Shown here: positions 1 through 59,884 of the stretch, piece by piece
How positions within the stretch are numbered: position 1 is the first letter of the stretch
How the letters are laid out: the number at the start of each line of letters is the position of its first letter
Origin: an archaeon
GTDB taxonomy: Archaea > Nanobdellota > Nanobdellia > Woesearchaeales > GW2011-AR9
Assembly: GCA_018696395.1 (NCBI GenBank)
Contig: JABHQR010000014.1
Span: 1 to 59,884 of the forward strand
Direction: 5' to 3'
Length of the DNA: 59,884 nucleotides
Notes under the pieces: model-generated
Seen by the model: the letters and a program-made list of their open reading frames with translations, nothing else
Told to the model about the DNA's origin: nothing
Database searches by the model: none
Made by a program: the position numbers and the translations under genes

Positions 1-114
1 AAACCTACTGATGGGACTGATACTTTTGAAGTATTCTATGAGATTACAATTCCTCAGGAAGCTCCAACTGGTACAAAAACTGCAACCTTTACATACACTG
101 CAGAAGCACAGTAA
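1..114 (+). CDS. C-terminal end of a probable surface protein (partial)
   Basis: An open frame runs from the window edge to a TAA at 112-114 and gives 37 residues. They are rich in Thr, Glu and Pro and end in TFTYTAEAQ. Alternating beta-prone residues such as FEVFYEITIP look like the last strands of an Ig-like or NEW3/CARDB-type extracellular domain, as found in other secreted proteins of this window. There is no membrane anchor in the visible part. The domain assignment is a guess from composition. That the frame is coding is likely because a T-rich terminator follows it directly. Confidence 0.55.
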   Translation, partial: KPTDGTDTFEVFYEITIPQEAPTGTKTATFTYTAEAQ

Positions 115-116
115 GT

Positions 117-150
117 TTAATTTTTTCTTTTTTTTCTTTTTATAATTTCT
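117..150 (+). terminator. T-rich archaeal terminator
   Basis: Runs of T interrupted by single C or A residues start a few bases after the stop codon at 114. This is the usual form of intrinsic termination in archaea, where no hairpin is needed. Confidence 0.55.
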
Positions 151-222
151 AATCATTTTTATAATTAAATTTGTGTATAAACAGTAAGTATTAAAAATAA
201 GTTCTTTTCTTAACATATAATT

Positions 223-1422
223 ATGCAAATTGGAATTGTTGGAAAACCTAATGTTGGAAAAAGCACTTTTTTCAAAGCAGCAACTTTAGCTGAAGTTGAA
301 ATTGCAAATTATCCTTTCGCTACGATTAAACCTAATGTAGGTGTAGCTTACCTTAAACAGAAAGATATTGCTAGGGAATTTGGTAGGATCTCTAATCCAA
401 GGGATGGTTTTGTTTTAGGTGAATCTCGATTTATTCCAGTTCAAATGATTGATGTTGCAGGTCTTGTTCCTGGTGCCCATGAGGGTAAAGGTATGGGGAA
501 TCAGTTTCTAGACGATTTAAGGCAGGCAGATGTTTTAATTCATGTTATTGATGTTTCAGGTAGTACTAATAATAAAGGTGAACCTGTTGGGCCTGGCACT
601 CATAATCCAGCAAATGATATTAAATTTTTAGAAACTGAACTTGATATGTGGTATCTTGCAATTTTGGGAAAAGGTTGGGAAAAATTTTCACGTCAAGTAA
701 TGCATGACAAAGGTAAAATTACTGTTGCTTTAGCTAAACAATTAAGTGGTTTAAAAGTTAATGAAGAAATTGTTGAATATGCGATTAAAAAATTAGAACT
801 AGATATTGAAAAACCTGACGGATGGACTTCTGATAATTTAAAAGATTTAGCAATATTATTAAGAAAAATTACTAAACCAATGATTATTGCATGTAATAAA
901 GTGGATGTTTCTTGTGGAAAGCAAAATTTTGATAAATTAAAAGATGATTTTCCAGATATTATCTTGATACCAGTAAGTTCAGAATCTGAGCTTGCTTTAA
1001 GGGAAGCTGCAAAATTGTCTTTGATTAAATATATTCCAGGAGAGAAGAGTTTTAATATTAAAGAACCTAGTGAAATGAATGATAAGCAAATTGCAGCATT
1101 AAAATTTATCCAAGAATCAGTTTTAAATCAATTTGAGTTTGGAACTGGTGTTCAAGAAACTATTAATCAGGCAGTATTTAATTTAATAAAATATATAGCG
1201 GTTTATCCTGGTGGTGCTACTCTCCAAGATAAAGATGGGAATGTAATACCTGACTGTTTTTTAATGCCACCTAATAGCACAGCTTTGGATTTTGCTTATC
1301 GAATTCATACAGATTTAGGAAAAGGATTTATTAGGGCTAAAGATATTAAAAAGAAACTTACTGTTGGTAAAGAACATTTGTTAAATAACAGTGACGTTAT
1401 TGAAATAATCAGTTCAAAGTGA
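223..1422 (+). CDS. ychF: YchF/DRG-type translation-associated GTPase with TGS domain
   Basis: This is a P-loop GTPase of the OBG/YchF group, which binds ribosomes and is thought to act in translation or stress control. The G1 loop GKPNVGKS is at residues 7-14, the G3 region DVAGLVPGAHEGKG near 77-90 and the G4 motif NKVD near 225. A TGS domain occupies roughly the last 75 residues (YPGGATL to the end). The length of 399 aa suits archaeal members. There is no Shine-Dalgarno site, and an AT-rich box at about 190-200 lies at the right distance for a leaderless message. Whether it prefers ATP, as bacterial YchF does, cannot be told from sequence alone. Confidence 0.9.
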   Translation: MQIGIVGKPNVGKSTFFKAATLAEVEIANYPFATIKPNVGVAYLKQKDIAREFGRISNPRDGFVLGESRFIPVQMIDVAGLVPGAHEGKGMGNQFLDDLRQADVLIHVIDVSGSTNNKGEPVGPGTHNPANDIKFLETELDMWYLAILGKGWEKFSRQVMHDKGKITVALAKQLSGLKVNEEIVEYAIKKLELDIEKPDGWTSDNLKDLAILLRKITKPMIIACNKVDVSCGKQNFDKLKDDFPDIILIPVSSESELALREAAKLSLIKYIPGEKSFNIKEPSEMNDKQIAALKFIQESVLNQFEFGTGVQETINQAVFNLIKYIAVYPGGATLQDKDGNVIPDCFLMPPNSTALDFAYRIHTDLGKGFIRAKDIKKKLTVGKEHLLNNSDVIEIISSK

Positions 1423-1527
1423 TGGCTCAATATTTAATATGGTTCAAAATAGGGGTGATCTTGTTTTTAATAAATTTAATTTAAAATAAATCTAGTTTAT
1501 GATTATGATAACTGGGGTGATGATGAA

Positions 1528-3039
1528 ATGTCTTTTTTTGTAAACTTATTATCAAGCATATTAAACAAATTTAGTACTTCAAAAAAGAAATATGTTGTAA
1601 ATTTAAATGAATCTCATGATTTTATCGAAAAAAGAACAAGTGAACTGTTCAATAAAGTTTCTATGGGCGATTTCATGTATCATTTGAATGGTAAAATTAA
1701 TGATAAGGAAAATTATTTATCTTCTTTTTTAATTGGTGTTAATAATGAATTTGGAATGGTGGGCAATAATCTGTCAAATCAAAAAATGGTTGGTAAATCT
1801 ACTGATTCAATGTTAGATGCTGAATTTTTTAATTTAATCAGTAAACAAAGAAATCTTATTGAAAAAATACCTTCCAATTTTTTAATTTCTAATCATGGTT
1901 CAACTTTAAATAACGTTTCTAATTCTTTTAATAATTCAAATAAGTTGACAGCACAATTATCTATAGTTAGGACTCATTTTAATAGTTTAAGCCTAGAACT
2001 TGAATCTGAATCAAGAAAAATTGAAAAATTTAAAGAAAAAATTTCCAGTCAAATGTTAGACCAAGGAAAAAAAGAATTAATTGGAAGAAAATTATTTGTT
2101 ATTAATGATGAATATTCTTATGTTCTTAAATTGATTGATGATTTAAATTCAAAGTTGGAAGCAAGTAAGTTAAGTTATTTAGTTAATTTATCTAGGTCAG
2201 TTAAAGAAATGGAAGAATTTTTAATTAAGAAAGATGAAATTAAACAAAATATTGATTCTAAATTAAATAATTTGAAGAAGATTAAGCAAAGAAAAGAAGA
2301 AAAAGAAACGAGATTGATTAGTTTGAAAGATTCAGCTGAATTTCATCAACCTGAAAAATCTGCTTTATTAGATTTTGAAAAAATTAGTAATAGGGTTGAA
2401 GAAATTGAAGATGAAATTTTTCTTTATTTATCAAAAATAAAAAAGTCTTTAACAGAACTAGAAGATTTTAATTCTGATTATTCATTAATTGAAACAATTA
2501 AAAAAGTCACAGAATTTCAAGAAGATATAACTGCATTTTTCAATTTAAGAAAATGTGAAAAACTGGTACAAGAATTAGATTTTGTTAGGGCTTCTTTAGA
2601 AAAAGGTAAATTGAAGAAATCTGATGGTGATGAACTAGATTTTAATACTTTATTAATCGAGTTTAAAAAAGGGAAATTACGACATTTAATTGAAGAAAGG
2701 AATATATTAAATGAACGGTTAAGAATTTTGCCTCAAGAAAGGTTAAAAGATGACTTTTTTGCTAAAGTTGAAGATATGAATTATAGATTAGAACATTTTA
2801 GAAGAAAAGAGCAAGCATTGAATGATTCAATTTCAACTTTAAAACTTAGTTTAGAAAAATGTGTAAACATGATTGACCTTAAGAAAAAACAATTTGAAGA
2901 TATTTTCAAAAATAAGTTAGATGTTGATTGTGAATTAGTTTTATTAAAGAGATTAAATGAAAATGAGTCAAATCAAGAAAAAAAAGGCATTAGGGAAAAT
3001 ACAATTGATGATTCAAATGATATGAGTGAAACAATTTAA
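1528..3039 (+). CDS. Long coiled-coil protein of unknown function
   Basis: This 503-aa protein has no family I recognise. Residues about 140-480 are almost entirely charged heptad-like sequence rich in Lys, Glu, Leu and Ile, which predicts extended coiled coils in the manner of SMC arms or structural filaments. No Walker motif, signal peptide or membrane segment is visible, so it should be cytoplasmic. The ATG follows a GGGGTGATG site. The gene converges on pgk and the two stop codons overlap inside one TTAA (3036-3039). It could be a structural or chromosome-associated protein, but nothing in the sequence proves this. Confidence 0.75.
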   Translation: MSFFVNLLSSILNKFSTSKKKYVVNLNESHDFIEKRTSELFNKVSMGDFMYHLNGKINDKENYLSSFLIGVNNEFGMVGNNLSNQKMVGKSTDSMLDAEFFNLISKQRNLIEKIPSNFLISNHGSTLNNVSNSFNNSNKLTAQLSIVRTHFNSLSLELESESRKIEKFKEKISSQMLDQGKKELIGRKLFVINDEYSYVLKLIDDLNSKLEASKLSYLVNLSRSVKEMEEFLIKKDEIKQNIDSKLNNLKKIKQRKEEKETRLISLKDSAEFHQPEKSALLDFEKISNRVEEIEDEIFLYLSKIKKSLTELEDFNSDYSLIETIKKVTEFQEDITAFFNLRKCEKLVQELDFVRASLEKGKLKKSDGDELDFNTLLIEFKKGKLRHLIEERNILNERLRILPQERLKDDFFAKVEDMNYRLEHFRRKEQALNDSISTLKLSLEKCVNMIDLKKKQFEDIFKNKLDVDCELVLLKRLNENESNQEKKGIRENTIDDSNDMSETI

Positions 3040-4310
3040 TTAAATAATTTAAAATTATCTAATAATGCTTTAATTGCGGGAAGTTTTTTGTTTGAAAGAT
3101 ATGTTATTGATGCTCCACCCCCAGTGGAAATATGTGATATTTTCTTTTTAAGTTTAAACATTTCAATCATTTCTGAACTTTCTCCACCTCCAATTATGCT
3201 AAATGATTGACTTTTAGCAATTGAATTTGCAATTTCTTGACTGCCTTTTTGAAATTTTTTAATCTCAAAATAACCTAGTGGTCCATTCCATATTATCGTT
3301 CTAGCATTTAAAATGTGGAAATTAAATAATTGAACTGTTTTTGGTCCGATGTCAAGACCAATTTCATCTGATTCAATATTATTGAAATCTTTAGAAATAG
3401 CTTTAGAATTTTTTGCAATCCTTTTTGAACAAATAAAATCTATTGGGAGAACAATTTTATTCTTGTATCTTTTATTATTTTTTATTATTTTTGTTGCAAT
3501 TTTAACTGAGTTCTGGTCACACAATGAATGCCCTACATTATATCCTTTAGCTTTAAGGAAAGGAAATGCTAAAGCCCCTCCAATCAGAATTTTGTCTGCA
3601 TTTTTTATTGCACTTTCAATCAAATTAATCTTGTTTAATTTTGATCCGCCCATGATCCAGACTGATGGCCTTTGTGGTCGGAATGCTTTGTTCAAATTTA
3701 ACAATTCTGTTTCTAATAATAATCCCATGTAAGCCGGTATAAATTTAGTTATAGCGCAAACTGAAGCGTGTTCTCGGTGAGATACTGCGAAAGCATCATT
3801 AATATAAATGTCTGCTAAGTTAGCTAATGAATGAGCAAATGAATAATCATTTTGAATTTCTTCATCATAAAATCTAAGGTTTTCAAGTAAAATTATCTCT
3901 TTGTTCTTTGCTTTTTCAATTTTATCTTTTACTTCTTGACCTAAACAATCATCAACTTTGATAATTCTATTTTTTGGTAATAATTTTCTTAATTCTTTGG
4001 CAACTAAATTTGTTCTTAATAATTTGAGGTTTCTTCCTTTTGGTCTTCCAAAATGAGTCATTAAAATAATTTTACAATCATTTCTAAGAAAATATTTAAT
4101 GGTGATTAGACTTGCTTTAATTTTTTCGTTATCTTTAATAATTAATCTATTTCCTTTTTTAATTGTTGGTACGTTAAAATCAACTCTGATTAAAACTGTT
4201 TTACCAATTAAATTAATGTCAGTGATACTTCTGAGTTTAGGTCTTTTTTTAGTAAGTGGTATTAGTTTTGATATTTTACTAATTGTTTTATTTGTTATTT
4301 TTTTAATCAT
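3036..4310 (-). CDS. pgk: Phosphoglycerate kinase
   Basis: It transfers phosphate between 1,3-bisphosphoglycerate and ADP in the lower part of glycolysis/gluconeogenesis. Family motifs are in order: VDFNVP and HFGRPKG in the N-terminal substrate domain, NDAFAVSHREHAS, the GGSKLNKINLIESAI nucleotide-domain motif, IWNGPLGYFE, and the glycine-rich STGGGAS near the C terminus. The protein is 424 aa. The first 25 residues (Lys-rich, before the core begins at RSITDINLIGKTVLIR) look like an extension. A shorter start is not obvious because the next in-frame ATG lies well inside the core. It is convergent with the coiled-coil gene and shares stop-codon bases with it. Confidence 0.95.
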   Translation of the reverse strand: MIKKITNKTISKISKLIPLTKKRPKLRSITDINLIGKTVLIRVDFNVPTIKKGNRLIIKDNEKIKASLITIKYFLRNDCKIILMTHFGRPKGRNLKLLRTNLVAKELRKLLPKNRIIKVDDCLGQEVKDKIEKAKNKEIILLENLRFYDEEIQNDYSFAHSLANLADIYINDAFAVSHREHASVCAITKFIPAYMGLLLETELLNLNKAFRPQRPSVWIMGGSKLNKINLIESAIKNADKILIGGALAFPFLKAKGYNVGHSLCDQNSVKIATKIIKNNKRYKNKIVLPIDFICSKRIAKNSKAISKDFNNIESDEIGLDIGPKTVQLFNFHILNARTIIWNGPLGYFEIKKFQKGSQEIANSIAKSQSFSIIGGGESSEMIEMFKLKKKISHISTGGGASITYLSNKKLPAIKALLDNFKLFN

Positions 4311-4472
4311 TTTTGTTTAATTTACGATTTTATTTAAATCAATTTTTATTCTTTATAACTTAATCAAAGAAAAAATTAGTGTTTAAAATAGTTTTGTTTT
4401 TTAATCTGTGTTTGGATTAGTATTTTATAATGGTTATTTTGTGGTAATGGAACTATGTTCTAGAAAAGTAAT

Positions 4473-4483
4473 CTTTATATAAT
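4473..4483 (+). promoter_or_regulatory. TATA-like promoter box of the beta-helix surface protein gene
   Basis: CTTTATATAAT stands about 75 bp before the ATG at 4549. Transcription starting about 25 bp downstream would give a leader of some 45 nt containing the strong Shine-Dalgarno site GAGGGGGG at 4531-4538. Confidence 0.5.
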
Positions 4484-4548
4484 CTTTACCTTTAACTTGT
4501 GGGATTAGGTTAATTTTTAATTTAATTTACGAGGGGGGTTTAAGGAAT

Positions 4549-7359
4549 ATGTATCAGAAAATATTATGTTTATCAATAGTTATGTTAAGTTTTTTAGTTC
4601 TTGTTGGGGTGGTTAGTGCAGATATTAATTTGACTGAGTGTTTAGGTGATAATGTTACAAGTGGTGAAACTTACATTCTACAAGGTGATCTTTATCATAA
4701 TGCATCAGTTTTAGATGATAGGTGTTTTGATTTAGACGGAGATAATAACATAATTATTGATTGTAATGGTTATTCTATGATAGGAAATGGGTCTGGGTCA
4801 GATTATGGGTTTATGGTTAGGGGTAGTGCAAGTGGCAATCTTATTCAAAATTGTAATATTTATAACTTTTCAGATAGTATTTATGGTTCTGGTTCAGGTA
4901 GTCTTCAAATAATTAATAATTCTATCTACAGTTCTTCAAGTCATGGGATTTACCTCAGAAATGGTGGCAATAATTTAATAGAAAATAACTCTATCTATTT
5001 TACTGATGGTGAAGGGATTTATATGGTAGGTTATTCAGGCTATATGTCTAACAATACCATTTCTAACAATAATGTGATTAACTCTTCTACGAATGGGGGA
5101 ATTTATTTGTCTAAGTTAGTTAATTCTACTATTAGTAATAATTATGTTGTAAATGCATCTACTACTGGTATTTATCTGGGAAATTGTAGCAATAATCAAT
5201 TTACTTCAAACAATGTCTCTCAAACATCAAATGCATTTAGGTTTCATACTGCTTCTTCAAATCAAAATAATTTAGCTGGTAATATGATCTCAAATGTTGA
5301 TTATGGCTTTAATTTTTTAACTGCGGGTGTTGGTAATGTTTTTAATAACAATACTATTGTTGCTGATAACAAAGATTTTAACTTAATTTCTGGATGTAAT
5401 TCTACTCAATTGATTAATCAATCAATTATAAGTTATATCTTTACTAACTTATTTAACTTTAGCATTGAAAATAATTTTGGGAAAATAATTTTCTTAACGA
5501 ACTTTACAGAATCAGGGGGAAATCTATCTGAAATTTTAAGAATTGAAAGTAATTCTATTTTTATCAATACTTCTTTGGACCCAGGTGTTGGATTTAACGT
5601 TAGCGCTAATTTAACTTTATATAATATTGATCTTCCTAGTTTAGGTATAACAGATCCTCAGCCTCACGTTGATGGTGATTATTGTACAGATTGCGGGACA
5701 ATGACCAATAATGGGGCAACTTATTATTTCAATGTTTCACATTTTTCAAATTATAGTGTTGGTGAGGGTATAACTTTAACTGAATGTGGGAATTTAACTG
5801 AAAGTGGTTCAAATTATTATCTTGAAAGTAATGTGTCGTCTTCTGGAACTTGTATCTCCATTCAAAATGATAGTATTACTTTAGATTGTCAAGGTTATAC
5901 TTTAACTGGTGATGGTTCAGAAAATGGGATTGATTTAACAGATGTTAATGAAATTAATGTCACTAATTGTAATCTATTTAATTTTAGTTATGGTGTGTTG
6001 GTGGATGGCAATTCTGATGATAATAATTTCATAAATAACTTTGTGTTTAACAATTCAGGATATGGTTTTGGTATGATTGATTCTAGTATAGGAAATAATT
6101 TATTTTATGGGAATGAGGTTTACCAAAATATTTTTGGTGGTTTCTTTATTAAAAATAATTTTAATGATTTTAGTAATTTTACTAATAACTTAGTGCATAA
6201 CAATCCTTATGGTTTTAATATTGATGATGGGTCAAATTATTTTACCAACAATACTGTTGTTAATAATAGTCTTTTATCTTTTAATTCAAGGAGTGATGGT
6301 GGTTTAATAATCCATTTTATAGACCAAGTTGTTGATAGTTACAATTTTACTAGTGCAACTAACATTGTTTTACAAAATAGCACTTATGGTCAAGTACAGT
6401 TTTTAAACGCAACTGAAGGGAATGGTACTAATTTAAACAGTGACATTTTAATTGGAAATAATTCAATTATCATAAACTCAATTGCAACATCCTGGTTAAA
6501 CAAAAGTGCGAATTTAACGTTCTACAATATTGTTTTAGACAATTTATACACTTATGGGATAACTGACCCATTACCTTACATGAACGGTGCTGAATGTGCC
6601 AGTAGTACTTGTGGTAATTTATCTAACACTACGACTTCATTCTGGTTTACTGTAGAACATTTTACTAATTTTAGTATTTATGGTACTGAAGGTTCTTCTT
6701 CTAGCTCTAGCAGTTCTTCTTCTAGCTCTTCTGGTGGCGGAAGTGGTTCATCCAGTTCAGGTGGTGGCGGTGGTTCCAGTGGTTCAACCTACATAGTTGA
6801 TGAATATGAATTAGAAGAAGGATTTACTCAAGAGATGGAAGGATCAGATAGGTTCAAAGTAACTTTTGATGGTGACAGTTATTATCTGTCTGTTGTTGAA
6901 GTTGAGGATGATGGTGTTGAACTGAACTGGTCAGATGATTTAGGTTCTGGTGATGTTGGTGAGAGTGAAACTATCAAGTTTGATTTAGATGGTGATGGTT
7001 ACTATGATTATGATGTGAGTTTAGGTTCAATAAACACTACTTCAGAAACTGCAACATTAACAATTTATGGTATCTCTGAGCTTTATGAAGATATCTCAAC
7101 TTCTGATGGTGAAAGTGATAGCTCTTCAACAGATGATTCCAGCAGTGATGATTCTAGTTCAATATCTTCAAATGATGGTGAAGAAAATGATTTTGAATTA
7201 AGTGAAGATTTTAATGAATCTGATGATGGTTTGTTAGAAAATTGGACTAGTTCTTCATTCAGTTGGATGTGGTTTGGAATAATTGTCTTAGGGTTATTAA
7301 TAGTGGCGGGATTTGTTTATTATTTTTTAGGTTCTAGGTCACAGAAAGAATCATTTTAA
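4549..7359 (+). CDS. Cell-surface parallel beta-helix (NosD/PbH1-like) protein with Ser/Gly linker and C-terminal membrane anchor
   Basis: A secretory signal (residues 1-24, ending in VVSA) is followed by two stretches of right-handed beta-helix repeats. These have NNxI, NSIY and GIYL/GFxI rungs, and each opens with a cap of the type CIxIxxxxITLDCQGYxLTGDG. Very many Asn-X-Ser/Thr sequons suggest N-glycosylation. After about residue 715 comes a poly-Ser run, then a Gly/Ser linker, then a domain beginning TYIVDEYEL (about 746). An acidic Ser/Asp stretch, one membrane helix (about 905-930) and a short basic tail end the protein. Beta-helix proteins of this sort usually bind or cleave polysaccharide, or act as adhesins. 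No catalytic residues can be named here. The C-terminal module is shared with the giant protein at 9056. Confidence 0.85.
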   Translation: MYQKILCLSIVMLSFLVLVGVVSADINLTECLGDNVTSGETYILQGDLYHNASVLDDRCFDLDGDNNIIIDCNGYSMIGNGSGSDYGFMVRGSASGNLIQNCNIYNFSDSIYGSGSGSLQIINNSIYSSSSHGIYLRNGGNNLIENNSIYFTDGEGIYMVGYSGYMSNNTISNNNVINSSTNGGIYLSKLVNSTISNNYVVNASTTGIYLGNCSNNQFTSNNVSQTSNAFRFHTASSNQNNLAGNMISNVDYGFNFLTAGVGNVFNNNTIVADNKDFNLISGCNSTQLINQSIISYIFTNLFNFSIENNFGKIIFLTNFTESGGNLSEILRIESNSIFINTSLDPGVGFNVSANLTLYNIDLPSLGITDPQPHVDGDYCTDCGTMTNNGATYYFNVSHFSNYSVGEGITLTECGNLTESGSNYYLESNVSSSGTCISIQNDSITLDCQGYTLTGDGSENGIDLTDVNEINVTNCNLFNFSYGVLVDGNSDDNNFINNFVFNNSGYGFGMIDSSIGNNLFYGNEVYQNIFGGFFIKNNFNDFSNFTNNLVHNNPYGFNIDDGSNYFTNNTVVNNSLLSFNSRSDGGLIIHFIDQVVDSYNFTSATNIVLQNSTYGQVQFLNATEGNGTNLNSDILIGNNSIIINSIATSWLNKSANLTFYNIVLDNLYTYGITDPLPYMNGAECASSTCGNLSNTTTSFWFTVEHFTNFSIYGTEGSSSSSSSSSSSSSGGGSGSSSSGGGGGSSGSTYIVDEYELEEGFTQEMEGSDRFKVTFDGDSYYLSVVEVEDDGVELNWSDDLGSGDVGESETIKFDLDGDGYYDYDVSLGSINTTSETATLTIYGISELYEDISTSDGESDSSSTDDSSSDDSSSISSNDGEENDFELSEDFNESDDGLLENWTSSSFSWMWFGIIVLGLLIVAGFVYYFLGSRSQKESF

Positions 7360-7379
7360 TTTTTTTAAATTTTTTTAAT

Positions 7380-8627
7380 TTAATGATTCATTAAAATTTC
7401 AATCTCTTTACAAATTTTTTCATCGAAATCATAATTCTTTTCTCCTTCTTGTTTTTTGGTATTAAGTGTTTGAATCAATTCTTTAACTAATTGTAACTCT
7501 TTGTTTTTATCAAATAAATTAATCTGTTGTAAATGTTCTTTGATAATCTTTTCTTCCGTTTCTTCCAAAGATGTTTCTTTGGTATTAATTTTAATCTCTT
7601 CAAATTCTTTGCTTGATAATTTAGATGTATTTCTCATTACAAAGGATGTTCCTTTCTGGTAAAACCAATCAGTGATCTCTGGGAAATTGATGTCACTACT
7701 TCTTCCTTCAATTAATTCTCCAAATAGTCTGATTGTGACAATTTTATTTTTAATTTCTTTATTTGAAAAATGATTTTTAATTTCTTGGTTAATTTGAATC
7801 GCAGATTTTCTTTTACAATCTAAAATTAACTTTTCATGTTCAATAATTTTTACTGGTACCCATTCAATGTTTTGAGTGTTAATATTTTCATTATAATCTA
7901 TTAAATAATAACCACCATTGCTATACTTTTCTAATTCTAAAAAATTGTTTGGAAATAATGCTCCTGGGTAAGTTAATGTTCCAATGTTTTCAACTTCAAT
8001 TTTAGTTGGGTGGTGGATATGTCCACCAGCATAATAATTAAATCCTTTTGGCAAAAAAGATGCTGGTTGTGATTCTATGATTTCAAGGTGTTTTGGTTTT
8101 AATTCTGTGATAGTAGTATGAAACATGAAAATTTTGTAATTTTCATTATTGTTATTTTGATTTTCAAGAACTTCTCTATTCAGATTTTCATAATATGTTT
8201 TATCTAACAAACCTCTTCTTCCTAGGACTCCTGTGATTTTAGTTTTGGTTTTTGAATCAATTGTAAACTTAAGTTCAAGTTGTTTAGATCCAGGATTAAC
8301 TGAACCCTTACAAACATTAATCATTAATCCTGCATTTTCTAATACGTCTAGGATCGTTTTTCCGCTGGGCGAAAAATCGTGTGAACCAGCAATAACATAT
8401 AGTGGTATATTATTTTGTTTTAATTCATTCAGTTTTTTTGTTACAATCTTTAGAATATCTAATGGGGGAATTGAGGTGTTAAATAAATCTCCTGCAAATA
8501 AGACAAAATCTACTTTTCTACAAATGCAATCATCAATTGCTTTAAGGAATGCTTGTGTAGATATATCTCTAATTTTCTGATCTCTCCAAGAACCTAAATG
8601 TAAATCTGCTAAATGTGCGAATCTCAT
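7380..8627 (-). CDS. Mre11/SbcD-like DNA repair metallophosphoesterase
   Basis: This is a calcineurin-type nuclease related to Mre11, which processes DNA ends in recombination. Metal-binding motifs are in order: HLADLHLGS at the N terminus, FAGDLFN, AGSHDFSPSG (the usual GNHD carries Ser for Asn), FHTTI and GGHIHHPTK. A helical C-terminal part of about 150 residues follows. I start the gene at the ATG at 8627, because MRFAHLADLHLG is the conserved N terminus; an in-frame start 25 codons upstream would add a hydrophobic tail not seen in the family. In many archaea mre11 sits with rad50, herA and nurA, but none of these is adjacent here. Confidence 0.88.
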   Translation of the reverse strand: MRFAHLADLHLGSWRDQKIRDISTQAFLKAIDDCICRKVDFVLFAGDLFNTSIPPLDILKIVTKKLNELKQNNIPLYVIAGSHDFSPSGKTILDVLENAGLMINVCKGSVNPGSKQLELKFTIDSKTKTKITGVLGRRGLLDKTYYENLNREVLENQNNNNENYKIFMFHTTITELKPKHLEIIESQPASFLPKGFNYYAGGHIHHPTKIEVENIGTLTYPGALFPNNFLELEKYSNGGYYLIDYNENINTQNIEWVPVKIIEHEKLILDCKRKSAIQINQEIKNHFSNKEIKNKIVTIRLFGELIEGRSSDINFPEITDWFYQKGTSFVMRNTSKLSSKEFEEIKINTKETSLEETEEKIIKEHLQQINLFDKNKELQLVKELIQTLNTKKQEGEKNYDFDEKICKEIEILMNH

Positions 8628-8935
8628 CTCCAGGTAGAATTGATTGGTGCTTATATTAATTGTTATTATCAAATATAAATTCAAAATAAAATAAATTAGC
8701 AATAAATATTAGCAATTAATAATGATGAATAGTTATTTCTGAAACTATCATTGTATTAATTATTTTTAATTGCAACTAATTTCATGAGTTTAAAATCAAT
8801 ATTTAATATTTTAAATTTAATAAATCTCTTAAATTATAATCATTTGTGGTTTAAAGCTTTATCTGTTTTGTTAAATGAACTTTTGATATTCTCTAGAATC
8901 ATTTTTAACTTCAGAAATCAATTTCAGTATCGCAG
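8628..8935. other. AT-rich intergenic region with no gene seen
   Basis: These 308 bases separate the divergent mre11-like and Cys-rich genes. They contain many stops in all frames and a short direct repeat of TTAGCAAT (around 8695-8717). I see no RNA gene. The promoter of the right-hand gene lies just after this stretch. Confidence 0.5.
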
Positions 8936-8950
8936 GAACATTTAAATACA
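8936..8950 (+). promoter_or_regulatory. Archaeal TATA box of the Cys-rich giant gene
   Basis: The sequence GAACATTTAAATACA has the TTTAAATA form seen before several genes here. It would give a leader of about 85 nt carrying the GAGGTG site at 9041-9046. Confidence 0.55.
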
Positions 8951-9055
8951 CATTTTATTTATTAATTAAGATATTTTTAAAATATTATTAAGTGACAGTT
9001 TATGAATTTAAAATAATCAAGATAAAAAAGTTCAATAAAAGAGGTGTGTGTTTTA

Positions 9056-12000
9056 ATGAAAACTAAAAATATTTATATAATCATGTTAAGTGTAATTTTT
9101 TTAATATTAATGTCAATGTCAGTTTCAGCAACAAATTGCTGGGAATATGATGATAATTCTGATTGTGTAGTTCAAGAAGATTGTCGGTGGGACTTCTGGA
9201 GTAAAAATTGTTTCCAAGTAAGTTGTTGGGACTTCTGGGAGCAAGATGATTGTAATAATGCAATTGCTAATTTAAGTTTAGCTTGTACTTGGCAAACTGG
9301 CGGCGGCGCAGGTTCTGGTTGGTGTGAAGATGGTGCTGCTTGTTGGAATTATGGTGATTCTTCTACTTGTAACTCGGCTTCAAGTTGTGATTGGGTAGGA
9401 AATTCTTTCTGTGAAGAAATTAATTGTTGGAATTATAATGACCAAAATGATTGTAATGACCACTCTTCAAATGGTTGTGTCTGGGATGGTTGGAGTTGTA
9501 TGGAAGAAACAGGTTGTTGGAATTATGCTGATGATACTGGTTGTGATGCGGTTTCAGGTTGTATGTGGCATTCTGATGCTTGGTGTGCAGAAGAAGGTTG
9601 TTGGAATTATTGGAATAGTGAATCTGATTGTAACGCAGCTACTGGTTGTGAATGGTATGAAGATGAATGGAGTACTAGTGGTGGTTGGTGTGAAGATACT
9701 AGTGGTTGTTGGGACATAAATTCTCAAAGTACTTGTGAATCAGAAGGATGTTATTGGGATACTGAAGAAAGTGAATGTGATGAATTACAATGTTGGATAT
9801 TTGATGGAACTGATAGTTCTACTTGTGAAAGTAACAGTGAAAGTTTAAGTTGTAGGTGGGAAGCAACTTCATGTGCACCAAATGACTTTAATGATCGTGA
9901 TTGTTGGTCAAATTCTGACCAAAGTTCTTGTGAAACTGCAGGTTGCGAATGGGGTGTTTGTTCTATGGTAGGCTGTTGGGATTATTCTTCTCAATCCTCT
10001 TGTGAATCAGCTGATTGTACTTGGAATGTTGATGAGTGGAACTCTAATGGGGGTTGGTGTGAAGAATCTGGCTGTTGGAGTTTGAATGGCGAATCTGCTT
10101 GTAATACTGGCGAGGATTGTGTGTGGTTAGATAATCAAGGTTGGTGTGAGGAAGAACGATGTTGGAATTATTATGATCAATCTGGATGTGAATCATCTAG
10201 TTTAAGTTGTTCTTGGGACGAATCTGGAAGTTATTGTTATGAAGTTGGTTGTTGGGAATATTCTACTAATGAAACTTGTTTAGATGTAAGTGGTTGTTTA
10301 TGGGATGGCTGGAACTGTTACCAACCAAGTTGTTGGAGTTATAATAGTGAAGGTTCTTGTGATTTAGATTCTGACTGTGAATGGAATAATAATGGTTGGT
10401 GTGAAGAAGAAGGTTGTTGGGATTATAACAATGAAACTGCATGTACATCAAACAGTTGTGAATGGGAAGGATCAGGTTGGTGTGAAGAAGAAGGTTGTTG
10501 GAATTATGATTCTGAAAAAGATTGTGGAGAAAATGGCGGTGATGGTTGTCAGTGGAATGCCGAATGGAATTATTGTGGTGAAAAAAGTTGTTATGATTTT
10601 TCAACAGAAACTTCATGCGAAAAATATAATGAAAGTTTAGGTTGTTATTGGAACGGCTATAGTTGTAGTCAGGAAGGTTGTTGGAACTATTGGGATAATG
10701 CAACTGCTTGTAATGCGGCAGATGGCTGTGAAATGGATTCTTATTACACTTGTAAAGAACAGGCATGTTGGAATTATGAAGACAATACGACTTGTGTGGC
10801 AGATAGTAGTTGTGATTGGAACAGTTATTGTACTGGAGATTATTCTTTAAGTTGTTGGACTAATTCAGACGAATCATCTTGTAAAGAAAATAATTGTAGT
10901 TGGACTGGTTATTGTTATGAATTAGGTTGTTGGGCAAATGATGAACGAAGTGAATGTTGTGGTGATTCTGAATGTACTGAAAGTGATGAATGTGGTTGGG
11001 AAGAATGGGGTTATTGTAAAGAACCTGGCTGTTGGGATTATTGGACAGAATCAGAATGTACTAGTGATGCAGATGGATTAGATAATTGTGCTTGGGATTC
11101 TACATGGGATTATTGTTATGAAGAAGGTTGTTGGACAAATAATAATAGTTTAGATTGTAATAGGGCAAGTACATTAGGTTGTACATGGAATGAACAAAAT
11201 GATTATTGTTATGAAGAAGGTTGTTGGGAATATTCAACTGAAAGTGGTTGTGATGCCGATACTAGTGGAATAGGAAGTTGTGTATGGAACGAAGATTGGA
11301 ACTACTGTTATAAAGAAGGTTGTTGGAATTATGGTACTGAAGGAGATTGTACTGAAGCAACTAGTTGTGAATGGGAAGATAATGGTTGGTGTTTTGATTT
11401 AGGTTGTTGGAATTACGATACTATCAGTGATTGTAATTCTTCAGCATTGTGTGATTGGAATGTTCAATACGATTACTGTTATGAAAAAGGATGTTGGGAT
11501 TATTCAACTAATGATACCTGTTTAGCGATAGAAAAATGTAATTGGGACGATTCGGGAAGTTACTGTTTTGAAGATGGTTGTTGGAATAAACAAGATAATT
11601 CTTCTTGTTCAGCAGATAGTGATTGTTTCTGGGATGATAACGCTTGGTGTAAGCAAGTAGGTTGTTGGGATTATGCTGATTCCATTGCTTGTAATGCTGA
11701 TGCTAGTGGAATAGGTAACTGTGCTTGGGATTCTACTTGGGATTATTGTTATCAAGAGGGTTGTTGGGTATTAGGAAATGAAACTGTGTGTGAAGCAGAT
11801 AGTGATTGTAATTGGGATGCAGGATCTTGGGGTTACTGTTACGAAGAAAGTTGTTGGGATTATTCAACTAATGGTACTTGTTTGACTGCAAACTGTTCTT
11901 GGAACGCTCAGTATGATTACTGTTATGAAAAAGGATCTTGGGAATTTGATACTAATGAAACTTGTGTAACTGCAGGATTTAATTGGAAAGTTGACAATTG

Positions 12001-15000
12001 GGGTTGGTGTGAAGAAGTTAACTGTTGGTCATTTGATTATACTAACTCAAGTACCTGTCAAGCTCAAAGTGGTTGTGTTTGGGATGATCCTTGGTGTGAA
12101 CAAATTGCATGTTGGTTATATGATGGAGATGAAACTGGTTGTACTGTAACTGCGTTGTCGGAGTATAATTTAACTTGTAATTATAATAATGGTTGGTGTG
12201 ACCAATCAGGAGGAGCATGTTCAGATAATGATGGTAAAAAGAAAGATTGTCAAGATACAAATTGGTGTATTTGGGATCATAATGATGATACTTGTAAAAA
12301 TCCTGAAAATGTAGTTGGGTTAGATTACGATAATGAAGATTTCACAATGTTTAATCCACAATGTTGGTTGTTTGATCAGGAAGAAGCATTATGTGGTAAT
12401 ATCTCAATATGTAGTTGGAATTCAACTACTAGTCAATGTGATAATCTTGCGAGCTTAGAAAGTGCTAACATTCAATGTGAGAACATAACTAATAAAACAA
12501 TCTGTACGGATATTCCCGCCTTAGGAACTTGTTGCGAATGGAGGAATGGTAATTGTACGACTAGTTATACTGGTAAACAATGTTATGATAATTTAGAAGA
12601 TCCTCCAATCGGTGCATACTTCTGTGAAGATTATAATTCCATTGATAGTCAAGACTTATGTGGACAAATTTCAGGTTGGCCTTGGTTGATGCCATGTGAA
12701 TGGGATAGTACTAATGAAGATTGTCAGTTCAAAAGTGATCTTGCAGTTGAAGGATTTAAAGATGCGGGTACTCAGAAAACTTGTGAAGCGATTGGTGGTG
12801 CATGGGTTTGTGAAAATTATTGTGACGATATGGGGACTTTATCCAATGGTTCAGATGATATGCTCAGGAACGATTGTTGGTGTGAACAAGCAACAGGTAC
12901 TGGGACAAAATTTTGTGCACAATCTTGTTGGGCATGTGAATATCAAAACAATGGTTCCGCTTGGGATACTGCAACAGTAGCTCAAGAATCATGTGAAGGT
13001 TCTTCAGCAAATTGTGAATGGGAAACTGATAGTGCTGCAGTTAATGGATTTGGTTATTGTGATTTCAGTACTGCTATTGCCACTTCTGGTGGATGTGATA
13101 GTAAATGTTCATCATGTAATGACATAGAAGATGATACTAGTACTGGGAAAAACGAACAAAAAATTGCTTGTTTAGAAAGTCAACAAGATTGTAAATGGGC
13201 TACAAATTTGGCAAACATTTCGCAAGGCTCTTGTATTAAAGAGAATGAAAAAACTTGTAGTGAAAAATGTGGGGAATGTTCTGAAGATGAATGTACCAGT
13301 TATGGTTTAGGCGAAGCAGGTAAATGTGACTGGGATGAAAACGGGAAAGTTTGTAAACCAGCAAATTTCAATGGAGAGCTTTGTTTTGATGGTATAGACA
13401 ATGATAACAATGGAATGGTAGATTGTGAAGATTCAGAATGTATGTTCGAACCTGAATGTGACATGGGTAATGGAATGGCTAATTGTTGGAAATTCACCAA
13501 TGATAATTGTGCTGGAAGTACTGATGATTATGGTAATTCCTGTAATCTAAATACAGATCCATGGGGTGGATCTTGGTGTGGTACTGTCTGGGAAACTTGT
13601 TGGCAATATGATAATAGTCAAACAGCTTGTAATAACCAAAGTGGTGCTTGTAGTTGGCAAGACCAAAGCTCTGGTGGTGGTTGGTGTGATATTAACTTTA
13701 CTTTAGCAGATAGTTGTTTCGGAAAAGGTCAAGGTGGTTGTACTGGTAACGCAGATTGTGCATGGATAGTTGATCAGAATAATCCGCAAGGTGGCTTCTG
13801 TGAATTTAAAATGTTTTCATTGTGCCAGAATTCGGATATTACTAGTCAGTCTGAATGTGAAACTAACGATAATAAACCTTATTGTAAATGGGAAAAGGAT
13901 ACTAATGCACCTAATGGTGGTTGGTGTGAACCAAAATGTTTTTCTTTAGACGAAAATTCTTGTGGAACTAATAATAAGTGTAATTATAAATCTGGTTGGT
14001 GTGAACCTAACATAACAATGGGTCAAGATTGTTGGAGTTTTGACAATGATCAATCTGGATGTGAAGGACAATCAGCTTGTCTTTGGGAATCAGCAAGTTT
14101 TGGTGGTGGTTGTGAAGTAGACTTCAGTTCTTTACCATTTGATTGTGAAACGACTTATTTTGGAGAAACTAATTGTGATGCCAATTCAAGTTGTGTTTGG
14201 GTTGATGATGAATGGAGTGGTAGTGGATTCTGTGCTAATAAGATAGATGAATGTTATCTGTTTGATACTTCAGGTGCTTGTGGTGCAGTTTCAGGTTGTA
14301 ATTGGGCAAGTTTATTTGGTGGATTAGTAGAAGTTTGTTTGAACACTTGTGAGTATAATAGTACTGTCCTTAGCCAAACTTGTGGTGACATATCTGGTTG
14401 TACAGAAATGACTGGTTGGTGTAATTCTAAAAAAGATGCAATGATGTTTGCAAAAATGGATTCACCTCCTGTAGAAGTTTCTACTGATACTTGTCCAGAA
14501 ACAGGCATATCAAATCATACTGACTTTTGTGGATTTGGTGTGAAAGATGATCCAGCAGTATTTAGTGTTGGAGCTTTTGTAGTTGGCCTTGAAGATTCTG
14601 TGATGTGTAAAGGTGAGTGGATAGTTAACCAACAAACAGGTAGTGTTGATGAAGGTGATGGAGAAATGCCATCTAAGTTTGTTGTTTACTTAAACAGTGA
14701 TGGAGTAGATACAGGTGGTTGTACTAGAAGTAATGGGCAAGGAACAGGGTTTGATCTTAAAGGAATAGTGGAGTATACTATAAGTGGGATTGAAACAGAT
14801 ATGAAAAAATGTTCAGATAGTGTTTGGGTTAATTCTGATGTTTATGTGACAACTGATCCTGGTATCTCTTGTAGTGAAGCTGGTGGTCCAGTGTTAATGT
14901 TTGATAAAGAAGATTTAGAAGATTCAGGCAAATGGACTCCTGGTGTTGACATTGACATTGTAATAGGTATAATTAATCTGAGTGATGGAGTAACTTATTT

Positions 15001-16798
15001 TGATTCCGCTTCTGGAACTTACACTCCTGGTTCAGTAGATATCATGAAAGAAGATTGTTGGGGATTTAGTGATAGTGATGGTGATGGTTTACTACCTTCA
15101 ATGGATCCAGATTGTAAATTTGTAATGCAAGGTTCATCAGGTATGGAAGATTGTGACGATACTATTGATAATGATGGGGATAATGATATTGATTGTAATG
15201 ACATTGATTGTGCACCAAAACCAATTTGTGGTGGAAGTATTTTGGACTTTACTTTTGTAAATGATACAACTATGGCAACAGTAAGTACTAAGAAAGTTGT
15301 TGAATATGTTGATGCAGCTTACATTACATATGATACTTCAGAACCAGCAAATGGAACTTTATTGTTCTATGGTGAAAATGTTACTTGTGAAACTTTAAAC
15401 GCAACGGTTTATGATATTGGGATTACTGATTCGGCAGTTCCAGCATATAAAATGTGGCACGAAGGTCCAATTGACGAGAACTTTATTGGGTACAACTTAA
15501 CAAATGCTACAAATTATTACTATAAGTTGAAAGTTTGTGATAAAGCAGGTAATCCTTGTGGTCTAACTGCATGTTGGAATTTTACTACTGAAGCTAACTT
15601 GGCAGCATGTGGAGACGCTTGTAGTTATATTATCAATGTGAACTTAGAAGGAGATGACAAATCATTTAAGACAGGTACAGGTGGAGTTATTAATGAACAA
15701 AATTGTGGTGAAAATGCTGGTAAGAAGGTTAGTTACCAAGACAAAGATGACATGGATATTGAACTTGAAGGTGATGGTTGGTCAATAACCATGGGTAGTG
15801 GTAATCCTGCAGGTTCAATTAATGCTGAATTAAATGATTCTGATTTCCTTGAAGGTGTGGATTATGTTGGTATGGCAACTGATAAGTGGGAAGAAATTCA
15901 GGGTGACTTTATGGCTGATGAAATAACTATCTGTGTGCCAGGTAATCATGATACTTTGTACCACTGTGCTGATGGTGTAACTCCTAGTGTTGATGTTTGT
16001 ACTGATGTAACTAGTTATGTAATTAGTGGGCCAACTTACAACACTGCAGATGCTTGTACAGAGTTTACAGTACCTTCGGACCTGGGCTTCTCCGCGTATT
16101 TAGGTGCAACTGGAAGTAGTTCATCTAGTTCTTCTTCTAGTTCTTCTAGTAGTGGTTCTAGTGGCGGTGCAGCTGCAGGTGGCGGTGGTGGTTCCGGTGG
16201 CGGAAGTACTTACATTGTTGACACAGACGAGTTCAGTGCAGGTTTTACTAAAGAATTAGGTGTTGGTGACAGGTTTAAAGTAACAATAAGTGAAACAGTT
16301 TATTACTTATCTCTTTCAGAAGTTAGTTTGAACAGTGTTAGGTTAAGTATTGATGACTCAGAAATTACAGTGTCTACAGGAAGTTCAGGTAAGTTCAATG
16401 TTGATAGTGATGAAGATTATGATATCAAAGCTACAGTCGGAACTATTAATTACACTGGATTATCTGCATATGTGACTGTAAAAAGTACAAGTGACTTAGT
16501 ACCTACTACTGCTACTAATAGCATTGTTGCGGTGGAAGAAGAGGAAGAAGAATTAATGGATGAATTGTTAGGTGAAGAGGTTGGTGTTGAAGAAGTTGTA
16601 GCTGAAGAATCTAATGTGCAAGAACCTTCCACTGAATCTGAAGGTGCTAAGTTAAATGCAATGTTTGTTGAAGTTAAAGAATTTTGGAATAATTATTACA
16701 TGTTTATGATTTTAGTGTTGGCAGCAATAACTGTTGGTGTTGGAGTTTATTTTATAATGCATAAACATGGTAAGAAACATCCTGATGATGACTTTTAA
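9056..16798 (+). CDS. Giant secreted Cys/Trp-rich repeat protein, membrane anchored
   Basis: This 2580-aa surface protein has a signal peptide (residues 1-25, ending SVSA). About 35 compact repeats of roughly 28 aa follow, of the form CWxY...C...CxW...WCxEEG with four Cys each. About nine looser copies continue to near residue 1800. Two DNDxDxxxDCxDxDC-like segments (near 1455 and 2045) resemble calcium-binding loops. A fibronectin-III-like domain (about 2070-2180), a poly-Ser/Gly linker (from about 2353), a TYIVD domain (from about 2384), an acidic stretch, one membrane helix (about 2546-2570) and a basic tail follow. I use the ATG at 9056; the GTG at 9044 belongs to the GAGGTG ribosome site. 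I know no described family with this repeat. An adhesin or envelope-fibre role is inference. The next gene is DsbA-like. Confidence 0.88.
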   Translation: MKTKNIYIIMLSVIFLILMSMSVSATNCWEYDDNSDCVVQEDCRWDFWSKNCFQVSCWDFWEQDDCNNAIANLSLACTWQTGGGAGSGWCEDGAACWNYGDSSTCNSASSCDWVGNSFCEEINCWNYNDQNDCNDHSSNGCVWDGWSCMEETGCWNYADDTGCDAVSGCMWHSDAWCAEEGCWNYWNSESDCNAATGCEWYEDEWSTSGGWCEDTSGCWDINSQSTCESEGCYWDTEESECDELQCWIFDGTDSSTCESNSESLSCRWEATSCAPNDFNDRDCWSNSDQSSCETAGCEWGVCSMVGCWDYSSQSSCESADCTWNVDEWNSNGGWCEESGCWSLNGESACNTGEDCVWLDNQGWCEEERCWNYYDQSGCESSSLSCSWDESGSYCYEVGCWEYSTNETCLDVSGCLWDGWNCYQPSCWSYNSEGSCDLDSDCEWNNNGWCEEEGCWDYNNETACTSNSCEWEGSGWCEEEGCWNYDSEKDCGENGGDGCQWNAEWNYCGEKSCYDFSTETSCEKYNESLGCYWNGYSCSQEGCWNYWDNATACNAADGCEMDSYYTCKEQACWNYEDNTTCVADSSCDWNSYCTGDYSLSCWTNSDESSCKENNCSWTGYCYELGCWANDERSECCGDSECTESDECGWEEWGYCKEPGCWDYWTESECTSDADGLDNCAWDSTWDYCYEEGCWTNNNSLDCNRASTLGCTWNEQNDYCYEEGCWEYSTESGCDADTSGIGSCVWNEDWNYCYKEGCWNYGTEGDCTEATSCEWEDNGWCFDLGCWNYDTISDCNSSALCDWNVQYDYCYEKGCWDYSTNDTCLAIEKCNWDDSGSYCFEDGCWNKQDNSSCSADSDCFWDDNAWCKQVGCWDYADSIACNADASGIGNCAWDSTWDYCYQEGCWVLGNETVCEADSDCNWDAGSWGYCYEESCWDYSTNGTCLTANCSWNAQYDYCYEKGSWEFDTNETCVTAGFNWKVDNWGWCEEVNCWSFDYTNSSTCQAQSGCVWDDPWCEQIACWLYDGDETGCTVTALSEYNLTCNYNNGWCDQSGGACSDNDGKKKDCQDTNWCIWDHNDDTCKNPENVVGLDYDNEDFTMFNPQCWLFDQEEALCGNISICSWNSTTSQCDNLASLESANIQCENITNKTICTDIPALGTCCEWRNGNCTTSYTGKQCYDNLEDPPIGAYFCEDYNSIDSQDLCGQISGWPWLMPCEWDSTNEDCQFKSDLAVEGFKDAGTQKTCEAIGGAWVCENYCDDMGTLSNGSDDMLRNDCWCEQATGTGTKFCAQSCWACEYQNNGSAWDTATVAQESCEGSSANCEWETDSAAVNGFGYCDFSTAIATSGGCDSKCSSCNDIEDDTSTGKNEQKIACLESQQDCKWATNLANISQGSCIKENEKTCSEKCGECSEDECTSYGLGEAGKCDWDENGKVCKPANFNGELCFDGIDNDNNGMVDCEDSECMFEPECDMGNGMANCWKFTNDNCAGSTDDYGNSCNLNTDPWGGSWCGTVWETCWQYDNSQTACNNQSGACSWQDQSSGGGWCDINFTLADSCFGKGQGGCTGNADCAWIVDQNNPQGGFCEFKMFSLCQNSDITSQSECETNDNKPYCKWEKDTNAPNGGWCEPKCFSLDENSCGTNNKCNYKSGWCEPNITMGQDCWSFDNDQSGCEGQSACLWESASFGGGCEVDFSSLPFDCETTYFGETNCDANSSCVWVDDEWSGSGFCANKIDECYLFDTSGACGAVSGCNWASLFGGLVEVCLNTCEYNSTVLSQTCGDISGCTEMTGWCNSKKDAMMFAKMDSPPVEVSTDTCPETGISNHTDFCGFGVKDDPAVFSVGAFVVGLEDSVMCKGEWIVNQQTGSVDEGDGEMPSKFVVYLNSDGVDTGGCTRSNGQGTGFDLKGIVEYTISGIETDMKKCSDSVWVNSDVYVTTDPGISCSEAGGPVLMFDKEDLEDSGKWTPGVDIDIVIGIINLSDGVTYFDSASGTYTPGSVDIMKEDCWGFSDSDGDGLLPSMDPDCKFVMQGSSGMEDCDDTIDNDGDNDIDCNDIDCAPKPICGGSILDFTFVNDTTMATVSTKKVVEYVDAAYITYDTSEPANGTLLFYGENVTCETLNATVYDIGITDSAVPAYKMWHEGPIDENFIGYNLTNATNYYYKLKVCDKAGNPCGLTACWNFTTEANLAACGDACSYIINVNLEGDDKSFKTGTGGVINEQNCGENAGKKVSYQDKDDMDIELEGDGWSITMGSGNPAGSINAELNDSDFLEGVDYVGMATDKWEEIQGDFMADEITICVPGNHDTLYHCADGVTPSVDVCTDVTSYVISGPTYNTADACTEFTVPSDLGFSAYLGATGSSSSSSSSSSSSSGSSGGAAAGGGGGSGGGSTYIVDTDEFSAGFTKELGVGDRFKVTISETVYYLSLSEVSLNSVRLSIDDSEITVSTGSSGKFNVDSDEDYDIKATVGTINYTGLSAYVTVKSTSDLVPTTATNSIVAVEEEEEELMDELLGEEVGVEEVVAEESNVQEPSTESEGAKLNAMFVEVKEFWNNYYMFMILVLAAITVGVGVYFIMHKHGKKHPDDDF
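9137..12216 (+). repeat. About 35 tandem four-cysteine repeats in the giant protein (protein-level repeat)
   Basis: The units are 72-110 bp long at the DNA level and too diverged to be recent duplications, but the protein pattern is regular. Cys-Trp-aromatic opens each unit, Cys2 comes 7-9 residues later, Cys3 is followed by X-Trp, and Cys4 is often preceded by Trp or Tyr and followed by acidic residues and Gly. One unit (11936-12017) lacks Cys1 and Cys3. One (near 10928-11030) has two additional cysteines. Confidence 0.85.
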
Positions 16799-17033
16799 GT
16801 GAATATTTATTTTATTTTTTATTTTATTAATTCTGATTTTTTATATTTGAAATTTTTAATGTAAATAAATTAATCTACTTAATTATCAGTTTATATTCTA
16901 AATAATGTTCCTTAATATAGAAATAAATAAAAAGGAATAATGAATTATGGCAAGTATTAGCATATTATTACTTTATTTTAATTGAAATATGTAACAATTG
17001 TAAATCAAACATTAAAACAAGAGGTGTATCTTA

Positions 17034-17696
17034 ATGAAAGAAAAAATTAAAACATTTGCAATTATTGGTTTAGCAATAGCATTAGTTTGGATTGTGGCAG
17101 CACCAGATTTTTCTGATTTTGGCGGAGCTGGTTTGACTGGGGCAGGAGTTTTTGAAGTAATCACTGATAATTCTGGTGGTGTTGAGGATAATGGTTATTA
17201 CAAAGGTGATGCTGATGCACCAGTAACTATAATTGAATTCTCTGATTTTGAATGTCCTTACTGTGCAAGAGGTTGGACTACAATGAAAGAAATTGAAACT
17301 AATTATGTTGAAACTGGTCAAGTAAAAATTGAGTTTAGACATTTACCATTAAGTTTTCATGCTAATGCAGAAGGTGCAGCTTTAGCATCATTATGTGCTG
17401 GTGAACAAGGAATGTTCTGGGAATATCATGATGGTTTATTTGAAAATCAAAATTTACTAAGTAGTTCTTATTTAGATACTTTAGCTGAAGAATTAGATCT
17501 TGACATTGATGAGTTTGATGAGTGTTTAGATTCAAGAGAATATATTGATTGGATTAACAGTGATAAAGGCATGGCTTCTAGTAAAGGAATTACTGGAACA
17601 CCCGCATTTTTAGTTAATGGTGAATTAATTAAAGGGGCACAACCATACAGTACTTTTGAAACAGCAATCGAAGCAGCTTTAGCAGAAGCGGAATAA
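17034..17696 (+). CDS. Membrane-anchored DsbA-family thiol-disulfide oxidoreductase
   Basis: This is a thioredoxin-fold oxidoreductase that should act outside the membrane. An N-terminal hydrophobic segment (about residues 8-23) is followed by a linker. The active site DFECPYCARG has its cysteines at 74 and 77, and the cis-proline loop GTPAFLVNG is near 184-192. At 220 aa it has the length of the DsbA/BdbD-type Thioredoxin_4 proteins. The ATG follows AAGAGGTGT, the same leader type as the giant gene upstream. A catalyst of disulfide formation directly after a protein with well over a hundred cysteines suggests that it oxidises or isomerises that protein. The gap of 235 bp means it may have its own promoter. 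Confidence 0.9.
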   Translation: MKEKIKTFAIIGLAIALVWIVAAPDFSDFGGAGLTGAGVFEVITDNSGGVEDNGYYKGDADAPVTIIEFSDFECPYCARGWTTMKEIETNYVETGQVKIEFRHLPLSFHANAEGAALASLCAGEQGMFWEYHDGLFENQNLLSSSYLDTLAEELDLDIDEFDECLDSREYIDWINSDKGMASSKGITGTPAFLVNGELIKGAQPYSTFETAIEAALAEAE

Positions 17697-17700
17697 AGTT

Positions 17701-17736
17701 TGATTTTTCTTTTTTTCTTTTTATTATTTTAAAATT
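17701..17736 (+). terminator. T-rich terminator after the DsbA-like gene
   Basis: T runs broken by single C or A residues follow the TAA at 17696. Confidence 0.5.
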
Positions 17737-17793
17737 TCTTAAAAATAATGATCTTATAGTAATTTTTATAAAATTTCCAACAAATTTACACTT

Positions 17794-18762
17794 GTGGTTG
17801 ATAAAAGGATTTTAATTGTTGCAGGAACACATGTAAGGGAAAATGATTTTTCTTATTCAGTTGCAGATAAATTAATTGCAAGGTATGGTCAAAAAGATCC
17901 TGACCAAATATTTCAAGGTATAGATTGTGCTCGACAAGGAAGATTGTGGTTGTATGATGGATTAGCAGTAGCAAAGATTGATAAGGTTGGTGAAACTTCT
18001 TTAGGATATTTACAAACCCTTTCTCGTGAAGATCTTATTAAACTTTCAATTTTTAAATCACAACATGTTGGTTGTAAATTTCCTCCTTCAATTTGTGGGA
18101 TATTTGAAAATATTGCTCAATGGACTTCTGTTTCAGGTGATTTGATAAGGGTTTCTAATGCAAATATGTATGTTGATTTACACAGCTTTCATGCTTATTC
18201 AAATTTAAATAAGACTGGTTTATGTGTAGTGCCCCACTCTAGGGAGAATAATTTTAATTTGATGAAATCTAGTTTAGATTTAGCCAAGAAAGATGATCCA
18301 GAAATTTATGGTGTTTTTGAATCTAATTTTAATCCTTCAGAAGAAAATCAAAGAGAAATTAAGAAAAGGTATTTTGATGATTCAGGTGACCTTTATAGTG
18401 ATGTTGCAAACTTGTTAATTGGATATAAAAAATCGTGTAAAAATATTGGTTTTTCTTTAAGAATGTTAGATGGTTTTCAATTAATTGATTTTTTGATTGG
18501 TAAAGAAATTCAAGGGTTTAGTGAAATTGTTTCTAATTCAAAACAAGTGAGTTCACAATTATTTGGTTATGAGTGTGAGTCAATAATCCGGTTGGCAAAT
18601 ATGTGGGGTAATATGTGGTATCTTAATGATCAAAATAAATCTCATCCTAAATTGGATTCATTTACTTTTGAAGCAGTTCATTGGCAAGATAAACAACAAA
18701 ACGCAGTAGTTAATTTTACTGAAAAATATTTATTGCCAAATTTCAATAAATACCAGGAATAA
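17794..18762 (+). CDS. AstE/AspA-like zinc hydrolase (putative)
   Basis: This 322-aa protein opens with KRILIVAGTHVREND, which resembles the GTHGNE zinc-binding start of succinylglutamate desuccinylase/aspartoacylase proteins. It has a DLHSFHAY segment near residue 130 that matches the second zinc-ligand region (DLHS). This suggests a metal-dependent amide hydrolase of the M14-like fold, but the GTH motif has Arg-Glu-Asn where Gly-Asn-Glu is usual. The substrate is unknown. The start is a GTG at 17794, about 27 bp after TTTTTATAAAAT, so the message is probably leaderless. The 3' end overlaps the next, convergent gene by 20 bp. Confidence 0.55.
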   Translation: MVDKRILIVAGTHVRENDFSYSVADKLIARYGQKDPDQIFQGIDCARQGRLWLYDGLAVAKIDKVGETSLGYLQTLSREDLIKLSIFKSQHVGCKFPPSICGIFENIAQWTSVSGDLIRVSNANMYVDLHSFHAYSNLNKTGLCVVPHSRENNFNLMKSSLDLAKKDDPEIYGVFESNFNPSEENQREIKKRYFDDSGDLYSDVANLLIGYKKSCKNIGFSLRMLDGFQLIDFLIGKEIQGFSEIVSNSKQVSSQLFGYECESIIRLANMWGNMWYLNDQNKSHPKLDSFTFEAVHWQDKQQNAVVNFTEKYLLPNFNKYQE

Positions 18763-19717
18763 ACCTATACCTTACTCTCTTGCAATACTCTCGATAATCT
18801 GGATCTTTTCTTAAATGTCGTTCTTCGGTAACTGCTCGGAAAAAGTATATCACTGACCATACGGTCATTCCCCAGAAAAATGCCCAAGACATTACTGGTA
18901 ACAGTGTTAGCCACCAGATTAAATTTTTGCTGATATATGCTGGATGCCTTACAACTGAATAAGGAAATTTTGTAACGATTCCTCTATTAGTTAAGTTAGA
19001 AGCTTTTGCTCCTAACGATAAACTTGCCACAACATAAATTGAAAGTAGTACAACTATGATTATTCTTAGTGCTAATGTCCAGGTTGGGCTCCAGAATGTA
19101 GCGTAATCGTTTGCGCCCCAGGGGACATAATTTCCAACCCACCAATTGAATGGCGGATAACAAGCAACTGCTACTGCCCAACCAAACAAGGTTGGTTCAA
19201 CCGACTTAACAACATTTTTCAAACTTTTAAATTCAAAACTGTAACCAAATGAGAATATTAAAGTGTCTAAAGTAAACATAAATGTAAAAATGAACGGGTA
19301 CCATGAAAAATTATCTTTAAGGTAAAGTAAATGTCCTGCGTTACTAAAGAAGAAGTTAATCATCATTGGCAAGAAAAATATTTTTACAACCATAAACAAG
19401 AATGCAGTACGTTCACTTTTTTGTTTGAAAAATTTGCGTGTTGTAAAAATTCTTAATATTGCTCTGATTAGAATAAATGGTTTATTCACTGAATCTTTTA
19501 TGGTGAATGAAATGTAATATAACGGTGAAATAATAAGGTATATCATAAAAAACCAAACAAATGTATTTTGTGTGGCAACGCTTAACATATTTTGATAATG
19601 TGAAACATTACGAATAATCAGGAGTCCAATGTAGTATATAATCAAACTAGAAATATATAATTGTAACATTCGTGGCCAAGCACTTTTAATTCTTGTAATA
19701 TTTCTGGTAAAATTCAT
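18743..19717 (-). CDS. Integral membrane methyltransferase, ICMT/PEMT-like
   Basis: This 324-aa polytopic membrane protein has about seven or eight hydrophobic segments. The C-terminal quarter carries the isoprenylcysteine carboxyl methyltransferase/phospholipid methyltransferase pattern: SVVRHPAYISKN, then TEERHLRKDPDYREYCKRV and a final RFIPG. In the family these residues bind S-adenosylmethionine and the methyl-accepting group at the membrane face. In archaea the acceptor of such proteins is generally unknown; a lipid or a prenylated molecule is plausible. The N-terminal half is not recognised and may form an additional membrane domain. It is convergent with the AstE-like gene. Confidence 0.75.
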   Translation of the reverse strand: MNFTRNITRIKSAWPRMLQLYISSLIIYYIGLLIIRNVSHYQNMLSVATQNTFVWFFMIYLIISPLYYISFTIKDSVNKPFILIRAILRIFTTRKFFKQKSERTAFLFMVVKIFFLPMMINFFFSNAGHLLYLKDNFSWYPFIFTFMFTLDTLIFSFGYSFEFKSLKNVVKSVEPTLFGWAVAVACYPPFNWWVGNYVPWGANDYATFWSPTWTLALRIIIVVLLSIYVVASLSLGAKASNLTNRGIVTKFPYSVVRHPAYISKNLIWWLTLLPVMSWAFFWGMTVWSVIYFFRAVTEERHLRKDPDYREYCKRVRYRFIPGIY

Positions 19718-19787
19718 ATGTTAAGTAAGTTCATAAGAATGCTTTATATTTTTTTTGTATTGTTGAGAATATATCTTTTTGTGAGTT

Positions 19788-20303
19788 TTAATTATTTCTT
19801 TTTTTCTTCATCTTTTTTTCACATTTTTTCAAATATACCTCATAACCTTTCTCTAAACCTGCTGCTACCCAATCAGTATCTCCATAATTTAAAGGAATCC
19901 CTTGGTAAGTTCTGAATAATTCCCCATCACAATAAAAAATTAATGCTGGTGGGTTATGTATGTTAAATTCATTTTGGATAAATTGTTCCCCATGTTCTAA
20001 TTCATTATAATCAAATAAGTAGGTGTTGTTCTCTCTTTCATTTTGGGTATTTCTACTGAATGATGTGAAAGCTGCTAAGCTTGCTTGATTATTATTTACT
20101 GAACCAGGACCTGGGTTAGAATTGTAAATTAATAACAATGAATATTTTTCTTGTTTAATCTCTTCAATATCTTCTTGTGAAATTTTGTAACAATTAAGAA
20201 TTTCTGGATCTAAGTTTGGAGATGGATTAATTGTTGAAGGGTAAGTTAAAACTAATGAACATAATGAAATTCCGATTAAGTGTTTTATTTTGTTTTGATT
20301 CAT
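19788..20303 (-). CDS. Secreted thioredoxin-fold-like protein lacking the CxxC site (putative)
   Basis: The protein has 171 aa with an N-terminal hydrophobic segment (residues about 9-20) that could be a signal peptide, and a very basic C terminus. The order SLLLIYNSNPGPGS, then NPPALIFYCDGELFRTYQG, looks like a thioredoxin beta strand with its active-site loop and the cis-proline strand. The position of CxxC holds no cysteines, so redox activity is unlikely. No Shine-Dalgarno site is seen. The fold is an inference from pattern only. Confidence 0.5.
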   Translation of the reverse strand: MNQNKIKHLIGISLCSLVLTYPSTINPSPNLDPEILNCYKISQEDIEEIKQEKYSLLLIYNSNPGPGSVNNNQASLAAFTSFSRNTQNERENNTYLFDYNELEHGEQFIQNEFNIHNPPALIFYCDGELFRTYQGIPLNYGDTDWVAAGLEKGYEVYLKKCEKKMKKKRNN

Positions 20304-20426
20304 TTTTATTTTAACTAAATTCTTATTTTCTTGAAACTAGTTGGCTTAAAAATGTTTTGGAATATTGTTGATAATCTCTTTTTTAGATTAATTAAATTTA
20401 AATAATCTCTTAATTAATTCTAACAT

Positions 20427-21011
20427 ATGGAAAAATTAATATCTAAATTTAAAAAAGAAGTTATTAATGCATCTAATGATTCTAATTTTATTCATCATAA
20501 ATGGTTTGTTAATTATCATTTAAACATTGTAGAAAAAATTGCAATGGAATTATGTGATAAATATACCTCAGCTGATCGAGACTTGGTAAAGATTTTAGTG
20601 TGGTTACATGATTATGGGAAAATATTGGATTTTGATAATCAATACGATAAAACTCTTACTTCTGGGAAAGATAAATTACAAGAATTAGGTTTTCCTGAGA
20701 ATATTGTTAATAAAGCAATATCTTATGTTAAAATTATGGACAATAAAAGTGAGTTAGAACATTCTCCTTTAGAAGTAAAAATCATTTCTTCAGCTGATGG
20801 TGCGTCTCATTTAGTTGGCCCTTTTTTTTATCTATGGTGGTATGAAAATAATGGGGCTGATTATCATGAACTAATGCAAGATAATGTCAGAAAAGCTAAA
20901 ATTGATTGGGAAAAAAAAGTAGTTCTTCCAGAAGTTAAAGAAGCTTTTCAAAAGTATCATGATGTTTTAATGAGTCAATGTGGATTGTTGCCAGAAAGAT
21001 ATCTTGGTTAA
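20427..21011 (+). CDS. HD-domain phosphohydrolase
   Basis: This 194-aa protein has the HD metal-binding layout: a first His in HHKWFVNYH (about residues 23-31), the HD pair in LVWLHDYGK near 62, and a later Asp in SSADGASH near 116. Such proteins hydrolyse phosphate esters, often nucleotides or RNA ends. A TTTAAATA box about 30 bp before the ATG and the lack of a Shine-Dalgarno site suggest a leaderless message. It stands first in a set of three genes (HD hydrolase, nucleotidyltransferase, ADP-ribosylglycohydrolase) on the same strand. The substrate is not known. Confidence 0.8.
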
Positions 21012-21073
21012 ATTTATTTATCTACAAATTTATTGAATTAATTTTATAAATATGCCTTTCTCTGAAAATTTAT

Positions 21074-21682
21074 ATGGATTTTGGTCAAGCAGTAAAATTG
21101 TACCATGAAAGAATGCAGTTAGATGAAAGATTCCAGGATATTTATTCTGTGGCTAAACAGATTATGGCTGGGGAACATTGGTTAGTGGGAGGGAGTGTAT
21201 TTAGACCTCTTGTAGAAATTATGTATGAGCGAGAACAACCTTTGACAGATTTTGATTTTGTTTGTGATACTATAAAAAATGACATTGTTTTACCAGAAGG
21301 TTATTACATGGTGAGAAACAGTTATGGTAATCCTAAAATTAGAACTCCTGAAACTGATTTTGATTGTGTGCCTTTTAATAGTTGGAAAAAATTTAAATTT
21401 AAATCTCCTGGTATCAATTCAGTTCTGATTCAAAATCCAACTACTGTTCAATCTTTGGCTTATAATCCTGACACCGGTGAAGTTAAGGGTTTGGGAAAAC
21501 ATGCAATTAAAAGACAAGAAATCCAAGTAAATAATCTTCATTATTTATTGAAAGCTGCTAATTCTAAAAAGATAAGTATGGCTGATTATTTGAAAAGATT
21601 TGATTCATTGGGTTTTAATTTAGTGTCAGGTTATTTGATTGCAAAAAGAAATTTTCCATTACAGATTGAACACTTATGTTGA
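21074..21682 (+). CDS. Minimal nucleotidyltransferase-fold protein
   Basis: This 202-aa protein shows the start of the DNA polymerase beta/CCA-adding superfamily: HWLVGGSVFRPL (the GG-S helix motif, residues about 35-47) followed by PLTDFDFV (the DxD metal ligands, near 58-65). A third acidic candidate is TDFDCVP (near 98). The architecture is close to the head domain of class II CCA-adding enzymes, but the RNA-binding neck and body are missing, so it may adenylylate or otherwise tag a small molecule, RNA or protein. A TTTATAAATA box 25 bp ahead of the ATG suggests a leaderless transcript. Confidence 0.7.
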   Translation: MDFGQAVKLYHERMQLDERFQDIYSVAKQIMAGEHWLVGGSVFRPLVEIMYEREQPLTDFDFVCDTIKNDIVLPEGYYMVRNSYGNPKIRTPETDFDCVPFNSWKKFKFKSPGINSVLIQNPTTVQSLAYNPDTGEVKGLGKHAIKRQEIQVNNLHYLLKAANSKKISMADYLKRFDSLGFNLVSGYLIAKRNFPLQIEHLC

Positions 21683-21768
21683 ATTTTTCTAAAAACATAT
21701 TTTCTTTACAATCTATATCATAGTGCCATAATCTTTTTATGTTTGAAATTTTATGATGTTTTTTATAT

Positions 21769-22722
21769 ATGGCTTTTAACAAATTTCAAAAGATGCTTCT
21801 TGGAATAGCTATTGGTGATGCTTATGGTGCGGGTTATGAATTTATTGAAAAAAATGGTTTATCTTTAAGAAATGAATTTAATTTTACAAAATATCAATCT
21901 CACCCTAATCCAAAACATAATCATCAATCAGGTATGTATACTGATGATACTCAAATGTCGATTGGTGTATGTGAACTTCTATTAAGCGATAAAGAATTTA
22001 ATTCTCAAAATTTAGCAGATAATTTTGTTAATTGTTACAAACGTGACCAGATTGTGGGTTATTCTTCTAGGTTTCAAGATTTTTTAGATTCTATCAATTC
22101 TGGTAGTGAAATGTTAGAAAGATTAAATCCTTCATCCAAAAGAAATGGTGCCGCAATGAGGTCTGTACCTTTAGGATTAATTGAAGATAAAAAAATGTTG
22201 ATGGATTATGCAACTGTTAATGCTAAATTAACTCATAATACCCCTCAAGCGATTGCTTCTTCAATTTCAGTAGCATTATTATCTAACTTATATCTTAATG
22301 ATAAAGAAAGTTACATTAATGTTTTTGATTATGTTTTACCATTTGTACAAGATTTTCCAATATTTCATTCTTATTTGCAAGAAGTATCTAAACTAACTAA
22401 AGATTCTGACCTTTCTATCTTGTTGAATAAAGATAATCCTAAACTGGGTGTGCCTTGTAATGCGATGAAAACTACTGGGGCAGTTATGTACATCTTGAAT
22501 AATTATCAAGTTCTTTCGGATGTATTAAAAGAATCTGTTTTACTTGGCGGAGATACAGATAGTGTTGCATCTATCTCTTTAGGAATTGCTGCAATGAATC
22601 TCTCTTTAGAAGAATTACCAGAATTTTGTTTGCAAGATTTAACCAATCATAAGTTTGGTAAAGAGTATTTAATTGAGTTGGGCCGGAAGTTAGATGGTAA
22701 GTTTGGTATGTTAAATCTGTAA
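21769..22722 (+). CDS. ADP-ribosylglycohydrolase family protein
   Basis: This is a DraG/ARH-type hydrolase that removes ADP-ribose from proteins or other acceptors. The N-terminal GIAIGDAYGAGYE, the magnesium motif YTDDTQMS (near 62-69) and the C-terminal LLGGDTDSVASISLGIAAM are all present and in the right order. The length of 317 aa is normal. It should be a cytoplasmic enzyme. Whether its substrate is an Arg- or Ser-linked ADP-ribose or a nucleic-acid end cannot be told. No ADP-ribosyltransferase was recognised beside it. Probably leaderless. Confidence 0.9.
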   Translation: MAFNKFQKMLLGIAIGDAYGAGYEFIEKNGLSLRNEFNFTKYQSHPNPKHNHQSGMYTDDTQMSIGVCELLLSDKEFNSQNLADNFVNCYKRDQIVGYSSRFQDFLDSINSGSEMLERLNPSSKRNGAAMRSVPLGLIEDKKMLMDYATVNAKLTHNTPQAIASSISVALLSNLYLNDKESYINVFDYVLPFVQDFPIFHSYLQEVSKLTKDSDLSILLNKDNPKLGVPCNAMKTTGAVMYILNNYQVLSDVLKESVLLGGDTDSVASISLGIAAMNLSLEELPEFCLQDLTNHKFGKEYLIELGRKLDGKFGMLNL

Positions 22723-22788
22723 TAATGGTAATAACAATAACATTTTTCATTCTAAACTTTTAAAAATCAGACAGTAAAATAATAATTC

Positions 22789-23181
22789 ATGGTAAGGGAT
22801 TATACTAGGGAAAGGAATAGTTATAAGGGGTATGCTGCATCTTTAAAACCAACTCTTTCTGATGATGAGATTGAATACAAAAGGATATGTGAAGAAGTTG
22901 GTTCGGATTTAGTTAAGTTACTTGAAAAGTATAACCGATTGGAAATTACTAAACAACTTGCTGAAGTTGAAGGAGTTTCGGTACATTTAGCAAGAGTTAC
23001 TATTGGTGATTATACTAAGGGTGAGTTTTGGCATAGCATATCTCCAACAAGGCAAGCTAGGGTGGACAAGAATTTGAGAAGATTGTCTCATTTTTATGGT
23101 ATTATTGGATTGGATCCTGAAGACTCTTTAGTTACAAGAATAAAAAAAGTAAATCCTAACTTTAGTTATCCATTGAAATAA
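22789..23181 (+). CDS. Small protein of unknown function, possible helix-turn-helix
   Basis: A 130-aa basic protein that I do not recognise. Residues about 52-80 (ITKQLAEVEGVSVHLAR and on) could form a helix-turn-helix, which would fit a DNA-binding role, but this is weak. There is no signal peptide or membrane segment. A TTTTAAAAAT box about 30 bp before the ATG suggests a leaderless message. It follows the ADP-ribosylglycohydrolase on the same strand after 66 bp. Confidence 0.6.
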   Translation: MVRDYTRERNSYKGYAASLKPTLSDDEIEYKRICEEVGSDLVKLLEKYNRLEITKQLAEVEGVSVHLARVTIGDYTKGEFWHSISPTRQARVDKNLRRLSHFYGIIGLDPEDSLVTRIKKVNPNFSYPLK

Positions 23182-23205
23182 CTGCGTCTGTGTTTTTTTA
23201 AATAG

Positions 23206-24135
23206 TTAGTTTCGTTTTATTTGATTGTACAATCTTTCAAAATTTGAGAAACAAGATTCTGGTGCACCAACAGCAATTTTACATAAATAGTCTTGTTGAA
23301 TTGGATTTTCTTCAATTAGGGATAAATCGTAAATAATCTCTTCTGGAAGAATATTTTTCAGGGCCTTTAATTTGGGCCTTACTGGAAAATCACTGCCATG
23401 GATTAATTTGTGGTGTAAATCTTTTCTTGAAAAAAGGTAGATTAATTGTTCTGGTTTTCTAGTTGTTCCAATCATTGCACTTGTGTCAGTATAAAGGTTT
23501 TCATATTGTTTTAACATTTGAACAAAATTATCAAAATATCTTTCATTTCCTGTATCAGCCCCACAATGTGCTCCTATGATCCTTACTCCTTCTTCTAAAG
23601 GAGTTTTTAATAATTCAGGATCACCATAAGATTGATTTGGGTTATAACAAAAGTGTTGATTCCCAGTATGGGTGATTACTGGCAAATTCCAAAATGCTAA
23701 TCTACGATAAAAATTGATGTGTTCTTTGTTAGATGGGTCAAACATTAAACTGTTTGGAACCCATTTACAAGCTGCAATTTTTCTTTCTATATCCTTTTCC
23801 ATTAAAGTGTCTAAATATTCAGCCGCATTTGGCTTTGTAGGATTAATTGAAACTGCTACAAGTAATTCAGGGTGATTTGAACATAATTTTAAAACTAATT
23901 CGTTAGGAATTTCTATGTGTACCTTTGATCCATCATAAGGTTTATCACTTGCAAGAACTATTGCACGATCAAGGTGGGATGATTCAATTAGGGTGGCGAT
24001 ATCTTTTGGATCACCTAGTGGCATGTTATTTCTCTTTTTATAATTCTCAATAGATTCTTTTTGTTCAGTAGATAAAATTGATTCTTTGATTATTTGATTT
24101 CCAATTGGGTGGGTATGTGCATCAAATTTTAACAT
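23206..24135 (-). CDS. Amidohydrolase-2 family metal-dependent hydrolase
   Basis: This is a TIM-barrel hydrolase of the amidohydrolase/decarboxylase group. Metal-binding motifs appear in order: FDAHTHP at residues 4-10, ITHTGNQH, IIGAHCGADTG and LIHGSDFPVRP with the final Asp. I start it at the ATG at 24135, which has a very strong AGGGGGGTG site overlapping the stop codon of the upstream gene (24149-24151). A start 18 codons earlier would make the genes overlap by 41 bp. The layout implies translational coupling with the phosphohistidine-domain gene. The substrate is unknown. Confidence 0.85.
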   Translation of the reverse strand: MLKFDAHTHPIGNQIIKESILSTEQKESIENYKKRNNMPLGDPKDIATLIESSHLDRAIVLASDKPYDGSKVHIEIPNELVLKLCSNHPELLVAVSINPTKPNAAEYLDTLMEKDIERKIAACKWVPNSLMFDPSNKEHINFYRRLAFWNLPVITHTGNQHFCYNPNQSYGDPELLKTPLEEGVRIIGAHCGADTGNERYFDNFVQMLKQYENLYTDTSAMIGTTRKPEQLIYLFSRKDLHHKLIHGSDFPVRPKLKALKNILPEEIIYDLSLIEENPIQQDYLCKIAVGAPESCFSNFERLYNQIKRN

Positions 24136-24148
24136 AATAAGCACCCCC

Positions 24149-25618
24149 CTAATCTCTTTTAAGAATTGTAACAATCCCTTTTTCTGCATCTACTTCAACT
24201 AAATCATTATCTTTAAGAGATAATGTTGCAGTTTGAGTTCCAACAATGCATGGCTTTTTCATTTCTCTTGCTACAATTGCAGCATGGCAGGTAATTCCAC
24301 CCTCATCTGTTATGAAAGCTGCTGCTTTTTCCATAGCCATAACAAAATCTGGGGTTGTCATTGGAGAAACCATTATATCCCCAGTATCAATTTTAATTAA
24401 ATCAGATTTATTTATTACAATTTTCACTCTGCCTTTAATTTTGCCATGTCCAATAAATGCACTTCTTCCTTTGACTTCGGAAGTTGGTTTTGGATCTTCA
24501 CAGTATTTGTCTTTTATTTCTTTTATTATTTTAGGATCTGAACTAAATACTATCTTTTTTGGTTCTAAAGTCATAAGGACATAATTAATTGTTCTTCTTT
24601 CAATCTCTTCTTTTTCTACAATAATCTCTTTAATAATCTCTTCTATTCTCAAATATAATATCTCTTTGTAAGTCAAATTTCTTCTTTTAGCAATTTCTTC
24701 TAAAAGGGGTTTAATGTTAGAGAATATTTTAGTCAAGTAATCAGATCTATAAGTTCTAAAATAAACTAGTTCTTTAGCAATTTCTACTAGTTTAATTGTA
24801 TTCTCATCTGCATTTAATTCTTTGAGAAGTTTTTCAGTTTTTTCTTGAGATTCTATTTTATGGTTTTTGAATTCAATCAGTTTTTGTGAAAAATTTCCTT
24901 CAATGTGGATAATTCTCTCAAAAATTTCTTCTTCATTCCAAGGGTCTGCTTGACCTCCCCTAGTGTTAATCCAACCAAATTTTTTAATGTGTTGTTGAAT
25001 TTTTTCTAGAATTGGGACATTAAGTTCTTCAAATTTACAAATGTTTTGTTCCCTGATTAAAGAACCTATTTTAAATAAATTATATTGTTCTAATGTTGCA
25101 AAGTTATCTTTTTTTGGGAATGATAAGATACTTAAATTTTCATTAGGGTTTTTACTATTTTTAACAATCTCTTTTAATCTTTTTTCAATTGGAAATTGGA
25201 TGTTGTAGCCCATCAGAGATATTGAATAGGTTATATACATTTCAGAGAATCTCTTAAATTCATCTACTAATTCTTTTGTTGTTTTAATCGAGTGATCAGT
25301 TACTTTTAATTCTTCTGAGAAAGAAAGAAGTTTTTCACCATAATCATAAATTGTAGAAAATACTTTCATAATGAATCCATCTTCCTTATCTTCTTCAGTA
25401 ATTATTACATCTCCAAAAATAGCTGCTTCTTTTCCATAATAATATTTTCCATCCAAGTAACCAGTTCTATTATAATAATCTACAAAAAAAAGTTTTTTAT
25501 AATGTACTAATTCAGCATAACTTGTCATGAATAAGTCAGACATTAATGTGGTATATTTTCTAGTAACAACTGGTTTAAGTATCCCATTTTTTGTTAAGTA
25601 ATAATTTGCATCTTTCAT
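24149..25618 (-). CDS. PEP-utilising-enzyme mobile (phosphohistidine swivel) domain protein
   Basis: Residues about 395-489 form the swivelling domain of PEP synthase/PPDK-type enzymes, with the catalytic His in DEGGITCHAAIVAREM followed by PCIVGT. The N-terminal 380 residues are helical and charged, and I find neither the ATP-grasp domain nor the PEP-binding barrel of full-length enzymes (about 750-900 aa). The protein thus has the phospho-carrier domain on an unfamiliar N-terminal part, which may itself supply an activity. The amidohydrolase gene downstream is coupled to it. I infer a phosphoryl-transfer role but cannot name the substrate. Confidence 0.75.
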   Translation of the reverse strand: MKDANYYLTKNGILKPVVTRKYTTLMSDLFMTSYAELVHYKKLFFVDYYNRTGYLDGKYYYGKEAAIFGDVIITEEDKEDGFIMKVFSTIYDYGEKLLSFSEELKVTDHSIKTTKELVDEFKRFSEMYITYSISLMGYNIQFPIEKRLKEIVKNSKNPNENLSILSFPKKDNFATLEQYNLFKIGSLIREQNICKFEELNVPILEKIQQHIKKFGWINTRGGQADPWNEEEIFERIIHIEGNFSQKLIEFKNHKIESQEKTEKLLKELNADENTIKLVEIAKELVYFRTYRSDYLTKIFSNIKPLLEEIAKRRNLTYKEILYLRIEEIIKEIIVEKEEIERRTINYVLMTLEPKKIVFSSDPKIIKEIKDKYCEDPKPTSEVKGRSAFIGHGKIKGRVKIVINKSDLIKIDTGDIMVSPMTTPDFVMAMEKAAAFITDEGGITCHAAIVAREMKKPCIVGTQTATLSLKDNDLVEVDAEKGIVTILKRD

Positions 25619-25713
25619 TTTTTATATCTCTGTTCTCTTTTTTTAAATAACTTTTGTCAATTGTATTTTCAAAAAATAAATAAAAAAAATAAGTATTTTA
25701 CTATCTATATTGC

Positions 25714-26379
25714 TTACAATTCAGTGAATGAAGTTACAATTTTGTAATCATTCTCTGTTACAGATTTATTTCCTGGTCTAACAACTAGCTTTACATTATA
25801 TCCTGCAGAGTCAGCAGCATCTAATTCTGGTAATACATCAGAAATGAATAATATTCTCTTCGGTGCTTCTTGAACCTTATCTGCAATTATAAGGTAACTG
25901 TCTTTTTTACTTTTATCTCCCACAATGTTGGTGTCAAAATATCCATTAATTAGTCCAGTTAAATCTCCTTTGTTACTTGATTGATACAATTCTTTCTGAG
26001 ATTCTGCACTACCATTTGAATAAATGAAAATTCCTTTGCCATTATCTTTCCAGTTTTGAAATGCTACTGGGACATCATTAAAAACTTCTCCAGATAACCT
26101 TCCTGTTTGGTAACCTTCAACATTAACAAAACCAATTAGTTCTAAAAAATCAGTTCTTAAATTACGCTTCATTAATTGGTTTGCAACATATTCAATTGCT
26201 TGTTTTCCAGTTGTAAGTTCTTGTTCTTCTTTAATGGAATCAATTAATTTTATCGCTTCAGGTGTTGCAGAAGTTAAATATTCTGAACCATTTTGAATAA
26301 AATCCATCATTAAAGTTTTCAAAAAACTAGTCGGTGTTGTTGTTCCCATTATGTCTGTTAATACATATCTCTCTTTCAT
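25714..26379 (-). CDS. mtnC: MtnC-like HAD phosphatase (enolase-phosphatase E1 family)
   Basis: The 221-aa sequence follows the acireductone-synthase pattern of methionine salvage: VLTDIMGTTTPTSF at the N terminus, GYQTGRLSGEVFNDV, IFIYSNGSAESQKELY, a GYFDTNIVGDKSKKDSY segment and FISDVLPELDAADSAG. In MtnC the first motif reads DIEGTT, where the Asp is the nucleophile and the Glu a second catalytic acid. Here the Glu is Met (DIMGTT), so activity may be altered or lost. No other methionine-salvage gene is visible. The ATG follows AGGAGATA. The TrmB gene is divergent, with an inverted repeat between them. Confidence 0.75.
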   Translation of the reverse strand: MKERYVLTDIMGTTTPTSFLKTLMMDFIQNGSEYLTSATPEAIKLIDSIKEEQELTTGKQAIEYVANQLMKRNLRTDFLELIGFVNVEGYQTGRLSGEVFNDVPVAFQNWKDNGKGIFIYSNGSAESQKELYQSSNKGDLTGLINGYFDTNIVGDKSKKDSYLIIADKVQEAPKRILFISDVLPELDAADSAGYNVKLVVRPGNKSVTENDYKIVTSFTEL

Positions 26380-26399
26380 ATCTTATCTCCTGGGTTTTT

Positions 26400-26433
26400 G
26401 TCAAAATTCATATTTTCTGACCAACATTTTGAC
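26400..26433. promoter_or_regulatory. Inverted repeat between mtnC-like and TrmB genes, candidate operator
   Basis: GTCAAAAT at 26400-26407 and its exact complement ATTTTGAC at 26426-26433 are separated by 18 bases. The pair lies 21-54 bp before the mtnC-like start and just behind that gene's probable TATA element (around 26456-26466), where a bound repressor would block transcription. Confidence 0.4.
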
Positions 26434-26524
26434 TCCTACTCAATAGTTAATCTGTTTTTATTTAAACATTATCTCCCTCTCAGTGTAGAGTAAGATTTAA
26501 ATATGTAAGGGTTTTTATTTATTT

Positions 26525-27271
26525 ATGGATTACAAAAAATTAGAATTTTTAGGTTTAACAAAGAATGAGAGTTTAGTGTATATTTCATTATTGAAATTAG
26601 GTACCAGTAAAACTGGGAAAATCCTTAAGGATTCAGGTTTAAATTCTGGTAAAATTTATGAAATTTTAGAGTCTTTAAAAAATAAAGGTTTAGCTTCTGA
26701 ATCTGTGATTGATAATGTTAAACATTTTACTGCTTCCCCTCCTGAGGAAATGGTTTATTTGATAAAAGAAAAAAAAGAAGAGATTGATAAACAAGAAGTT
26801 GTATTAAAAAACTTACTTCCTCAACTTGAAAAGATTAGAAATTTAAATCTGGAAGAACCAAGGTCAGTAATATACAAGGGTTTTAAAGGGTTTAAGACTG
26901 CAGTAAATGAAGCAACAAAATATCTTGAACAAAATCCAGAAATTTTAGCTATGGGGATAAGTAGTTCAAAAGATGAAAGAATAAGTAGGTTTTGGCGTAC
27001 GTGGACTTTGAAAATTAGTGCCCATGATATAAAGATAAAATATCTTTTTTCTGATCGAGGCGGACATTATGAACAAACTAAGAAGATAAAGAATTGTAAA
27101 TGTAAGGTTATTGAGGATATAACTCCTGTTACAGTAGATATATTTGGGAACAAAGTTGTATTAATTTTGAATTATGATGAACCAATTCATACTACTTTAA
27201 TTGTTAATGAGAAAACAGCAACTTCATTCAGAACTTTCTTTAATCAATTATGGAAAAAAGGTAAGTATTAA
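26525..27271 (+). CDS. TrmB-family transcriptional regulator
   Basis: The first 75 residues form the TrmB winged helix (FLGLTKNESLVYISLLKLG, then SGKIYEILESLKNKGL). A coiled-coil dimer helix (about 80-105) and a C-terminal sensor part with the IYKGFKGFKTAV pattern follow. In the family the C-terminal part binds sugars or other effectors. The length of 248 aa is usual for the short members. A TTTAAATA box 28 bp before the ATG and no ribosome site indicate a leaderless message. The inverted repeat at 26400-26433 in the divergent spacer is a candidate operator. The gene converges on glmS. Confidence 0.88.
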   Translation: MDYKKLEFLGLTKNESLVYISLLKLGTSKTGKILKDSGLNSGKIYEILESLKNKGLASESVIDNVKHFTASPPEEMVYLIKEKKEEIDKQEVVLKNLLPQLEKIRNLNLEEPRSVIYKGFKGFKTAVNEATKYLEQNPEILAMGISSSKDERISRFWRTWTLKISAHDIKIKYLFSDRGGHYEQTKKIKNCKCKVIEDITPVTVDIFGNKVVLILNYDEPIHTTLIVNEKTATSFRTFFNQLWKKGKY

Positions 27272-27311
27272 CTTATTGATGTTTTCCTAAGTTATTTTAC
27301 TTTGAAAAAAA

Positions 27312-29156
27312 TTACTCCACAGTCACACTTTTAGCTAAATTTCTTGGTTGATCAATTTCACAACCTCTTTCTTTAGCAACGTAATATGATAATAATTGTA
27401 ATGGTACAGAATTAATTATCGCTTGTAAATAATCCGGTACTTCTGGAACTCTTATGACATAACTATCTTCCCCAACATTATCTTGAATTTCTCGATCATT
27501 ATCATTTGCAATTACAATAATTTTTCCTTTACGAGATTTAACCTCCTGTACATTACTCAATAACTTGTCATATACTATCCCTTCGTTCTTATTAGCAATT
27601 ACAATTATGGGCATGCCTTCTTCAATTAATGCTATTGGTCCATGTTTCAATTCTCCTGCAGGAAATGCTTCACTATGAATATAAGAAATTTCTTTAAGTT
27701 TTAATGAACCTTCTAATGCAGTTGCGATGTTAAGACCTCTGCCTAAATAGAAACAATTATTTTTTGTAGCAACAAATTTAGCAATTTCTTTTATTTTTTC
27801 TTCCTCCTCAAAAGTTTGTTTAACTAAATCAGGAATGTTTTTCAAATTGTTCAATATTTTTTCAGCAGTCTGGTTTGTAATGGTTCCTTTAATCTTACCT
27901 AAATGTACCATCAACAATATCCCACATAAAACTTGGCCAGTAAACGCTTTAGTTGATGCTACTCCAATTTCTGATCCAGCTCTGATATAATTTCCGGAAT
28001 CAACTTCTCTTGAGATAGAACTTCCAACAACATTAACAATCCCAAAACATCTCAATCCATTTTCTTTTGCAGTTTTTAATGCTGCTAATGTGTCTGCAGT
28101 TTCACCGCTTTGGGAAATTGCTACAAATAAATCATTTTTATTAATAATTGGATTTTTGTACCTGAATTCTGAAGCGTATTCTACATCTACTTTAATTCTG
28201 GAATATTTTTCAATCAGATGTTTAATTACTAATGATGCGTGCCATGATGTTCCACATGACGCTATGATTATCTTGTTAAGGTTTTTTACAAATTCTGGTT
28301 GTAATTTATCAGTAAATTTACTATCATGATTTTCCATATCAATTCTTCCTGCTAAGCAGTTACGTAATGTATCCGGTTGTTCATGGATTTCTTTTAACAT
28401 GAAATGTTCATAACCATTTTTTTCTATGTTAGACAAATTCCATTTAATGTGGTCAACATTTCTTTTTAGTTTATCACAATCTTGATGTAAGTTATGTACT
28501 TGAAAATTCTTCCTGTCAATTTCTAATATGTCATCATCTTCTAAATATAATGCTCTTCTTGTGTGTTCCAAAAATGCAGCAGGATCTGAAGCTACAAAAA
28601 ATTCTCTTTGGCCAATACCTAACACTAATGGGCTTCCTTTACGTGCGGCGTAAATTTTTTCTTCATTTTTATTAATTAAGACTAATCCATAAGCGCCAAC
28701 AACTTCATGTAATGCATTTTTTATAGCCTTGAGGGTATTTTGGTTGGCAGAATTTTTATGATGATAATCAATAAGTTTAGTTAATACTTCTGTGTCAGTA
28801 TCTGAATAAAATTGGTATCCTCTTTTGATAAGTTCTTTTTTCAAATTAACATAATTTTCTATGATACCATTATGTACTAAGAATAAACTTCTATCTCCAT
28901 TATGGTGTGGGTGTGCATTAGCTTCGTTAGGTATGCCATGGGTTGCCCATCTGGTATGGGAGATTCCAATATCTCCATTAATTGTAGTTGATTTTAAGTT
29001 ATTAACTTTACCTACGACTTTGTTCAATTGGATAAAATTATCTTTCAGAATAGCAATCCCAGCAGAATCATAACCTCTATATTCTAATCGTTCTAATCCT
29101 TTTACTAGAATTGGATAAGCTTCTCTTTCACCTAAATACGCAATAATTCCACACAT
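27312..29156 (-). CDS. glmS: Glutamine-fructose-6-phosphate aminotransferase (isomerizing)
   Basis: It makes glucosamine-6-phosphate from fructose-6-phosphate and glutamine, the first step to UDP-GlcNAc and surface glycans. The N-terminal glutaminase domain begins MCGIIAYLG with the catalytic Cys at residue 2, followed by RLEYRGYDSAG and SHTRWATHG. Two SIS sugar-isomerase domains follow (CGTSWHA and SQSGETADTLAALK; GRGLNIATALEGSLKLKE), and the end AKSVTVE is typical. The length of 614 aa is normal. The product would feed glycosylation of the surface proteins encoded earlier in the window. Confidence 0.96.
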   Translation of the reverse strand: MCGIIAYLGEREAYPILVKGLERLEYRGYDSAGIAILKDNFIQLNKVVGKVNNLKSTTINGDIGISHTRWATHGIPNEANAHPHHNGDRSLFLVHNGIIENYVNLKKELIKRGYQFYSDTDTEVLTKLIDYHHKNSANQNTLKAIKNALHEVVGAYGLVLINKNEEKIYAARKGSPLVLGIGQREFFVASDPAAFLEHTRRALYLEDDDILEIDRKNFQVHNLHQDCDKLKRNVDHIKWNLSNIEKNGYEHFMLKEIHEQPDTLRNCLAGRIDMENHDSKFTDKLQPEFVKNLNKIIIASCGTSWHASLVIKHLIEKYSRIKVDVEYASEFRYKNPIINKNDLFVAISQSGETADTLAALKTAKENGLRCFGIVNVVGSSISREVDSGNYIRAGSEIGVASTKAFTGQVLCGILLMVHLGKIKGTITNQTAEKILNNLKNIPDLVKQTFEEEEKIKEIAKFVATKNNCFYLGRGLNIATALEGSLKLKEISYIHSEAFPAGELKHGPIALIEEGMPIIVIANKNEGIVYDKLLSNVQEVKSRKGKIIVIANDNDREIQDNVGEDSYVIRVPEVPDYLQAIINSVPLQLLSYYVAKERGCEIDQPRNLAKSVTVE

Positions 29157-29302
29157 CTTAATTACCTCTTAATTTATTATAATAATCCTTAGTTAATTAT
29201 GTTTACCTCATTCTCATTTTAATGAAAAGTTAGTGCTTAGTTGGGTTTAAGAAGTTTGTGAAAGTTAAGAATGTAAAAAGGGAAAAAATAAATAATAAAA
29301 AT

Positions 29303-29908
29303 CTATCTATTTGTGTAAATTCCATCATGAGATTCATCAAGACCCATGTAAATTACATCACGGCAATTAAGATTATCAATTTTTGGAATTGCATCAAGTA
29401 CACTTTGTGCTTCATAATTAATACCTTCAAGATCATATGATTCTAAATCTATTCCAATCTCTTCGTGGTCCATACCCTCATATCTGTTGAAAAAATCTAA
29501 TTTATTTTCAATATTACTATCTTTAATTATGGTATATAATAAGAATGCTTCAGACATGTCATTGTCTGTACTTACTTCAAGCCTGTGATTACCAGATGTG
29601 CTCATGTGTACTCTTGGTTTTTCACTTTGAACTGTTAAATAATTTAATTCTAGTGATGGGTTATTTTTATCATAACAATTAACCCCATATTCTGTAGTGG
29701 CTGGGTCAAATTCTCTTAATGTTGCTTCAGTTTCTTCAATCATTGATGGCAAGTCATTTTCGAATATTGTTCTAACTTCTTCGTCAGTCCATTTGTAACT
29801 CTCTTGATTGTGGTCTGCGATAATGGAGTTATAATCTGCCACTTGTGGTTTCTCTTGAGCACATCCAATTGCTAAAGGTGCTACTAAAATTATTCTTTTT
29901 AAATTCAT
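29303..29908 (-). CDS. Putative secreted lipoprotein of unknown function
   Basis: This 201-aa protein starts with a short signal peptide and a lipobox-like APLAIGC with the Cys at about residue 16. A polar, acidic body with no recognised domain follows. It is probably exported and held at the membrane by the lipidated Cys, as in other archaeal lipoproteins. The ATG has an AGAGGACAC site before it. Three further cysteines lie in the body. No function can be assigned. Confidence 0.65.
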   Translation of the reverse strand: MNLKRIILVAPLAIGCAQEKPQVADYNSIIADHNQESYKWTDEEVRTIFENDLPSMIEETEATLREFDPATTEYGVNCYDKNNPSLELNYLTVQSEKPRVHMSTSGNHRLEVSTDNDMSEAFLLYTIIKDSNIENKLDFFNRYEGMDHEEIGIDLESYDLEGINYEAQSVLDAIPKIDNLNCRDVIYMGLDESHDGIYTNR

Positions 29909-30039
29909 TTTTGTGTCCTCTTGTTTGTTGTGTTGTTCCTCTCAAGTAGTGATTTATAAACTTTTCGGTATTTTTTAGTAAATTAGTTATTTTTTGGCTG
30001 GTTATGTTTAGAAAGTAATCTTAAATTATTCTTAGTAAC

Positions 30040-30052
30040 TTTTATAAATAAA
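30040..30052 (+). promoter_or_regulatory. TATA-like promoter of the L7Ae operon
   Basis: CTTTTATAAATAA lies about 190 bp before the L7Ae start. Transcription some 25 bp downstream would produce an unusually long leader of about 165 nt. Confidence 0.5.
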
Positions 30053-30074
30053 CTGTATTTCTCAATGGATATTG

Positions 30075-30239
30075 CCAATGAGCTAGTTGCTTACTAAGGA
30101 GGCGTTCAAATACTCTTTCTTAAAATAAGCTGAAAACTAGTAAAAAATACATCGGTAAATTAAAGTCAAAATAACACAAGAAAAAGTTAATTGCTTTTTC
30201 TGTGCATGACTAAATGACTGTTAAAGGAGGTCAAATAAA
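30075..30239 (+). promoter_or_regulatory. Long L7Ae leader with a strong hairpin
   Basis: The presumed 5' leader carries a hairpin at 30175-30204: CAC, a bulged A, AGAAAAAG, loop TTAATTG, CTTTTTCT, GTG (11 paired bases). A weaker TAGT/ACTA hairpin is near 30084-30096. The ribosome site AAAGGAGGT precedes the ATG. L7Ae is known to control its own message through a kink-turn in some archaea. I could not identify a clear kink-turn here, so this is a candidate only. Confidence 0.4.
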
Positions 30240-30569
30240 ATGGTTGATGAATCAAAAGTATTGGAAGCAGTGGAGATTGCTCGGAACACAGGTAAAATTA
30301 GAAAGGGTTCTAATGAGGCAACTAAAGCTATAGAAAAAGGAGAAGCTAAACTTGTAGTTTATGCTGGGGACATTAGTCCAAAAGAAATTGTAATGCACTT
30401 CCCTTTATTATGTAAGGATAAGAACGTTCTTTGTGTGGAAATTTCTAAGAAAGAAGATCTTGGTGCAGCAGCAGGTATACCTGTTTCAACGTCAGCAGTA
30501 GCTATCGTTAAGGAAGGTGATGCTAAAGCAATTATCGAATCTTTAGCTAATGAGAATAATCAGGAATAA
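30240..30569 (+). CDS. rpl7ae: Ribosomal protein L7Ae (eL8)
   Basis: This kink-turn-binding protein belongs to the large ribosomal subunit, and in archaea it also belongs to C/D and H/ACA RNPs and RNase P. The family core is clear: KIRKGSNEATKAIEKGEAKLV, YAGDISPKEIVMHFPLLC, and GAAAGIPVSTSAVAIV near the end. At 109 aa it is slightly shorter than usual. It is the first gene of the L7Ae-S28e-L24e-NDK-EF-2 series, with S28e 15 bp behind. Confidence 0.96.
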   Translation: MVDESKVLEAVEIARNTGKIRKGSNEATKAIEKGEAKLVVYAGDISPKEIVMHFPLLCKDKNVLCVEISKKEDLGAAAGIPVSTSAVAIVKEGDAKAIIESLANENNQE

Positions 30570-30584
30570 TTTTGGTGATAAAAA

Positions 30585-30893
30585 ATGGCCAAAAAAATTT
30601 TTAAAAAGGATGAAAAGGGAAGCAAAGGTAGCAAAAGTGAAGGTAATAGAGTAGATGGCGAATTAAGATTTCAAGATGCATATCCTGCAGAAGTTAAAGA
30701 AATTGTTGGAAGAGCTGGAAGTAGGGGAGAACTTACTCAAGTTATGGCATTAATTTTAGATGGAAGAGATAAAAATAAAGCTATGCGAAGGAACGTTAAA
30801 GGCCCTGTAAGAGTGGGAGATATCTTGATGTTACTTGATACTGAAGTTGAAGCCCAAAAATTAGGCGGCGGAAGAAGAGGAAAGAAAAGGTAA
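30585..30893 (+). CDS. rps28e: Ribosomal protein S28e (eS28) with N-terminal extension
   Basis: Residues about 30-95 are S28e: [36 protein letters not shown] and a C-terminal LGGGRRGK. This small-subunit OB-fold protein lies near the mRNA exit. The first 28 residues (Lys, Ser and Gly rich) are an extension over the usual length of about 70 aa. The ATG at 30585 has only a weak GGTGAT site 10 bases before it. No ATG is found between the extension and the core, so the extension looks real. L24e follows after 7 bp. Confidence 0.93.
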
Positions 30894-30900
30894 TTAAAAG

Positions 30901-31092
30901 ATGGCAAGTTGTAGTTTTTGCGGAACCAGAATCGAAAGAGGTACTGGTAAAATCTTTGTTTATGCTAATGGTAAAGTATTAAATTTTTGTAAAATGAAAT
31001 GTGAAAAGAATATGTTAAAATTAAAAAGAAAACCTTTGAACATTAAGTGGACAAAAGCTTACCATGATGAAAAAAATAAACATAAAAAATAA
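30901..31092 (+). CDS. rpl24e: Ribosomal protein L24e (eL24), zinc-ribbon
   Basis: This 63-aa large-subunit protein has the C4 zinc ribbon of archaeal L24e: CSFCGTRIERGTGKIFVYANG, then FCKMKCEKN. The order L7Ae-S28e-L24e is conserved in many archaea. It ends in a Lys-rich tail, and a T-rich stretch follows immediately. Confidence 0.95.
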   Translation: MASCSFCGTRIERGTGKIFVYANGKVLNFCKMKCEKNMLKLKRKPLNIKWTKAYHDEKNKHKK

Positions 31093-31108
31093 TTTTTTAT
31101 TTTTTTAA
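31093..31108 (+). terminator. T-rich stretch after L24e
   Basis: TTTTTTATTTTTTTAAC follows the stop codon of L24e closely and could end or attenuate the ribosomal transcript ahead of ndk. Confidence 0.4.
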
Positions 31109-31125
31109 CAATTGTTGTAATTAAA

Positions 31126-31143
31126 AGTTCAACTCTTTGAACT
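31126..31143 (+). promoter_or_regulatory. Short hairpin in the L24e-ndk spacer
   Basis: AGTTCAA, loop CTCT and TTGAACT form a perfect 7-bp hairpin. It lies between the T-rich stretch and ndk and may belong to the ndk leader or to the processed end of the ribosomal message. Confidence 0.35.
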
Positions 31144-31206
31144 AATCAATTCATATAATTATGAAACAGATGATGATTAATCAAAAGAGGGTAAGAGAGG
31201 TTAAAA

Positions 31207-31698
31207 ATGATTGAGAAAACTTTAGTTTTGTTAAAACCTGATGCAGTGCAAAGGGGTTTAATGGGAAGAATTATTTCTAGATTTGAAGATGCTGGTTTCA
31301 AAGTAATCGGAGCTAAGATGGTTTGGATGGATAAAGAGTTTGGTAAAAAACATTATTTTGATGTTGCTGAACGAAGAGGCGAGCAAGTTCTAAAAGTACT
31401 TTTAGAATTCATGACGCGTGGCCCAGTAATGGCAATGTGTGTTGAAGGAATTAATGCTGTTGAAAATGTTAGAAAAATGGTTGGATCTACTGAACCTAAA
31501 TCTGCACAACCAGGTACTATTAGAGGGGATTTTGCACATGTGAGTTATGGTTATGCTGATAATAATGGTATCGGTATAAAAAATTTAATCCATGCTTCAG
31601 GTAATGTTGAAGAAGCAAAACAAGAAGTTGGATTATGGTTTAAGGATGAAGAATTGCATAGTTATAAAACGGTGCATGAGATTCATATTCGTGAATAA
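31207..31698 (+). CDS. ndk: Nucleoside diphosphate kinase
   Basis: It equilibrates nucleoside di- and triphosphates by a phosphohistidine intermediate. The N terminus TLVLLKPDAVQRGLMG, the RPGTIRGDF-like loop QPGTIRGDFAHVS and the active-site His in NLIHASGNVEEA are intact. The length of 163 aa is slightly above the usual 150. GAGAGG precedes the ATG. In archaea ndk commonly follows the L7Ae-S28e-L24e genes, as here. Confidence 0.96.
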   Translation: MIEKTLVLLKPDAVQRGLMGRIISRFEDAGFKVIGAKMVWMDKEFGKKHYFDVAERRGEQVLKVLLEFMTRGPVMAMCVEGINAVENVRKMVGSTEPKSAQPGTIRGDFAHVSYGYADNNGIGIKNLIHASGNVEEAKQEVGLWFKDEELHSYKTVHEIHIRE

Positions 31699-31743
31699 TG
31701 ATTAAAAATTAATAAAAAAAATTACAAGTGAGGTATAATTAAA

Positions 31744-33933
31744 ATGGCTGAAAAGATGGTTGAAAAAGTAACTAGGATTATGAAAAATCCTGAACAGATT
31801 AGAAATATTGCTATCTGTGCACATATTGACCATGGGAAAACAACTTTCTCAGATAATTTATTAGCGGGAGCAGGTATGATGAGTGAGGAACTTGCAGGTA
31901 AAGCAAGGAACTTAGATTTTCATGATGACGAAGCTGAAAGAGGGATCACAATTGATTCTGCATCAGTATCTATGGTGCATCAAGTAGGGGACAAAGAGTT
32001 TTTAATTAACTTAATTGATACTCCTGGTCACGTAGATTTTGGTGGTGACGTAACAAGAGCAATGAGAGCAGTAGATGGTGCAATTACTTTATTGTGTGCT
32101 TCTGAAGGTGCAATGCCTCAGACAGAAACTGTATTAAGACAAGCTCTTAGGGAAAAAGTTAAACCAATTTTATTCATCAATAAAGTTGATCGATTAATCA
32201 AAGAACTCCAATTAACTCCTGAACAAATGCAGCAAAGATTTATTGCACAAATTACTGAAGTTAACAAAATCATTAGGGGATTAGTTCCTGAAGAATTTAA
32301 AGATGAATGGGTTGCAAGGGTTGAAGATGGTTCTGTGGCTTTTGGTTCTGCTTTTCATAATTGGGCTTTAAGTGTGCCTTACATGAAAAAGAAAGGAATT
32401 AGTTTTAAAGATATTATCGACGCATACCAAGGCGACGACGATGAAGGGTGGAAAGCTTTAGCAAAGAAAGCACCATTACATGAAGTTGTTCTTGATATGG
32501 TAATTGGGCATCACCCAAACCCAGTGGACGCACAAAAATATAGAGTTCCTAAAATCTGGCAAGGAGATTTAGAAAGTTCTGATGGTAAGGGTTTAACCAC
32601 TTGTGATCCTAATGGAAGATTATATTTTGTAATTACTAAAGTTGTTGTTGATCCTCAAGCTGGGGAAATTGCGGCTGGTAGATTATTTTCAGGAACAATG
32701 AAGAAAGGTGAAGAAGTTTACCTTAATGTAGCTAATGTACCAGGAAGAATTCAGCAAGTTTATGTGTATAATGGTGCAAAAAGAGAAATTGTAGATAATG
32801 TGCCTGCTGGTAATATTATTGGTATTGGTGGGATGAAAGGTGGTTATCCTGGAGAAACAATTACCTCTAATGGTCCTGGGGAAGCATTTGAAAAAATTTC
32901 ACATATTTTTGAACCTGTTGTTAGTAAAGCTATTGAAGCTAAAAAACCTGCAGATTTACCAAAATTGATCGAAGTGTTAAGACAAATTCAAAAAGAAGAT
33001 CCTTCCATTAAAGTTGAAATTAATGAAGAAACAGGTGAACATTTAATGCATGGTATGGGTGAGCTACACTTAGAAATTATTGAAAATAGAATTAAAAGTG
33101 AAAAAGGTGTAGATGTAAAAACTTCTCCCCCTATTGTTGTTTACAGAGAAGCTGTAACAAGAGAGAGTGAAGAAGCCGAAGGAAAATCACCTAACAAACA
33201 CAATAGACTTTATTTTAAAGTTGAACCTTTGGATCCAGTTATTATTGAAGCAATTAAAGAGAAGAAGATTCCTCTTGGAAAATATAAAAAGAAAGAAAAT
33301 GAATTAGTTGCTTTCTTGAGAGAAGAAGCTGGATGGGATACTAAAGTTGCAAGTAAGGTTAAAGCAATAATTAATGGTAACATGTTTGTTGATTCAACAA
33401 GGGGTATTGTACACATTAATGAAATCATGGAAATGGTATTAGAAATGTTTACAGATGTAACCAAAGCTGGACCTTTAGCAAAAGAACCTTGTGTTAATAT
33501 GAAAGTTTCATTAATGGACTGTAAATTACATGAAGATGCAATTCACAGAGGCCCAGCACAATTATATCCTGCAGTAAGGGAAGGTATTAGGGCGGCTATG
33601 ATGAGTGGAGTTCCTGTACTTTATGAACCTTTACAAATTACAAGGATTGAAGCACCTAACGATTACATGGGTGAAGTTTCAAAACTAATCTCTTCAAGAA
33701 GGGGCCAGTTATTGAGTATGGATCAAGAAGGTGACATTACTGTAATCTTAGCAAAGATGCCTGTGGGTGAACTTTTCGGATGGAGTAACGATTTGAGAAG
33801 TGCAACTGGTGGTCGTGGTAACAGTAGTTTAGTAGACCAAGTGTTTGAAAGATTGCCTGGTGAATTACAAGATAAAGTTATCTCTAAGATTGTACAAAGA
33901 AAAGGTTTAAGTGAAGGTTCTTTAGGGGCTTAA
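31744..33933 (+). CDS. fusA: Elongation factor 2 (aEF-2)
   Basis: This translocation GTPase has 729 aa. The G1 loop AHIDHGKTTFSDNLLA, the G2 Thr region ERGITIDSASV, the G3 DTPGHVDFGGD and the G4 NKVDR are in place, and domains II-V follow. The diphthamide acceptor loop in domain IV reads HEDAIHRGPAQLYPAVRE with the modifiable His at about residue 601. The C-terminal LRSATGGRGNSS differs from the common archaeal LRSATQGRA form. The ATG follows GTGAGGT. The conserved His fits the presence of Dph2 pieces in the window. In many archaea infB rather than the EF-2 gene follows ndk. Confidence 0.97.
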   Translation: MAEKMVEKVTRIMKNPEQIRNIAICAHIDHGKTTFSDNLLAGAGMMSEELAGKARNLDFHDDEAERGITIDSASVSMVHQVGDKEFLINLIDTPGHVDFGGDVTRAMRAVDGAITLLCASEGAMPQTETVLRQALREKVKPILFINKVDRLIKELQLTPEQMQQRFIAQITEVNKIIRGLVPEEFKDEWVARVEDGSVAFGSAFHNWALSVPYMKKKGISFKDIIDAYQGDDDEGWKALAKKAPLHEVVLDMVIGHHPNPVDAQKYRVPKIWQGDLESSDGKGLTTCDPNGRLYFVITKVVVDPQAGEIAAGRLFSGTMKKGEEVYLNVANVPGRIQQVYVYNGAKREIVDNVPAGNIIGIGGMKGGYPGETITSNGPGEAFEKISHIFEPVVSKAIEAKKPADLPKLIEVLRQIQKEDPSIKVEINEETGEHLMHGMGELHLEIIENRIKSEKGVDVKTSPPIVVYREAVTRESEEAEGKSPNKHNRLYFKVEPLDPVIIEAIKEKKIPLGKYKKKENELVAFLREEAGWDTKVASKVKAIINGNMFVDSTRGIVHINEIMEMVLEMFTDVTKAGPLAKEPCVNMKVSLMDCKLHEDAIHRGPAQLYPAVREGIRAAMMSGVPVLYEPLQITRIEAPNDYMGEVSKLISSRRGQLLSMDQEGDITVILAKMPVGELFGWSNDLRSATGGRGNSSLVDQVFERLPGELQDKVISKIVQRKGLSEGSLGA

Positions 33934-33982
33934 TTTTTTTTTTAATTAATTTTTTCTTATTAATTTTAACTGTTTTTTTTAA
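33934..33982 (+). terminator. T-rich region between convergent EF-2 and AbrB/PhoU genes
   Basis: A run of ten T residues just after the EF-2 stop is followed by further T runs, a typical archaeal terminator. Confidence 0.55.
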
Positions 33983-33995
33983 ATAAAATTGAAGA

Positions 33996-34877
33996 TTACA
34001 ATAAATTATCATACTTCAGGATGAAAATATCTCCATACAAAGAATTAATTATCCTTGCTAAATTATGTAAATGTAAATTTTTTTTATCAATTTCATCTCC
34101 TAATTTTAATTTATTTTTTAATATGTATGTTTGTTCTTGATAAATTTCAAAATTTTTGGCGTTAAATTTGTAAAACAGTTCATAACTTTTTCTTAACAAT
34201 TTTATAATTTCTTGTTTAGTTGGTTGTTGTGTTTTATTTGTCTTTTTATTACTTTTATACTCTGTTTCCATTAACCAATTAAATTCGTCGCTTAATTTTT
34301 CTAATCGGTCTAACATTAGGTAATAAAATGGGATTTTAGTAAATTCGTCATGTCCTTTTTTAATCAGAATTCTTTGGCAGTAATTACTCAATTTTTTGAT
34401 ATTTCTATCTAATGTTCTTACTTGAACTAAGTCTTTAGATTCAGACAGTTCAAGACAGAGTAAAATAATTCTTCTAAAAATTGTTTTAAACTCTTCTTCT
34501 GATTCTTTAGTTATGTCTTTAATTATCAAGTAATTTTTTCTTTGTTCCATGATTTCATAACCAATTAGTCTTTGTTCAACTATCTTAATTATTTTTTCTA
34601 GAATTTCATTGTTGATAATTTTGATTTTGATTTCATTAATTCCAGACCTGTATAATCCTTGTAAGACTTTAATAATGGTATGGTCATAATCTTCTGTACT
34701 GATGGTGACTCTGTCTTTTAACTCTTTATTAACAGAAATGATAATCTTGTTTCCAACAATATTTAAATTGACAATTTTTGATTTGTTTAATTTTTGCTCT
34801 TTAATCCATTCAATTGGTAAAGTTACAGTATATGATTTTCTATCTCTTGGTCCTTGGGCAGTAAGTTTTTTTTCCAT
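33996..34877 (-). CDS. AbrB-type DNA-binding domain plus PhoU-like domain regulator
   Basis: Residues 1-50 have the SpoVT/AbrB swapped-hairpin form (SYTVTLPIEWIKEQKLNKSK, then VNLNIVGNKIIISV). The rest is helical, in the manner of PhoU repeats (about 125-290). This AbrB-PhoU arrangement is common in archaea and is usually annotated as a phosphate-uptake or general regulator. No phosphate transporter gene is near, so its target is unknown. There is no Shine-Dalgarno site. Confidence 0.78.
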   Translation of the reverse strand: MEKKLTAQGPRDRKSYTVTLPIEWIKEQKLNKSKIVNLNIVGNKIIISVNKELKDRVTISTEDYDHTIIKVLQGLYRSGINEIKIKIINNEILEKIIKIVEQRLIGYEIMEQRKNYLIIKDITKESEEEFKTIFRRIILLCLELSESKDLVQVRTLDRNIKKLSNYCQRILIKKGHDEFTKIPFYYLMLDRLEKLSDEFNWLMETEYKSNKKTNKTQQPTKQEIIKLLRKSYELFYKFNAKNFEIYQEQTYILKNKLKLGDEIDKKNLHLHNLARIINSLYGDIFILKYDNLL

Positions 34878-35010
34878 ATTTTTTGTTTTGTTGTTTGTTT
34901 ATTTAAAATTTTCCTTTGTAATATTGTGTTATATTACAATTATCTTGTTGTAGTTTAAATTATTTATTTTTTCAATGACTACTATTTAATGTACTTAGGG
35001 GGTGCAAAAA

Positions 35011-35379
35011 ATGAGCCAAGAAAATGAACAAAAAAGTTTAGAGAATCTTGTGGTAATACAAGGTTGGGAAGAGTCTGAACGGGGGTGGGGTTGTAGGCCA
35101 GATGGTGGGACACTTCATCTAACAATAACAGATTGTCAAATTTTCATTAAACAATATCAAGATAAAATGCCTACAAATTATATCCCTGATGAATATTCGC
35201 ACCTTCGTGGGACACCTCATATGGCTAGAGTTGACAATGGATTATATCAAGAAATTCAAGAATCAAGGAATGGTATTTGGTTATCTCAGGTTAGGTTAAG
35301 AGATTATGAAAGATCAGGTAGGTTATATGACCTTAGTGTGAGAAAAAGAGGTTGGGTGCCAATGAGTTTAATAAAATAA
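35011..35379 (+). CDS. Small protein with a conserved-looking GWGCRPDGG segment, unknown function
   Basis: A 122-aa polar protein with no recognised family. The segment ERGWGCRPDGGTLHLT followed by NYIPDEYSHLRGTP looks like a conserved core of Trp, Arg, Asp and Gly residues and could be catalytic or ligand-binding. The start is the ATG at 35011: the GTG at 35002 lies within the ribosome site GGGGGTG. It probably forms an operon with the HD hydrolase that begins 10 bp downstream, which hints at a nucleotide-related role. Confidence 0.65.
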   Translation: MSQENEQKSLENLVVIQGWEESERGWGCRPDGGTLHLTITDCQIFIKQYQDKMPTNYIPDEYSHLRGTPHMARVDNGLYQEIQESRNGIWLSQVRLRDYERSGRLYDLSVRKRGWVPMSLIK

Positions 35380-35389
35380 GGTGTGAAAA

Positions 35390-35875
35390 ATGAAAGTTGA
35401 ATTAGCCCAGAAATATGCAACTAAATATCATCAGGGACAGTTTAGGAAAAATGGTGTTACCCCTTATATTGTACATCCTCATGCAGTTGTTAAATATTTA
35501 GAAAAATTTGGAATTAAAGATGAGGTTACTTTATCAATTGCATGGTTACATGATATTGTTGAAGATACTCCTTTAACTTATAGTGATGTTAAGGTTATTT
35601 TTGGAAAAGAGATTGCAGAAGGAGTAAATTATTTGACCCGGAATGTCTGTGCAGAAAATTACAAAAATCGATTAAGTGTGGCTCCAGAAAATATTAAATT
35701 AGTAAAATTATGTGATACTTTACATAATATTACAACATTAAATCAATTAAGCAAAAGGGGAATTGAAAGAAAAGTGGGTGATTGTTTAAATTTTTATATT
35801 CCAATGGCTCAAGAAATATCTCCTGAATTAGCTCAAGAAATGAATTATTGGATTAGTAACTATTGTGGTTTTTAA
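35390..35875 (+). CDS. RelA/SpoT-type HD hydrolase (MESH1-like)
   Basis: This 161-aa stand-alone HD domain matches the (p)ppGpp hydrolase family: AQKYATKYHQGQFRKNGVTP, PYIVHPHAV, AWLHDIVEDTPLT with the HD..ED pair near 55-60, FGKEIAEGVNYLT and a late LVKLCDTLHNI with the final Asp. Such small alarmone hydrolases (MESH1/SAH type) cleave (p)ppGpp or, in animals, NADPH. No synthetase domain is fused. AAGGTG precedes the ATG and the gene is 10 bp from the preceding one. Confidence 0.85.
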   Translation: MKVELAQKYATKYHQGQFRKNGVTPYIVHPHAVVKYLEKFGIKDEVTLSIAWLHDIVEDTPLTYSDVKVIFGKEIAEGVNYLTRNVCAENYKNRLSVAPENIKLVKLCDTLHNITTLNQLSKRGIERKVGDCLNFYIPMAQEISPELAQEMNYWISNYCGF

Positions 35876-36263
35876 TCAGGGGATTTTCTATCACTTGCAG
35901 AAAGAAGTTTCATTTTTTTTTAAATACCTGTTTTTTTCCCCCTTCATTCTCTTTTTATTTTATTCAGTTGGATTAATATTTCTATTGGGTTTGACCAGTT
36001 TATCTAATTATTCTCTTTATACAAGACCGTATTTATTCTTTGCTTTAGTTGCTTCAATAGGGGTGATTATTTTTATGTTAACTTCTAATAATTATTCATT
36101 AAGATTGTTGAAGAAAAATTGGAAAAAAATTCAATGTTTATCATATCTTGTATTTTTAGCAGTTTTGGTCCATTCTAGTTTAGTTAGTACTAGAAATTTA
36201 ACTAAATTTTATGTGGTATTTGGTTTGTTTGTTGTTTTGAAAATCTTGGAATGGAAAAAATAA
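35865..36263 (+). CDS. Small membrane protein, ferric-reductase/MsrQ-like heme domain (degenerate)
   Basis: A protein of up to 132 aa with four hydrophobic segments. The part MLTSNNYSLRLLKKNWKKIQ followed by YLVFLAVLVHSSLV resembles the LTS..S.R.LG..WK.LH.L.Y....LH pattern of MsrQ/YedZ-type heme membrane domains. The His expected after WKK is replaced by Gln, so heme binding would be incomplete. The GTG at 35865 overlaps the HD gene by 11 bp. A TTG at 35895 behind CAGGGGA is a better-spaced alternative start. The family link is tentative. Confidence 0.5.
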   Translation: MVFNQGIFYHLQKEVSFFFKYLFFSPFILFLFYSVGLIFLLGLTSLSNYSLYTRPYLFFALVASIGVIIFMLTSNNYSLRLLKKNWKKIQCLSYLVFLAVLVHSSLVSTRNLTKFYVVFGLFVVLKILEWKK

Positions 36264-36334
36264 CTTATTTTTTTGCTCTTTTTTGTTTAAATTAGTCTAT
36301 TTTTATTATCTCAACCTTAAATTAATAACGAAAT

Positions 36335-36345
36335 ATTTATAAATA
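36335..36345 (+). promoter_or_regulatory. TATA box of the EF-1alpha gene
   Basis: ATTTATAAATA is a close match to the archaeal TATA element. It predicts a leader of about 105 nt. Confidence 0.55.
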
Positions 36346-36413
36346 AGTTGCGAAGATGACAAACTTGTTATAATCGTCCTAATAATGAGGGGCATAATCA
36401 AAAACAAAAGAGG

Positions 36414-36447
36414 AATAATAAATAAGAAGATTATCTTGTTTATTGTT
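36414..36447 (+). promoter_or_regulatory. Long hairpin in the EF-1alpha leader
   Basis: AATAATAAATAAGA (36414-36427), loop AGATTA and TCTTGTTTATTGTT (36434-36447) pair along 14 bases with two G-U pairs. It ends 13 bases before the ribosome site CGGAGGA (36459-36465). This could shield or expose the site, or stabilise the message. Confidence 0.45.
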
Positions 36448-36471
36448 AAAATTTAATCGGAGGATTGAAAT

Positions 36472-37764
36472 ATGGCAAAAGAAAAAGAACATATTAACTT
36501 AGTGTTTGTCGGTCACGTAGATCATGGTAAATCTACAACTGTAGGAAGGTTACTTTTCGATTCAGGAAATGTCGACGAGCAAGCTATGAGAAAGTTAAAG
36601 GAAAAAGCTCAACAGTTAGGTAAAAGCGGATTTGAATTTGCATTCGTTATGGATAACTTAAAAGAAGAGCAAGAAAGGGGAGTTACTATTGATTTAGCTC
36701 ACAAAAGATTTGATACTGATAAGTATTACTTTACAATTATTGACGCACCTGGTCACAGAGACTTTATCAAGAACATGATTACTGGTGCATCACAAGCAGA
36801 TTGTGCAGTTTTAGTTGTAGCAGCTAACGATGGTGTTAACGCACAAACTATTGAGCATTTAAGATTATCAAAAATCTTTGGTGTTGGCCAGTTAATTGTT
36901 GCAGTAAACAAAATGGACATTTCTGGTGTTGACTGGAGTGAAGACAGATACAAAGCTGTAGTTGAAGAAGTTAAGAAACACGCAGCTCAAGCTGGTTGGA
37001 AAGTTGATGATCTAAGATTCTTACCTATTGCATCTTTAGTTGGAGATAATGTTGTTAATAAATCTGAAAAATTATCATGGTGGACTGGTGACACTTTATT
37101 ACTGGCTATTGATAAATTTGATGCACCACAAAGGCCAACTGAATTACCTTTAAGATTACCTGTTCAGGATGTATATAATATTACTGGTATTGGTGTAGTA
37201 CCTGTTGGTAGAGTAGAGACTGGTATTATGAAAGTAGGTGACAAAGTTATTGCTGTACCTGGTAGAGAAGGTAAAGGCGTGCCTGGTGAAGTTAAATCTA
37301 TTGAGATGCATCACGAAATGCACCAACAAGCAGGTCCTAGTGACAACGTAGGTTTCAACGTAAGAGGTTTTGGTAAGAAAGATCTTGCAAGAGGAGACGT
37401 TATTGGTCATCAAGCTAGTGCACCTACTGTAGCTACTGAATTTACTGCACAGATTGTTATCATGAACCATCCAAGTGTTGTTACTGTTGGTTATACTCCA
37501 GTATTCCATATTCACACAGCACAGGTTGCATGTCAGTTTGTAGAAATTGTAAAGAAAATCAATCCTGCAACTGGTCAGGAAGTTACTGAGAACAAAGATA
37601 TTTTACGAAATGGTGATGCAGCTATTGTTAGGTTAAGACCTGTACAACCATTAGTTATCGAGAAGAACTCAGAAATTCCACAAATCTCAAGATTCGCAAT
37701 TAGAGATTCTGGTGTGACTGTAGCAGCAGGTATGTGTATGGATTTAGTTAAGAAAGAAATGTAA
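36472..37764 (+). CDS. tuf: Elongation factor 1-alpha (aEF-1A)
   Basis: This GTPase delivers aminoacyl-tRNA to the ribosome. It has 430 aa with [19 protein letters not shown] at the N terminus, [25 protein letters not shown] and NKMD, then the two beta-barrel domains. The last part [12 protein letters not shown] is typical of archaeal EF-1A. The ATG has a clear GGAGG site. S10 follows 197 bp downstream with its own promoter. Confidence 0.98.
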
Positions 37765-37774
37765 GTTTCTTTCT

Positions 37775-37801
37775 TGAATTTTTATTTTTATTTTTATTAA
37801 T
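37775..37801 (+). terminator. T-rich terminator after EF-1alpha
   Basis: Repeated ATTTTTATTTTTATTTTT follows the stop codon by about ten bases. Confidence 0.5.
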
Positions 37802-37865
37802 AACAAAACATCAAAAATCTTTTTTTAGATTTTTAGGCTTTGGAATTATTACATGATTCCAAAAC

Positions 37866-37876
37866 ATTTTTAAATA
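37866..37876 (+). promoter_or_regulatory. TATA-like box of the S10 gene
   Basis: TTTTTAAATAG stands about 95 bp before the S10 ATG and would give a leader of about 65-70 nt that includes the hairpin at 37903-37923. Confidence 0.45.
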
Positions 37877-37902
37877 GGTCACAACTTGAGTTGGCTAGTA
37901 AG

Positions 37903-37923
37903 CATAATAATATGATTATTATG
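37903..37923 (+). promoter_or_regulatory. Perfect hairpin in the S10 leader
   Basis: CATAATAAT, loop ATG and ATTATTATG form a 9-bp perfect stem near the predicted 5' end of the S10 message, about 40 bases before the ATG. Confidence 0.45.
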
Positions 37924-37961
37924 TGGTAAGTTAAATATTAATCATAAGGTTAAAGTAAAAT

Positions 37962-38276
37962 ATGGCACAAAGAGCAAGAATAAAATTAGCATCAACTGAA
38001 ATTGATAAAATCAATAAGATATGCGGTAGTATAAAAGAAATCGTTGATAAGACTGGTGTTGAAATGCGTGGTCCAATCCCATTGCCTACTAAGAAATTAA
38101 AAATAGCAACTAGGCGATCACCTGATGGTGAAGGTAAGGCTTCATGGGAAAGGTTTGAAATGCGTATTCACAAGAGATTAATTGAAATCGGAACCGATGA
38201 ACGAACATTAAGGTTAGTTATGAGAGTTCCAATCCCAGAAGGTCTTAACATTGAAATTGAAATGGTTAATATTTAA
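37962..38276 (+). CDS. rps10: Ribosomal protein S10 (uS10)
   Basis: A 104-aa small-subunit protein with the family features ARIKLASTE, GPIPLPTKKLKIATRRSPDG, the RFEMRIHKRLIEI core and a final VPIPEGLNIEIEM. In archaea it normally follows the EF-1alpha gene, as it does here. No clear Shine-Dalgarno site is seen before the ATG. Confidence 0.97.
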   Translation: MAQRARIKLASTEIDKINKICGSIKEIVDKTGVEMRGPIPLPTKKLKIATRRSPDGEGKASWERFEMRIHKRLIEIGTDERTLRLVMRVPIPEGLNIEIEMVNI

Positions 38277-38376
38277 TCATTAATTTTTTAATTAACATTT
38301 CTTACATTATTATCTGTTATGTTTATTTATTTTTTTCTAATATTTGATTTTTTATTTATTTTTGAAATACGTGGGA

Positions 38377-38625
38377 TTATCTCCATTCACTGTGGCCAAA
38401 CGCTACAAATAAATCGAAACCTTTAACGTTTGGGATATCGCATGCACCATAACAATCTCCTGCCCAGAAAGTGATTTTAATATTTTGATATCTAGTTTTA
38501 ATTTGTTCTTGGATTTCTTTGGCTCTTGGCTTAAGTCCATCTGGAAGTTGAATTAGGATAGTATTAGGTTTACTTTTTTTAATTTCTTTATACAACTTTT
38601 CTAATTCAAGGTTAAGTTTAAGCAT
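38377..38625 (-). CDS. dph2: Split diphthamide synthase Dph2, N-terminal domain
   Basis: The 82 aa match domain 1 of archaeal Dph2, the radical-SAM-like enzyme that puts the 3-amino-3-carboxypropyl group on the EF-2 histidine. Markers are ILIQLPDGLKPRAKEI, AGDCYGACDIP with the first cluster-ligand Cys (residue 62) and the closing DLFVAFGHSE. A TAA follows directly after EWR. Nothing resembling domains 2-3 lies in the 100 bp beyond it. The missing domains with the other two ligand cysteines are encoded intact at 50092-50769. The ATG has no ribosome site and may be leaderless (AT-rich box about 30 bp upstream). I read it as one half of a split enzyme, not a relic, because both halves are open and complementary. 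Confidence 0.8.
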   Translation of the reverse strand: MLKLNLELEKLYKEIKKSKPNTILIQLPDGLKPRAKEIQEQIKTRYQNIKITFWAGDCYGACDIPNVKGFDLFVAFGHSEWR

Positions 38626-38695
38626 GTTTGTTATAGTTTAATAGTTTTTATTAAAATGTTTCTTGTTCTTTTTTAATTTTAGAAAAAATTATTAT

Positions 38696-39256
38696 TTATT
38701 TGATCAATTCTTCATAAACTTCTTTTGATTTATTGTATACTTTATCATATAAACTATTTCCTTTTGCATCTATGGAAACAATTACTGGGAAATCTTTAAC
38801 TTCAAATTCCCAAATAGCTTCTGCCATTCCAAATTCTTTTTTATATGTTGATTTAACTTTCATACTGTTGGCATACAAAACTCCTGCCCCCCCTACCGCA
38901 GATAAATATACTGCTTTACCTTTTAATGCTTCTTTGACTTCTTTGCTCATTCCACCTTTACCTATGATTGCTTTAATATTGTGCTCTTCAATTAATTGTG
39001 GTGTGTATAAACTCATTCTGTTGCTTGTTGTAGGTCCAGCAGAAATAACTTGGTTATTTTTAATTATTGGGCCACAATGATAAATTATTCCATTGTTGAT
39101 TTTAGTTCTAATGTTTTGTTCTTTCTCAGATTTTTCTAATAAAAATAGGTGTACTTTATCTCTAGCGGTGAAAATGGTTCCTGAGATTAAAATTTTATCA
39201 CCAACATTTAGTTTGATAATATCTTCAGTTTTTAATGGTGTAGTTAGTCTGATCAT
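38696..39256 (-). CDS. fumB: Class I fumarate hydratase, beta (C-terminal) subunit
   Basis: A 186-aa subunit of the two-subunit iron-sulfur fumarase. The family motifs are ISAGPTTSNRMSLY, IIGKGGMSKEV and the YLSAVGGAGVLYA loop. It closes the active site over the cluster held by the alpha subunit and converts fumarate to malate. Its ATG overlaps the alpha stop codon in TAATG, so the two are translationally coupled and probably made in equal amounts. L(+)-tartrate dehydratase shares the fold and cannot be fully excluded. Confidence 0.9.
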   Translation of the reverse strand: MIRLTTPLKTEDIIKLNVGDKILISGTIFTARDKVHLFLLEKSEKEQNIRTKINNGIIYHCGPIIKNNQVISAGPTTSNRMSLYTPQLIEEHNIKAIIGKGGMSKEVKEALKGKAVYLSAVGGAGVLYANSMKVKSTYKKEFGMAEAIWEFEVKDFPVIVSIDAKGNSLYDKVYNKSKEVYEELIK

Positions 39257-40101
39257 TATGATTTGACCTCTTCACTTAATTTTAACGTCCCTTTTCTTAA
39301 TGCCCAACATGAGATAGAAATCCCTACAAAATAAGACGCAGGGTGACTTATTGAGCTTGTAATTTTTACACCTAAACAAGTTGAGTTTCCACCTAAACCT
39401 AATGGTCCAATGTTTAATTTATTAAGTTCATTTAGTGTTTTTTTTTCTAATATCTCAAGTATTGGTGTGATATTTTTATCATCAATTTTTCTTAACAATT
39501 GTTGTTTTGAATTGTGGGCAACTTCTTCAATACAACTTCCAACCGCAACTCCAACAATGTATGGTGGACAACCTTTTCCTTGAGCTTGGAAAATTGAGTC
39601 AATGATACATTTTTTTACACCTTGTAAATTTCTATGAGCGTTAAGTTTTTGATTAGGTAATTTGTAAATTCCAGAAATATTTTCAGATCCCCCTCCTTTC
39701 AAAATCAGTTTGATCATTAGTTTATTTGGTTCGTTTGATTCTTTGAAATGAATTATTGGAACATTACCTTTATTTTCTCCTGAAATGCAGTCGACTGCGT
39801 TTGGTCTTAAAGGTACTTGTTCAGTAGCAATGTTTGTTGCTTTGATAATATCTCTAGTTAATTCTTCTTCTGTAATATTTTTTGGTCTTTTTATATAAAA
39901 AATAGGAATGCCGGTATCTTGACAAATTGGTTTTGATTCAGATTTAGCTTTTTCAAGGTTTGTTAAAATATTGTTAAGAATTTCTTTTCCAGTTGAATTA
40001 GTTTCTTTTTGATAAGCTTCTTGTAATCCTATTGTTATGTCTTCCGGAAGTTGTGTAGCAGTTTTTCTGAGAAGTTCAACTATCTGGTTAGTCAAGTCCA
40101 T
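39256..40101 (-). CDS. fumA: Class I fumarate hydratase, alpha (N-terminal) subunit
   Basis: This 281-aa subunit carries the catalytic [4Fe-4S] cluster. The three Cys ligands are in PICQDTGIP (about residue 60), KGCPPYIVG (about 178) and GGNSTCLGVK (about 240). Substrate-binding residues are in NAVDCISGENKG. No other tricarboxylic-acid-cycle gene is nearby, so it may serve amino-acid or purine metabolism (fumarate removal). The end is joined to the beta gene by TAATG. Confidence 0.92.
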   Translation of the reverse strand: MDLTNQIVELLRKTATQLPEDITIGLQEAYQKETNSTGKEILNNILTNLEKAKSESKPICQDTGIPIFYIKRPKNITEEELTRDIIKATNIATEQVPLRPNAVDCISGENKGNVPIIHFKESNEPNKLMIKLILKGGGSENISGIYKLPNQKLNAHRNLQGVKKCIIDSIFQAQGKGCPPYIVGVAVGSCIEEVAHNSKQQLLRKIDDKNITPILEILEKKTLNELNKLNIGPLGLGGNSTCLGVKITSSISHPASYFVGISISCWALRKGTLKLSEEVKS

Positions 40102-40161
40102 AAGGTTATGTTAAAATAAATAATATATAAATTTGATTGGCTTTGAGAATGTTAAACTTAT

Positions 40162-41355
40162 TTATTGGACATACTTTTTGTTAACATTAGCTTTAATCTG
40201 CTTCTCATTAATTCTAAATAAAATTGCCCCAATAATAATAATAATCCCCATCATAATAAATGCTAAAATTAAATTTTCATTAGCAATTTTACCAATGATT
40301 AACCTCATTGTAGCAAGATAAATTGATAAAATTATTGAAATTATTGATAATACTGTTGCTCGATTATGACTTTCAATATGGTCATTCTGGTACTGTGAAA
40401 AAAGTGGGTCTCTTAAATTCATTGATCCTTTAAGGAGTATGAAAGTTAACAAGGAAATAATTGGTCCAACGAAAAAAGCCATAATTAAATATAGTATTCC
40501 TGGAAAAATTGTTGCTATAAATATTGTTAGATTCATACCAAGTTTTTTTTCAATCAAATAAGCATATTTCATTAGTATTGCTCCTAAAGTCATTCCAATT
40601 GCTAATGTAACTCCCCATAATGAATTTTGTACTGTTGCCATTAAAAAGTATGGTTGAAAAAGAAAAAGTAGTATGTGGGTGAATGGTTCAGTTAATATAA
40701 GGAGATAGATTATTCTTCTAAGTGATTTGTTTCTTAAAACTTGAATTGAAGAATCTTTAAACAAAATTAAGGGATTAACTTCTTTTATTTTTTTGTGATG
40801 TTTTCTTTCTGTGATAAATAATGAAATTATTAATGATATTATGGATCCAATTGTAAACATCCAGATAAGTAGTACAAACGTTTCTGGTTCATGGCTTCTG
40901 GCAATATACCCTCCAACTGTTACAGCGATAACACATGCAACTAAAGAATATGAATTAATTGATCCCCATACTTTACTCATCTCTTTTTCTCTTTTTTGAA
41001 ATTTAAGTGTGTCATAAACTAATGCTTCTACTGCACCTGAACCAAATGCGATCCCAATACCAAACAAAATCTGTATGGTCATAAATTCAAAGTAAGTTTG
41101 AGCATAAATTGTCCAAATATTACCAATTATGTAAAATATAATTAATGATGTTAAAGATAATTTTCGGCTAATTTTGTCTGCAATAATTCCAGTTGGTAAT
41201 TCTGCAAGTAATACTGCAATTATTAACACTGCTTCAAGTGAAATTACTTGAAATGTGTCTAAACCTCTTGAGAAGTAAAATAAGGTAATAATCGGTGAGA
41301 AGAAAAATAATGATTTGAAAAAATAAACCCATTTAAGTTTAGTAATGTTGTTCAT
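40162..41355 (-). CDS. Major facilitator superfamily transporter
   Basis: This 397-aa protein has 12 predicted membrane segments in two halves. The loop between segments 2 and 3 reads GIIADKISRK, the MFS signature. The later central cytoplasmic loop is basic (ITERKHHKK). It resembles drug- or sugar-efflux MFS proteins. The substrate is unknown. There is no gene beside it that would show its cargo. Confidence 0.85.
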   Translation of the reverse strand: MNNITKLKWVYFFKSLFFFSPIITLFYFSRGLDTFQVISLEAVLIIAVLLAELPTGIIADKISRKLSLTSLIIFYIIGNIWTIYAQTYFEFMTIQILFGIGIAFGSGAVEALVYDTLKFQKREKEMSKVWGSINSYSLVACVIAVTVGGYIARSHEPETFVLLIWMFTIGSIISLIISLFITERKHHKKIKEVNPLILFKDSSIQVLRNKSLRRIIYLLILTEPFTHILLFLFQPYFLMATVQNSLWGVTLAIGMTLGAILMKYAYLIEKKLGMNLTIFIATIFPGILYLIMAFFVGPIISLLTFILLKGSMNLRDPLFSQYQNDHIESHNRATVLSIISIILSIYLATMRLIIGKIANENLILAFIMMGIIIIIGAILFRINEKQIKANVNKKYVQ

Positions 41356-41522
41356 TCATTTTGAAAATTGTTAGCTGTTTAAATAAATTACTTTGTAAAT
41401 CTAGCTTTGATATGCGAAAACTATTTAAATCAAAAAATACTTCTAAAGTAAAGATGATTGATTTTTAGAACTAATCTAAAATTAAAATTAAATGAAAAAC
41501 TTAAAAAAGAGGTAGATTAAAA

Positions 41523-42434
41523 ATGGGATGGTTTAGTGGAAGTATAAAGAAAGTAATGCGGGCAGCACAAAAAAGACATGCAGTTCCTTTAAACAAAGCA
41601 AGAAAAATTGATGTTCAATTAGAAAATGCTTTGACTGCGATTCAGGACAAGTATAAACATTCAACAAATAATGAGGGTGTACAACTTCAAGCCGCTATGA
41701 GGGCTTTTTATAGTAGGGTCAGTGTTGTAAAACATATAGAAAGAGATTTAGTATCTATGGCTGAGGATATTGCAGTTGATGAAAAAGTTGTAAACCAATT
41801 ACTTGGGTTACAAAAGTTTGCTAATTCAACTTGGCTCCTTCTTGAGAAAGATTTTAAAGATACCTATCGAGATTTTAAAAGGATGAAGAAGAAATGGGAT
41901 CTGACAAGTGAAGTTTCAGAACAAAGACGATATGTAGATCAGCAACTTAATGATTTAAAAGTACTTATCCCTAAGTTGGAATTAGCATTAAGTTCTACAC
42001 AAAGTGCAATGGAATCAGGTGGAGAATTCCACGGTAGAAATCATGATACTACTACTAGGACTAATCGAGTTATTGAATTAGAAAATTCAATTAAAGAAGC
42101 TAAAAGGTATATTGCGCAACTTCTTGCAGCAAGGGCTTCAACTAAGTTAGCTTCAGATTTAGGTATTGAATTATATGATTATTGGAAAAATTTAACTGTG
42201 AAATTGGATAAGCATGAATTACCTTCAATTAGTTTCTTAAGTGATAAGAAGCATAAGAAAGAAATTGAAAATATGAGAAAATTAATTGATCAAGAACTTG
42301 CTTCAATCATGATGGCTATGAAAGAGTTAAATGATGAGTTGGTACTATTTGAAAGTATTGGTGTTGAAGTTCTTTCAAAATCAAGAAAAAGAAGACTTGT
42401 TAGATCAATCCAACAATTAGCTATGGAACAATAA
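41523..42434 (+). CDS. Helical cytoplasmic protein of unknown function
   Basis: This 303-aa protein is mostly alpha-helical and rich in Lys, Glu, Gln and Ala with heptad-like stretches (about 120-170 and 235-300). It starts with a short hydrophobic or amphipathic segment, GWFSGSIKKVMRAAQKRH, which could touch the membrane. I do not recognise a family. The pattern is reminiscent of ESCRT-III/PspA-like helical proteins, but the evidence is weak. A TTTAAATC promoter box precedes it and AAAGAGGT is the ribosome site. Confidence 0.65.
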   Translation: MGWFSGSIKKVMRAAQKRHAVPLNKARKIDVQLENALTAIQDKYKHSTNNEGVQLQAAMRAFYSRVSVVKHIERDLVSMAEDIAVDEKVVNQLLGLQKFANSTWLLLEKDFKDTYRDFKRMKKKWDLTSEVSEQRRYVDQQLNDLKVLIPKLELALSSTQSAMESGGEFHGRNHDTTTRTNRVIELENSIKEAKRYIAQLLAARASTKLASDLGIELYDYWKNLTVKLDKHELPSISFLSDKKHKKEIENMRKLIDQELASIMMAMKELNDELVLFESIGVEVLSKSRKRRLVRSIQQLAMEQ

Positions 42435-42501
42435 TTGTTTCTTTTTTTTAATTATTTTTATTTTATGACAAAGAATTATGTCTGGTAATTTTATTATTTA
42501 A

Positions 42502-43578
42502 TTATTCAATTAATCTTAAATAAGGAATTTCTATTTGTTCAGGTAAGTCTTCTTGTATAGAAAAATCTAATGAACCAACTGCTTTAGATAAACTTTCTCC
42601 TAAATTTTTCATGTGAAAATAAGTTCCAACTTCATATATTAGGAAGTTTATCATTGAAGGAGATACGTGTCCTTTATTAGCTGTTTGAAATAATGTTTCT
42701 TTCATATTTTCTTCTGTTTCAAATTGGTCTAGGTCTGTTCCATCTAAAAAAGCTAATAATGGGATACAATTACTTAGTCTGATGTAAACATCTCCATTTG
42801 TTCTAAATTTATTACTTTTATGTTCTGGGATGATAATCTCTTCAATTTCAGAACGATTATAAGATTTTGGTGTACCTAATTCTTTACAAACCCTTTCATC
42901 TTCTGAATCACTTGGACTATGAAAATATTTACAGTAATCATAAATTACTGAACCTAATGATTCATATAAAAATTTATTACTGTACTGGTCAATGAAATTT
43001 TCTGCACATAGCCTGTCTTCAAAATAAAGTTCAAGGATACCTGCCATTCCTGTTGATTGGTTTTCTAAATTATCTACTTGAATTAAATCTGTTTGTTTAT
43101 TAGTATCATTTCCTTTAGAAGCTTCAATAAAATCTCCAATGGTATAACCAGTATCATAGTAACCTAACTCTTCAACTTTACCACTTCCACCTTTTAGTAT
43201 GAAATCAATAATACTTTCTAACTTATCTGCTCTAATTAGGTTTGAACTATCAATTTTACTTGTAATTAAATAGTTGTTATCATTGAAAGGATAGTTATCA
43301 TTCCTTTTTAATTTATTATTGAAATAATTTTTAATTATATCAAAGATGTTTGAGAAAATATTTTTACTTTTATTTTTTTCAATGAGAACTTCATTTTTAA
43401 CACTTGAGTTAAATGTGCTTTCTGAATAACTTTCTATTGGATTATTTTTTGGAGGGTATGTTAAAATTTTGTTTCCAACACTTAATGTTGTTTTTCTATT
43501 TTTTAAATCTGGTTTTGAACTTTGACTTTTAGTTTCATTTACCTTAAAATAATCTTTTAAATTAACTACTTCTGCCAT
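42502..43578 (-). CDS. Hypothetical protein
   Basis: A 358-aa protein with a low-complexity, Asn/Ser/Lys-rich first third (about 1-110) and a more ordered part from about 120 on. I recognise no domain, signal peptide or membrane segment. The TATA-like element on this strand (around 43601-43613) is 25-35 bp before the ATG, so the message may be leaderless. It has good coding character, but function cannot be assigned. Confidence 0.6.
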   Translation of the reverse strand: MAEVVNLKDYFKVNETKSQSSKPDLKNRKTTLSVGNKILTYPPKNNPIESYSESTFNSSVKNEVLIEKNKSKNIFSNIFDIIKNYFNNKLKRNDNYPFNDNNYLITSKIDSSNLIRADKLESIIDFILKGGSGKVEELGYYDTGYTIGDFIEASKGNDTNKQTDLIQVDNLENQSTGMAGILELYFEDRLCAENFIDQYSNKFLYESLGSVIYDYCKYFHSPSDSEDERVCKELGTPKSYNRSEIEEIIIPEHKSNKFRTNGDVYIRLSNCIPLLAFLDGTDLDQFETEENMKETLFQTANKGHVSPSMINFLIYEVGTYFHMKNLGESLSKAVGSLDFSIQEDLPEQIEIPYLRLIE

Positions 43579-43672
43579 CTTGGTATTAGTAATGTGGGTT
43601 TCTTTATAAATACTTTCTTTTATTGTTACTCAAACGTAGAAACAAACAACAAATTTCAAGGTATTTGGGAAA

Positions 43673-43735
43673 ATGAGCGGTATCTTAGCTTCTCATAAAC
43701 AGAAAAGGTTAAAAAGGGTAAATCAAGTGTTTTAA
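43673..43735 (+). CDS. Possible 20-aa basic leader peptide before the RimB-like gene
   Basis: An ATG gives a 20-codon frame (MSGILASHKQKRLKRVNQVF) ending 6 bp before the next start. A GGGAAA lies just ahead of the ATG. It may be chance or a coupling peptide; there is no further support. Confidence 0.2.
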   Translation: MSGILASHKQKRLKRVNQVF

Positions 43736-43741
43736 GTTAAT

Positions 43742-44083
43742 ATGATAAACCGGAGAGTGTTAGGTTTAACTGAAGAAATAGTTGTAATTGGTAATGAAAA
43801 CCAAAATTTAACTGTTAGAATAGATACTGGTGCCACTTGTTCTTCAATTGATATTAAATTAGCAGAGAAATTAGGTTGGGGTCCAGTAGTAAGAAATAGG
43901 ATCGTTAAATCTGCGAGTGGAATTAAAAAAAGAGAAATGGTTAAAGGTGAAGTGGTAATTCAAGGATTACAATTAGATGGGGAATTTACTTTAGCTGATC
44001 GATCTCATATGACTTACCCAATACTTATTGGGCAGAACATTTTGAAAGAAGGAATGTTTTTAGTTGATCCAATGAAAGATTAA
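43742..44083 (+). CDS. RimB-like retropepsin-type aspartic protease (ATP-dependent zinc protease family)
   Basis: This 113-aa protein has the single-lobed aspartic protease pattern: VRIDTGATCSSID (catalytic DTGA near residues 29-32), the flap region and the hydrophobic YPILIGQNILK near the end. In bacteria RimB-type proteins act with RimK glutamate ligase and trim the polyglutamate tails it makes. Here a RimK gene follows after 57 bp, so the pairing is preserved. It should be a homodimer, since one lobe is encoded. Confidence 0.85.
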   Translation: MINRRVLGLTEEIVVIGNENQNLTVRIDTGATCSSIDIKLAEKLGWGPVVRNRIVKSASGIKKREMVKGEVVIQGLQLDGEFTLADRSHMTYPILIGQNILKEGMFLVDPMKD

Positions 44084-44140
44084 AAATTAAAATATTATTA
44101 ATTATAATTAAAATAAACTATAACAGAGATGATGTAATAT

Positions 44141-45226
44141 ATGAAAGCTGCAATAATTTCGTTAGGAAGTGTAAGTTCACAAATGGTAGTTGAAGCTATG
44201 AAATCTTATTTTGATCAAGTAGATATGATCCAGTTAAGAGAAATTGAAGTGGATTTAGGGAAGGATTCTGGTGTTTATTATCAAGGAAAAAAGTTTCCTG
44301 ATTATGATTGTGTGTATGTTAAAGGATCATTTAGGTATGCTAATTTACTTTGTTCTATTTCTAGCATGTTAGAGGGGAAAGTTGCTTATTTACCTTTACC
44401 TTCATCAGCATTTACTGTCGTTCATAATAAACTTTTAACTCATCTAGCATTAGAACAACATAACATCCCTATGCCTAGAACTTATGTTAGTCCAAATGTT
44501 GATACTGCTAAAGCTTTATTGAAAAAAGTAAGTTATCCTATTGTAATGAAGTTTCCAGAAGGAACTCAAGGTAAGGGTGTGATGTTTGCGGATTCAGAAT
44601 CTTCTGCTTCTTCAATGTTAGATGCTTTAGGGGCTTTGAACCAACCATTTATTGTTCAAGAATATGTTGAGTCTGGTGGTACGGATGTTAGAGCATTAGT
44701 TGTCGGGGATAATGTTGTAGCAGCTATGAGGAGAAGGTCTAAAGCTGGGGAAAAGAGAGCTAATATTCATGCTGGTGGTACTGGTGAACCAGTAACACTT
44801 AATAGGGAAACATTTAATCTGGCAGTAAAAACTTCTAAAGCTTTAGGTGCTGATGTTTGTGGTGTGGATATTTTAGAAGGTCCATTGGGCCCAGTTGTGA
44901 TTGAAGCTAATATCTCTCCAGGGTTACAAGGGTTAAGTCAAGTTTCAACTATCGATATCCCTAAGGAAATAGCTAAACATTTTGCAAGAAAAACTAAAGA
45001 ATTTTTGGCACATAAAAAAATGTTGGGTGGCAAAGAAGTTATGAAAGAATTAGATATTGATTCTTTAGATAATAACCCTCAGGAATTAATAACTACTTTG
45101 AAATTTAAAGGTAATTGTGTTGTAATTCCAGAAGTGATGTCAAAACTTGCTAAACTTAATGAGTTTGATAATTATTTGATCAAAGTTAAGAAAGGCAGGA
45201 TTGAAATTGAAGAGTTTAAGATCTGA
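44141..45226 (+). CDS. rimK: RimK-family ATP-grasp glutamate ligase
   Basis: The ATP-grasp domain occupies about residues 95-285: VVHNKLLTHLALEQHNIPMP, PIVMKFPEGTQGKGV, FIVQEYVESGGTDVRALVVG, RANIHAGGTGEPV and GPVVIEANISPGLQG. These enzymes attach glutamate to ribosomal protein S6 in bacteria, or to coenzyme F420 or sarcinapterin in archaea. The last 75 residues are an added domain with an AbrB-like VVIPEVMSKLAKL strand-turn-strand. The preceding gene is a RimB-like protease. The acceptor substrate is open. Confidence 0.88.
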   Translation: MKAAIISLGSVSSQMVVEAMKSYFDQVDMIQLREIEVDLGKDSGVYYQGKKFPDYDCVYVKGSFRYANLLCSISSMLEGKVAYLPLPSSAFTVVHNKLLTHLALEQHNIPMPRTYVSPNVDTAKALLKKVSYPIVMKFPEGTQGKGVMFADSESSASSMLDALGALNQPFIVQEYVESGGTDVRALVVGDNVVAAMRRRSKAGEKRANIHAGGTGEPVTLNRETFNLAVKTSKALGADVCGVDILEGPLGPVVIEANISPGLQGLSQVSTIDIPKEIAKHFARKTKEFLAHKKMLGGKEVMKELDIDSLDNNPQELITTLKFKGNCVVIPEVMSKLAKLNEFDNYLIKVKKGRIEIEEFKI

Positions 45227-45242
45227 ATAAGATGATTATTAA

Positions 45243-45980
45243 TTATTTCCTTCGAGTTAGTTTACAAATATCTAAATCAATAAAGTAGATCTCTCTTTGT
45301 GGTGTCATAATCAAGTTTCTTGGTTTAATATCTCTAGCAATAATTCCTTTATGGTATAAATCAAATTTAATATTTTCAATAATCTGTTTATTTTTTGGAT
45401 TATCTTTTTCATGAACCATTAATTCTCTTCCAGGGATATATTCTTTTAGAATTGCATAATGTGAACAATCTCCCCAACATGCACCTAAGTCAATAATTAA
45501 TTTTGGGATTCTTGGAACACTTTCTAAAATACTTAATAATTCTGATTCTAATTGGGTCTGGCCAGTTGGCGGAGAATAATATGCTTTGGCAAACTTTTCT
45601 CCAAATTCACTACAAAATTTCTTTTTAGGTTCAAAAACATTTTGATATTCTTGGCCAAACATAGAAACTAAATTTTTCTTTCTTTCTTTTAATTCAGAAC
45701 GTTTATCTTCTGATAATCTTTTTTCATCAACTTTATCAATTTTTAAAATATAATTCTTTCCTTTAATATTTACTTGATAAACTTTACAACTGCCTTTAAA
45801 CTCTTTAATAACTTCTAAATGTAAACCTAACTGGTAAGGTAAGTCATTATTACTATGGTTATTTGTTAAATTTGGTTTATTATTCAAATCATAGATAATA
45901 TCTTCTATGTTATCAATGGGCCTGATTAAATTAATTTGATCATTAGGTTCAAAATTATGTTCTAATTGGTTTAAAATCAT
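45243..45980 (-). CDS. Protein-kinase-like (RIO/ABC1-type fold) protein
   Basis: This 245-aa protein has kinase-fold landmarks: YILKIDKVDE with the ATP-binding Lys, the hinge ILKEYIPGREL, the catalytic loop HKGIIARDIKPRNLIM (with ARD for HRD, Asp retained) and FIDLDICKL as the DFG equivalent (DLD). The glycine-rich loop is not clear, as in atypical kinases. The substrate is unknown. It converges on rimK with a 16-bp gap. Confidence 0.72.
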   Translation of the reverse strand: MILNQLEHNFEPNDQINLIRPIDNIEDIIYDLNNKPNLTNNHSNNDLPYQLGLHLEVIKEFKGSCKVYQVNIKGKNYILKIDKVDEKRLSEDKRSELKERKKNLVSMFGQEYQNVFEPKKKFCSEFGEKFAKAYYSPPTGQTQLESELLSILESVPRIPKLIIDLGACWGDCSHYAILKEYIPGRELMVHEKDNPKNKQIIENIKFDLYHKGIIARDIKPRNLIMTPQREIYFIDLDICKLTRRK

Positions 45981-46065
45981 ATTTTAATTAGAAATAAGTC
46001 TGTTTTATAAATATTAGTGAGATTACTTCTGATAAGTGGTTAAACTGAATATTGTGGTGAGTGAG

Positions 46066-46701
46066 TTAATATTCAATTCCTCTTCTTGCTGGTACGCCTT
46101 TGTCAAAGTAATGTTTTTCTGCACGCATTTCTGTGACTAAATCTGCCATTTCCATTATTTCAATGGGAGCGCCTCTACCGGTAAGAACAATTTCAATATG
46201 TTTCGGTTTATTTGCCATTAAATTAAGTACGAGTTCGGTGTTAAGTAATCCTATAGACATGGCAGTATTGATTTCGTCAAGAATAACTAATGGGTAATTT
46301 CCACTCATAACTATCTCTAATGTTTTTTTGAATGCTTCTTCGACATAATCTTTTTGTATATCGTCGTTTAAGAAGCAATATCTACAAGTACTACATTCTA
46401 TCTCTTCACGAACATAATCAAACAACTTTTTGTTTTTATCTTCATTACTTAATTTGTAAAATCCTTGGATTTTCAATTGTTTCTGTTGTTTAACACAAGG
46501 TCTTCCAAATTGGACAATTTCAAAATTAGGTATGAAATTTTTAGCTGCGACATATTCACCTGTGTATGCTCCTCCTTTCATATATTGTATCATAAATACA
46601 TTGAACCCTTGACCTGCAGAACGTAAGGCTAAACCTAAAGAAGCAGTAGTTTTACCTTTTCCTTCACCTGTATAAACATGAACTAATCCTTGGTGTTTCA
46701 T
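46066..46701 (-). CDS. cobO: Corrinoid ATP adenosyltransferase (CobO/BtuR type) with Cys insert
   Basis: This enzyme makes adenosylcobalamin. The P-loop VYTGEGKGKTTASLGLALRS (residues about 9-28), IQYMKGG and LVILDEINTAM match the family. An insertion of about 35 residues contains CSTCRYCFLNDD, a cysteine cluster (CxxCxxC) not usual in CobO, which may hold a metal or serve in redox. The gene lies 52 bp behind the B12-dependent ribonucleotide reductase on the same strand, so its product would directly supply that enzyme's cofactor. Confidence 0.88.
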   Translation of the reverse strand: MKHQGLVHVYTGEGKGKTTASLGLALRSAGQGFNVFMIQYMKGGAYTGEYVAAKNFIPNFEIVQFGRPCVKQQKQLKIQGFYKLSNEDKNKKLFDYVREEIECSTCRYCFLNDDIQKDYVEEAFKKTLEIVMSGNYPLVILDEINTAMSIGLLNTELVLNLMANKPKHIEIVLTGRGAPIEIMEMADLVTEMRAEKHYFDKGVPARRGIEY

Positions 46702-46753
46702 TTTTATATTTTGAAATATTTATTTGATAATTTATTATTTGATTTTAATTATC

Positions 46754-48787
46754 TTAAAATCTTGAATTTAATACTTGTAAGTCTTTACTTCCATCTCGAT
46801 AAATTGTAATCCCTTTACATCCTAATTTGTATGCTAGTAAGAATATCTCTTTAACATCTTCAACAGTAGAATAGTAGGGGATATTTACTGTTTTTGAAAT
46901 GGCACCATCAACATGTCTTTGAAATGCAGCTTGCATTCTAACATGTTCTTCTGGGCTAAGATCCATTGAAGTTAAAAAAATTCTTTTGATATGTTTTGGT
47001 ATGCCTTCAACATTTTGTAATGAACCTGCTTTTGCAATATTTTTCATTAAATCTTCATCATAAAATCCTTCTTCTCTAGCAACTTTTTCAAATAATGGAT
47101 TAACTTCTAATAATTCATATTGTGAAGTTTTTCTTAAATAAGATAAAGCAAATAATGGTTCGATGCTTGGTGAACATGATGCTATGATTGATAATGTCCC
47201 AGTTGGGGAGATTGCAGTTTTGGTAGCATTTCTTACTCTGTGATATTCATTATTGTTATCATATAATGACCCTTCAAAATTAGGAAATATTCCTCTCTTT
47301 TTTGCAAGGTCACAACTTGCTGCACGAGCCTCATCATTAATAAATTTCATAACAGTGTCTGCATAATTTAATGCTTCTTGGGAATTGTATGGTATTTTTA
47401 ATTTAACTAACATATCTGCCCAACCCATAATCCCCAGTCCAAACTTCCTGTTACCTTTGACAATGTTTCTTGTTTTGGTAAGGTGGAAATTGTTGGCTTC
47501 AATTGCATTGTCCATAAAATGTACTGCGGAATGAACTGTCCCCTTAAGTTTATCCCAATAAACTTCTGTACGATTAATTTCTTCTCCTTGAATAATATGT
47601 TTTGATAAATTAATTGAACCTAAAATTACTGATTCGTATGGTAACATTGGTTGTTCTCCACAAGGACTAGTAGTTTCAATAATACCCAATTTTGGTGTAG
47701 GGTTACTTCTTTCATTATTCATTCTGTCTAAGAAAACAATTCCAGGATCACCATTTTTCCAAGCCATAGTGGAGATTAGATCTAATGTTCTTTTAGCATT
47801 TAATTGACCAATCGGTTTATTATCTCTTGGATTTATTAAATCATAATTCTGTTCATTTTGTAAAGCTTCCATGAATCTGTTTGTTAATCCAATTGATAAG
47901 TTGAAATTGGTAATGACTTCTTGACTTTCTTTACATGTGATAAAATCTAATATGTCTGGATGGTCAACCCTAAGAATTGCCATATTAGCTCCGGCCCTTC
48001 TTCCACCTTGTTTGATTTCACTTAATGCTTTATCATAAATTTTTAAGAAAGCTAGTGGTCCTGAAGAAACCCGTAATAGGTTGTTAACCCTATCTGCTCT
48101 TGGTCTTATTCTTGAAAATGAAAAACCAGTTCCACCTCCACGTTGATGAATTATAGCTGCATCTTTCAGAGCGTTAAAAATACTCTCAGTTGAATCTTTT
48201 ATGGGTAAACAGAATACAGAAGATAGTTGGCCATTAATGTTTCCTGCATTCATTAACATTGGTGAATTAGGTAAAAATTCTAAGTTTAACATTAAATTAA
48301 GAAACTTTTCTTTAACTACTTCATAATCTCCTCCAAATTGTTCTTCAGCTAAAGCAATATGGCTAGCAACTCTTTCGAACATGCCTTTTGGAGTTTCTAT
48401 GATTTTTCCAGTTTTATCTCGGTTTAAGTATCTAGTTTCAATAATTTTAAATGAGTTAATTCCTAACTTACAATCATCAATAACTCCACTAGAGGCTTTA
48501 ACATCACGTAACTCTTTCCTTTTTTGTCTGTAAAGAATAAAACTTTTTGCAACTTTACTATGTCCTTCTTCCATTAATATTTTTTCAATAAGGTCTTGAA
48601 CAATTTCTACATTAATCGCTTCTTCTTCCATTAAAAAGATGTAATCTTGGACTAATCCTGCCAGTTCTGAAGCTAAATTTTCGTTTTTCTCCCCTGTTGA
48701 AAGAATTGCTTTATAGATTGCAGTAGTAATTTTACCAGGATCATAATCTATGACCTCTCCAGTTCTTTTCTTTATTTTAATGGGCAT
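46754..48787 (-). CDS. nrdJ: Adenosylcobalamin-dependent (class II) ribonucleoside-diphosphate reductase
   Basis: This 677-aa enzyme makes deoxyribonucleotides. An ATP-cone occupies about residues 1-95, then the barrel follows with NSPMLMNAG, VFCLPIKDS (first redox Cys), GGGTGFSFSRIR, the thiyl-radical site TSPCGEQPMLPYE, AISPTGTLSIIA and KGITIYRDGSKDLQVL. The protein stops just after that segment. Most class II enzymes have a further C-terminal tail with a CxxC or zinc motif that reduces the active site, and this is missing. A separate reductant, such as a thioredoxin, may act directly. Confidence 0.93.
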   Translation of the reverse strand: MPIKIKKRTGEVIDYDPGKITTAIYKAILSTGEKNENLASELAGLVQDYIFLMEEEAINVEIVQDLIEKILMEEGHSKVAKSFILYRQKRKELRDVKASSGVIDDCKLGINSFKIIETRYLNRDKTGKIIETPKGMFERVASHIALAEEQFGGDYEVVKEKFLNLMLNLEFLPNSPMLMNAGNINGQLSSVFCLPIKDSTESIFNALKDAAIIHQRGGGTGFSFSRIRPRADRVNNLLRVSSGPLAFLKIYDKALSEIKQGGRRAGANMAILRVDHPDILDFITCKESQEVITNFNLSIGLTNRFMEALQNEQNYDLINPRDNKPIGQLNAKRTLDLISTMAWKNGDPGIVFLDRMNNERSNPTPKLGIIETTSPCGEQPMLPYESVILGSINLSKHIIQGEEINRTEVYWDKLKGTVHSAVHFMDNAIEANNFHLTKTRNIVKGNRKFGLGIMGWADMLVKLKIPYNSQEALNYADTVMKFINDEARAASCDLAKKRGIFPNFEGSLYDNNNEYHRVRNATKTAISPTGTLSIIASCSPSIEPLFALSYLRKTSQYELLEVNPLFEKVAREEGFYDEDLMKNIAKAGSLQNVEGIPKHIKRIFLTSMDLSPEEHVRMQAAFQRHVDGAISKTVNIPYYSTVEDVKEIFLLAYKLGCKGITIYRDGSKDLQVLNSRF

Positions 48788-48891
48788 GAGTGTGTAAAAT
48801 ATATCTTCATTTATATAATTTTTAGTTGTGTGGTGGTTATATCAACAATCTTTGTAATAAACCTTAAATAAAACGCTTCTCTTTGGAATTT

Positions 48892-49434
48892 ATGTTACTT
48901 TTACTTAAGGCATTGTACTTTTTTTTACCAGCATATTTTGCTAACATGGCTCCAGTAATTTTCAAGAAAGTTCCAGTACTTAGTAAGCCAATAAGTAAGA
49001 AATTGTTTGGAAAGAACAAAACCTGGCGAGGATTAGTGAGTGCAGTGTTGGTTGGATTTTTAGTTTATCTTGTCCAAGTTTTATTATATCGATTTAGTTT
49101 GGTTGGAAACGGTTTTTTTTGGATTTTTTTACAAGAGATATCTTTAATTAATTATTTAGAATACTCATTATTGTTAGGTTTTTTTTTATCTTTAGGGGCA
49201 ATACTTGGTGATATTTTTGAAAGCTATATCAAAAGAAAGTTAGGGTTTAAGCCAGGTCAGTCTTGGTTTCCATTTGACCAATTAGATTTTGTAGTGGGGG
49301 CGTTGTTATTATCTATGTTAATTTATTTTCCAGATGTATTGACAATAATTCTGTTATTATCAATCAGTCCATTGTTACACCTAACGATTAATTATGTTGC
49401 TTATTTTTTGGGTATAAGGGAAGTTAAATACTAA
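48892..49434 (+). CDS. carS: CDP-archaeol synthase
   Basis: This membrane enzyme activates archaetidic-type lipid (unsaturated archaetidic acid) with CTP, the step before polar head groups are added. The CarS features are FGKNKTWRG near residue 40, LGAILGDIFESYIKRKLGFK and SWFPFDQLDFVVGAL. There are about five membrane segments. I use the ATG at 48892, where the conserved N terminus begins; a TTG at 48883 would add three residues. It marks the organism as making archaeal ether lipids. The convergent neighbour is the matching CDP-alcohol transferase. Confidence 0.92.
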   Translation: MLLLLKALYFFLPAYFANMAPVIFKKVPVLSKPISKKLFGKNKTWRGLVSAVLVGFLVYLVQVLLYRFSLVGNGFFWIFLQEISLINYLEYSLLLGFFLSLGAILGDIFESYIKRKLGFKPGQSWFPFDQLDFVVGALLLSMLIYFPDVLTIILLLSISPLLHLTINYVAYFLGIREVKY

Positions 49435-49451
49435 TCATTTGGTGTTAATTA

Positions 49452-50051
49452 TTAAATTTTGAATTTCTTTTTTAGATAATATTCTCCTTGAGACATTAGT
49501 GAATATAATGAAATCGCTCCGATTGTTAAGTAAGTTGCTATGGCAAGGAAATTAACTGAAATCAAAGGGCCTAAAACAAAAAGAATAATCAAAGCTGTTG
49601 TTCTAGAAAACATAACTGGACTTTTCATATCACTAATCAAATGAATTGATTGTGTTAATACAAATATTGCTCCAATGATAATAATATAATAATCTCCTAA
49701 TATGAAGAATATCCTTACCAGAATTGCAAGAGTTATTAACCTATCAATAGTTGAATCTAAATATTTCCCGAATTCACTTTCAGTGCTTTTAATTCTGGCA
49801 ATAACCCCATCAAAACTGTCAGCTAGAAGGTGGATTATCATAAACAATAGGGATAGTAAGTAATTGTCAAATAAATAATAAGCTCCAATAATACCTGATA
49901 ATAAAGATAATGTGCTCATTAGTGAAGCATTAACTTTTAATTTAATTAGGAACTTAGCAGGTTTGTTTAATATCTTGTCTCTCACTTTTCTAGTTTTTTC
50001 TATCCCATTAGTAACGAATGAATCCATGGTAAAATATATAAAGTGGGCCAT
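49452..50051 (-). CDS. CDP-alcohol phosphatidyltransferase family protein
   Basis: This 199-aa membrane enzyme swaps the CMP of CDP-archaeol for a polar head group. The full family motif D..DG..AR........G...D...D is present as DSFDGVIARIKSTESEFGK followed by YLDSTIDR. There are about five or six membrane segments. Inositol phosphate, serine or glycerol phosphate could be the acceptor. The ATG at 50051 lies about 22-25 bp behind an ATATATTTA box and may be leaderless; an ATG at 50027 is the alternative. It stands tail-to-tail with carS, the preceding step of lipid synthesis. Confidence 0.9.
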   Translation of the reverse strand: MAHFIYFTMDSFVTNGIEKTRKVRDKILNKPAKFLIKLKVNASLMSTLSLLSGIIGAYYLFDNYLLSLLFMIIHLLADSFDGVIARIKSTESEFGKYLDSTIDRLITLAILVRIFFILGDYYIIIIGAIFVLTQSIHLISDMKSPVMFSRTTALIILFVLGPLISVNFLAIATYLTIGAISLYSLMSQGEYYLKKKFKI

Positions 50052-50091
50052 ATAAAAAACTTACTGTAAATATATTATCAGGGGCATTACT

Positions 50092-50769
50092 ATGAAAAGA
50101 TTATTTATTGAAACTAAGTATCAAGGAGATTTAGGGTTAACCAGTCAGTTACTGAAAGAACTTTTAAACAGGTTAAGTAATACTAAATCTGTTACTCTTG
50201 CTTGTAGTGTTCAATATTTAGATTATTTGTCTGAAATAAAATCTGTTCTTGAGGCAAATGGTAAATATGTTAAATTATATCAAAGTAAGCATGGTAAATA
50301 TCCTGGCCAAGTACTTGGTTGTGATATTCATTTGTTTAATAAAGTTGAAACTTTTCTTTACTTAGGTGATGGTTTATTTCATCCCAGTGCACTAGCATAT
50401 TCTCATCAAATTGACATTATTATACTTAATCCAATGTCCAAGAAAGTTGAACTGTTTGATAAAGAGTATTGGTTTAGGGCTAAGAAAAGAAAAAATGCTT
50501 TACTTGCTAAATTGATCACTTATGATGATGTGGGCGTGTTAGTAACTTCAAAGCCAGGTCAAAATCAAAGTAAAACTATTGATTTATTGAGATTAAAATT
50601 GGAAGAAAAGGGGAAAAATGTTTTTGTTTTTATTGGTGATAATATTAATACTTCTAAACTTGAAGATTTTAATTTTGTTGATGTTTGGATTAATTCTGCT
50701 TGCCCTAGGATTATTGAAGATTTTCCATGTTTAAATTTTGATGACTTAAAAGAAATTGAATATTTCTAA
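50092..50769 (+). CDS. dph2: Split diphthamide synthase Dph2, domains 2-3
   Basis: The 225 aa align with archaeal Dph2 from just after domain 1 to its end. The second cluster-ligand Cys is in PGQVLGCDIH (residue 77), YLGDGLFHPSALAYS and GVLVTSKPGQNQS follow, and the third ligand Cys is in WINSACPRIIED (residue 204), with LNFDDLKEIEYF at the end. The first domain, with the first Cys, is missing and is encoded at 38377-38625. Together the pieces give 307 aa, close to a normal archaeal Dph2. A CAGGGGC site lies 8 bases before the ATG, so this half is translated from its own start. Confidence 0.85.
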   Translation: MKRLFIETKYQGDLGLTSQLLKELLNRLSNTKSVTLACSVQYLDYLSEIKSVLEANGKYVKLYQSKHGKYPGQVLGCDIHLFNKVETFLYLGDGLFHPSALAYSHQIDIIILNPMSKKVELFDKEYWFRAKKRKNALLAKLITYDDVGVLVTSKPGQNQSKTIDLLRLKLEEKGKNVFVFIGDNINTSKLEDFNFVDVWINSACPRIIEDFPCLNFDDLKEIEYF

Positions 50770-50846
50770 CTTTATGATTTTGTAATTTTATGTTTCTTGT
50801 TATAATTGTAAAGTATATTGGACTTCTCTCGTCGAGAATTAGAAAG

Positions 50847-50856
50847 GTTTAAATAC
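50847..50856 (+). promoter_or_regulatory. TATA box of the Lys-rich protein gene
   Basis: GTTTAAATAC matches the archaeal promoter box seen before other strongly expressed genes here. It predicts a leader of about 55-60 nt. Confidence 0.5.
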
Positions 50857-50881
50857 TGAAAAAGTTTACTGGGATTGGTAA

Positions 50882-50900
50882 AAGTCGTAATCATCGACTT
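50882..50900 (+). promoter_or_regulatory. Inverted repeat at the transcript start of the Lys-rich gene
   Basis: AAGTCG, 7-base loop TAATCAT and CGACTT form a perfect 6-bp hairpin near the predicted start of the message, before the GGTGAGGTG ribosome site (50917-50925). Confidence 0.35.
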
Positions 50901-50935
50901 AAACTAAAAAAAAGTGGTGAGGTGTCATATAATAA

Positions 50936-51373
50936 ATGGCAAAAGCTGAAACTGTTGCAAAAACAGGAATTAAGAAAGAAACTGGTTACCTTTACTTTAT
51001 TGATAAGAAAGGTCACGTATCAAGGGCTATCATGAGCCGAGCTGGACGAACTAAAGGTAAGTCCAAGAAGGAAGTTGTTGCTAAAATTGGTATCGACAAG
51101 GAATCTGGTTACCTATACTTTATTGATAAGAAAGGTAATGTATGTCGGGCTAAGATGGCTAGAGGGAGAAAAGCAGGTAAGAAAAAAGTAGCTAAAAGGA
51201 AAGTTGTTAAGAAAAAAGTTACTAAGAAAAAAGTAGTGAAAAAGAAAGTAGCTAAGAAAAAGCCTGTAAAGAAAAAAGTAACTAAAAAGAAAGTTGTTAA
51301 GAAAAAAGCAGTTAAGAAGAAAGTAGTAAAAAAGAAAGCAACTAAGAAAAAAGTTACTAAAAAGAAAAAGTAA
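50936..51373 (+). CDS. Lys-rich protein with two GYLYFIDKKG repeats and a histone-H1-like tail
   Basis: The 145-aa protein has two copies of a unit of the form GIxKExGYLYFIDKKGxVxRAxM (about residues 11-36 and 51-76). The remaining tail consists almost entirely of KKKV/KKKT/KKKA pentads, like the tail of bacterial histone-H1-like proteins. Strong positive charge suggests DNA or RNA binding, perhaps nucleoid compaction. The aromatic GYLYFID units are short and may each form a beta-hairpin. I know of no characterised function. The TATA box, hairpin and GAGGTG site suggest strong expression. Confidence 0.8.
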   Translation: MAKAETVAKTGIKKETGYLYFIDKKGHVSRAIMSRAGRTKGKSKKEVVAKIGIDKESGYLYFIDKKGNVCRAKMARGRKAGKKKVAKRKVVKKKVTKKKVVKKKVAKKKPVKKKVTKKKVVKKKAVKKKVVKKKATKKKVTKKKK

Positions 51374-51413
51374 TTTTTTAATTTAATTTTTATTTATTTC
51401 TTTTTTTAATCAA
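51374..51413 (+). terminator. T-rich terminator after the Lys-rich gene
   Basis: TTTTTTAATTTAATTTTTATTTATTTCTTTTTTT follows the stop codon in the manner of archaeal intrinsic termination. Confidence 0.5.
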
Positions 51414-51440
51414 ATTATTATCAGTTAATGAGTCAATAGA

Positions 51441-51833
51441 ATGGCAATCAATGAATGGAACATCTGGAAAAGATTAGGTTGGGTAAAGGAACATGAATAC
51501 AAGAGGGTCCATCCAATTGAAGATATTAAGGAAGTTATTGATTTTCTAGAAAATTTGAATTCTGATGTGAAAGAACTACTTCCTGATTTAAATAAATTAT
51601 TAGAACTTGAAAAAGAAAGGAAAGTTGCTGAAGAGGGTATTGTTCAAATGAATCTTGAATCACAGGGTGAAGTTTTAAAGAAGTTGATGCTAAGGTATTC
51701 TTTATTTATTGATGATACTGATATTAACTGGATTAGGTTAAAAAGAGTTTCTAAACAATTTATTGATAATTGTAATCATTCTGGTATGAAAGATTATGTT
51801 AAAGAAAATAAAAACAAATTTAAATTTTGGTAA
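51441..51833 (+). CDS. Small helical protein of unknown function
   Basis: A 130-aa acidic, mostly helical protein (Leu, Glu, Lys, Asp and Ile rich) that I do not recognise. It starts NEWNIWKRLGWVKEHEYKRV, and a Leu-rich helix follows at about 30-80. There is no signal peptide or membrane helix. There is no good ribosome site before the ATG. It may share regulation with the Lys-rich gene 67 bp upstream, but a T-rich terminator lies between them. Confidence 0.6.
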   Translation: MAINEWNIWKRLGWVKEHEYKRVHPIEDIKEVIDFLENLNSDVKELLPDLNKLLELEKERKVAEEGIVQMNLESQGEVLKKLMLRYSLFIDDTDINWIRLKRVSKQFIDNCNHSGMKDYVKENKNKFKFW

Positions 51834-51879
51834 TTATACTATTTGCACTTTCTTAGTTAGAATAATATCAATAAAAAAA

Positions 51880-52443
51880 TTATCCTCTTGTGAAAATTTT
51901 ATATTTTTCATTACCTTGAATTTCAGATACAATTCTTTTTACAACAATACCTTTTGGGTCAGGTAATAATTTTACTCTTTCCTTTAAATCTTGAAAATTT
52001 TCAAACAATTTTTCTTTACGAGCTTCAAGTATCATTTTCATATGTTTTTTTCCTAATCCTGGCAAAAGTTCTAATTGATGCATTCTTAAAGATAAGGGTT
52101 GAGCTGTGTTAAAAAATACTACAAATTTAGCTTCATCTTGTTCAATTATTTTTGAGATTGCATGTTCTAACTCTGCTTTAGCAGTTGTGGTTAGTTTTTC
52201 AAATGGGATTCTTCCTTTGGTATGATGTATCTCTTCTCTTTTACCTGAACCAATGTAAACTTCTTGTTGAGGTTGCAAAAATGCGTCTCTTTTTGGAACT
52301 AGTTCTAATATTGTCAAATGTTCCTTTCCAACTGCTTGTGCTATTGAATCTTTGGAAAATGAACTGTTTGAAGACATAGCATAACCATATTTAAGATAGT
52401 CCAATACTATTGCTTTTTCTTCTGGTACAAACCTCTGATTCAT
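51880..52443 (-). CDS. DUF655 RNA-binding protein
   Basis: This 187-aa protein matches the archaeal DUF655 family, which has an OB-like N-terminal part (AIVLDYLKYGY, VYIGSGKREEIHHTKGRI) and a helix-hairpin-helix (LLPGLGKKHMKMILEAR) followed by a C-terminal segment ending GNEKYKIFTRG. It is usually encoded between rpoF and the dim1/ksgA rRNA methylase, and is thought to act in ribosome assembly or RNA metabolism. Here rpoF and L21e are upstream, but no ksgA follows. A GAGGG site precedes the ATG. Confidence 0.9.
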   Translation of the reverse strand: MNQRFVPEEKAIVLDYLKYGYAMSSNSSFSKDSIAQAVGKEHLTILELVPKRDAFLQPQQEVYIGSGKREEIHHTKGRIPFEKLTTTAKAELEHAISKIIEQDEAKFVVFFNTAQPLSLRMHQLELLPGLGKKHMKMILEARKEKLFENFQDLKERVKLLPDPKGIVVKRIVSEIQGNEKYKIFTRG

Positions 52444-52628
52444 TTTTTACGAGCCCTCACAAATTATTTCTTTTTCTGTTAAAGTTATATTATTAATGTT
52501 ATCAAGTTAATAAAACTTATTGTTTTTTTTATTTTTTAAACTTTTATTCTATGTTAATTAAATTTAAATATTAACAATATCATTTAAATCATAATGTAAA
52601 TTAAATAGAAAAATGATTGAGTTAAAAA

Positions 52629-52973
52629 TTAAGCAATTTTTTTAACTTCATCAATAATTGCTTGCATATCTTTTTTTGTCAATGTGACTGGATATGCTTG
52701 CAAAACAACTTTTAAATCTTCAATATCAATTGGTAAGAAATCACTTATTTTTTTAATATGTTCACTTTTAAGCCTAGTTATATCTAGTCCCTTAAGGGAT
52801 TTTGATAATGTCATATGGTCTTTATGGTTTAATTTTGTAAAAGAGTTAACATAATCTTTAGTTCTTTGTGAAAGGATTCCTAATTCAGAATCTCTTTTTT
52901 CTATTTTTTTAATAGCTTCTTTCACTTCAGTAAGTGACATTACTTCTTCAGAGACAATTTCAGGGTTAGTCAT
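52629..52973 (-). CDS. rpoF: DNA-directed RNA polymerase subunit F (Rpb4)
   Basis: A 114-aa archaeal Rpb4 homologue that forms the stalk with subunit E (Rpb7). The N-terminal PEIVSEEVMSLTEVKEAIKK and the C-terminal LPIDIEDLKVVLQAYPVTL with KKDMQAIIDEVKKI fit the family (HRDC-like fold). It lies 14 bp behind L21e in the conserved order L21e-rpoF-DUF655. The 185-bp gap to DUF655 is longer than usual. Confidence 0.92.
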   Translation of the reverse strand: MTNPEIVSEEVMSLTEVKEAIKKIEKRDSELGILSQRTKDYVNSFTKLNHKDHMTLSKSLKGLDITRLKSEHIKKISDFLPIDIEDLKVVLQAYPVTLTKKDMQAIIDEVKKIA

Positions 52974-52987
52974 TTTTAATTTCCTAG

Positions 52988-53281
52988 TTATTTTAACCTA
53001 ATTAAGTGGATTGGATGTACAAATAATACTTTCTCTTTTCCACCATCTTTGATATCAACTTTATAGCATGTTCCTTTAAGTCCGCTAACTTTTCCAGCCA
53101 TTCCATGGAATCTTCTGAAAAATTGGCCTTTTTGAATTGCAGAGTTGATTTTTAGACCTACTCGATCACCTACTTCAAACTTCTGGAAGTATTTACTTAA
53201 AGGAATTTTACCTTTTTCGGAAGCATGACGCTTGAATTTATTCCTAGTTTTTCTCCTTGATGTTCCTATCCTTGTAACCAT
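52988..53281 (-). CDS. rpl21e: Ribosomal protein L21e (eL21)
   Basis: A 97-aa large-subunit protein with the family markers SRRKTRNKFKRHASEKGKIP, FQKFEVGDRVGLKINSAIQK, FHGMAGKVSGLKGTCYKV and FVHPIHLIRLK. First gene of the L21e-rpoF group on this strand. It diverges from elp3, with 65 bp between starts. Confidence 0.96.
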   Translation of the reverse strand: MVTRIGTSRRKTRNKFKRHASEKGKIPLSKYFQKFEVGDRVGLKINSAIQKGQFFRRFHGMAGKVSGLKGTCYKVDIKDGGKEKVLFVHPIHLIRLK

Positions 53282-53346
53282 GTTTTGTTTAATTTTAATG
53301 AAAGGTTTATAAAATTTGCGTTTGATTTTTAGAATATTGATGAAAT

Positions 53347-55176
53347 ATGGTAAATAAAGAGTTTTATTTGGAAATAATTGAAGTGATAAAGCAAAGTGAT
53401 TTAACTGTTAAACAATTGAACAAACTTAAACGTGATTTGTGTATTAAACATAAATTAAGTAAAATGCCTACAAATATTGAAATTCTATTGAATTCTACTG
53501 AACAAGATTTTGAACTTGTTAAGAAAAAACTATTGACTAAACCAGTAAGGAGTATTTCAGGGGTAGCACCAGTGGCTATCATGACAAAACCAATGCCTTG
53601 TCCTCATGCAGTTAGTGGGGTTGGTCCTTGTTCAATGTGCCCTGGTGGTCCGGGTAGTGAATTTGGTGATGTACCACAATCTTATACTGGGGCAGAACCA
53701 GCTACGATGAGGGGAATAAGAAACAAGTATGATTCTTATTTGCAAGTGTTTAATCGTCTAGAACAGTTCATGATTTTAGGTCATAATTGTGAGAAAGTAG
53801 AACTAATTTTAATGGGTGGTACTTTTCCTAGTTTTCCATTAGATTATCAAGAAGAATTTGTTAAGTATGCATTCAAAGCAATGAATGATTTTTCTGAGAT
53901 GTTTTATGATCAAAATGGTATCTTTGATTATATCCAATTTAAAGAATTTTATGAATTGCCTGTGGTAAATTTAGGTGATAAAGAGAGGGTAAAAAGAATT
54001 CATAATAAATTATTGAAGTTGAAGAAAATTTTAGTAAATAAATCTGAAATCAATCATTCTGATAATTTTGAATGTAATTTAGAAGAAGAAAAAAAGAAGA
54101 ATGAAATTTCTAAAATTAAATGTGTTGCTTTATGTATAGAAACTAGGCCCGATTATGGGTTAATTAAAGAGGGTAAACAGATGTTAAAGTTGGGTTGTAC
54201 TCGGGTAGAGTTGGGTATTCAATCAGTTTATGATTCTGTTTTGAAGCGGATTAATCGGGGGCATTCTACTGAGATTAGTAAAAAGTCTATACAACAATTA
54301 AAAGATTTGGGATTTAAAGTTGCAATTCATTACATGCCTGGTTTGCCTGGCTTGGATAAGTGTGATAGTAGTAGTGGAGAAGCACGTGAAAAAGATTTGA
54401 ATGGTATGAAACAATTGTTTACTAATCAAAGTTATTGTCCTGATATGATTAAGATATATCCTTGTATGGTTACTAAAGGGACAAAGTTGTTTCAAGAATA
54501 TAAAAATGGTCAATTTCAGCCTTTAAATGCGGAGCAAGCAACTGATTTAATTATTAAATTTAAAAAATATGTTCCAGAATATTGTCGAATTATGAGAGTA
54601 CAAAGAGATATCCCTACAAAACAAATAGAAGCAGGGGTAGAGATGACTAATCTTAGGCAATATCTGACTAATAAATTTATGAAACAAGATGCTGAAAAGA
54701 CAGAATTTTTTGAAGATAAAATTAAACCTTCTGAAAAAATGTGTCGTTGTATTAGGTGTCGAGAAGTTAAAAATCAAAAAATTGATAGTTCTGCTGTTAC
54801 TCTGAAAGTTAATAGTTATGAAGCTTCTGGTGGTAAAGAATATTTTATTTCAATTGAAGATAACAAGAACGATTTATTACTTGGTTTTTTAAGGTTAAGA
54901 ATTCCTTCGCAATATGGTCTTGTTCCAGAAATCAGTGATGGTACTGCTTTGGTTAGGGAATTACATGTGTATGGTGTATCAACCTCTTTAATTGATGAGG
55001 GTGAGGTTCAACATCGTGGATTTGGAAAACAGTTGATGGCAAAAGCTGAAAAAATTTGTAAGGATTTAGGTATGGAAAAATTAATTGTTATTTCTGGTGT
55101 TGGTGTGCGTGGATATTATTACAAGTTGGGTTATGAATTAGAGGGTCCTTATGTTAGTAAGTTGTTGCGTTCTTGA
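53347..55176 (+). CDS. elp3: Elp3: radical SAM / GNAT tRNA uridine-34 carboxymethyl-forming enzyme
   Basis: A 609-aa enzyme that modifies wobble uridines of tRNA (cm5U34). The radical SAM cluster motif CPHAVSGVGPCSMC (about residues 82-95, C-x9-C-x2-C) is followed by PGGPGSEFGDVPQSYTGAEP. The core motifs RVELGIQSVYDSVL, MPGLPG, MIKIYPCMVTKGTKL and CRIMRVQRDIPT follow, then a C4-like zinc site MCRCIRCREV. The GNAT domain (about 470-609, with EGEVQHRGFGKQLMAKAE) binds acetyl-CoA. No complete Elongator is needed in archaea. The Zn-ribbon gene overlaps or couples with its end. Confidence 0.95.
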   Translation: MVNKEFYLEIIEVIKQSDLTVKQLNKLKRDLCIKHKLSKMPTNIEILLNSTEQDFELVKKKLLTKPVRSISGVAPVAIMTKPMPCPHAVSGVGPCSMCPGGPGSEFGDVPQSYTGAEPATMRGIRNKYDSYLQVFNRLEQFMILGHNCEKVELILMGGTFPSFPLDYQEEFVKYAFKAMNDFSEMFYDQNGIFDYIQFKEFYELPVVNLGDKERVKRIHNKLLKLKKILVNKSEINHSDNFECNLEEEKKKNEISKIKCVALCIETRPDYGLIKEGKQMLKLGCTRVELGIQSVYDSVLKRINRGHSTEISKKSIQQLKDLGFKVAIHYMPGLPGLDKCDSSSGEAREKDLNGMKQLFTNQSYCPDMIKIYPCMVTKGTKLFQEYKNGQFQPLNAEQATDLIIKFKKYVPEYCRIMRVQRDIPTKQIEAGVEMTNLRQYLTNKFMKQDAEKTEFFEDKIKPSEKMCRCIRCREVKNQKIDSSAVTLKVNSYEASGGKEYFISIEDNKNDLLLGFLRLRIPSQYGLVPEISDGTALVRELHVYGVSTSLIDEGEVQHRGFGKQLMAKAEKICKDLGMEKLIVISGVGVRGYYYKLGYELEGPYVSKLLRS

Positions 55177-55196
55177 TTTTGAGGTATAATATTAAA

Positions 55197-55430
55197 ATGA
55201 AAGAAACAATGGGATCAAAAGTGAAGGAAATGAATTTTAAATGTTCTAAGTGTGGGGATATTAGTTGTGAAGCTGGTCAGATGCGTGCGACAAGTGGTTT
55301 TTGGACTAAATTATTTAACATTCAAAATTTGAAATTCAGTACTTTGATTTGTAATAATTGTGGTTTTACTGAACTTTATAAGAAAGAAACAAAAAAAGCA
55401 GAGAACATACTTGATTTTTTTACTAATTAA
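55197..55430 (+). CDS. Small zinc-ribbon nucleic-acid-binding protein (COG3478-like)
   Basis: A 77-aa protein with CSKCG near the N terminus and CNNCG near the C terminus, giving one four-Cys zinc ribbon of the predicted nucleic-acid-binding COG3478/DUF2082 kind (FSTLICNNCGFTELYK). I start at the ATG at 55197 behind GAGGT; a TTG at 55173 would overlap elp3. It follows elp3 by 20 bp and is probably co-transcribed. It overlaps the convergent gene at 55423 by 8 bp. Confidence 0.78.
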   Translation: MKETMGSKVKEMNFKCSKCGDISCEAGQMRATSGFWTKLFNIQNLKFSTLICNNCGFTELYKKETKKAENILDFFTN

Positions 55431-55716
55431 TCTCCTGCTCTGTGAATTTTGGAGACAGTTCACTTAATGTTTTTTCAGGTAAGAAATAAGCCACATATGC
55501 TTTGTAGGTTGATTTGTAAGACTGGATCATTTTACAAAGTTCATTTGTGTCTTGTAAATCTGTTTGAAACATAACTGGTTCTTCTGGGGTTATCCTTATT
55601 AATCTAACTTGATATCCTTGGTTTAAATTAGATCTGCCAATTATGTCATCACCAAAAATTGTTGACTTGATAACTCTTCTGTTTTCAATTTTAAAAATTT
55701 GTACTTCTAATGCCAT
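55423..55716 (-). CDS. Small hypothetical protein
   Basis: A 97-aa protein with beta-like strands in its first half (ALEVQIFKIENRRVIKSTI) and a helix near the end. I recognise no family. No ribosome site is obvious, and a leaderless message is possible. It is convergent with the zinc-ribbon gene and overlaps its end. Confidence 0.55.
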   Translation of the reverse strand: MALEVQIFKIENRRVIKSTIFGDDIIGRSNLNQGYQVRLIRITPEEPVMFQTDLQDTNELCKMIQSYKSTYKAYVAYFLPEKTLSELSPKFTEQEIN

Positions 55717-55783
55717 TTGTTTGTTGAGATAATTAGTACTTTATAAATTTTTACTAACTATACTACTTTAAAGGGGTATTTTC

Positions 55784-55834
55784 ATGAGGCCAAGTTTTGT
55801 GATGAGCATAATGTTAAGTTTTTCTTTTGTCTAA
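55784..55834 (+). CDS. Possible 16-aa hydrophobic peptide or remnant of a secreted gene
   Basis: An ATG behind AAAGGGG opens a 16-codon frame (MRPSFVMSIMLSFSFV) that looks like a cut-off signal peptide. A TTATAAATTT box lies about 40 bp upstream. It may be the remnant of a lost surface gene or chance. Confidence 0.2.
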   Translation: MRPSFVMSIMLSFSFV

Positions 55835-55856
55835 CTATCTCTCTTTAAATCGAAGA

Positions 55857-55870
55857 CTTTAAATAATAGG
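55857..55870 (+). promoter_or_regulatory. TATA-like box before the membrane protein gene at 55936
   Basis: CTTTAAATAATAGG lies about 70 bp before the ATG; the leader then has the AAGAGGTGG site (55924-55932). Confidence 0.45.
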
Positions 55871-55935
55871 TTGCATTTTATTTGCAGTATTAATTATTAT
55901 AATTATTATTTGAGGGTATGTAAAGAGGTGGTTAA

Positions 55936-57402
55936 ATGAGACTTAAAAATATTAATCTAAAACTAACGAAATTGTTAATTCTATCATTTATTTCTGTTAT
56001 ACTTCTAGTAAGTTTTGCATGTGCAGATACAGAAATTACTTATGAAGTTATTGATAATACTATAACATTAAATGAAACTGCAAGTTTTGAATTAACGATA
56101 ACTAATAATGCTGATGAACCTCAAACTTATACTCTTTATTCTTTTGCAAGTAGCCAAGGGTGGACCATGGATCCTGCTCCTTTAAGTGATAAAGTAATTG
56201 AAGATATTGGGTCTGGAGATAGTTATACAGTAATAATTAATGCTCAACCTTTGGATGAATTAGAACCAGGTGTATATTCCTTATCTTTACAAGTTGATGG
56301 TGATATTGATGGTGTGAGTAATGTTATTCTAAAATCTTACATTTTCTCAAGTGAGCCAGTTTCCTATTCGCCTTCTATTGATGTTCAAGTTGATATGGAT
56401 TCAATTATTGATACACAAGAGGTTAGTTCAATTTTAGTACATATTGAAAATAATAATGCTTTAAACTTATCTGATTTAGAACTTGAAATTCAATGTGAAG
56501 TTGATGAATTAAGTGAAACTCATGGTATTGGTATTGGGGCTCTTGAAAGTAAAACTTTAGAAATCACTTTTGAGTTAGATGCTTATCAACAACCAAAAGA
56601 ATACCCTATCTATTTTGTTTTTAAAAATGGTGATGATACTATTGAAGTTATAGAAAAAAGTTTTGAAGTTGAAACTTTAGTTTCTCCATTTGATTATGAA
56701 ATGGAAGAAGAAACTGTTTTCTTTAAGAAATTTGTTGCTTTTACAGTTTCTAATAATGGTAATATTGAGAATGTTCAGACATTTAAATATCCAGTATCAA
56801 TATTTAATGCTTTATTTATTAGTTCTGATTCAATTGTGATTGAAGAAGATGGTCAAAAATATCTTGCTTGGGATATGGAATTATCTCCGGGGGAGGATAT
56901 TGTAGTTAATGTTGATTTTAATTATAGGATTTTAGTCTATTTAGTATTGTCTCTATTAGCTTTTATGATATTTTATTGGATTGTAAAATCTCCTGTTGAT
57001 GTTCGTAAAGGAGTAATTACCACTTTAGGTAAAGAAGGGGCATTACATGAATTAAAGATTGCATTAGAAATTAGAAATAAGTCTAATAAAACTTTGTCTA
57101 ACCTAAATGTGATTGACATGATTCCTGGAATCGCAAATTTAGAAAAAAGTTTAGAATTAGGTACTATTAAGCCTGAACAAGTAATTCCTGCTGGGAAAGA
57201 AACTAAATTAATTTGGAGTTTACCTGAGTTGGAAGGGAAGGAACATAGGATTATAACTTATAAGGTTAAAACTAAATTAGATGTTTTAGGAAGTTTTAGT
57301 TTACCAAGGGCAATTGTTGAACATAAAAATAAGAAGGGTAAGGTTAAGAAATCTTATTCTAATACCTTCAAAATTGATCCTGGGAAGATTACAACTGTAT
57401 GA
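55936..57402 (+). CDS. Membrane protein with extracellular NEW3/CARDB-like domains and a cytoplasmic DUF11-like part
   Basis: This 488-aa protein begins with a signal peptide (residues about 1-31, ending FACA). It continues with two or three Ig-like domains of the NEW3/CARDB type: NETASFELTITNNADEPQTY, and later VHIENNNALNLSDLELEI. One membrane helix (about 334-352) follows, and then a cytoplasmic domain (IALEIRNKSNKTLSNLNVID, with the look of a DUF11/conserved-repeat domain). A beta-sandwich protein facing both sides of the membrane is unusual. It is probably an envelope organiser. No enzyme motif is visible. Confidence 0.75.
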   Translation: MRLKNINLKLTKLLILSFISVILLVSFACADTEITYEVIDNTITLNETASFELTITNNADEPQTYTLYSFASSQGWTMDPAPLSDKVIEDIGSGDSYTVIINAQPLDELEPGVYSLSLQVDGDIDGVSNVILKSYIFSSEPVSYSPSIDVQVDMDSIIDTQEVSSILVHIENNNALNLSDLELEIQCEVDELSETHGIGIGALESKTLEITFELDAYQQPKEYPIYFVFKNGDDTIEVIEKSFEVETLVSPFDYEMEEETVFFKKFVAFTVSNNGNIENVQTFKYPVSIFNALFISSDSIVIEEDGQKYLAWDMELSPGEDIVVNVDFNYRILVYLVLSLLAFMIFYWIVKSPVDVRKGVITTLGKEGALHELKIALEIRNKSNKTLSNLNVIDMIPGIANLEKSLELGTIKPEQVIPAGKETKLIWSLPELEGKEHRIITYKVKTKLDVLGSFSLPRAIVEHKNKKGKVKKSYSNTFKIDPGKITTV

Positions 57403-57475
57403 TCTTGTGCCGTTTAGCAAATGTGTTAGGTTGTAGGGTATATATAGGGGATTATATTTTCTCCACAATAAAAAG

Positions 57476-57486
57476 CTTTATATAGC
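57476..57486 (+). promoter_or_regulatory. TATA box of the SepF gene
   Basis: CTTTATATAGC lies about 125 bp before the start, giving a leader of roughly 95 nt with a GAGAGGGG site. Confidence 0.45.
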
Positions 57487-57602
57487 CTTGAGATTTTCAA
57501 AAAACACTATTTGTAAGTTTTTACTATTAGGGAAAATGCTCAACAAATGAGAGGGAATGAGTAGTTTTTCAATAATTACAATTATATTGAGAGGGGAATG
57601 AA

Positions 57603-58004
57603 ATGAAAGATTTTTTTTTACAACTAAAGGAAAAATTTTCCGGTCGAGAGATTGATGAAGAGGAGATTGCTGCTGTAACTGGTGAAGATTATGTTGAACT
57701 CAGTGCTGGTGGGTCTAATAAAACTGAAACTCAGTCAAAAGTTATTGTGAGGCCTTTCGTAATGGAAGATTTTGAAGATATTAAACCAGTACTTGATTCT
57801 TTAAGGGAAGGACACACTGTAGCATTAATTAACATCAAACCTTTGAAAGATAAAGATTTGGTTGAATTAAAAAGGGCTGTTAACAAGTTAAGGAAAACTT
57901 GTGAAGCGATTGATGGTGATATTGCGGGATTTGGTGAAGATTATATTGTTGCAGTACCTTACTTTGCAAAAATTCATCGAGAAAAAAACATTGTTCTTGA
58001 GTAA
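57603..58004 (+). CDS. sepF: SepF-like cell division protein
   Basis: This 133-aa protein begins with an amphipathic helix, MKDFFLQLKEKFSG, which in SepF anchors to the membrane. A flexible linker and the SepF/DUF552 core (about 45-130) follow: VIVRPFVMEDFEDIKPVLDS, EGHTVALINIKPLKDKDLVE and GDIAGFGEDYIVAVP. SepF ties FtsZ filaments to the membrane and is the main FtsZ anchor in many archaea. The long leader with a TATA box and GAGAGGGG site suggests separate regulation. Neighbouring genes encode membrane proteins that may be part of the same envelope system; this is inference. Confidence 0.88.
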   Translation: MKDFFLQLKEKFSGREIDEEEIAAVTGEDYVELSAGGSNKTETQSKVIVRPFVMEDFEDIKPVLDSLREGHTVALINIKPLKDKDLVELKRAVNKLRKTCEAIDGDIAGFGEDYIVAVPYFAKIHREKNIVLE

Positions 58005-58205
58005 GCATTGATTTTTTTATTTATATTTTTTCTTAATCCAAATTAAATTACATTTAACTTTAGTTGGGTAATTACTTTAATAAAATTAATATTTAATTAA
58101 TTATTATTAACCTTGTTTTTTGGAAAAGTTTAAATACGCTTTTTGTCTTCTTAAATATAATTATAATTAAAATTATTATGATGTAAATCAAAAGAGGTGT
58201 TAAAG

Positions 58206-59615
58206 ATGCGTAAAAAAAATTTATTATTTCTGTTCATTATATTAGGTTTGATGGTAGTACCTTCGGTACTGGCTGGACCTTTGGATAAACTTGGGGATGT
58301 ATTTGAAAGTATAATCAATGTGGGGACATTAGACTTTTTAGGTAGTGGTGATGCTCCTTTGATTGGTTTTATAAGGATTTTAATAGGTATTGTAACCTTT
58401 TCATTAATTTTTATGGGTTTACGTCTTTTAGGTGATAAGGTATCTAAAAATGTTGCGACAACTATTGCAATAGTTATGGCAATAATTAGTTCAGTTTTCA
58501 TGCCGGCTACAATTCTTACAGCAATTGGGGTCTCTTATGCTGCAGCAACAGCGTTTGTACTACTTGGTGGATTATTAGCAGCTGGATTTTGGCTATTGTT
58601 TGGGACGCCTACTGAAACTAGGGTTATGGCTATAATTAAATTGGGCGGAGTAACATTTATGACTTGGCTTATTGGTAATATTGAAGCTCATGCTTTAAAT
58701 CTTGGCGGGCATCTTTCTACAAATACTGCGGTGTTAGGTGATTTTGGTACTTGGATTGATTGGATTTCAAGTTATGCTTATATGGTATTAGTAATTGCTT
58801 GGATTTATTTCTTATGGAAGGTTATTTCTCCAGGTGATTCTAGTGGTACAGATTCGTGGACTTCTGGTGGTGAAACTGGAAAAAAGATATTCAATTGGGC
58901 AAAAGAAAGGGGCCATGTACCTTTTACTGATGAACATGTAGACAAATATGGTAGATTAGCCGACCCATTAGGTGGTAGGCATACCAAACGTTCATTTAGG
59001 TTGCTTATGCATGAAATAGTAGCAGAAAAAAATGAATTGAAGTTAGTTAAAAGTATTCAAACTAAAGTTAAAAATTTAACAATTAATAAAACTGCTTTAG
59101 AAGCTTTACCTGCTGCAAATCCACATGACGATAGTAATGCTAAATTTCAACAGTTTGTTAATGATGTTTATGCTACTAGAAAAGAACTCAATAAATCTTA
59201 TAACAAATGGAAATCAGTTAAGAGAACTACCTTTAAACATCAAACTGAAATTAGGAGAGTTATTAAAAAATTAGAGAAACATTCTGATATCGATATGGAT
59301 CGTGTTGAAGCAGTGAAAGTTAAAGAAAACTTAATTTTAGGTCATCATAAGGATACTGAAATTAAACTTAAAGATCTTAAAACACTAATACAAAAATTAG
59401 ATCGTGTTGGTAAAGAAGCGTGGGGTCATGTTGGGCCAGCTCCTGTCCCTTATGATTTGACTACTGCGCAATCTGTTTTAACTGGTTTTGATTTTTCTAG
59501 TGGTAATACTATTGTTAATAGGATTGTTAGAACTCAGGATCAAGGAACTGCAACTCAACCAGGTGTACTGAAATTATTGACTAGTTTATCTGTTGACATA
59601 AGGGATCTTATGTGA
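58206..59615 (+). CDS. Membrane protein with signal peptide, multiple helices and a long cytoplasmic helical tail
   Basis: A 469-aa protein with a signal-like start (MRKKNLLFLFIILGLMVVPSVLA), then about five membrane segments between residues 45 and 210, and a charged, helical C-terminal part of about 240 residues. I start at the ATG at 58206; the GTG at 58197 is part of the GAGGTGT ribosome site. No family is recognised. A second gene starting at 59727 begins with a similar signal and early region (VPSVLA, then DFLG or FSFLG), so the two look like tandem paralogues. Confidence 0.72.
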   Translation: MRKKNLLFLFIILGLMVVPSVLAGPLDKLGDVFESIINVGTLDFLGSGDAPLIGFIRILIGIVTFSLIFMGLRLLGDKVSKNVATTIAIVMAIISSVFMPATILTAIGVSYAAATAFVLLGGLLAAGFWLLFGTPTETRVMAIIKLGGVTFMTWLIGNIEAHALNLGGHLSTNTAVLGDFGTWIDWISSYAYMVLVIAWIYFLWKVISPGDSSGTDSWTSGGETGKKIFNWAKERGHVPFTDEHVDKYGRLADPLGGRHTKRSFRLLMHEIVAEKNELKLVKSIQTKVKNLTINKTALEALPAANPHDDSNAKFQQFVNDVYATRKELNKSYNKWKSVKRTTFKHQTEIRRVIKKLEKHSDIDMDRVEAVKVKENLILGHHKDTEIKLKDLKTLIQKLDRVGKEAWGHVGPAPVPYDLTTAQSVLTGFDFSSGNTIVNRIVRTQDQGTATQPGVLKLLTSLSVDIRDLM

Positions 59616-59617
59616 TT

Positions 59618-59652
59618 TTTTAATTCTTTTTTTATTTTTATTTCTTTTTTTT
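59618..59652 (+). terminator. T-rich terminator after the membrane protein gene
   Basis: TTTTTTAATTCTTTTTTTATTTTTATTTCTTTTTT follows the TGA at 59615. Confidence 0.5.
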
Positions 59653-59726
59653 GTTAAGTATTATCTGTTTTCTGGTATGAATTCTCTTAACAAGTTTTAT
59701 AAACCTTAAAAAGATCTTTTTCTTCT

Positions 59727-59884
59727 ATGAAAAGTAGGTGTTCGGTGTTAAGCATACTTAGTATTATGTTCTTTGCTTTAGTTCCTTCTGTTTTAGCTGA
59801 TCCTCAAAGTGTGTTATTTCGGCTTATTGATCAAGTAATTTATTTTGGTAGTTTTTCCTTTTTGGGTGTTCCTAATCCTACTTT
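59727..59884 (+). CDS. N-terminal part of a second membrane protein, paralogue of 58206 (partial)
   Basis: An open frame of 52 codons runs off the window. It starts MKSRCSVLSILSIMFFALVP and continues SVLADPQSVLFRLIDQVIYF, with a signal peptide ending VLA. The following FGSFSFLGVPNP matches the pattern VGTLDFLGSGDAP of the preceding protein. A TTTTATAAACC box at about 59695-59706 is 25-30 bp before the ATG and no ribosome site is seen, so this copy seems leaderless, unlike its neighbour. Confidence 0.6.
   Translation, partial: MKSRCSVLSILSIMFFALVPSVLADPQSVLFRLIDQVIYFGSFSFLGVPNPT

What the first reader, a model, noticed from the sequence alone, without database searches (positions are those of the whole stretch)
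38377..50769. Diphthamide synthase Dph2 is split into two separate genes
An 82-aa gene (38377-38625, minus) covers Dph2 domain 1 with the first cluster Cys (YGACD, residue 62). A 225-aa gene (50092-50769, plus) covers domains 2-3 with the other two ligands (LGCD, residue 77; ACPR, residue 204). The break falls just after the GHS motif of domain 1, and the summed length of 307 aa is near that of a normal archaeal Dph2. The second half has its own ribosome site. Both frames are open and the catalytic features are complementary, so the pieces may assemble in trans into one enzyme. Archaeal Dph2 is normally a single polypeptide that forms a homodimer; a fission between domains would make the working unit a heterotetramer.
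Basis: partly seen in the sequence, partly recalled or inferred. Interest (0 to 1): 0.85.

Follow-up and report, generated by a model that had tools for sequence, protein, structure and literature searches.

The report
Split diphthamide synthase in DPANN archaeon
An archaeon of the Nanoarchaeota group makes the enzyme Dph2, which starts the diphthamide modification of elongation factor 2, from two separate genes; the split is real, very widespread in this phylum and already reported in the literature, so this is one more case of a known kind.

Summary
Two open reading frames, 38377-38625 (-) and 50092-50769 (+), match complementary parts of the Dph2 profile. They carry the three [4Fe-4S] cysteines between them, and the 98.9% complete genome has no other Dph2. 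Dph5, an AsnB-fused Dph6 and an EF-2 with the diphthamide histidine are all present.

The same two-piece Dph2 is the rule in this phylum. Of 80 genomes sampled, 62 have both halves as separate frames, 7 have only a one-piece gene, 10 show one half only and 1 shows none. All 55 pairs examined keep the three cysteines.

It lies inside domain 1: the last strand of domain 1 (KRLFIETK) starts the second protein. In a model of that chain alone this strand is unfolded, which fits assembly by strand complementation.

Phylogeny gives one fission. Scattered genes look like the older state, with head-to-tail pairs arising once inside that clade.

Novelty is low. A split DPH2 was tabulated for nanoarchaeon Nst1 in 2013, and split Dph1/2 was reported for Woesearchaeota, Pacearchaeota, Parvarchaeota and Altiarchaeota (Narrowe 2018, cited in Dombrowski 2019). 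Function as an N2C2 complex remains inferred.

The parts
38377..38625 (-). dph2-N: 82-aa protein with domain 1 of Dph2 without its last strand; first cluster ligand Cys62 in YGACD, ends ...GHSEWR
   Evidence: PF01866 positions 1-56, TIGR00322 62 bits, PDB Dph2 6q2d E=2.4e-8, model matches Dph2 structures
38440..38442 (-). codon of Cys62, first [4Fe-4S] ligand
   Evidence: invariant in 143 aligned Dph2 rows
50092..50769 (+). dph2-C: 225-aa protein with last strand of domain 1 plus domains 2 and 3; lacks much of the C-terminal tail of full-length Dph2
   Evidence: PF01866 positions 65-270, 126 bits, PDB Dph2 6q2d E=4.2e-23, alignment A1, model TMq 0.84 to 6q2d
50092..50115 (+). residues 1-8 MKRLFIET: last beta strand of domain 1, carried on the far side of the break
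   Evidence: aligns with PILYVEA of full-length proteins; not a strand and pLDDT 66 in the isolated chain
50320..50322 (+). codon of Cys77 (LGCD), second cluster ligand
   Evidence: invariant in 143 aligned rows
50701..50703 (+). codon of Cys204 (ACPR), third cluster ligand
   Evidence: invariant in 143 aligned rows
31744..33933 (+). EF-2, the substrate, with His601 in DAIHRGPAQ, about 4.4 kb from dph2-N
   Evidence: TIGR00490 1030 bits; sequence

Best explanation
This is a working Dph2 encoded by two genes. The 82-aa protein provides domain 1 and the first cluster cysteine. The 225-aa protein provides the last strand of domain 1, domains 2 and 3 and the other two cysteines. The halves most likely pair by strand complementation inside domain 1, so that the three cysteines bind one [4Fe-4S] cluster, and two such pairs form an N2C2 version of the normal homodimer that transfers the 3-amino-3-carboxypropyl group of SAM to His601 of EF-2. 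Shown here: homology, complementary ligands, absence of another copy, conservation across the phylum and presence of Dph5, Dph6 and the EF-2 histidine. Inferred: physical assembly, stoichiometry and activity.
For: The halves hit complementary, non-overlapping parts of one profile and the same PDB chains. They are the only PF01866 matches in a 98.9% complete genome. Sixty-two of 80 phylum genomes have both halves as separate open frames, and where the junction was read it is at the same place. All three Cys are invariant in 55 split pairs. Dph5 scores 305 bits and Dph6 210 bits in the same genome. EF-2 keeps DAIHRG. All split pairs in the careful tree form one clade, bootstrap 100, SH-aLRT 99. 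The strand that starts the C-half is conserved in sequence but unfolded in the isolated-chain model.
Against: No co-fold or biochemistry was possible. In the 80-genome sample 10 genomes show only one half and one shows none, some at 100% estimated completeness, so a minority may do without a complete enzyme or have assembly gaps. The split proteins evolve fast and have lost much of the C-terminal tail.
Confidence: 0.87

Rival explanations
1. The halves are remnants of a decaying dph2 and no diphthamide is made.
For: Some relatives show only one half or none; long branches in the split clade.
Against: Both frames stay open and all three Cys are invariant in 55 pairs over many families; Dph5 and Dph6 are kept in the window's genome and Dph6 in most relatives; EF-2 keeps its His.
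Confidence: 0.05
2. One or both halves work alone or in a different job, for example as a partner of another radical enzyme, rather than pairing into one Dph2.
For: Genes are on opposite strands 11.5 kb apart in the window; the N-half lies near EF-2 and S10 while the C-half does not.
Against: Neither half holds all cluster ligands; head-to-tail N-C neighbours in 28 genomes tie the two functionally; the C-half carries an orphan strand of domain 1.
Confidence: 0.05
3. The halves are joined after translation or transcription, by a split intein or RNA trans-splicing, into one chain.
For: Split inteins join DNA polymerase halves in Nanoarchaeum equitans (general knowledge).
Against: The N-half has only 4 residues after the conserved GH and the C-half starts right at the strand, leaving no room for intein segments. 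RNA trans-splicing was not tested.
Confidence: 0.02

Closest known systems
Split DPH2 of nanoarchaeon Nst1 (Nst 222-440), Podar et al. 2013, PMC3655853
   Same: Diphthamide synthase encoded by two genes in a Nanoarchaeota genome
   Different: Table entry only in the text read; break position not given there and not compared here
Split Dph1/2 of Woesearchaeota, Pacearchaeota, Parvarchaeota and Altiarchaeota, Narrowe et al. 2018, as cited in Dombrowski et al. 2019, PMC6349945
   Same: Same split, same wider lineage; very likely the same clade
   Different: Original paper not held, so its break position and species could not be compared
Single-chain archaeal Dph2 (PDB 3lzd, 6bxm, 6q2d)
   Same: Same fold by sequence and model, same three cysteines
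   Different: One chain, homodimer, longer C-terminal tail
Eukaryotic Dph1-Dph2 heterodimer
   Same: Diphthamide step one carried by two gene products
   Different: Two full-length paralogues, not two fragments of one chain (established knowledge, not tested here)

Membership tests
Archaeal Dph2 (PF01866, TIGR00322, TIGR03682/arCOG04112) | Sequence match over the whole profile | tested here: met
   By the two proteins together: positions 1-56 and 65-270 of 302 in PF01866, 3-63 and 75-278 of 308 in TIGR03682. Neither alone reaches the equivalog cut-off of 202.8 bits.
Archaeal Dph2 (PF01866, TIGR00322, TIGR03682/arCOG04112) | Three conserved Cys, one per domain | tested here: met
   Cys62, Cys77 and Cys204 at the invariant columns
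Archaeal Dph2 (PF01866, TIGR00322, TIGR03682/arCOG04112) | Single polypeptide | tested here: not met
   Two genes on opposite strands 11.5 kb apart, no full-length copy
Archaeal Dph2 (PF01866, TIGR00322, TIGR03682/arCOG04112) | Dph2 fold | tested here: met
   Models of each half match only Dph2 structures at E<=0.001
Archaeal Dph2 (PF01866, TIGR00322, TIGR03682/arCOG04112) | Binds [4Fe-4S], cleaves SAM to an ACP radical, modifies EF-2 His | not testable with these tools
   Needs protein chemistry or mass spectrometry
Published split Dph1/2 of DPANN archaea | Dph2 encoded by two separate genes in a DPANN genome | tested here: met
   Window genome and 62 of 80 genomes of its phylum; named phylum members are Woesearchaeota, Pacearchaeota and Nanoarchaeota MAGs
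Published split Dph1/2 of DPANN archaea | Same break site as published cases | not tested
   Narrowe 2018 not held; Nst1 genes not retrieved

The most novel reading that the evidence does not exclude
An enzyme of the non-canonical radical SAM class works as an N2C2 complex whose cluster ligands come from two chains that share a single sheet by strand complementation, and its genes first scattered and later came back together as a head-to-tail pair without re-fusing.
Probability: 0.5. Interest if true: 0.5.

Novelty: new member of a known kind. Interest (0 to 1): 0.33.

Why it matters
It shows that a broadly conserved iron-sulfur enzyme of translation can persist through a large radiation as two fragments, and it offers natural split pairs for testing how the [4Fe-4S] site of Dph2 is assembled. 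The work here adds three things to what the literature read here says: the break is inside domain 1, there was probably one origin, and the scattered order is probably the older one.

Tried and rejected
A hidden full-length dph2: none in the genome. Assembly or frameshift artefact: the same break recurs in tens of independent genomes. Split intein: no room at the junction. Relic of the missing strand after the N-half stop: translations in three frames show none; the strand is at the start of the C-half itself. Stop-codon readthrough: five relatives (G008, G013, G015, G021, G081) have the halves in one frame around a single stop; with 28 neighbouring pairs such cases are expected, and most pairs overlap or use other frames. 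Independent fissions: not supported, all split pairs form one clade. Whether the one-piece Nanoarchaeota genes and the split genes descend from one Dph2 of the phylum stays open (AU p=0.057). Narrowe 2018 is not held.

Full report
What is there. The 82-aa frame hits PF01866 at profile positions 1-56 and the 225-aa frame at 65-270; TIGR00322 gives 62 and 120 bits. Both find the three solved archaeal Dph2 proteins. The window is one whole contig of a genome of 1.38 Mb, 98.86% complete.

Pathway context. The same genome has Dph5 (305 bits) and Dph6 (210 bits). Dph6 is the C-terminal part of a 760-aa protein with a class II glutamine amidotransferase (MCGIVGFFG start) and an asparagine-synthetase domain. 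This fusion was described in 2012 for a few archaea as a possible source of ammonia (PMC3541065). EF-2 lies in the window at 31744-33933 and keeps DAIHRGPAQ, His601. The setting is that of a complete diphthamide pathway.

How common it is. In 60 close relatives PF01866 hits come in two pieces almost everywhere. In an even sample of 80 genomes of the phylum, by my count from the list, 62 have both halves as separate frames, 7 have only a one-piece gene, 10 show one half only and 1 shows none. One of the 62, G110, has the split pair and also a one-piece gene, all on the same contig. More sensitive searches with alignments of the halves recovered some missing pieces but not all. Named records with one-piece Dph2 in this lineage are Woesearchaeota, Pacearchaeota and Nanoarchaeota metagenome assemblies. 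Two of them have contigs of the same lengths as G073 and G114 and identical Dph2 sequence, which places the window in Nanoarchaeota in the wide sense.

Where the break is. In one-piece relatives the junction reads, for example, GHAPFVKIDFPILYVYV or GHASFMKVDFPILYIEA. In split genomes the first protein ends GHSEWR or GHNPFHKKEGW and the second begins M-K-x-LFIEAKY. The missing piece is a loop only. The C-half therefore begins with the strand that corresponds to PILYIEA, which belongs to domain 1 (domain assignment from the published Dph2 structures, general knowledge), and the break is inside domain 1 rather than between domains. An AlphaFold2 model of the C-half alone (mean pLDDT 88) leaves residues 1-17 without secondary structure, with mean pLDDT 66 over residues 1-10 and 78 over 11-20, while the rest matches Dph2 (TM 0.84 to 6q2d). 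The N-half model (pLDDT 81) also matches Dph2 first. A strand conserved in sequence but unfolded alone is what one expects if it completes the sheet of the other chain. This supports assembly in trans but does not prove it. The split C-halves also lack much of the tail that follows ACPR in one-piece proteins.

Cluster ligands. In an alignment of 55 split pairs and 88 one-piece proteins all three cysteines are invariant.

History. A careful tree of 64 joined sequences puts all its split pairs in one clade (bootstrap 100, SH-aLRT 99) apart from the one-piece Nanoarchaeota genes, which form their own clade (100/95) (a quick tree of 103 rows agrees). Head-to-tail pairs form one sub-clade (100/94) nested among genomes with scattered halves. 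A tree with the scattered ones as one clade is rejected weakly (AU p=0.025), and the bootstrap had not fully settled. So the simplest history is one fission, dispersal, then one return to adjacency. The alternative, adjacency first with many dispersals, needs many more changes but cannot be excluded, because dispersal is easier than return. In the window's own family the C-half of scattered genomes and the N-C pair of the others occupy the same slot, between an archaetidylinositol-phosphate-synthase-like gene and a lysine-rich gene, although the C-halves belong to different branches. In several scattered genomes the N-half lies near S10 or EF-2 (window, G003, G006, G018, G092, G059).

What is known. 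Podar et al. 2013 list 'Diphthamide synthase sub. DPH2, Nst 222-440' among split genes (PMC3655853). Dombrowski et al. 2019 write that Dph1/2 is split in some Parvarchaeota, Pacearchaeota, Woesearchaeota and Altiarchaeota, citing Narrowe et al. 2018 (PMC6349945). The headline of the finding is therefore published. I did not find a description of the intradomain break, the single origin or the order of events, but Narrowe 2018 itself could not be read.

Verdict. Real, functional by every sequence criterion tested, widespread and known. What remains open is biochemical: that the two chains form one cluster site and modify EF-2.

Noticed in passing
G000:C22:1898-4177 (L087): Dph6 of the same genome is fused behind a class II glutamine amidotransferase and asparagine-synthetase domain (760 aa); long Dph6 frames of similar size are common in relatives. 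Fusion type known since 2012.
   Followed up: partly
L131, L132, L133 (G110:C1): One relative carries both a one-piece dph2 and a complete split pair on the same contig, all with the cluster cysteines: a natural case of two diphthamide synthases in one archaeon.
   Followed up: partly
window 50936-51373: 145-aa protein with two copies of a KxGIxKExGYLYFIDKKGxVxRA motif and a histone-H1-like lysine-rich tail, no Pfam or NCBIfam match, conserved next to the Dph2 C-half in the family.
   Followed up: partly
window 9044-16798: 2584-aa frame with no Pfam or NCBIfam match.
   Followed up: no
L004, L003, L005, L008, L117: In five relatives the two halves are in one frame around a single stop codon, the second start lying at or next to the stop.
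   Followed up: partly
genomes G060, G065, G066, G075, G107, G003 (N only); G062, G063, G105 (C only); G010 (none): Some nearly complete relatives show only one half of Dph2, and one shows none although its EF-2 keeps the histidine and Dph6 is present; gaps or real loss cannot be told apart.
   Followed up: partly
window 48883-50051 and relatives: The chromosomal slot next to CDP-archaeol synthase and the phosphotransferase holds two different split-Dph2 branches in related genera, either as C-half alone or as an N-C pair.
   Followed up: partly
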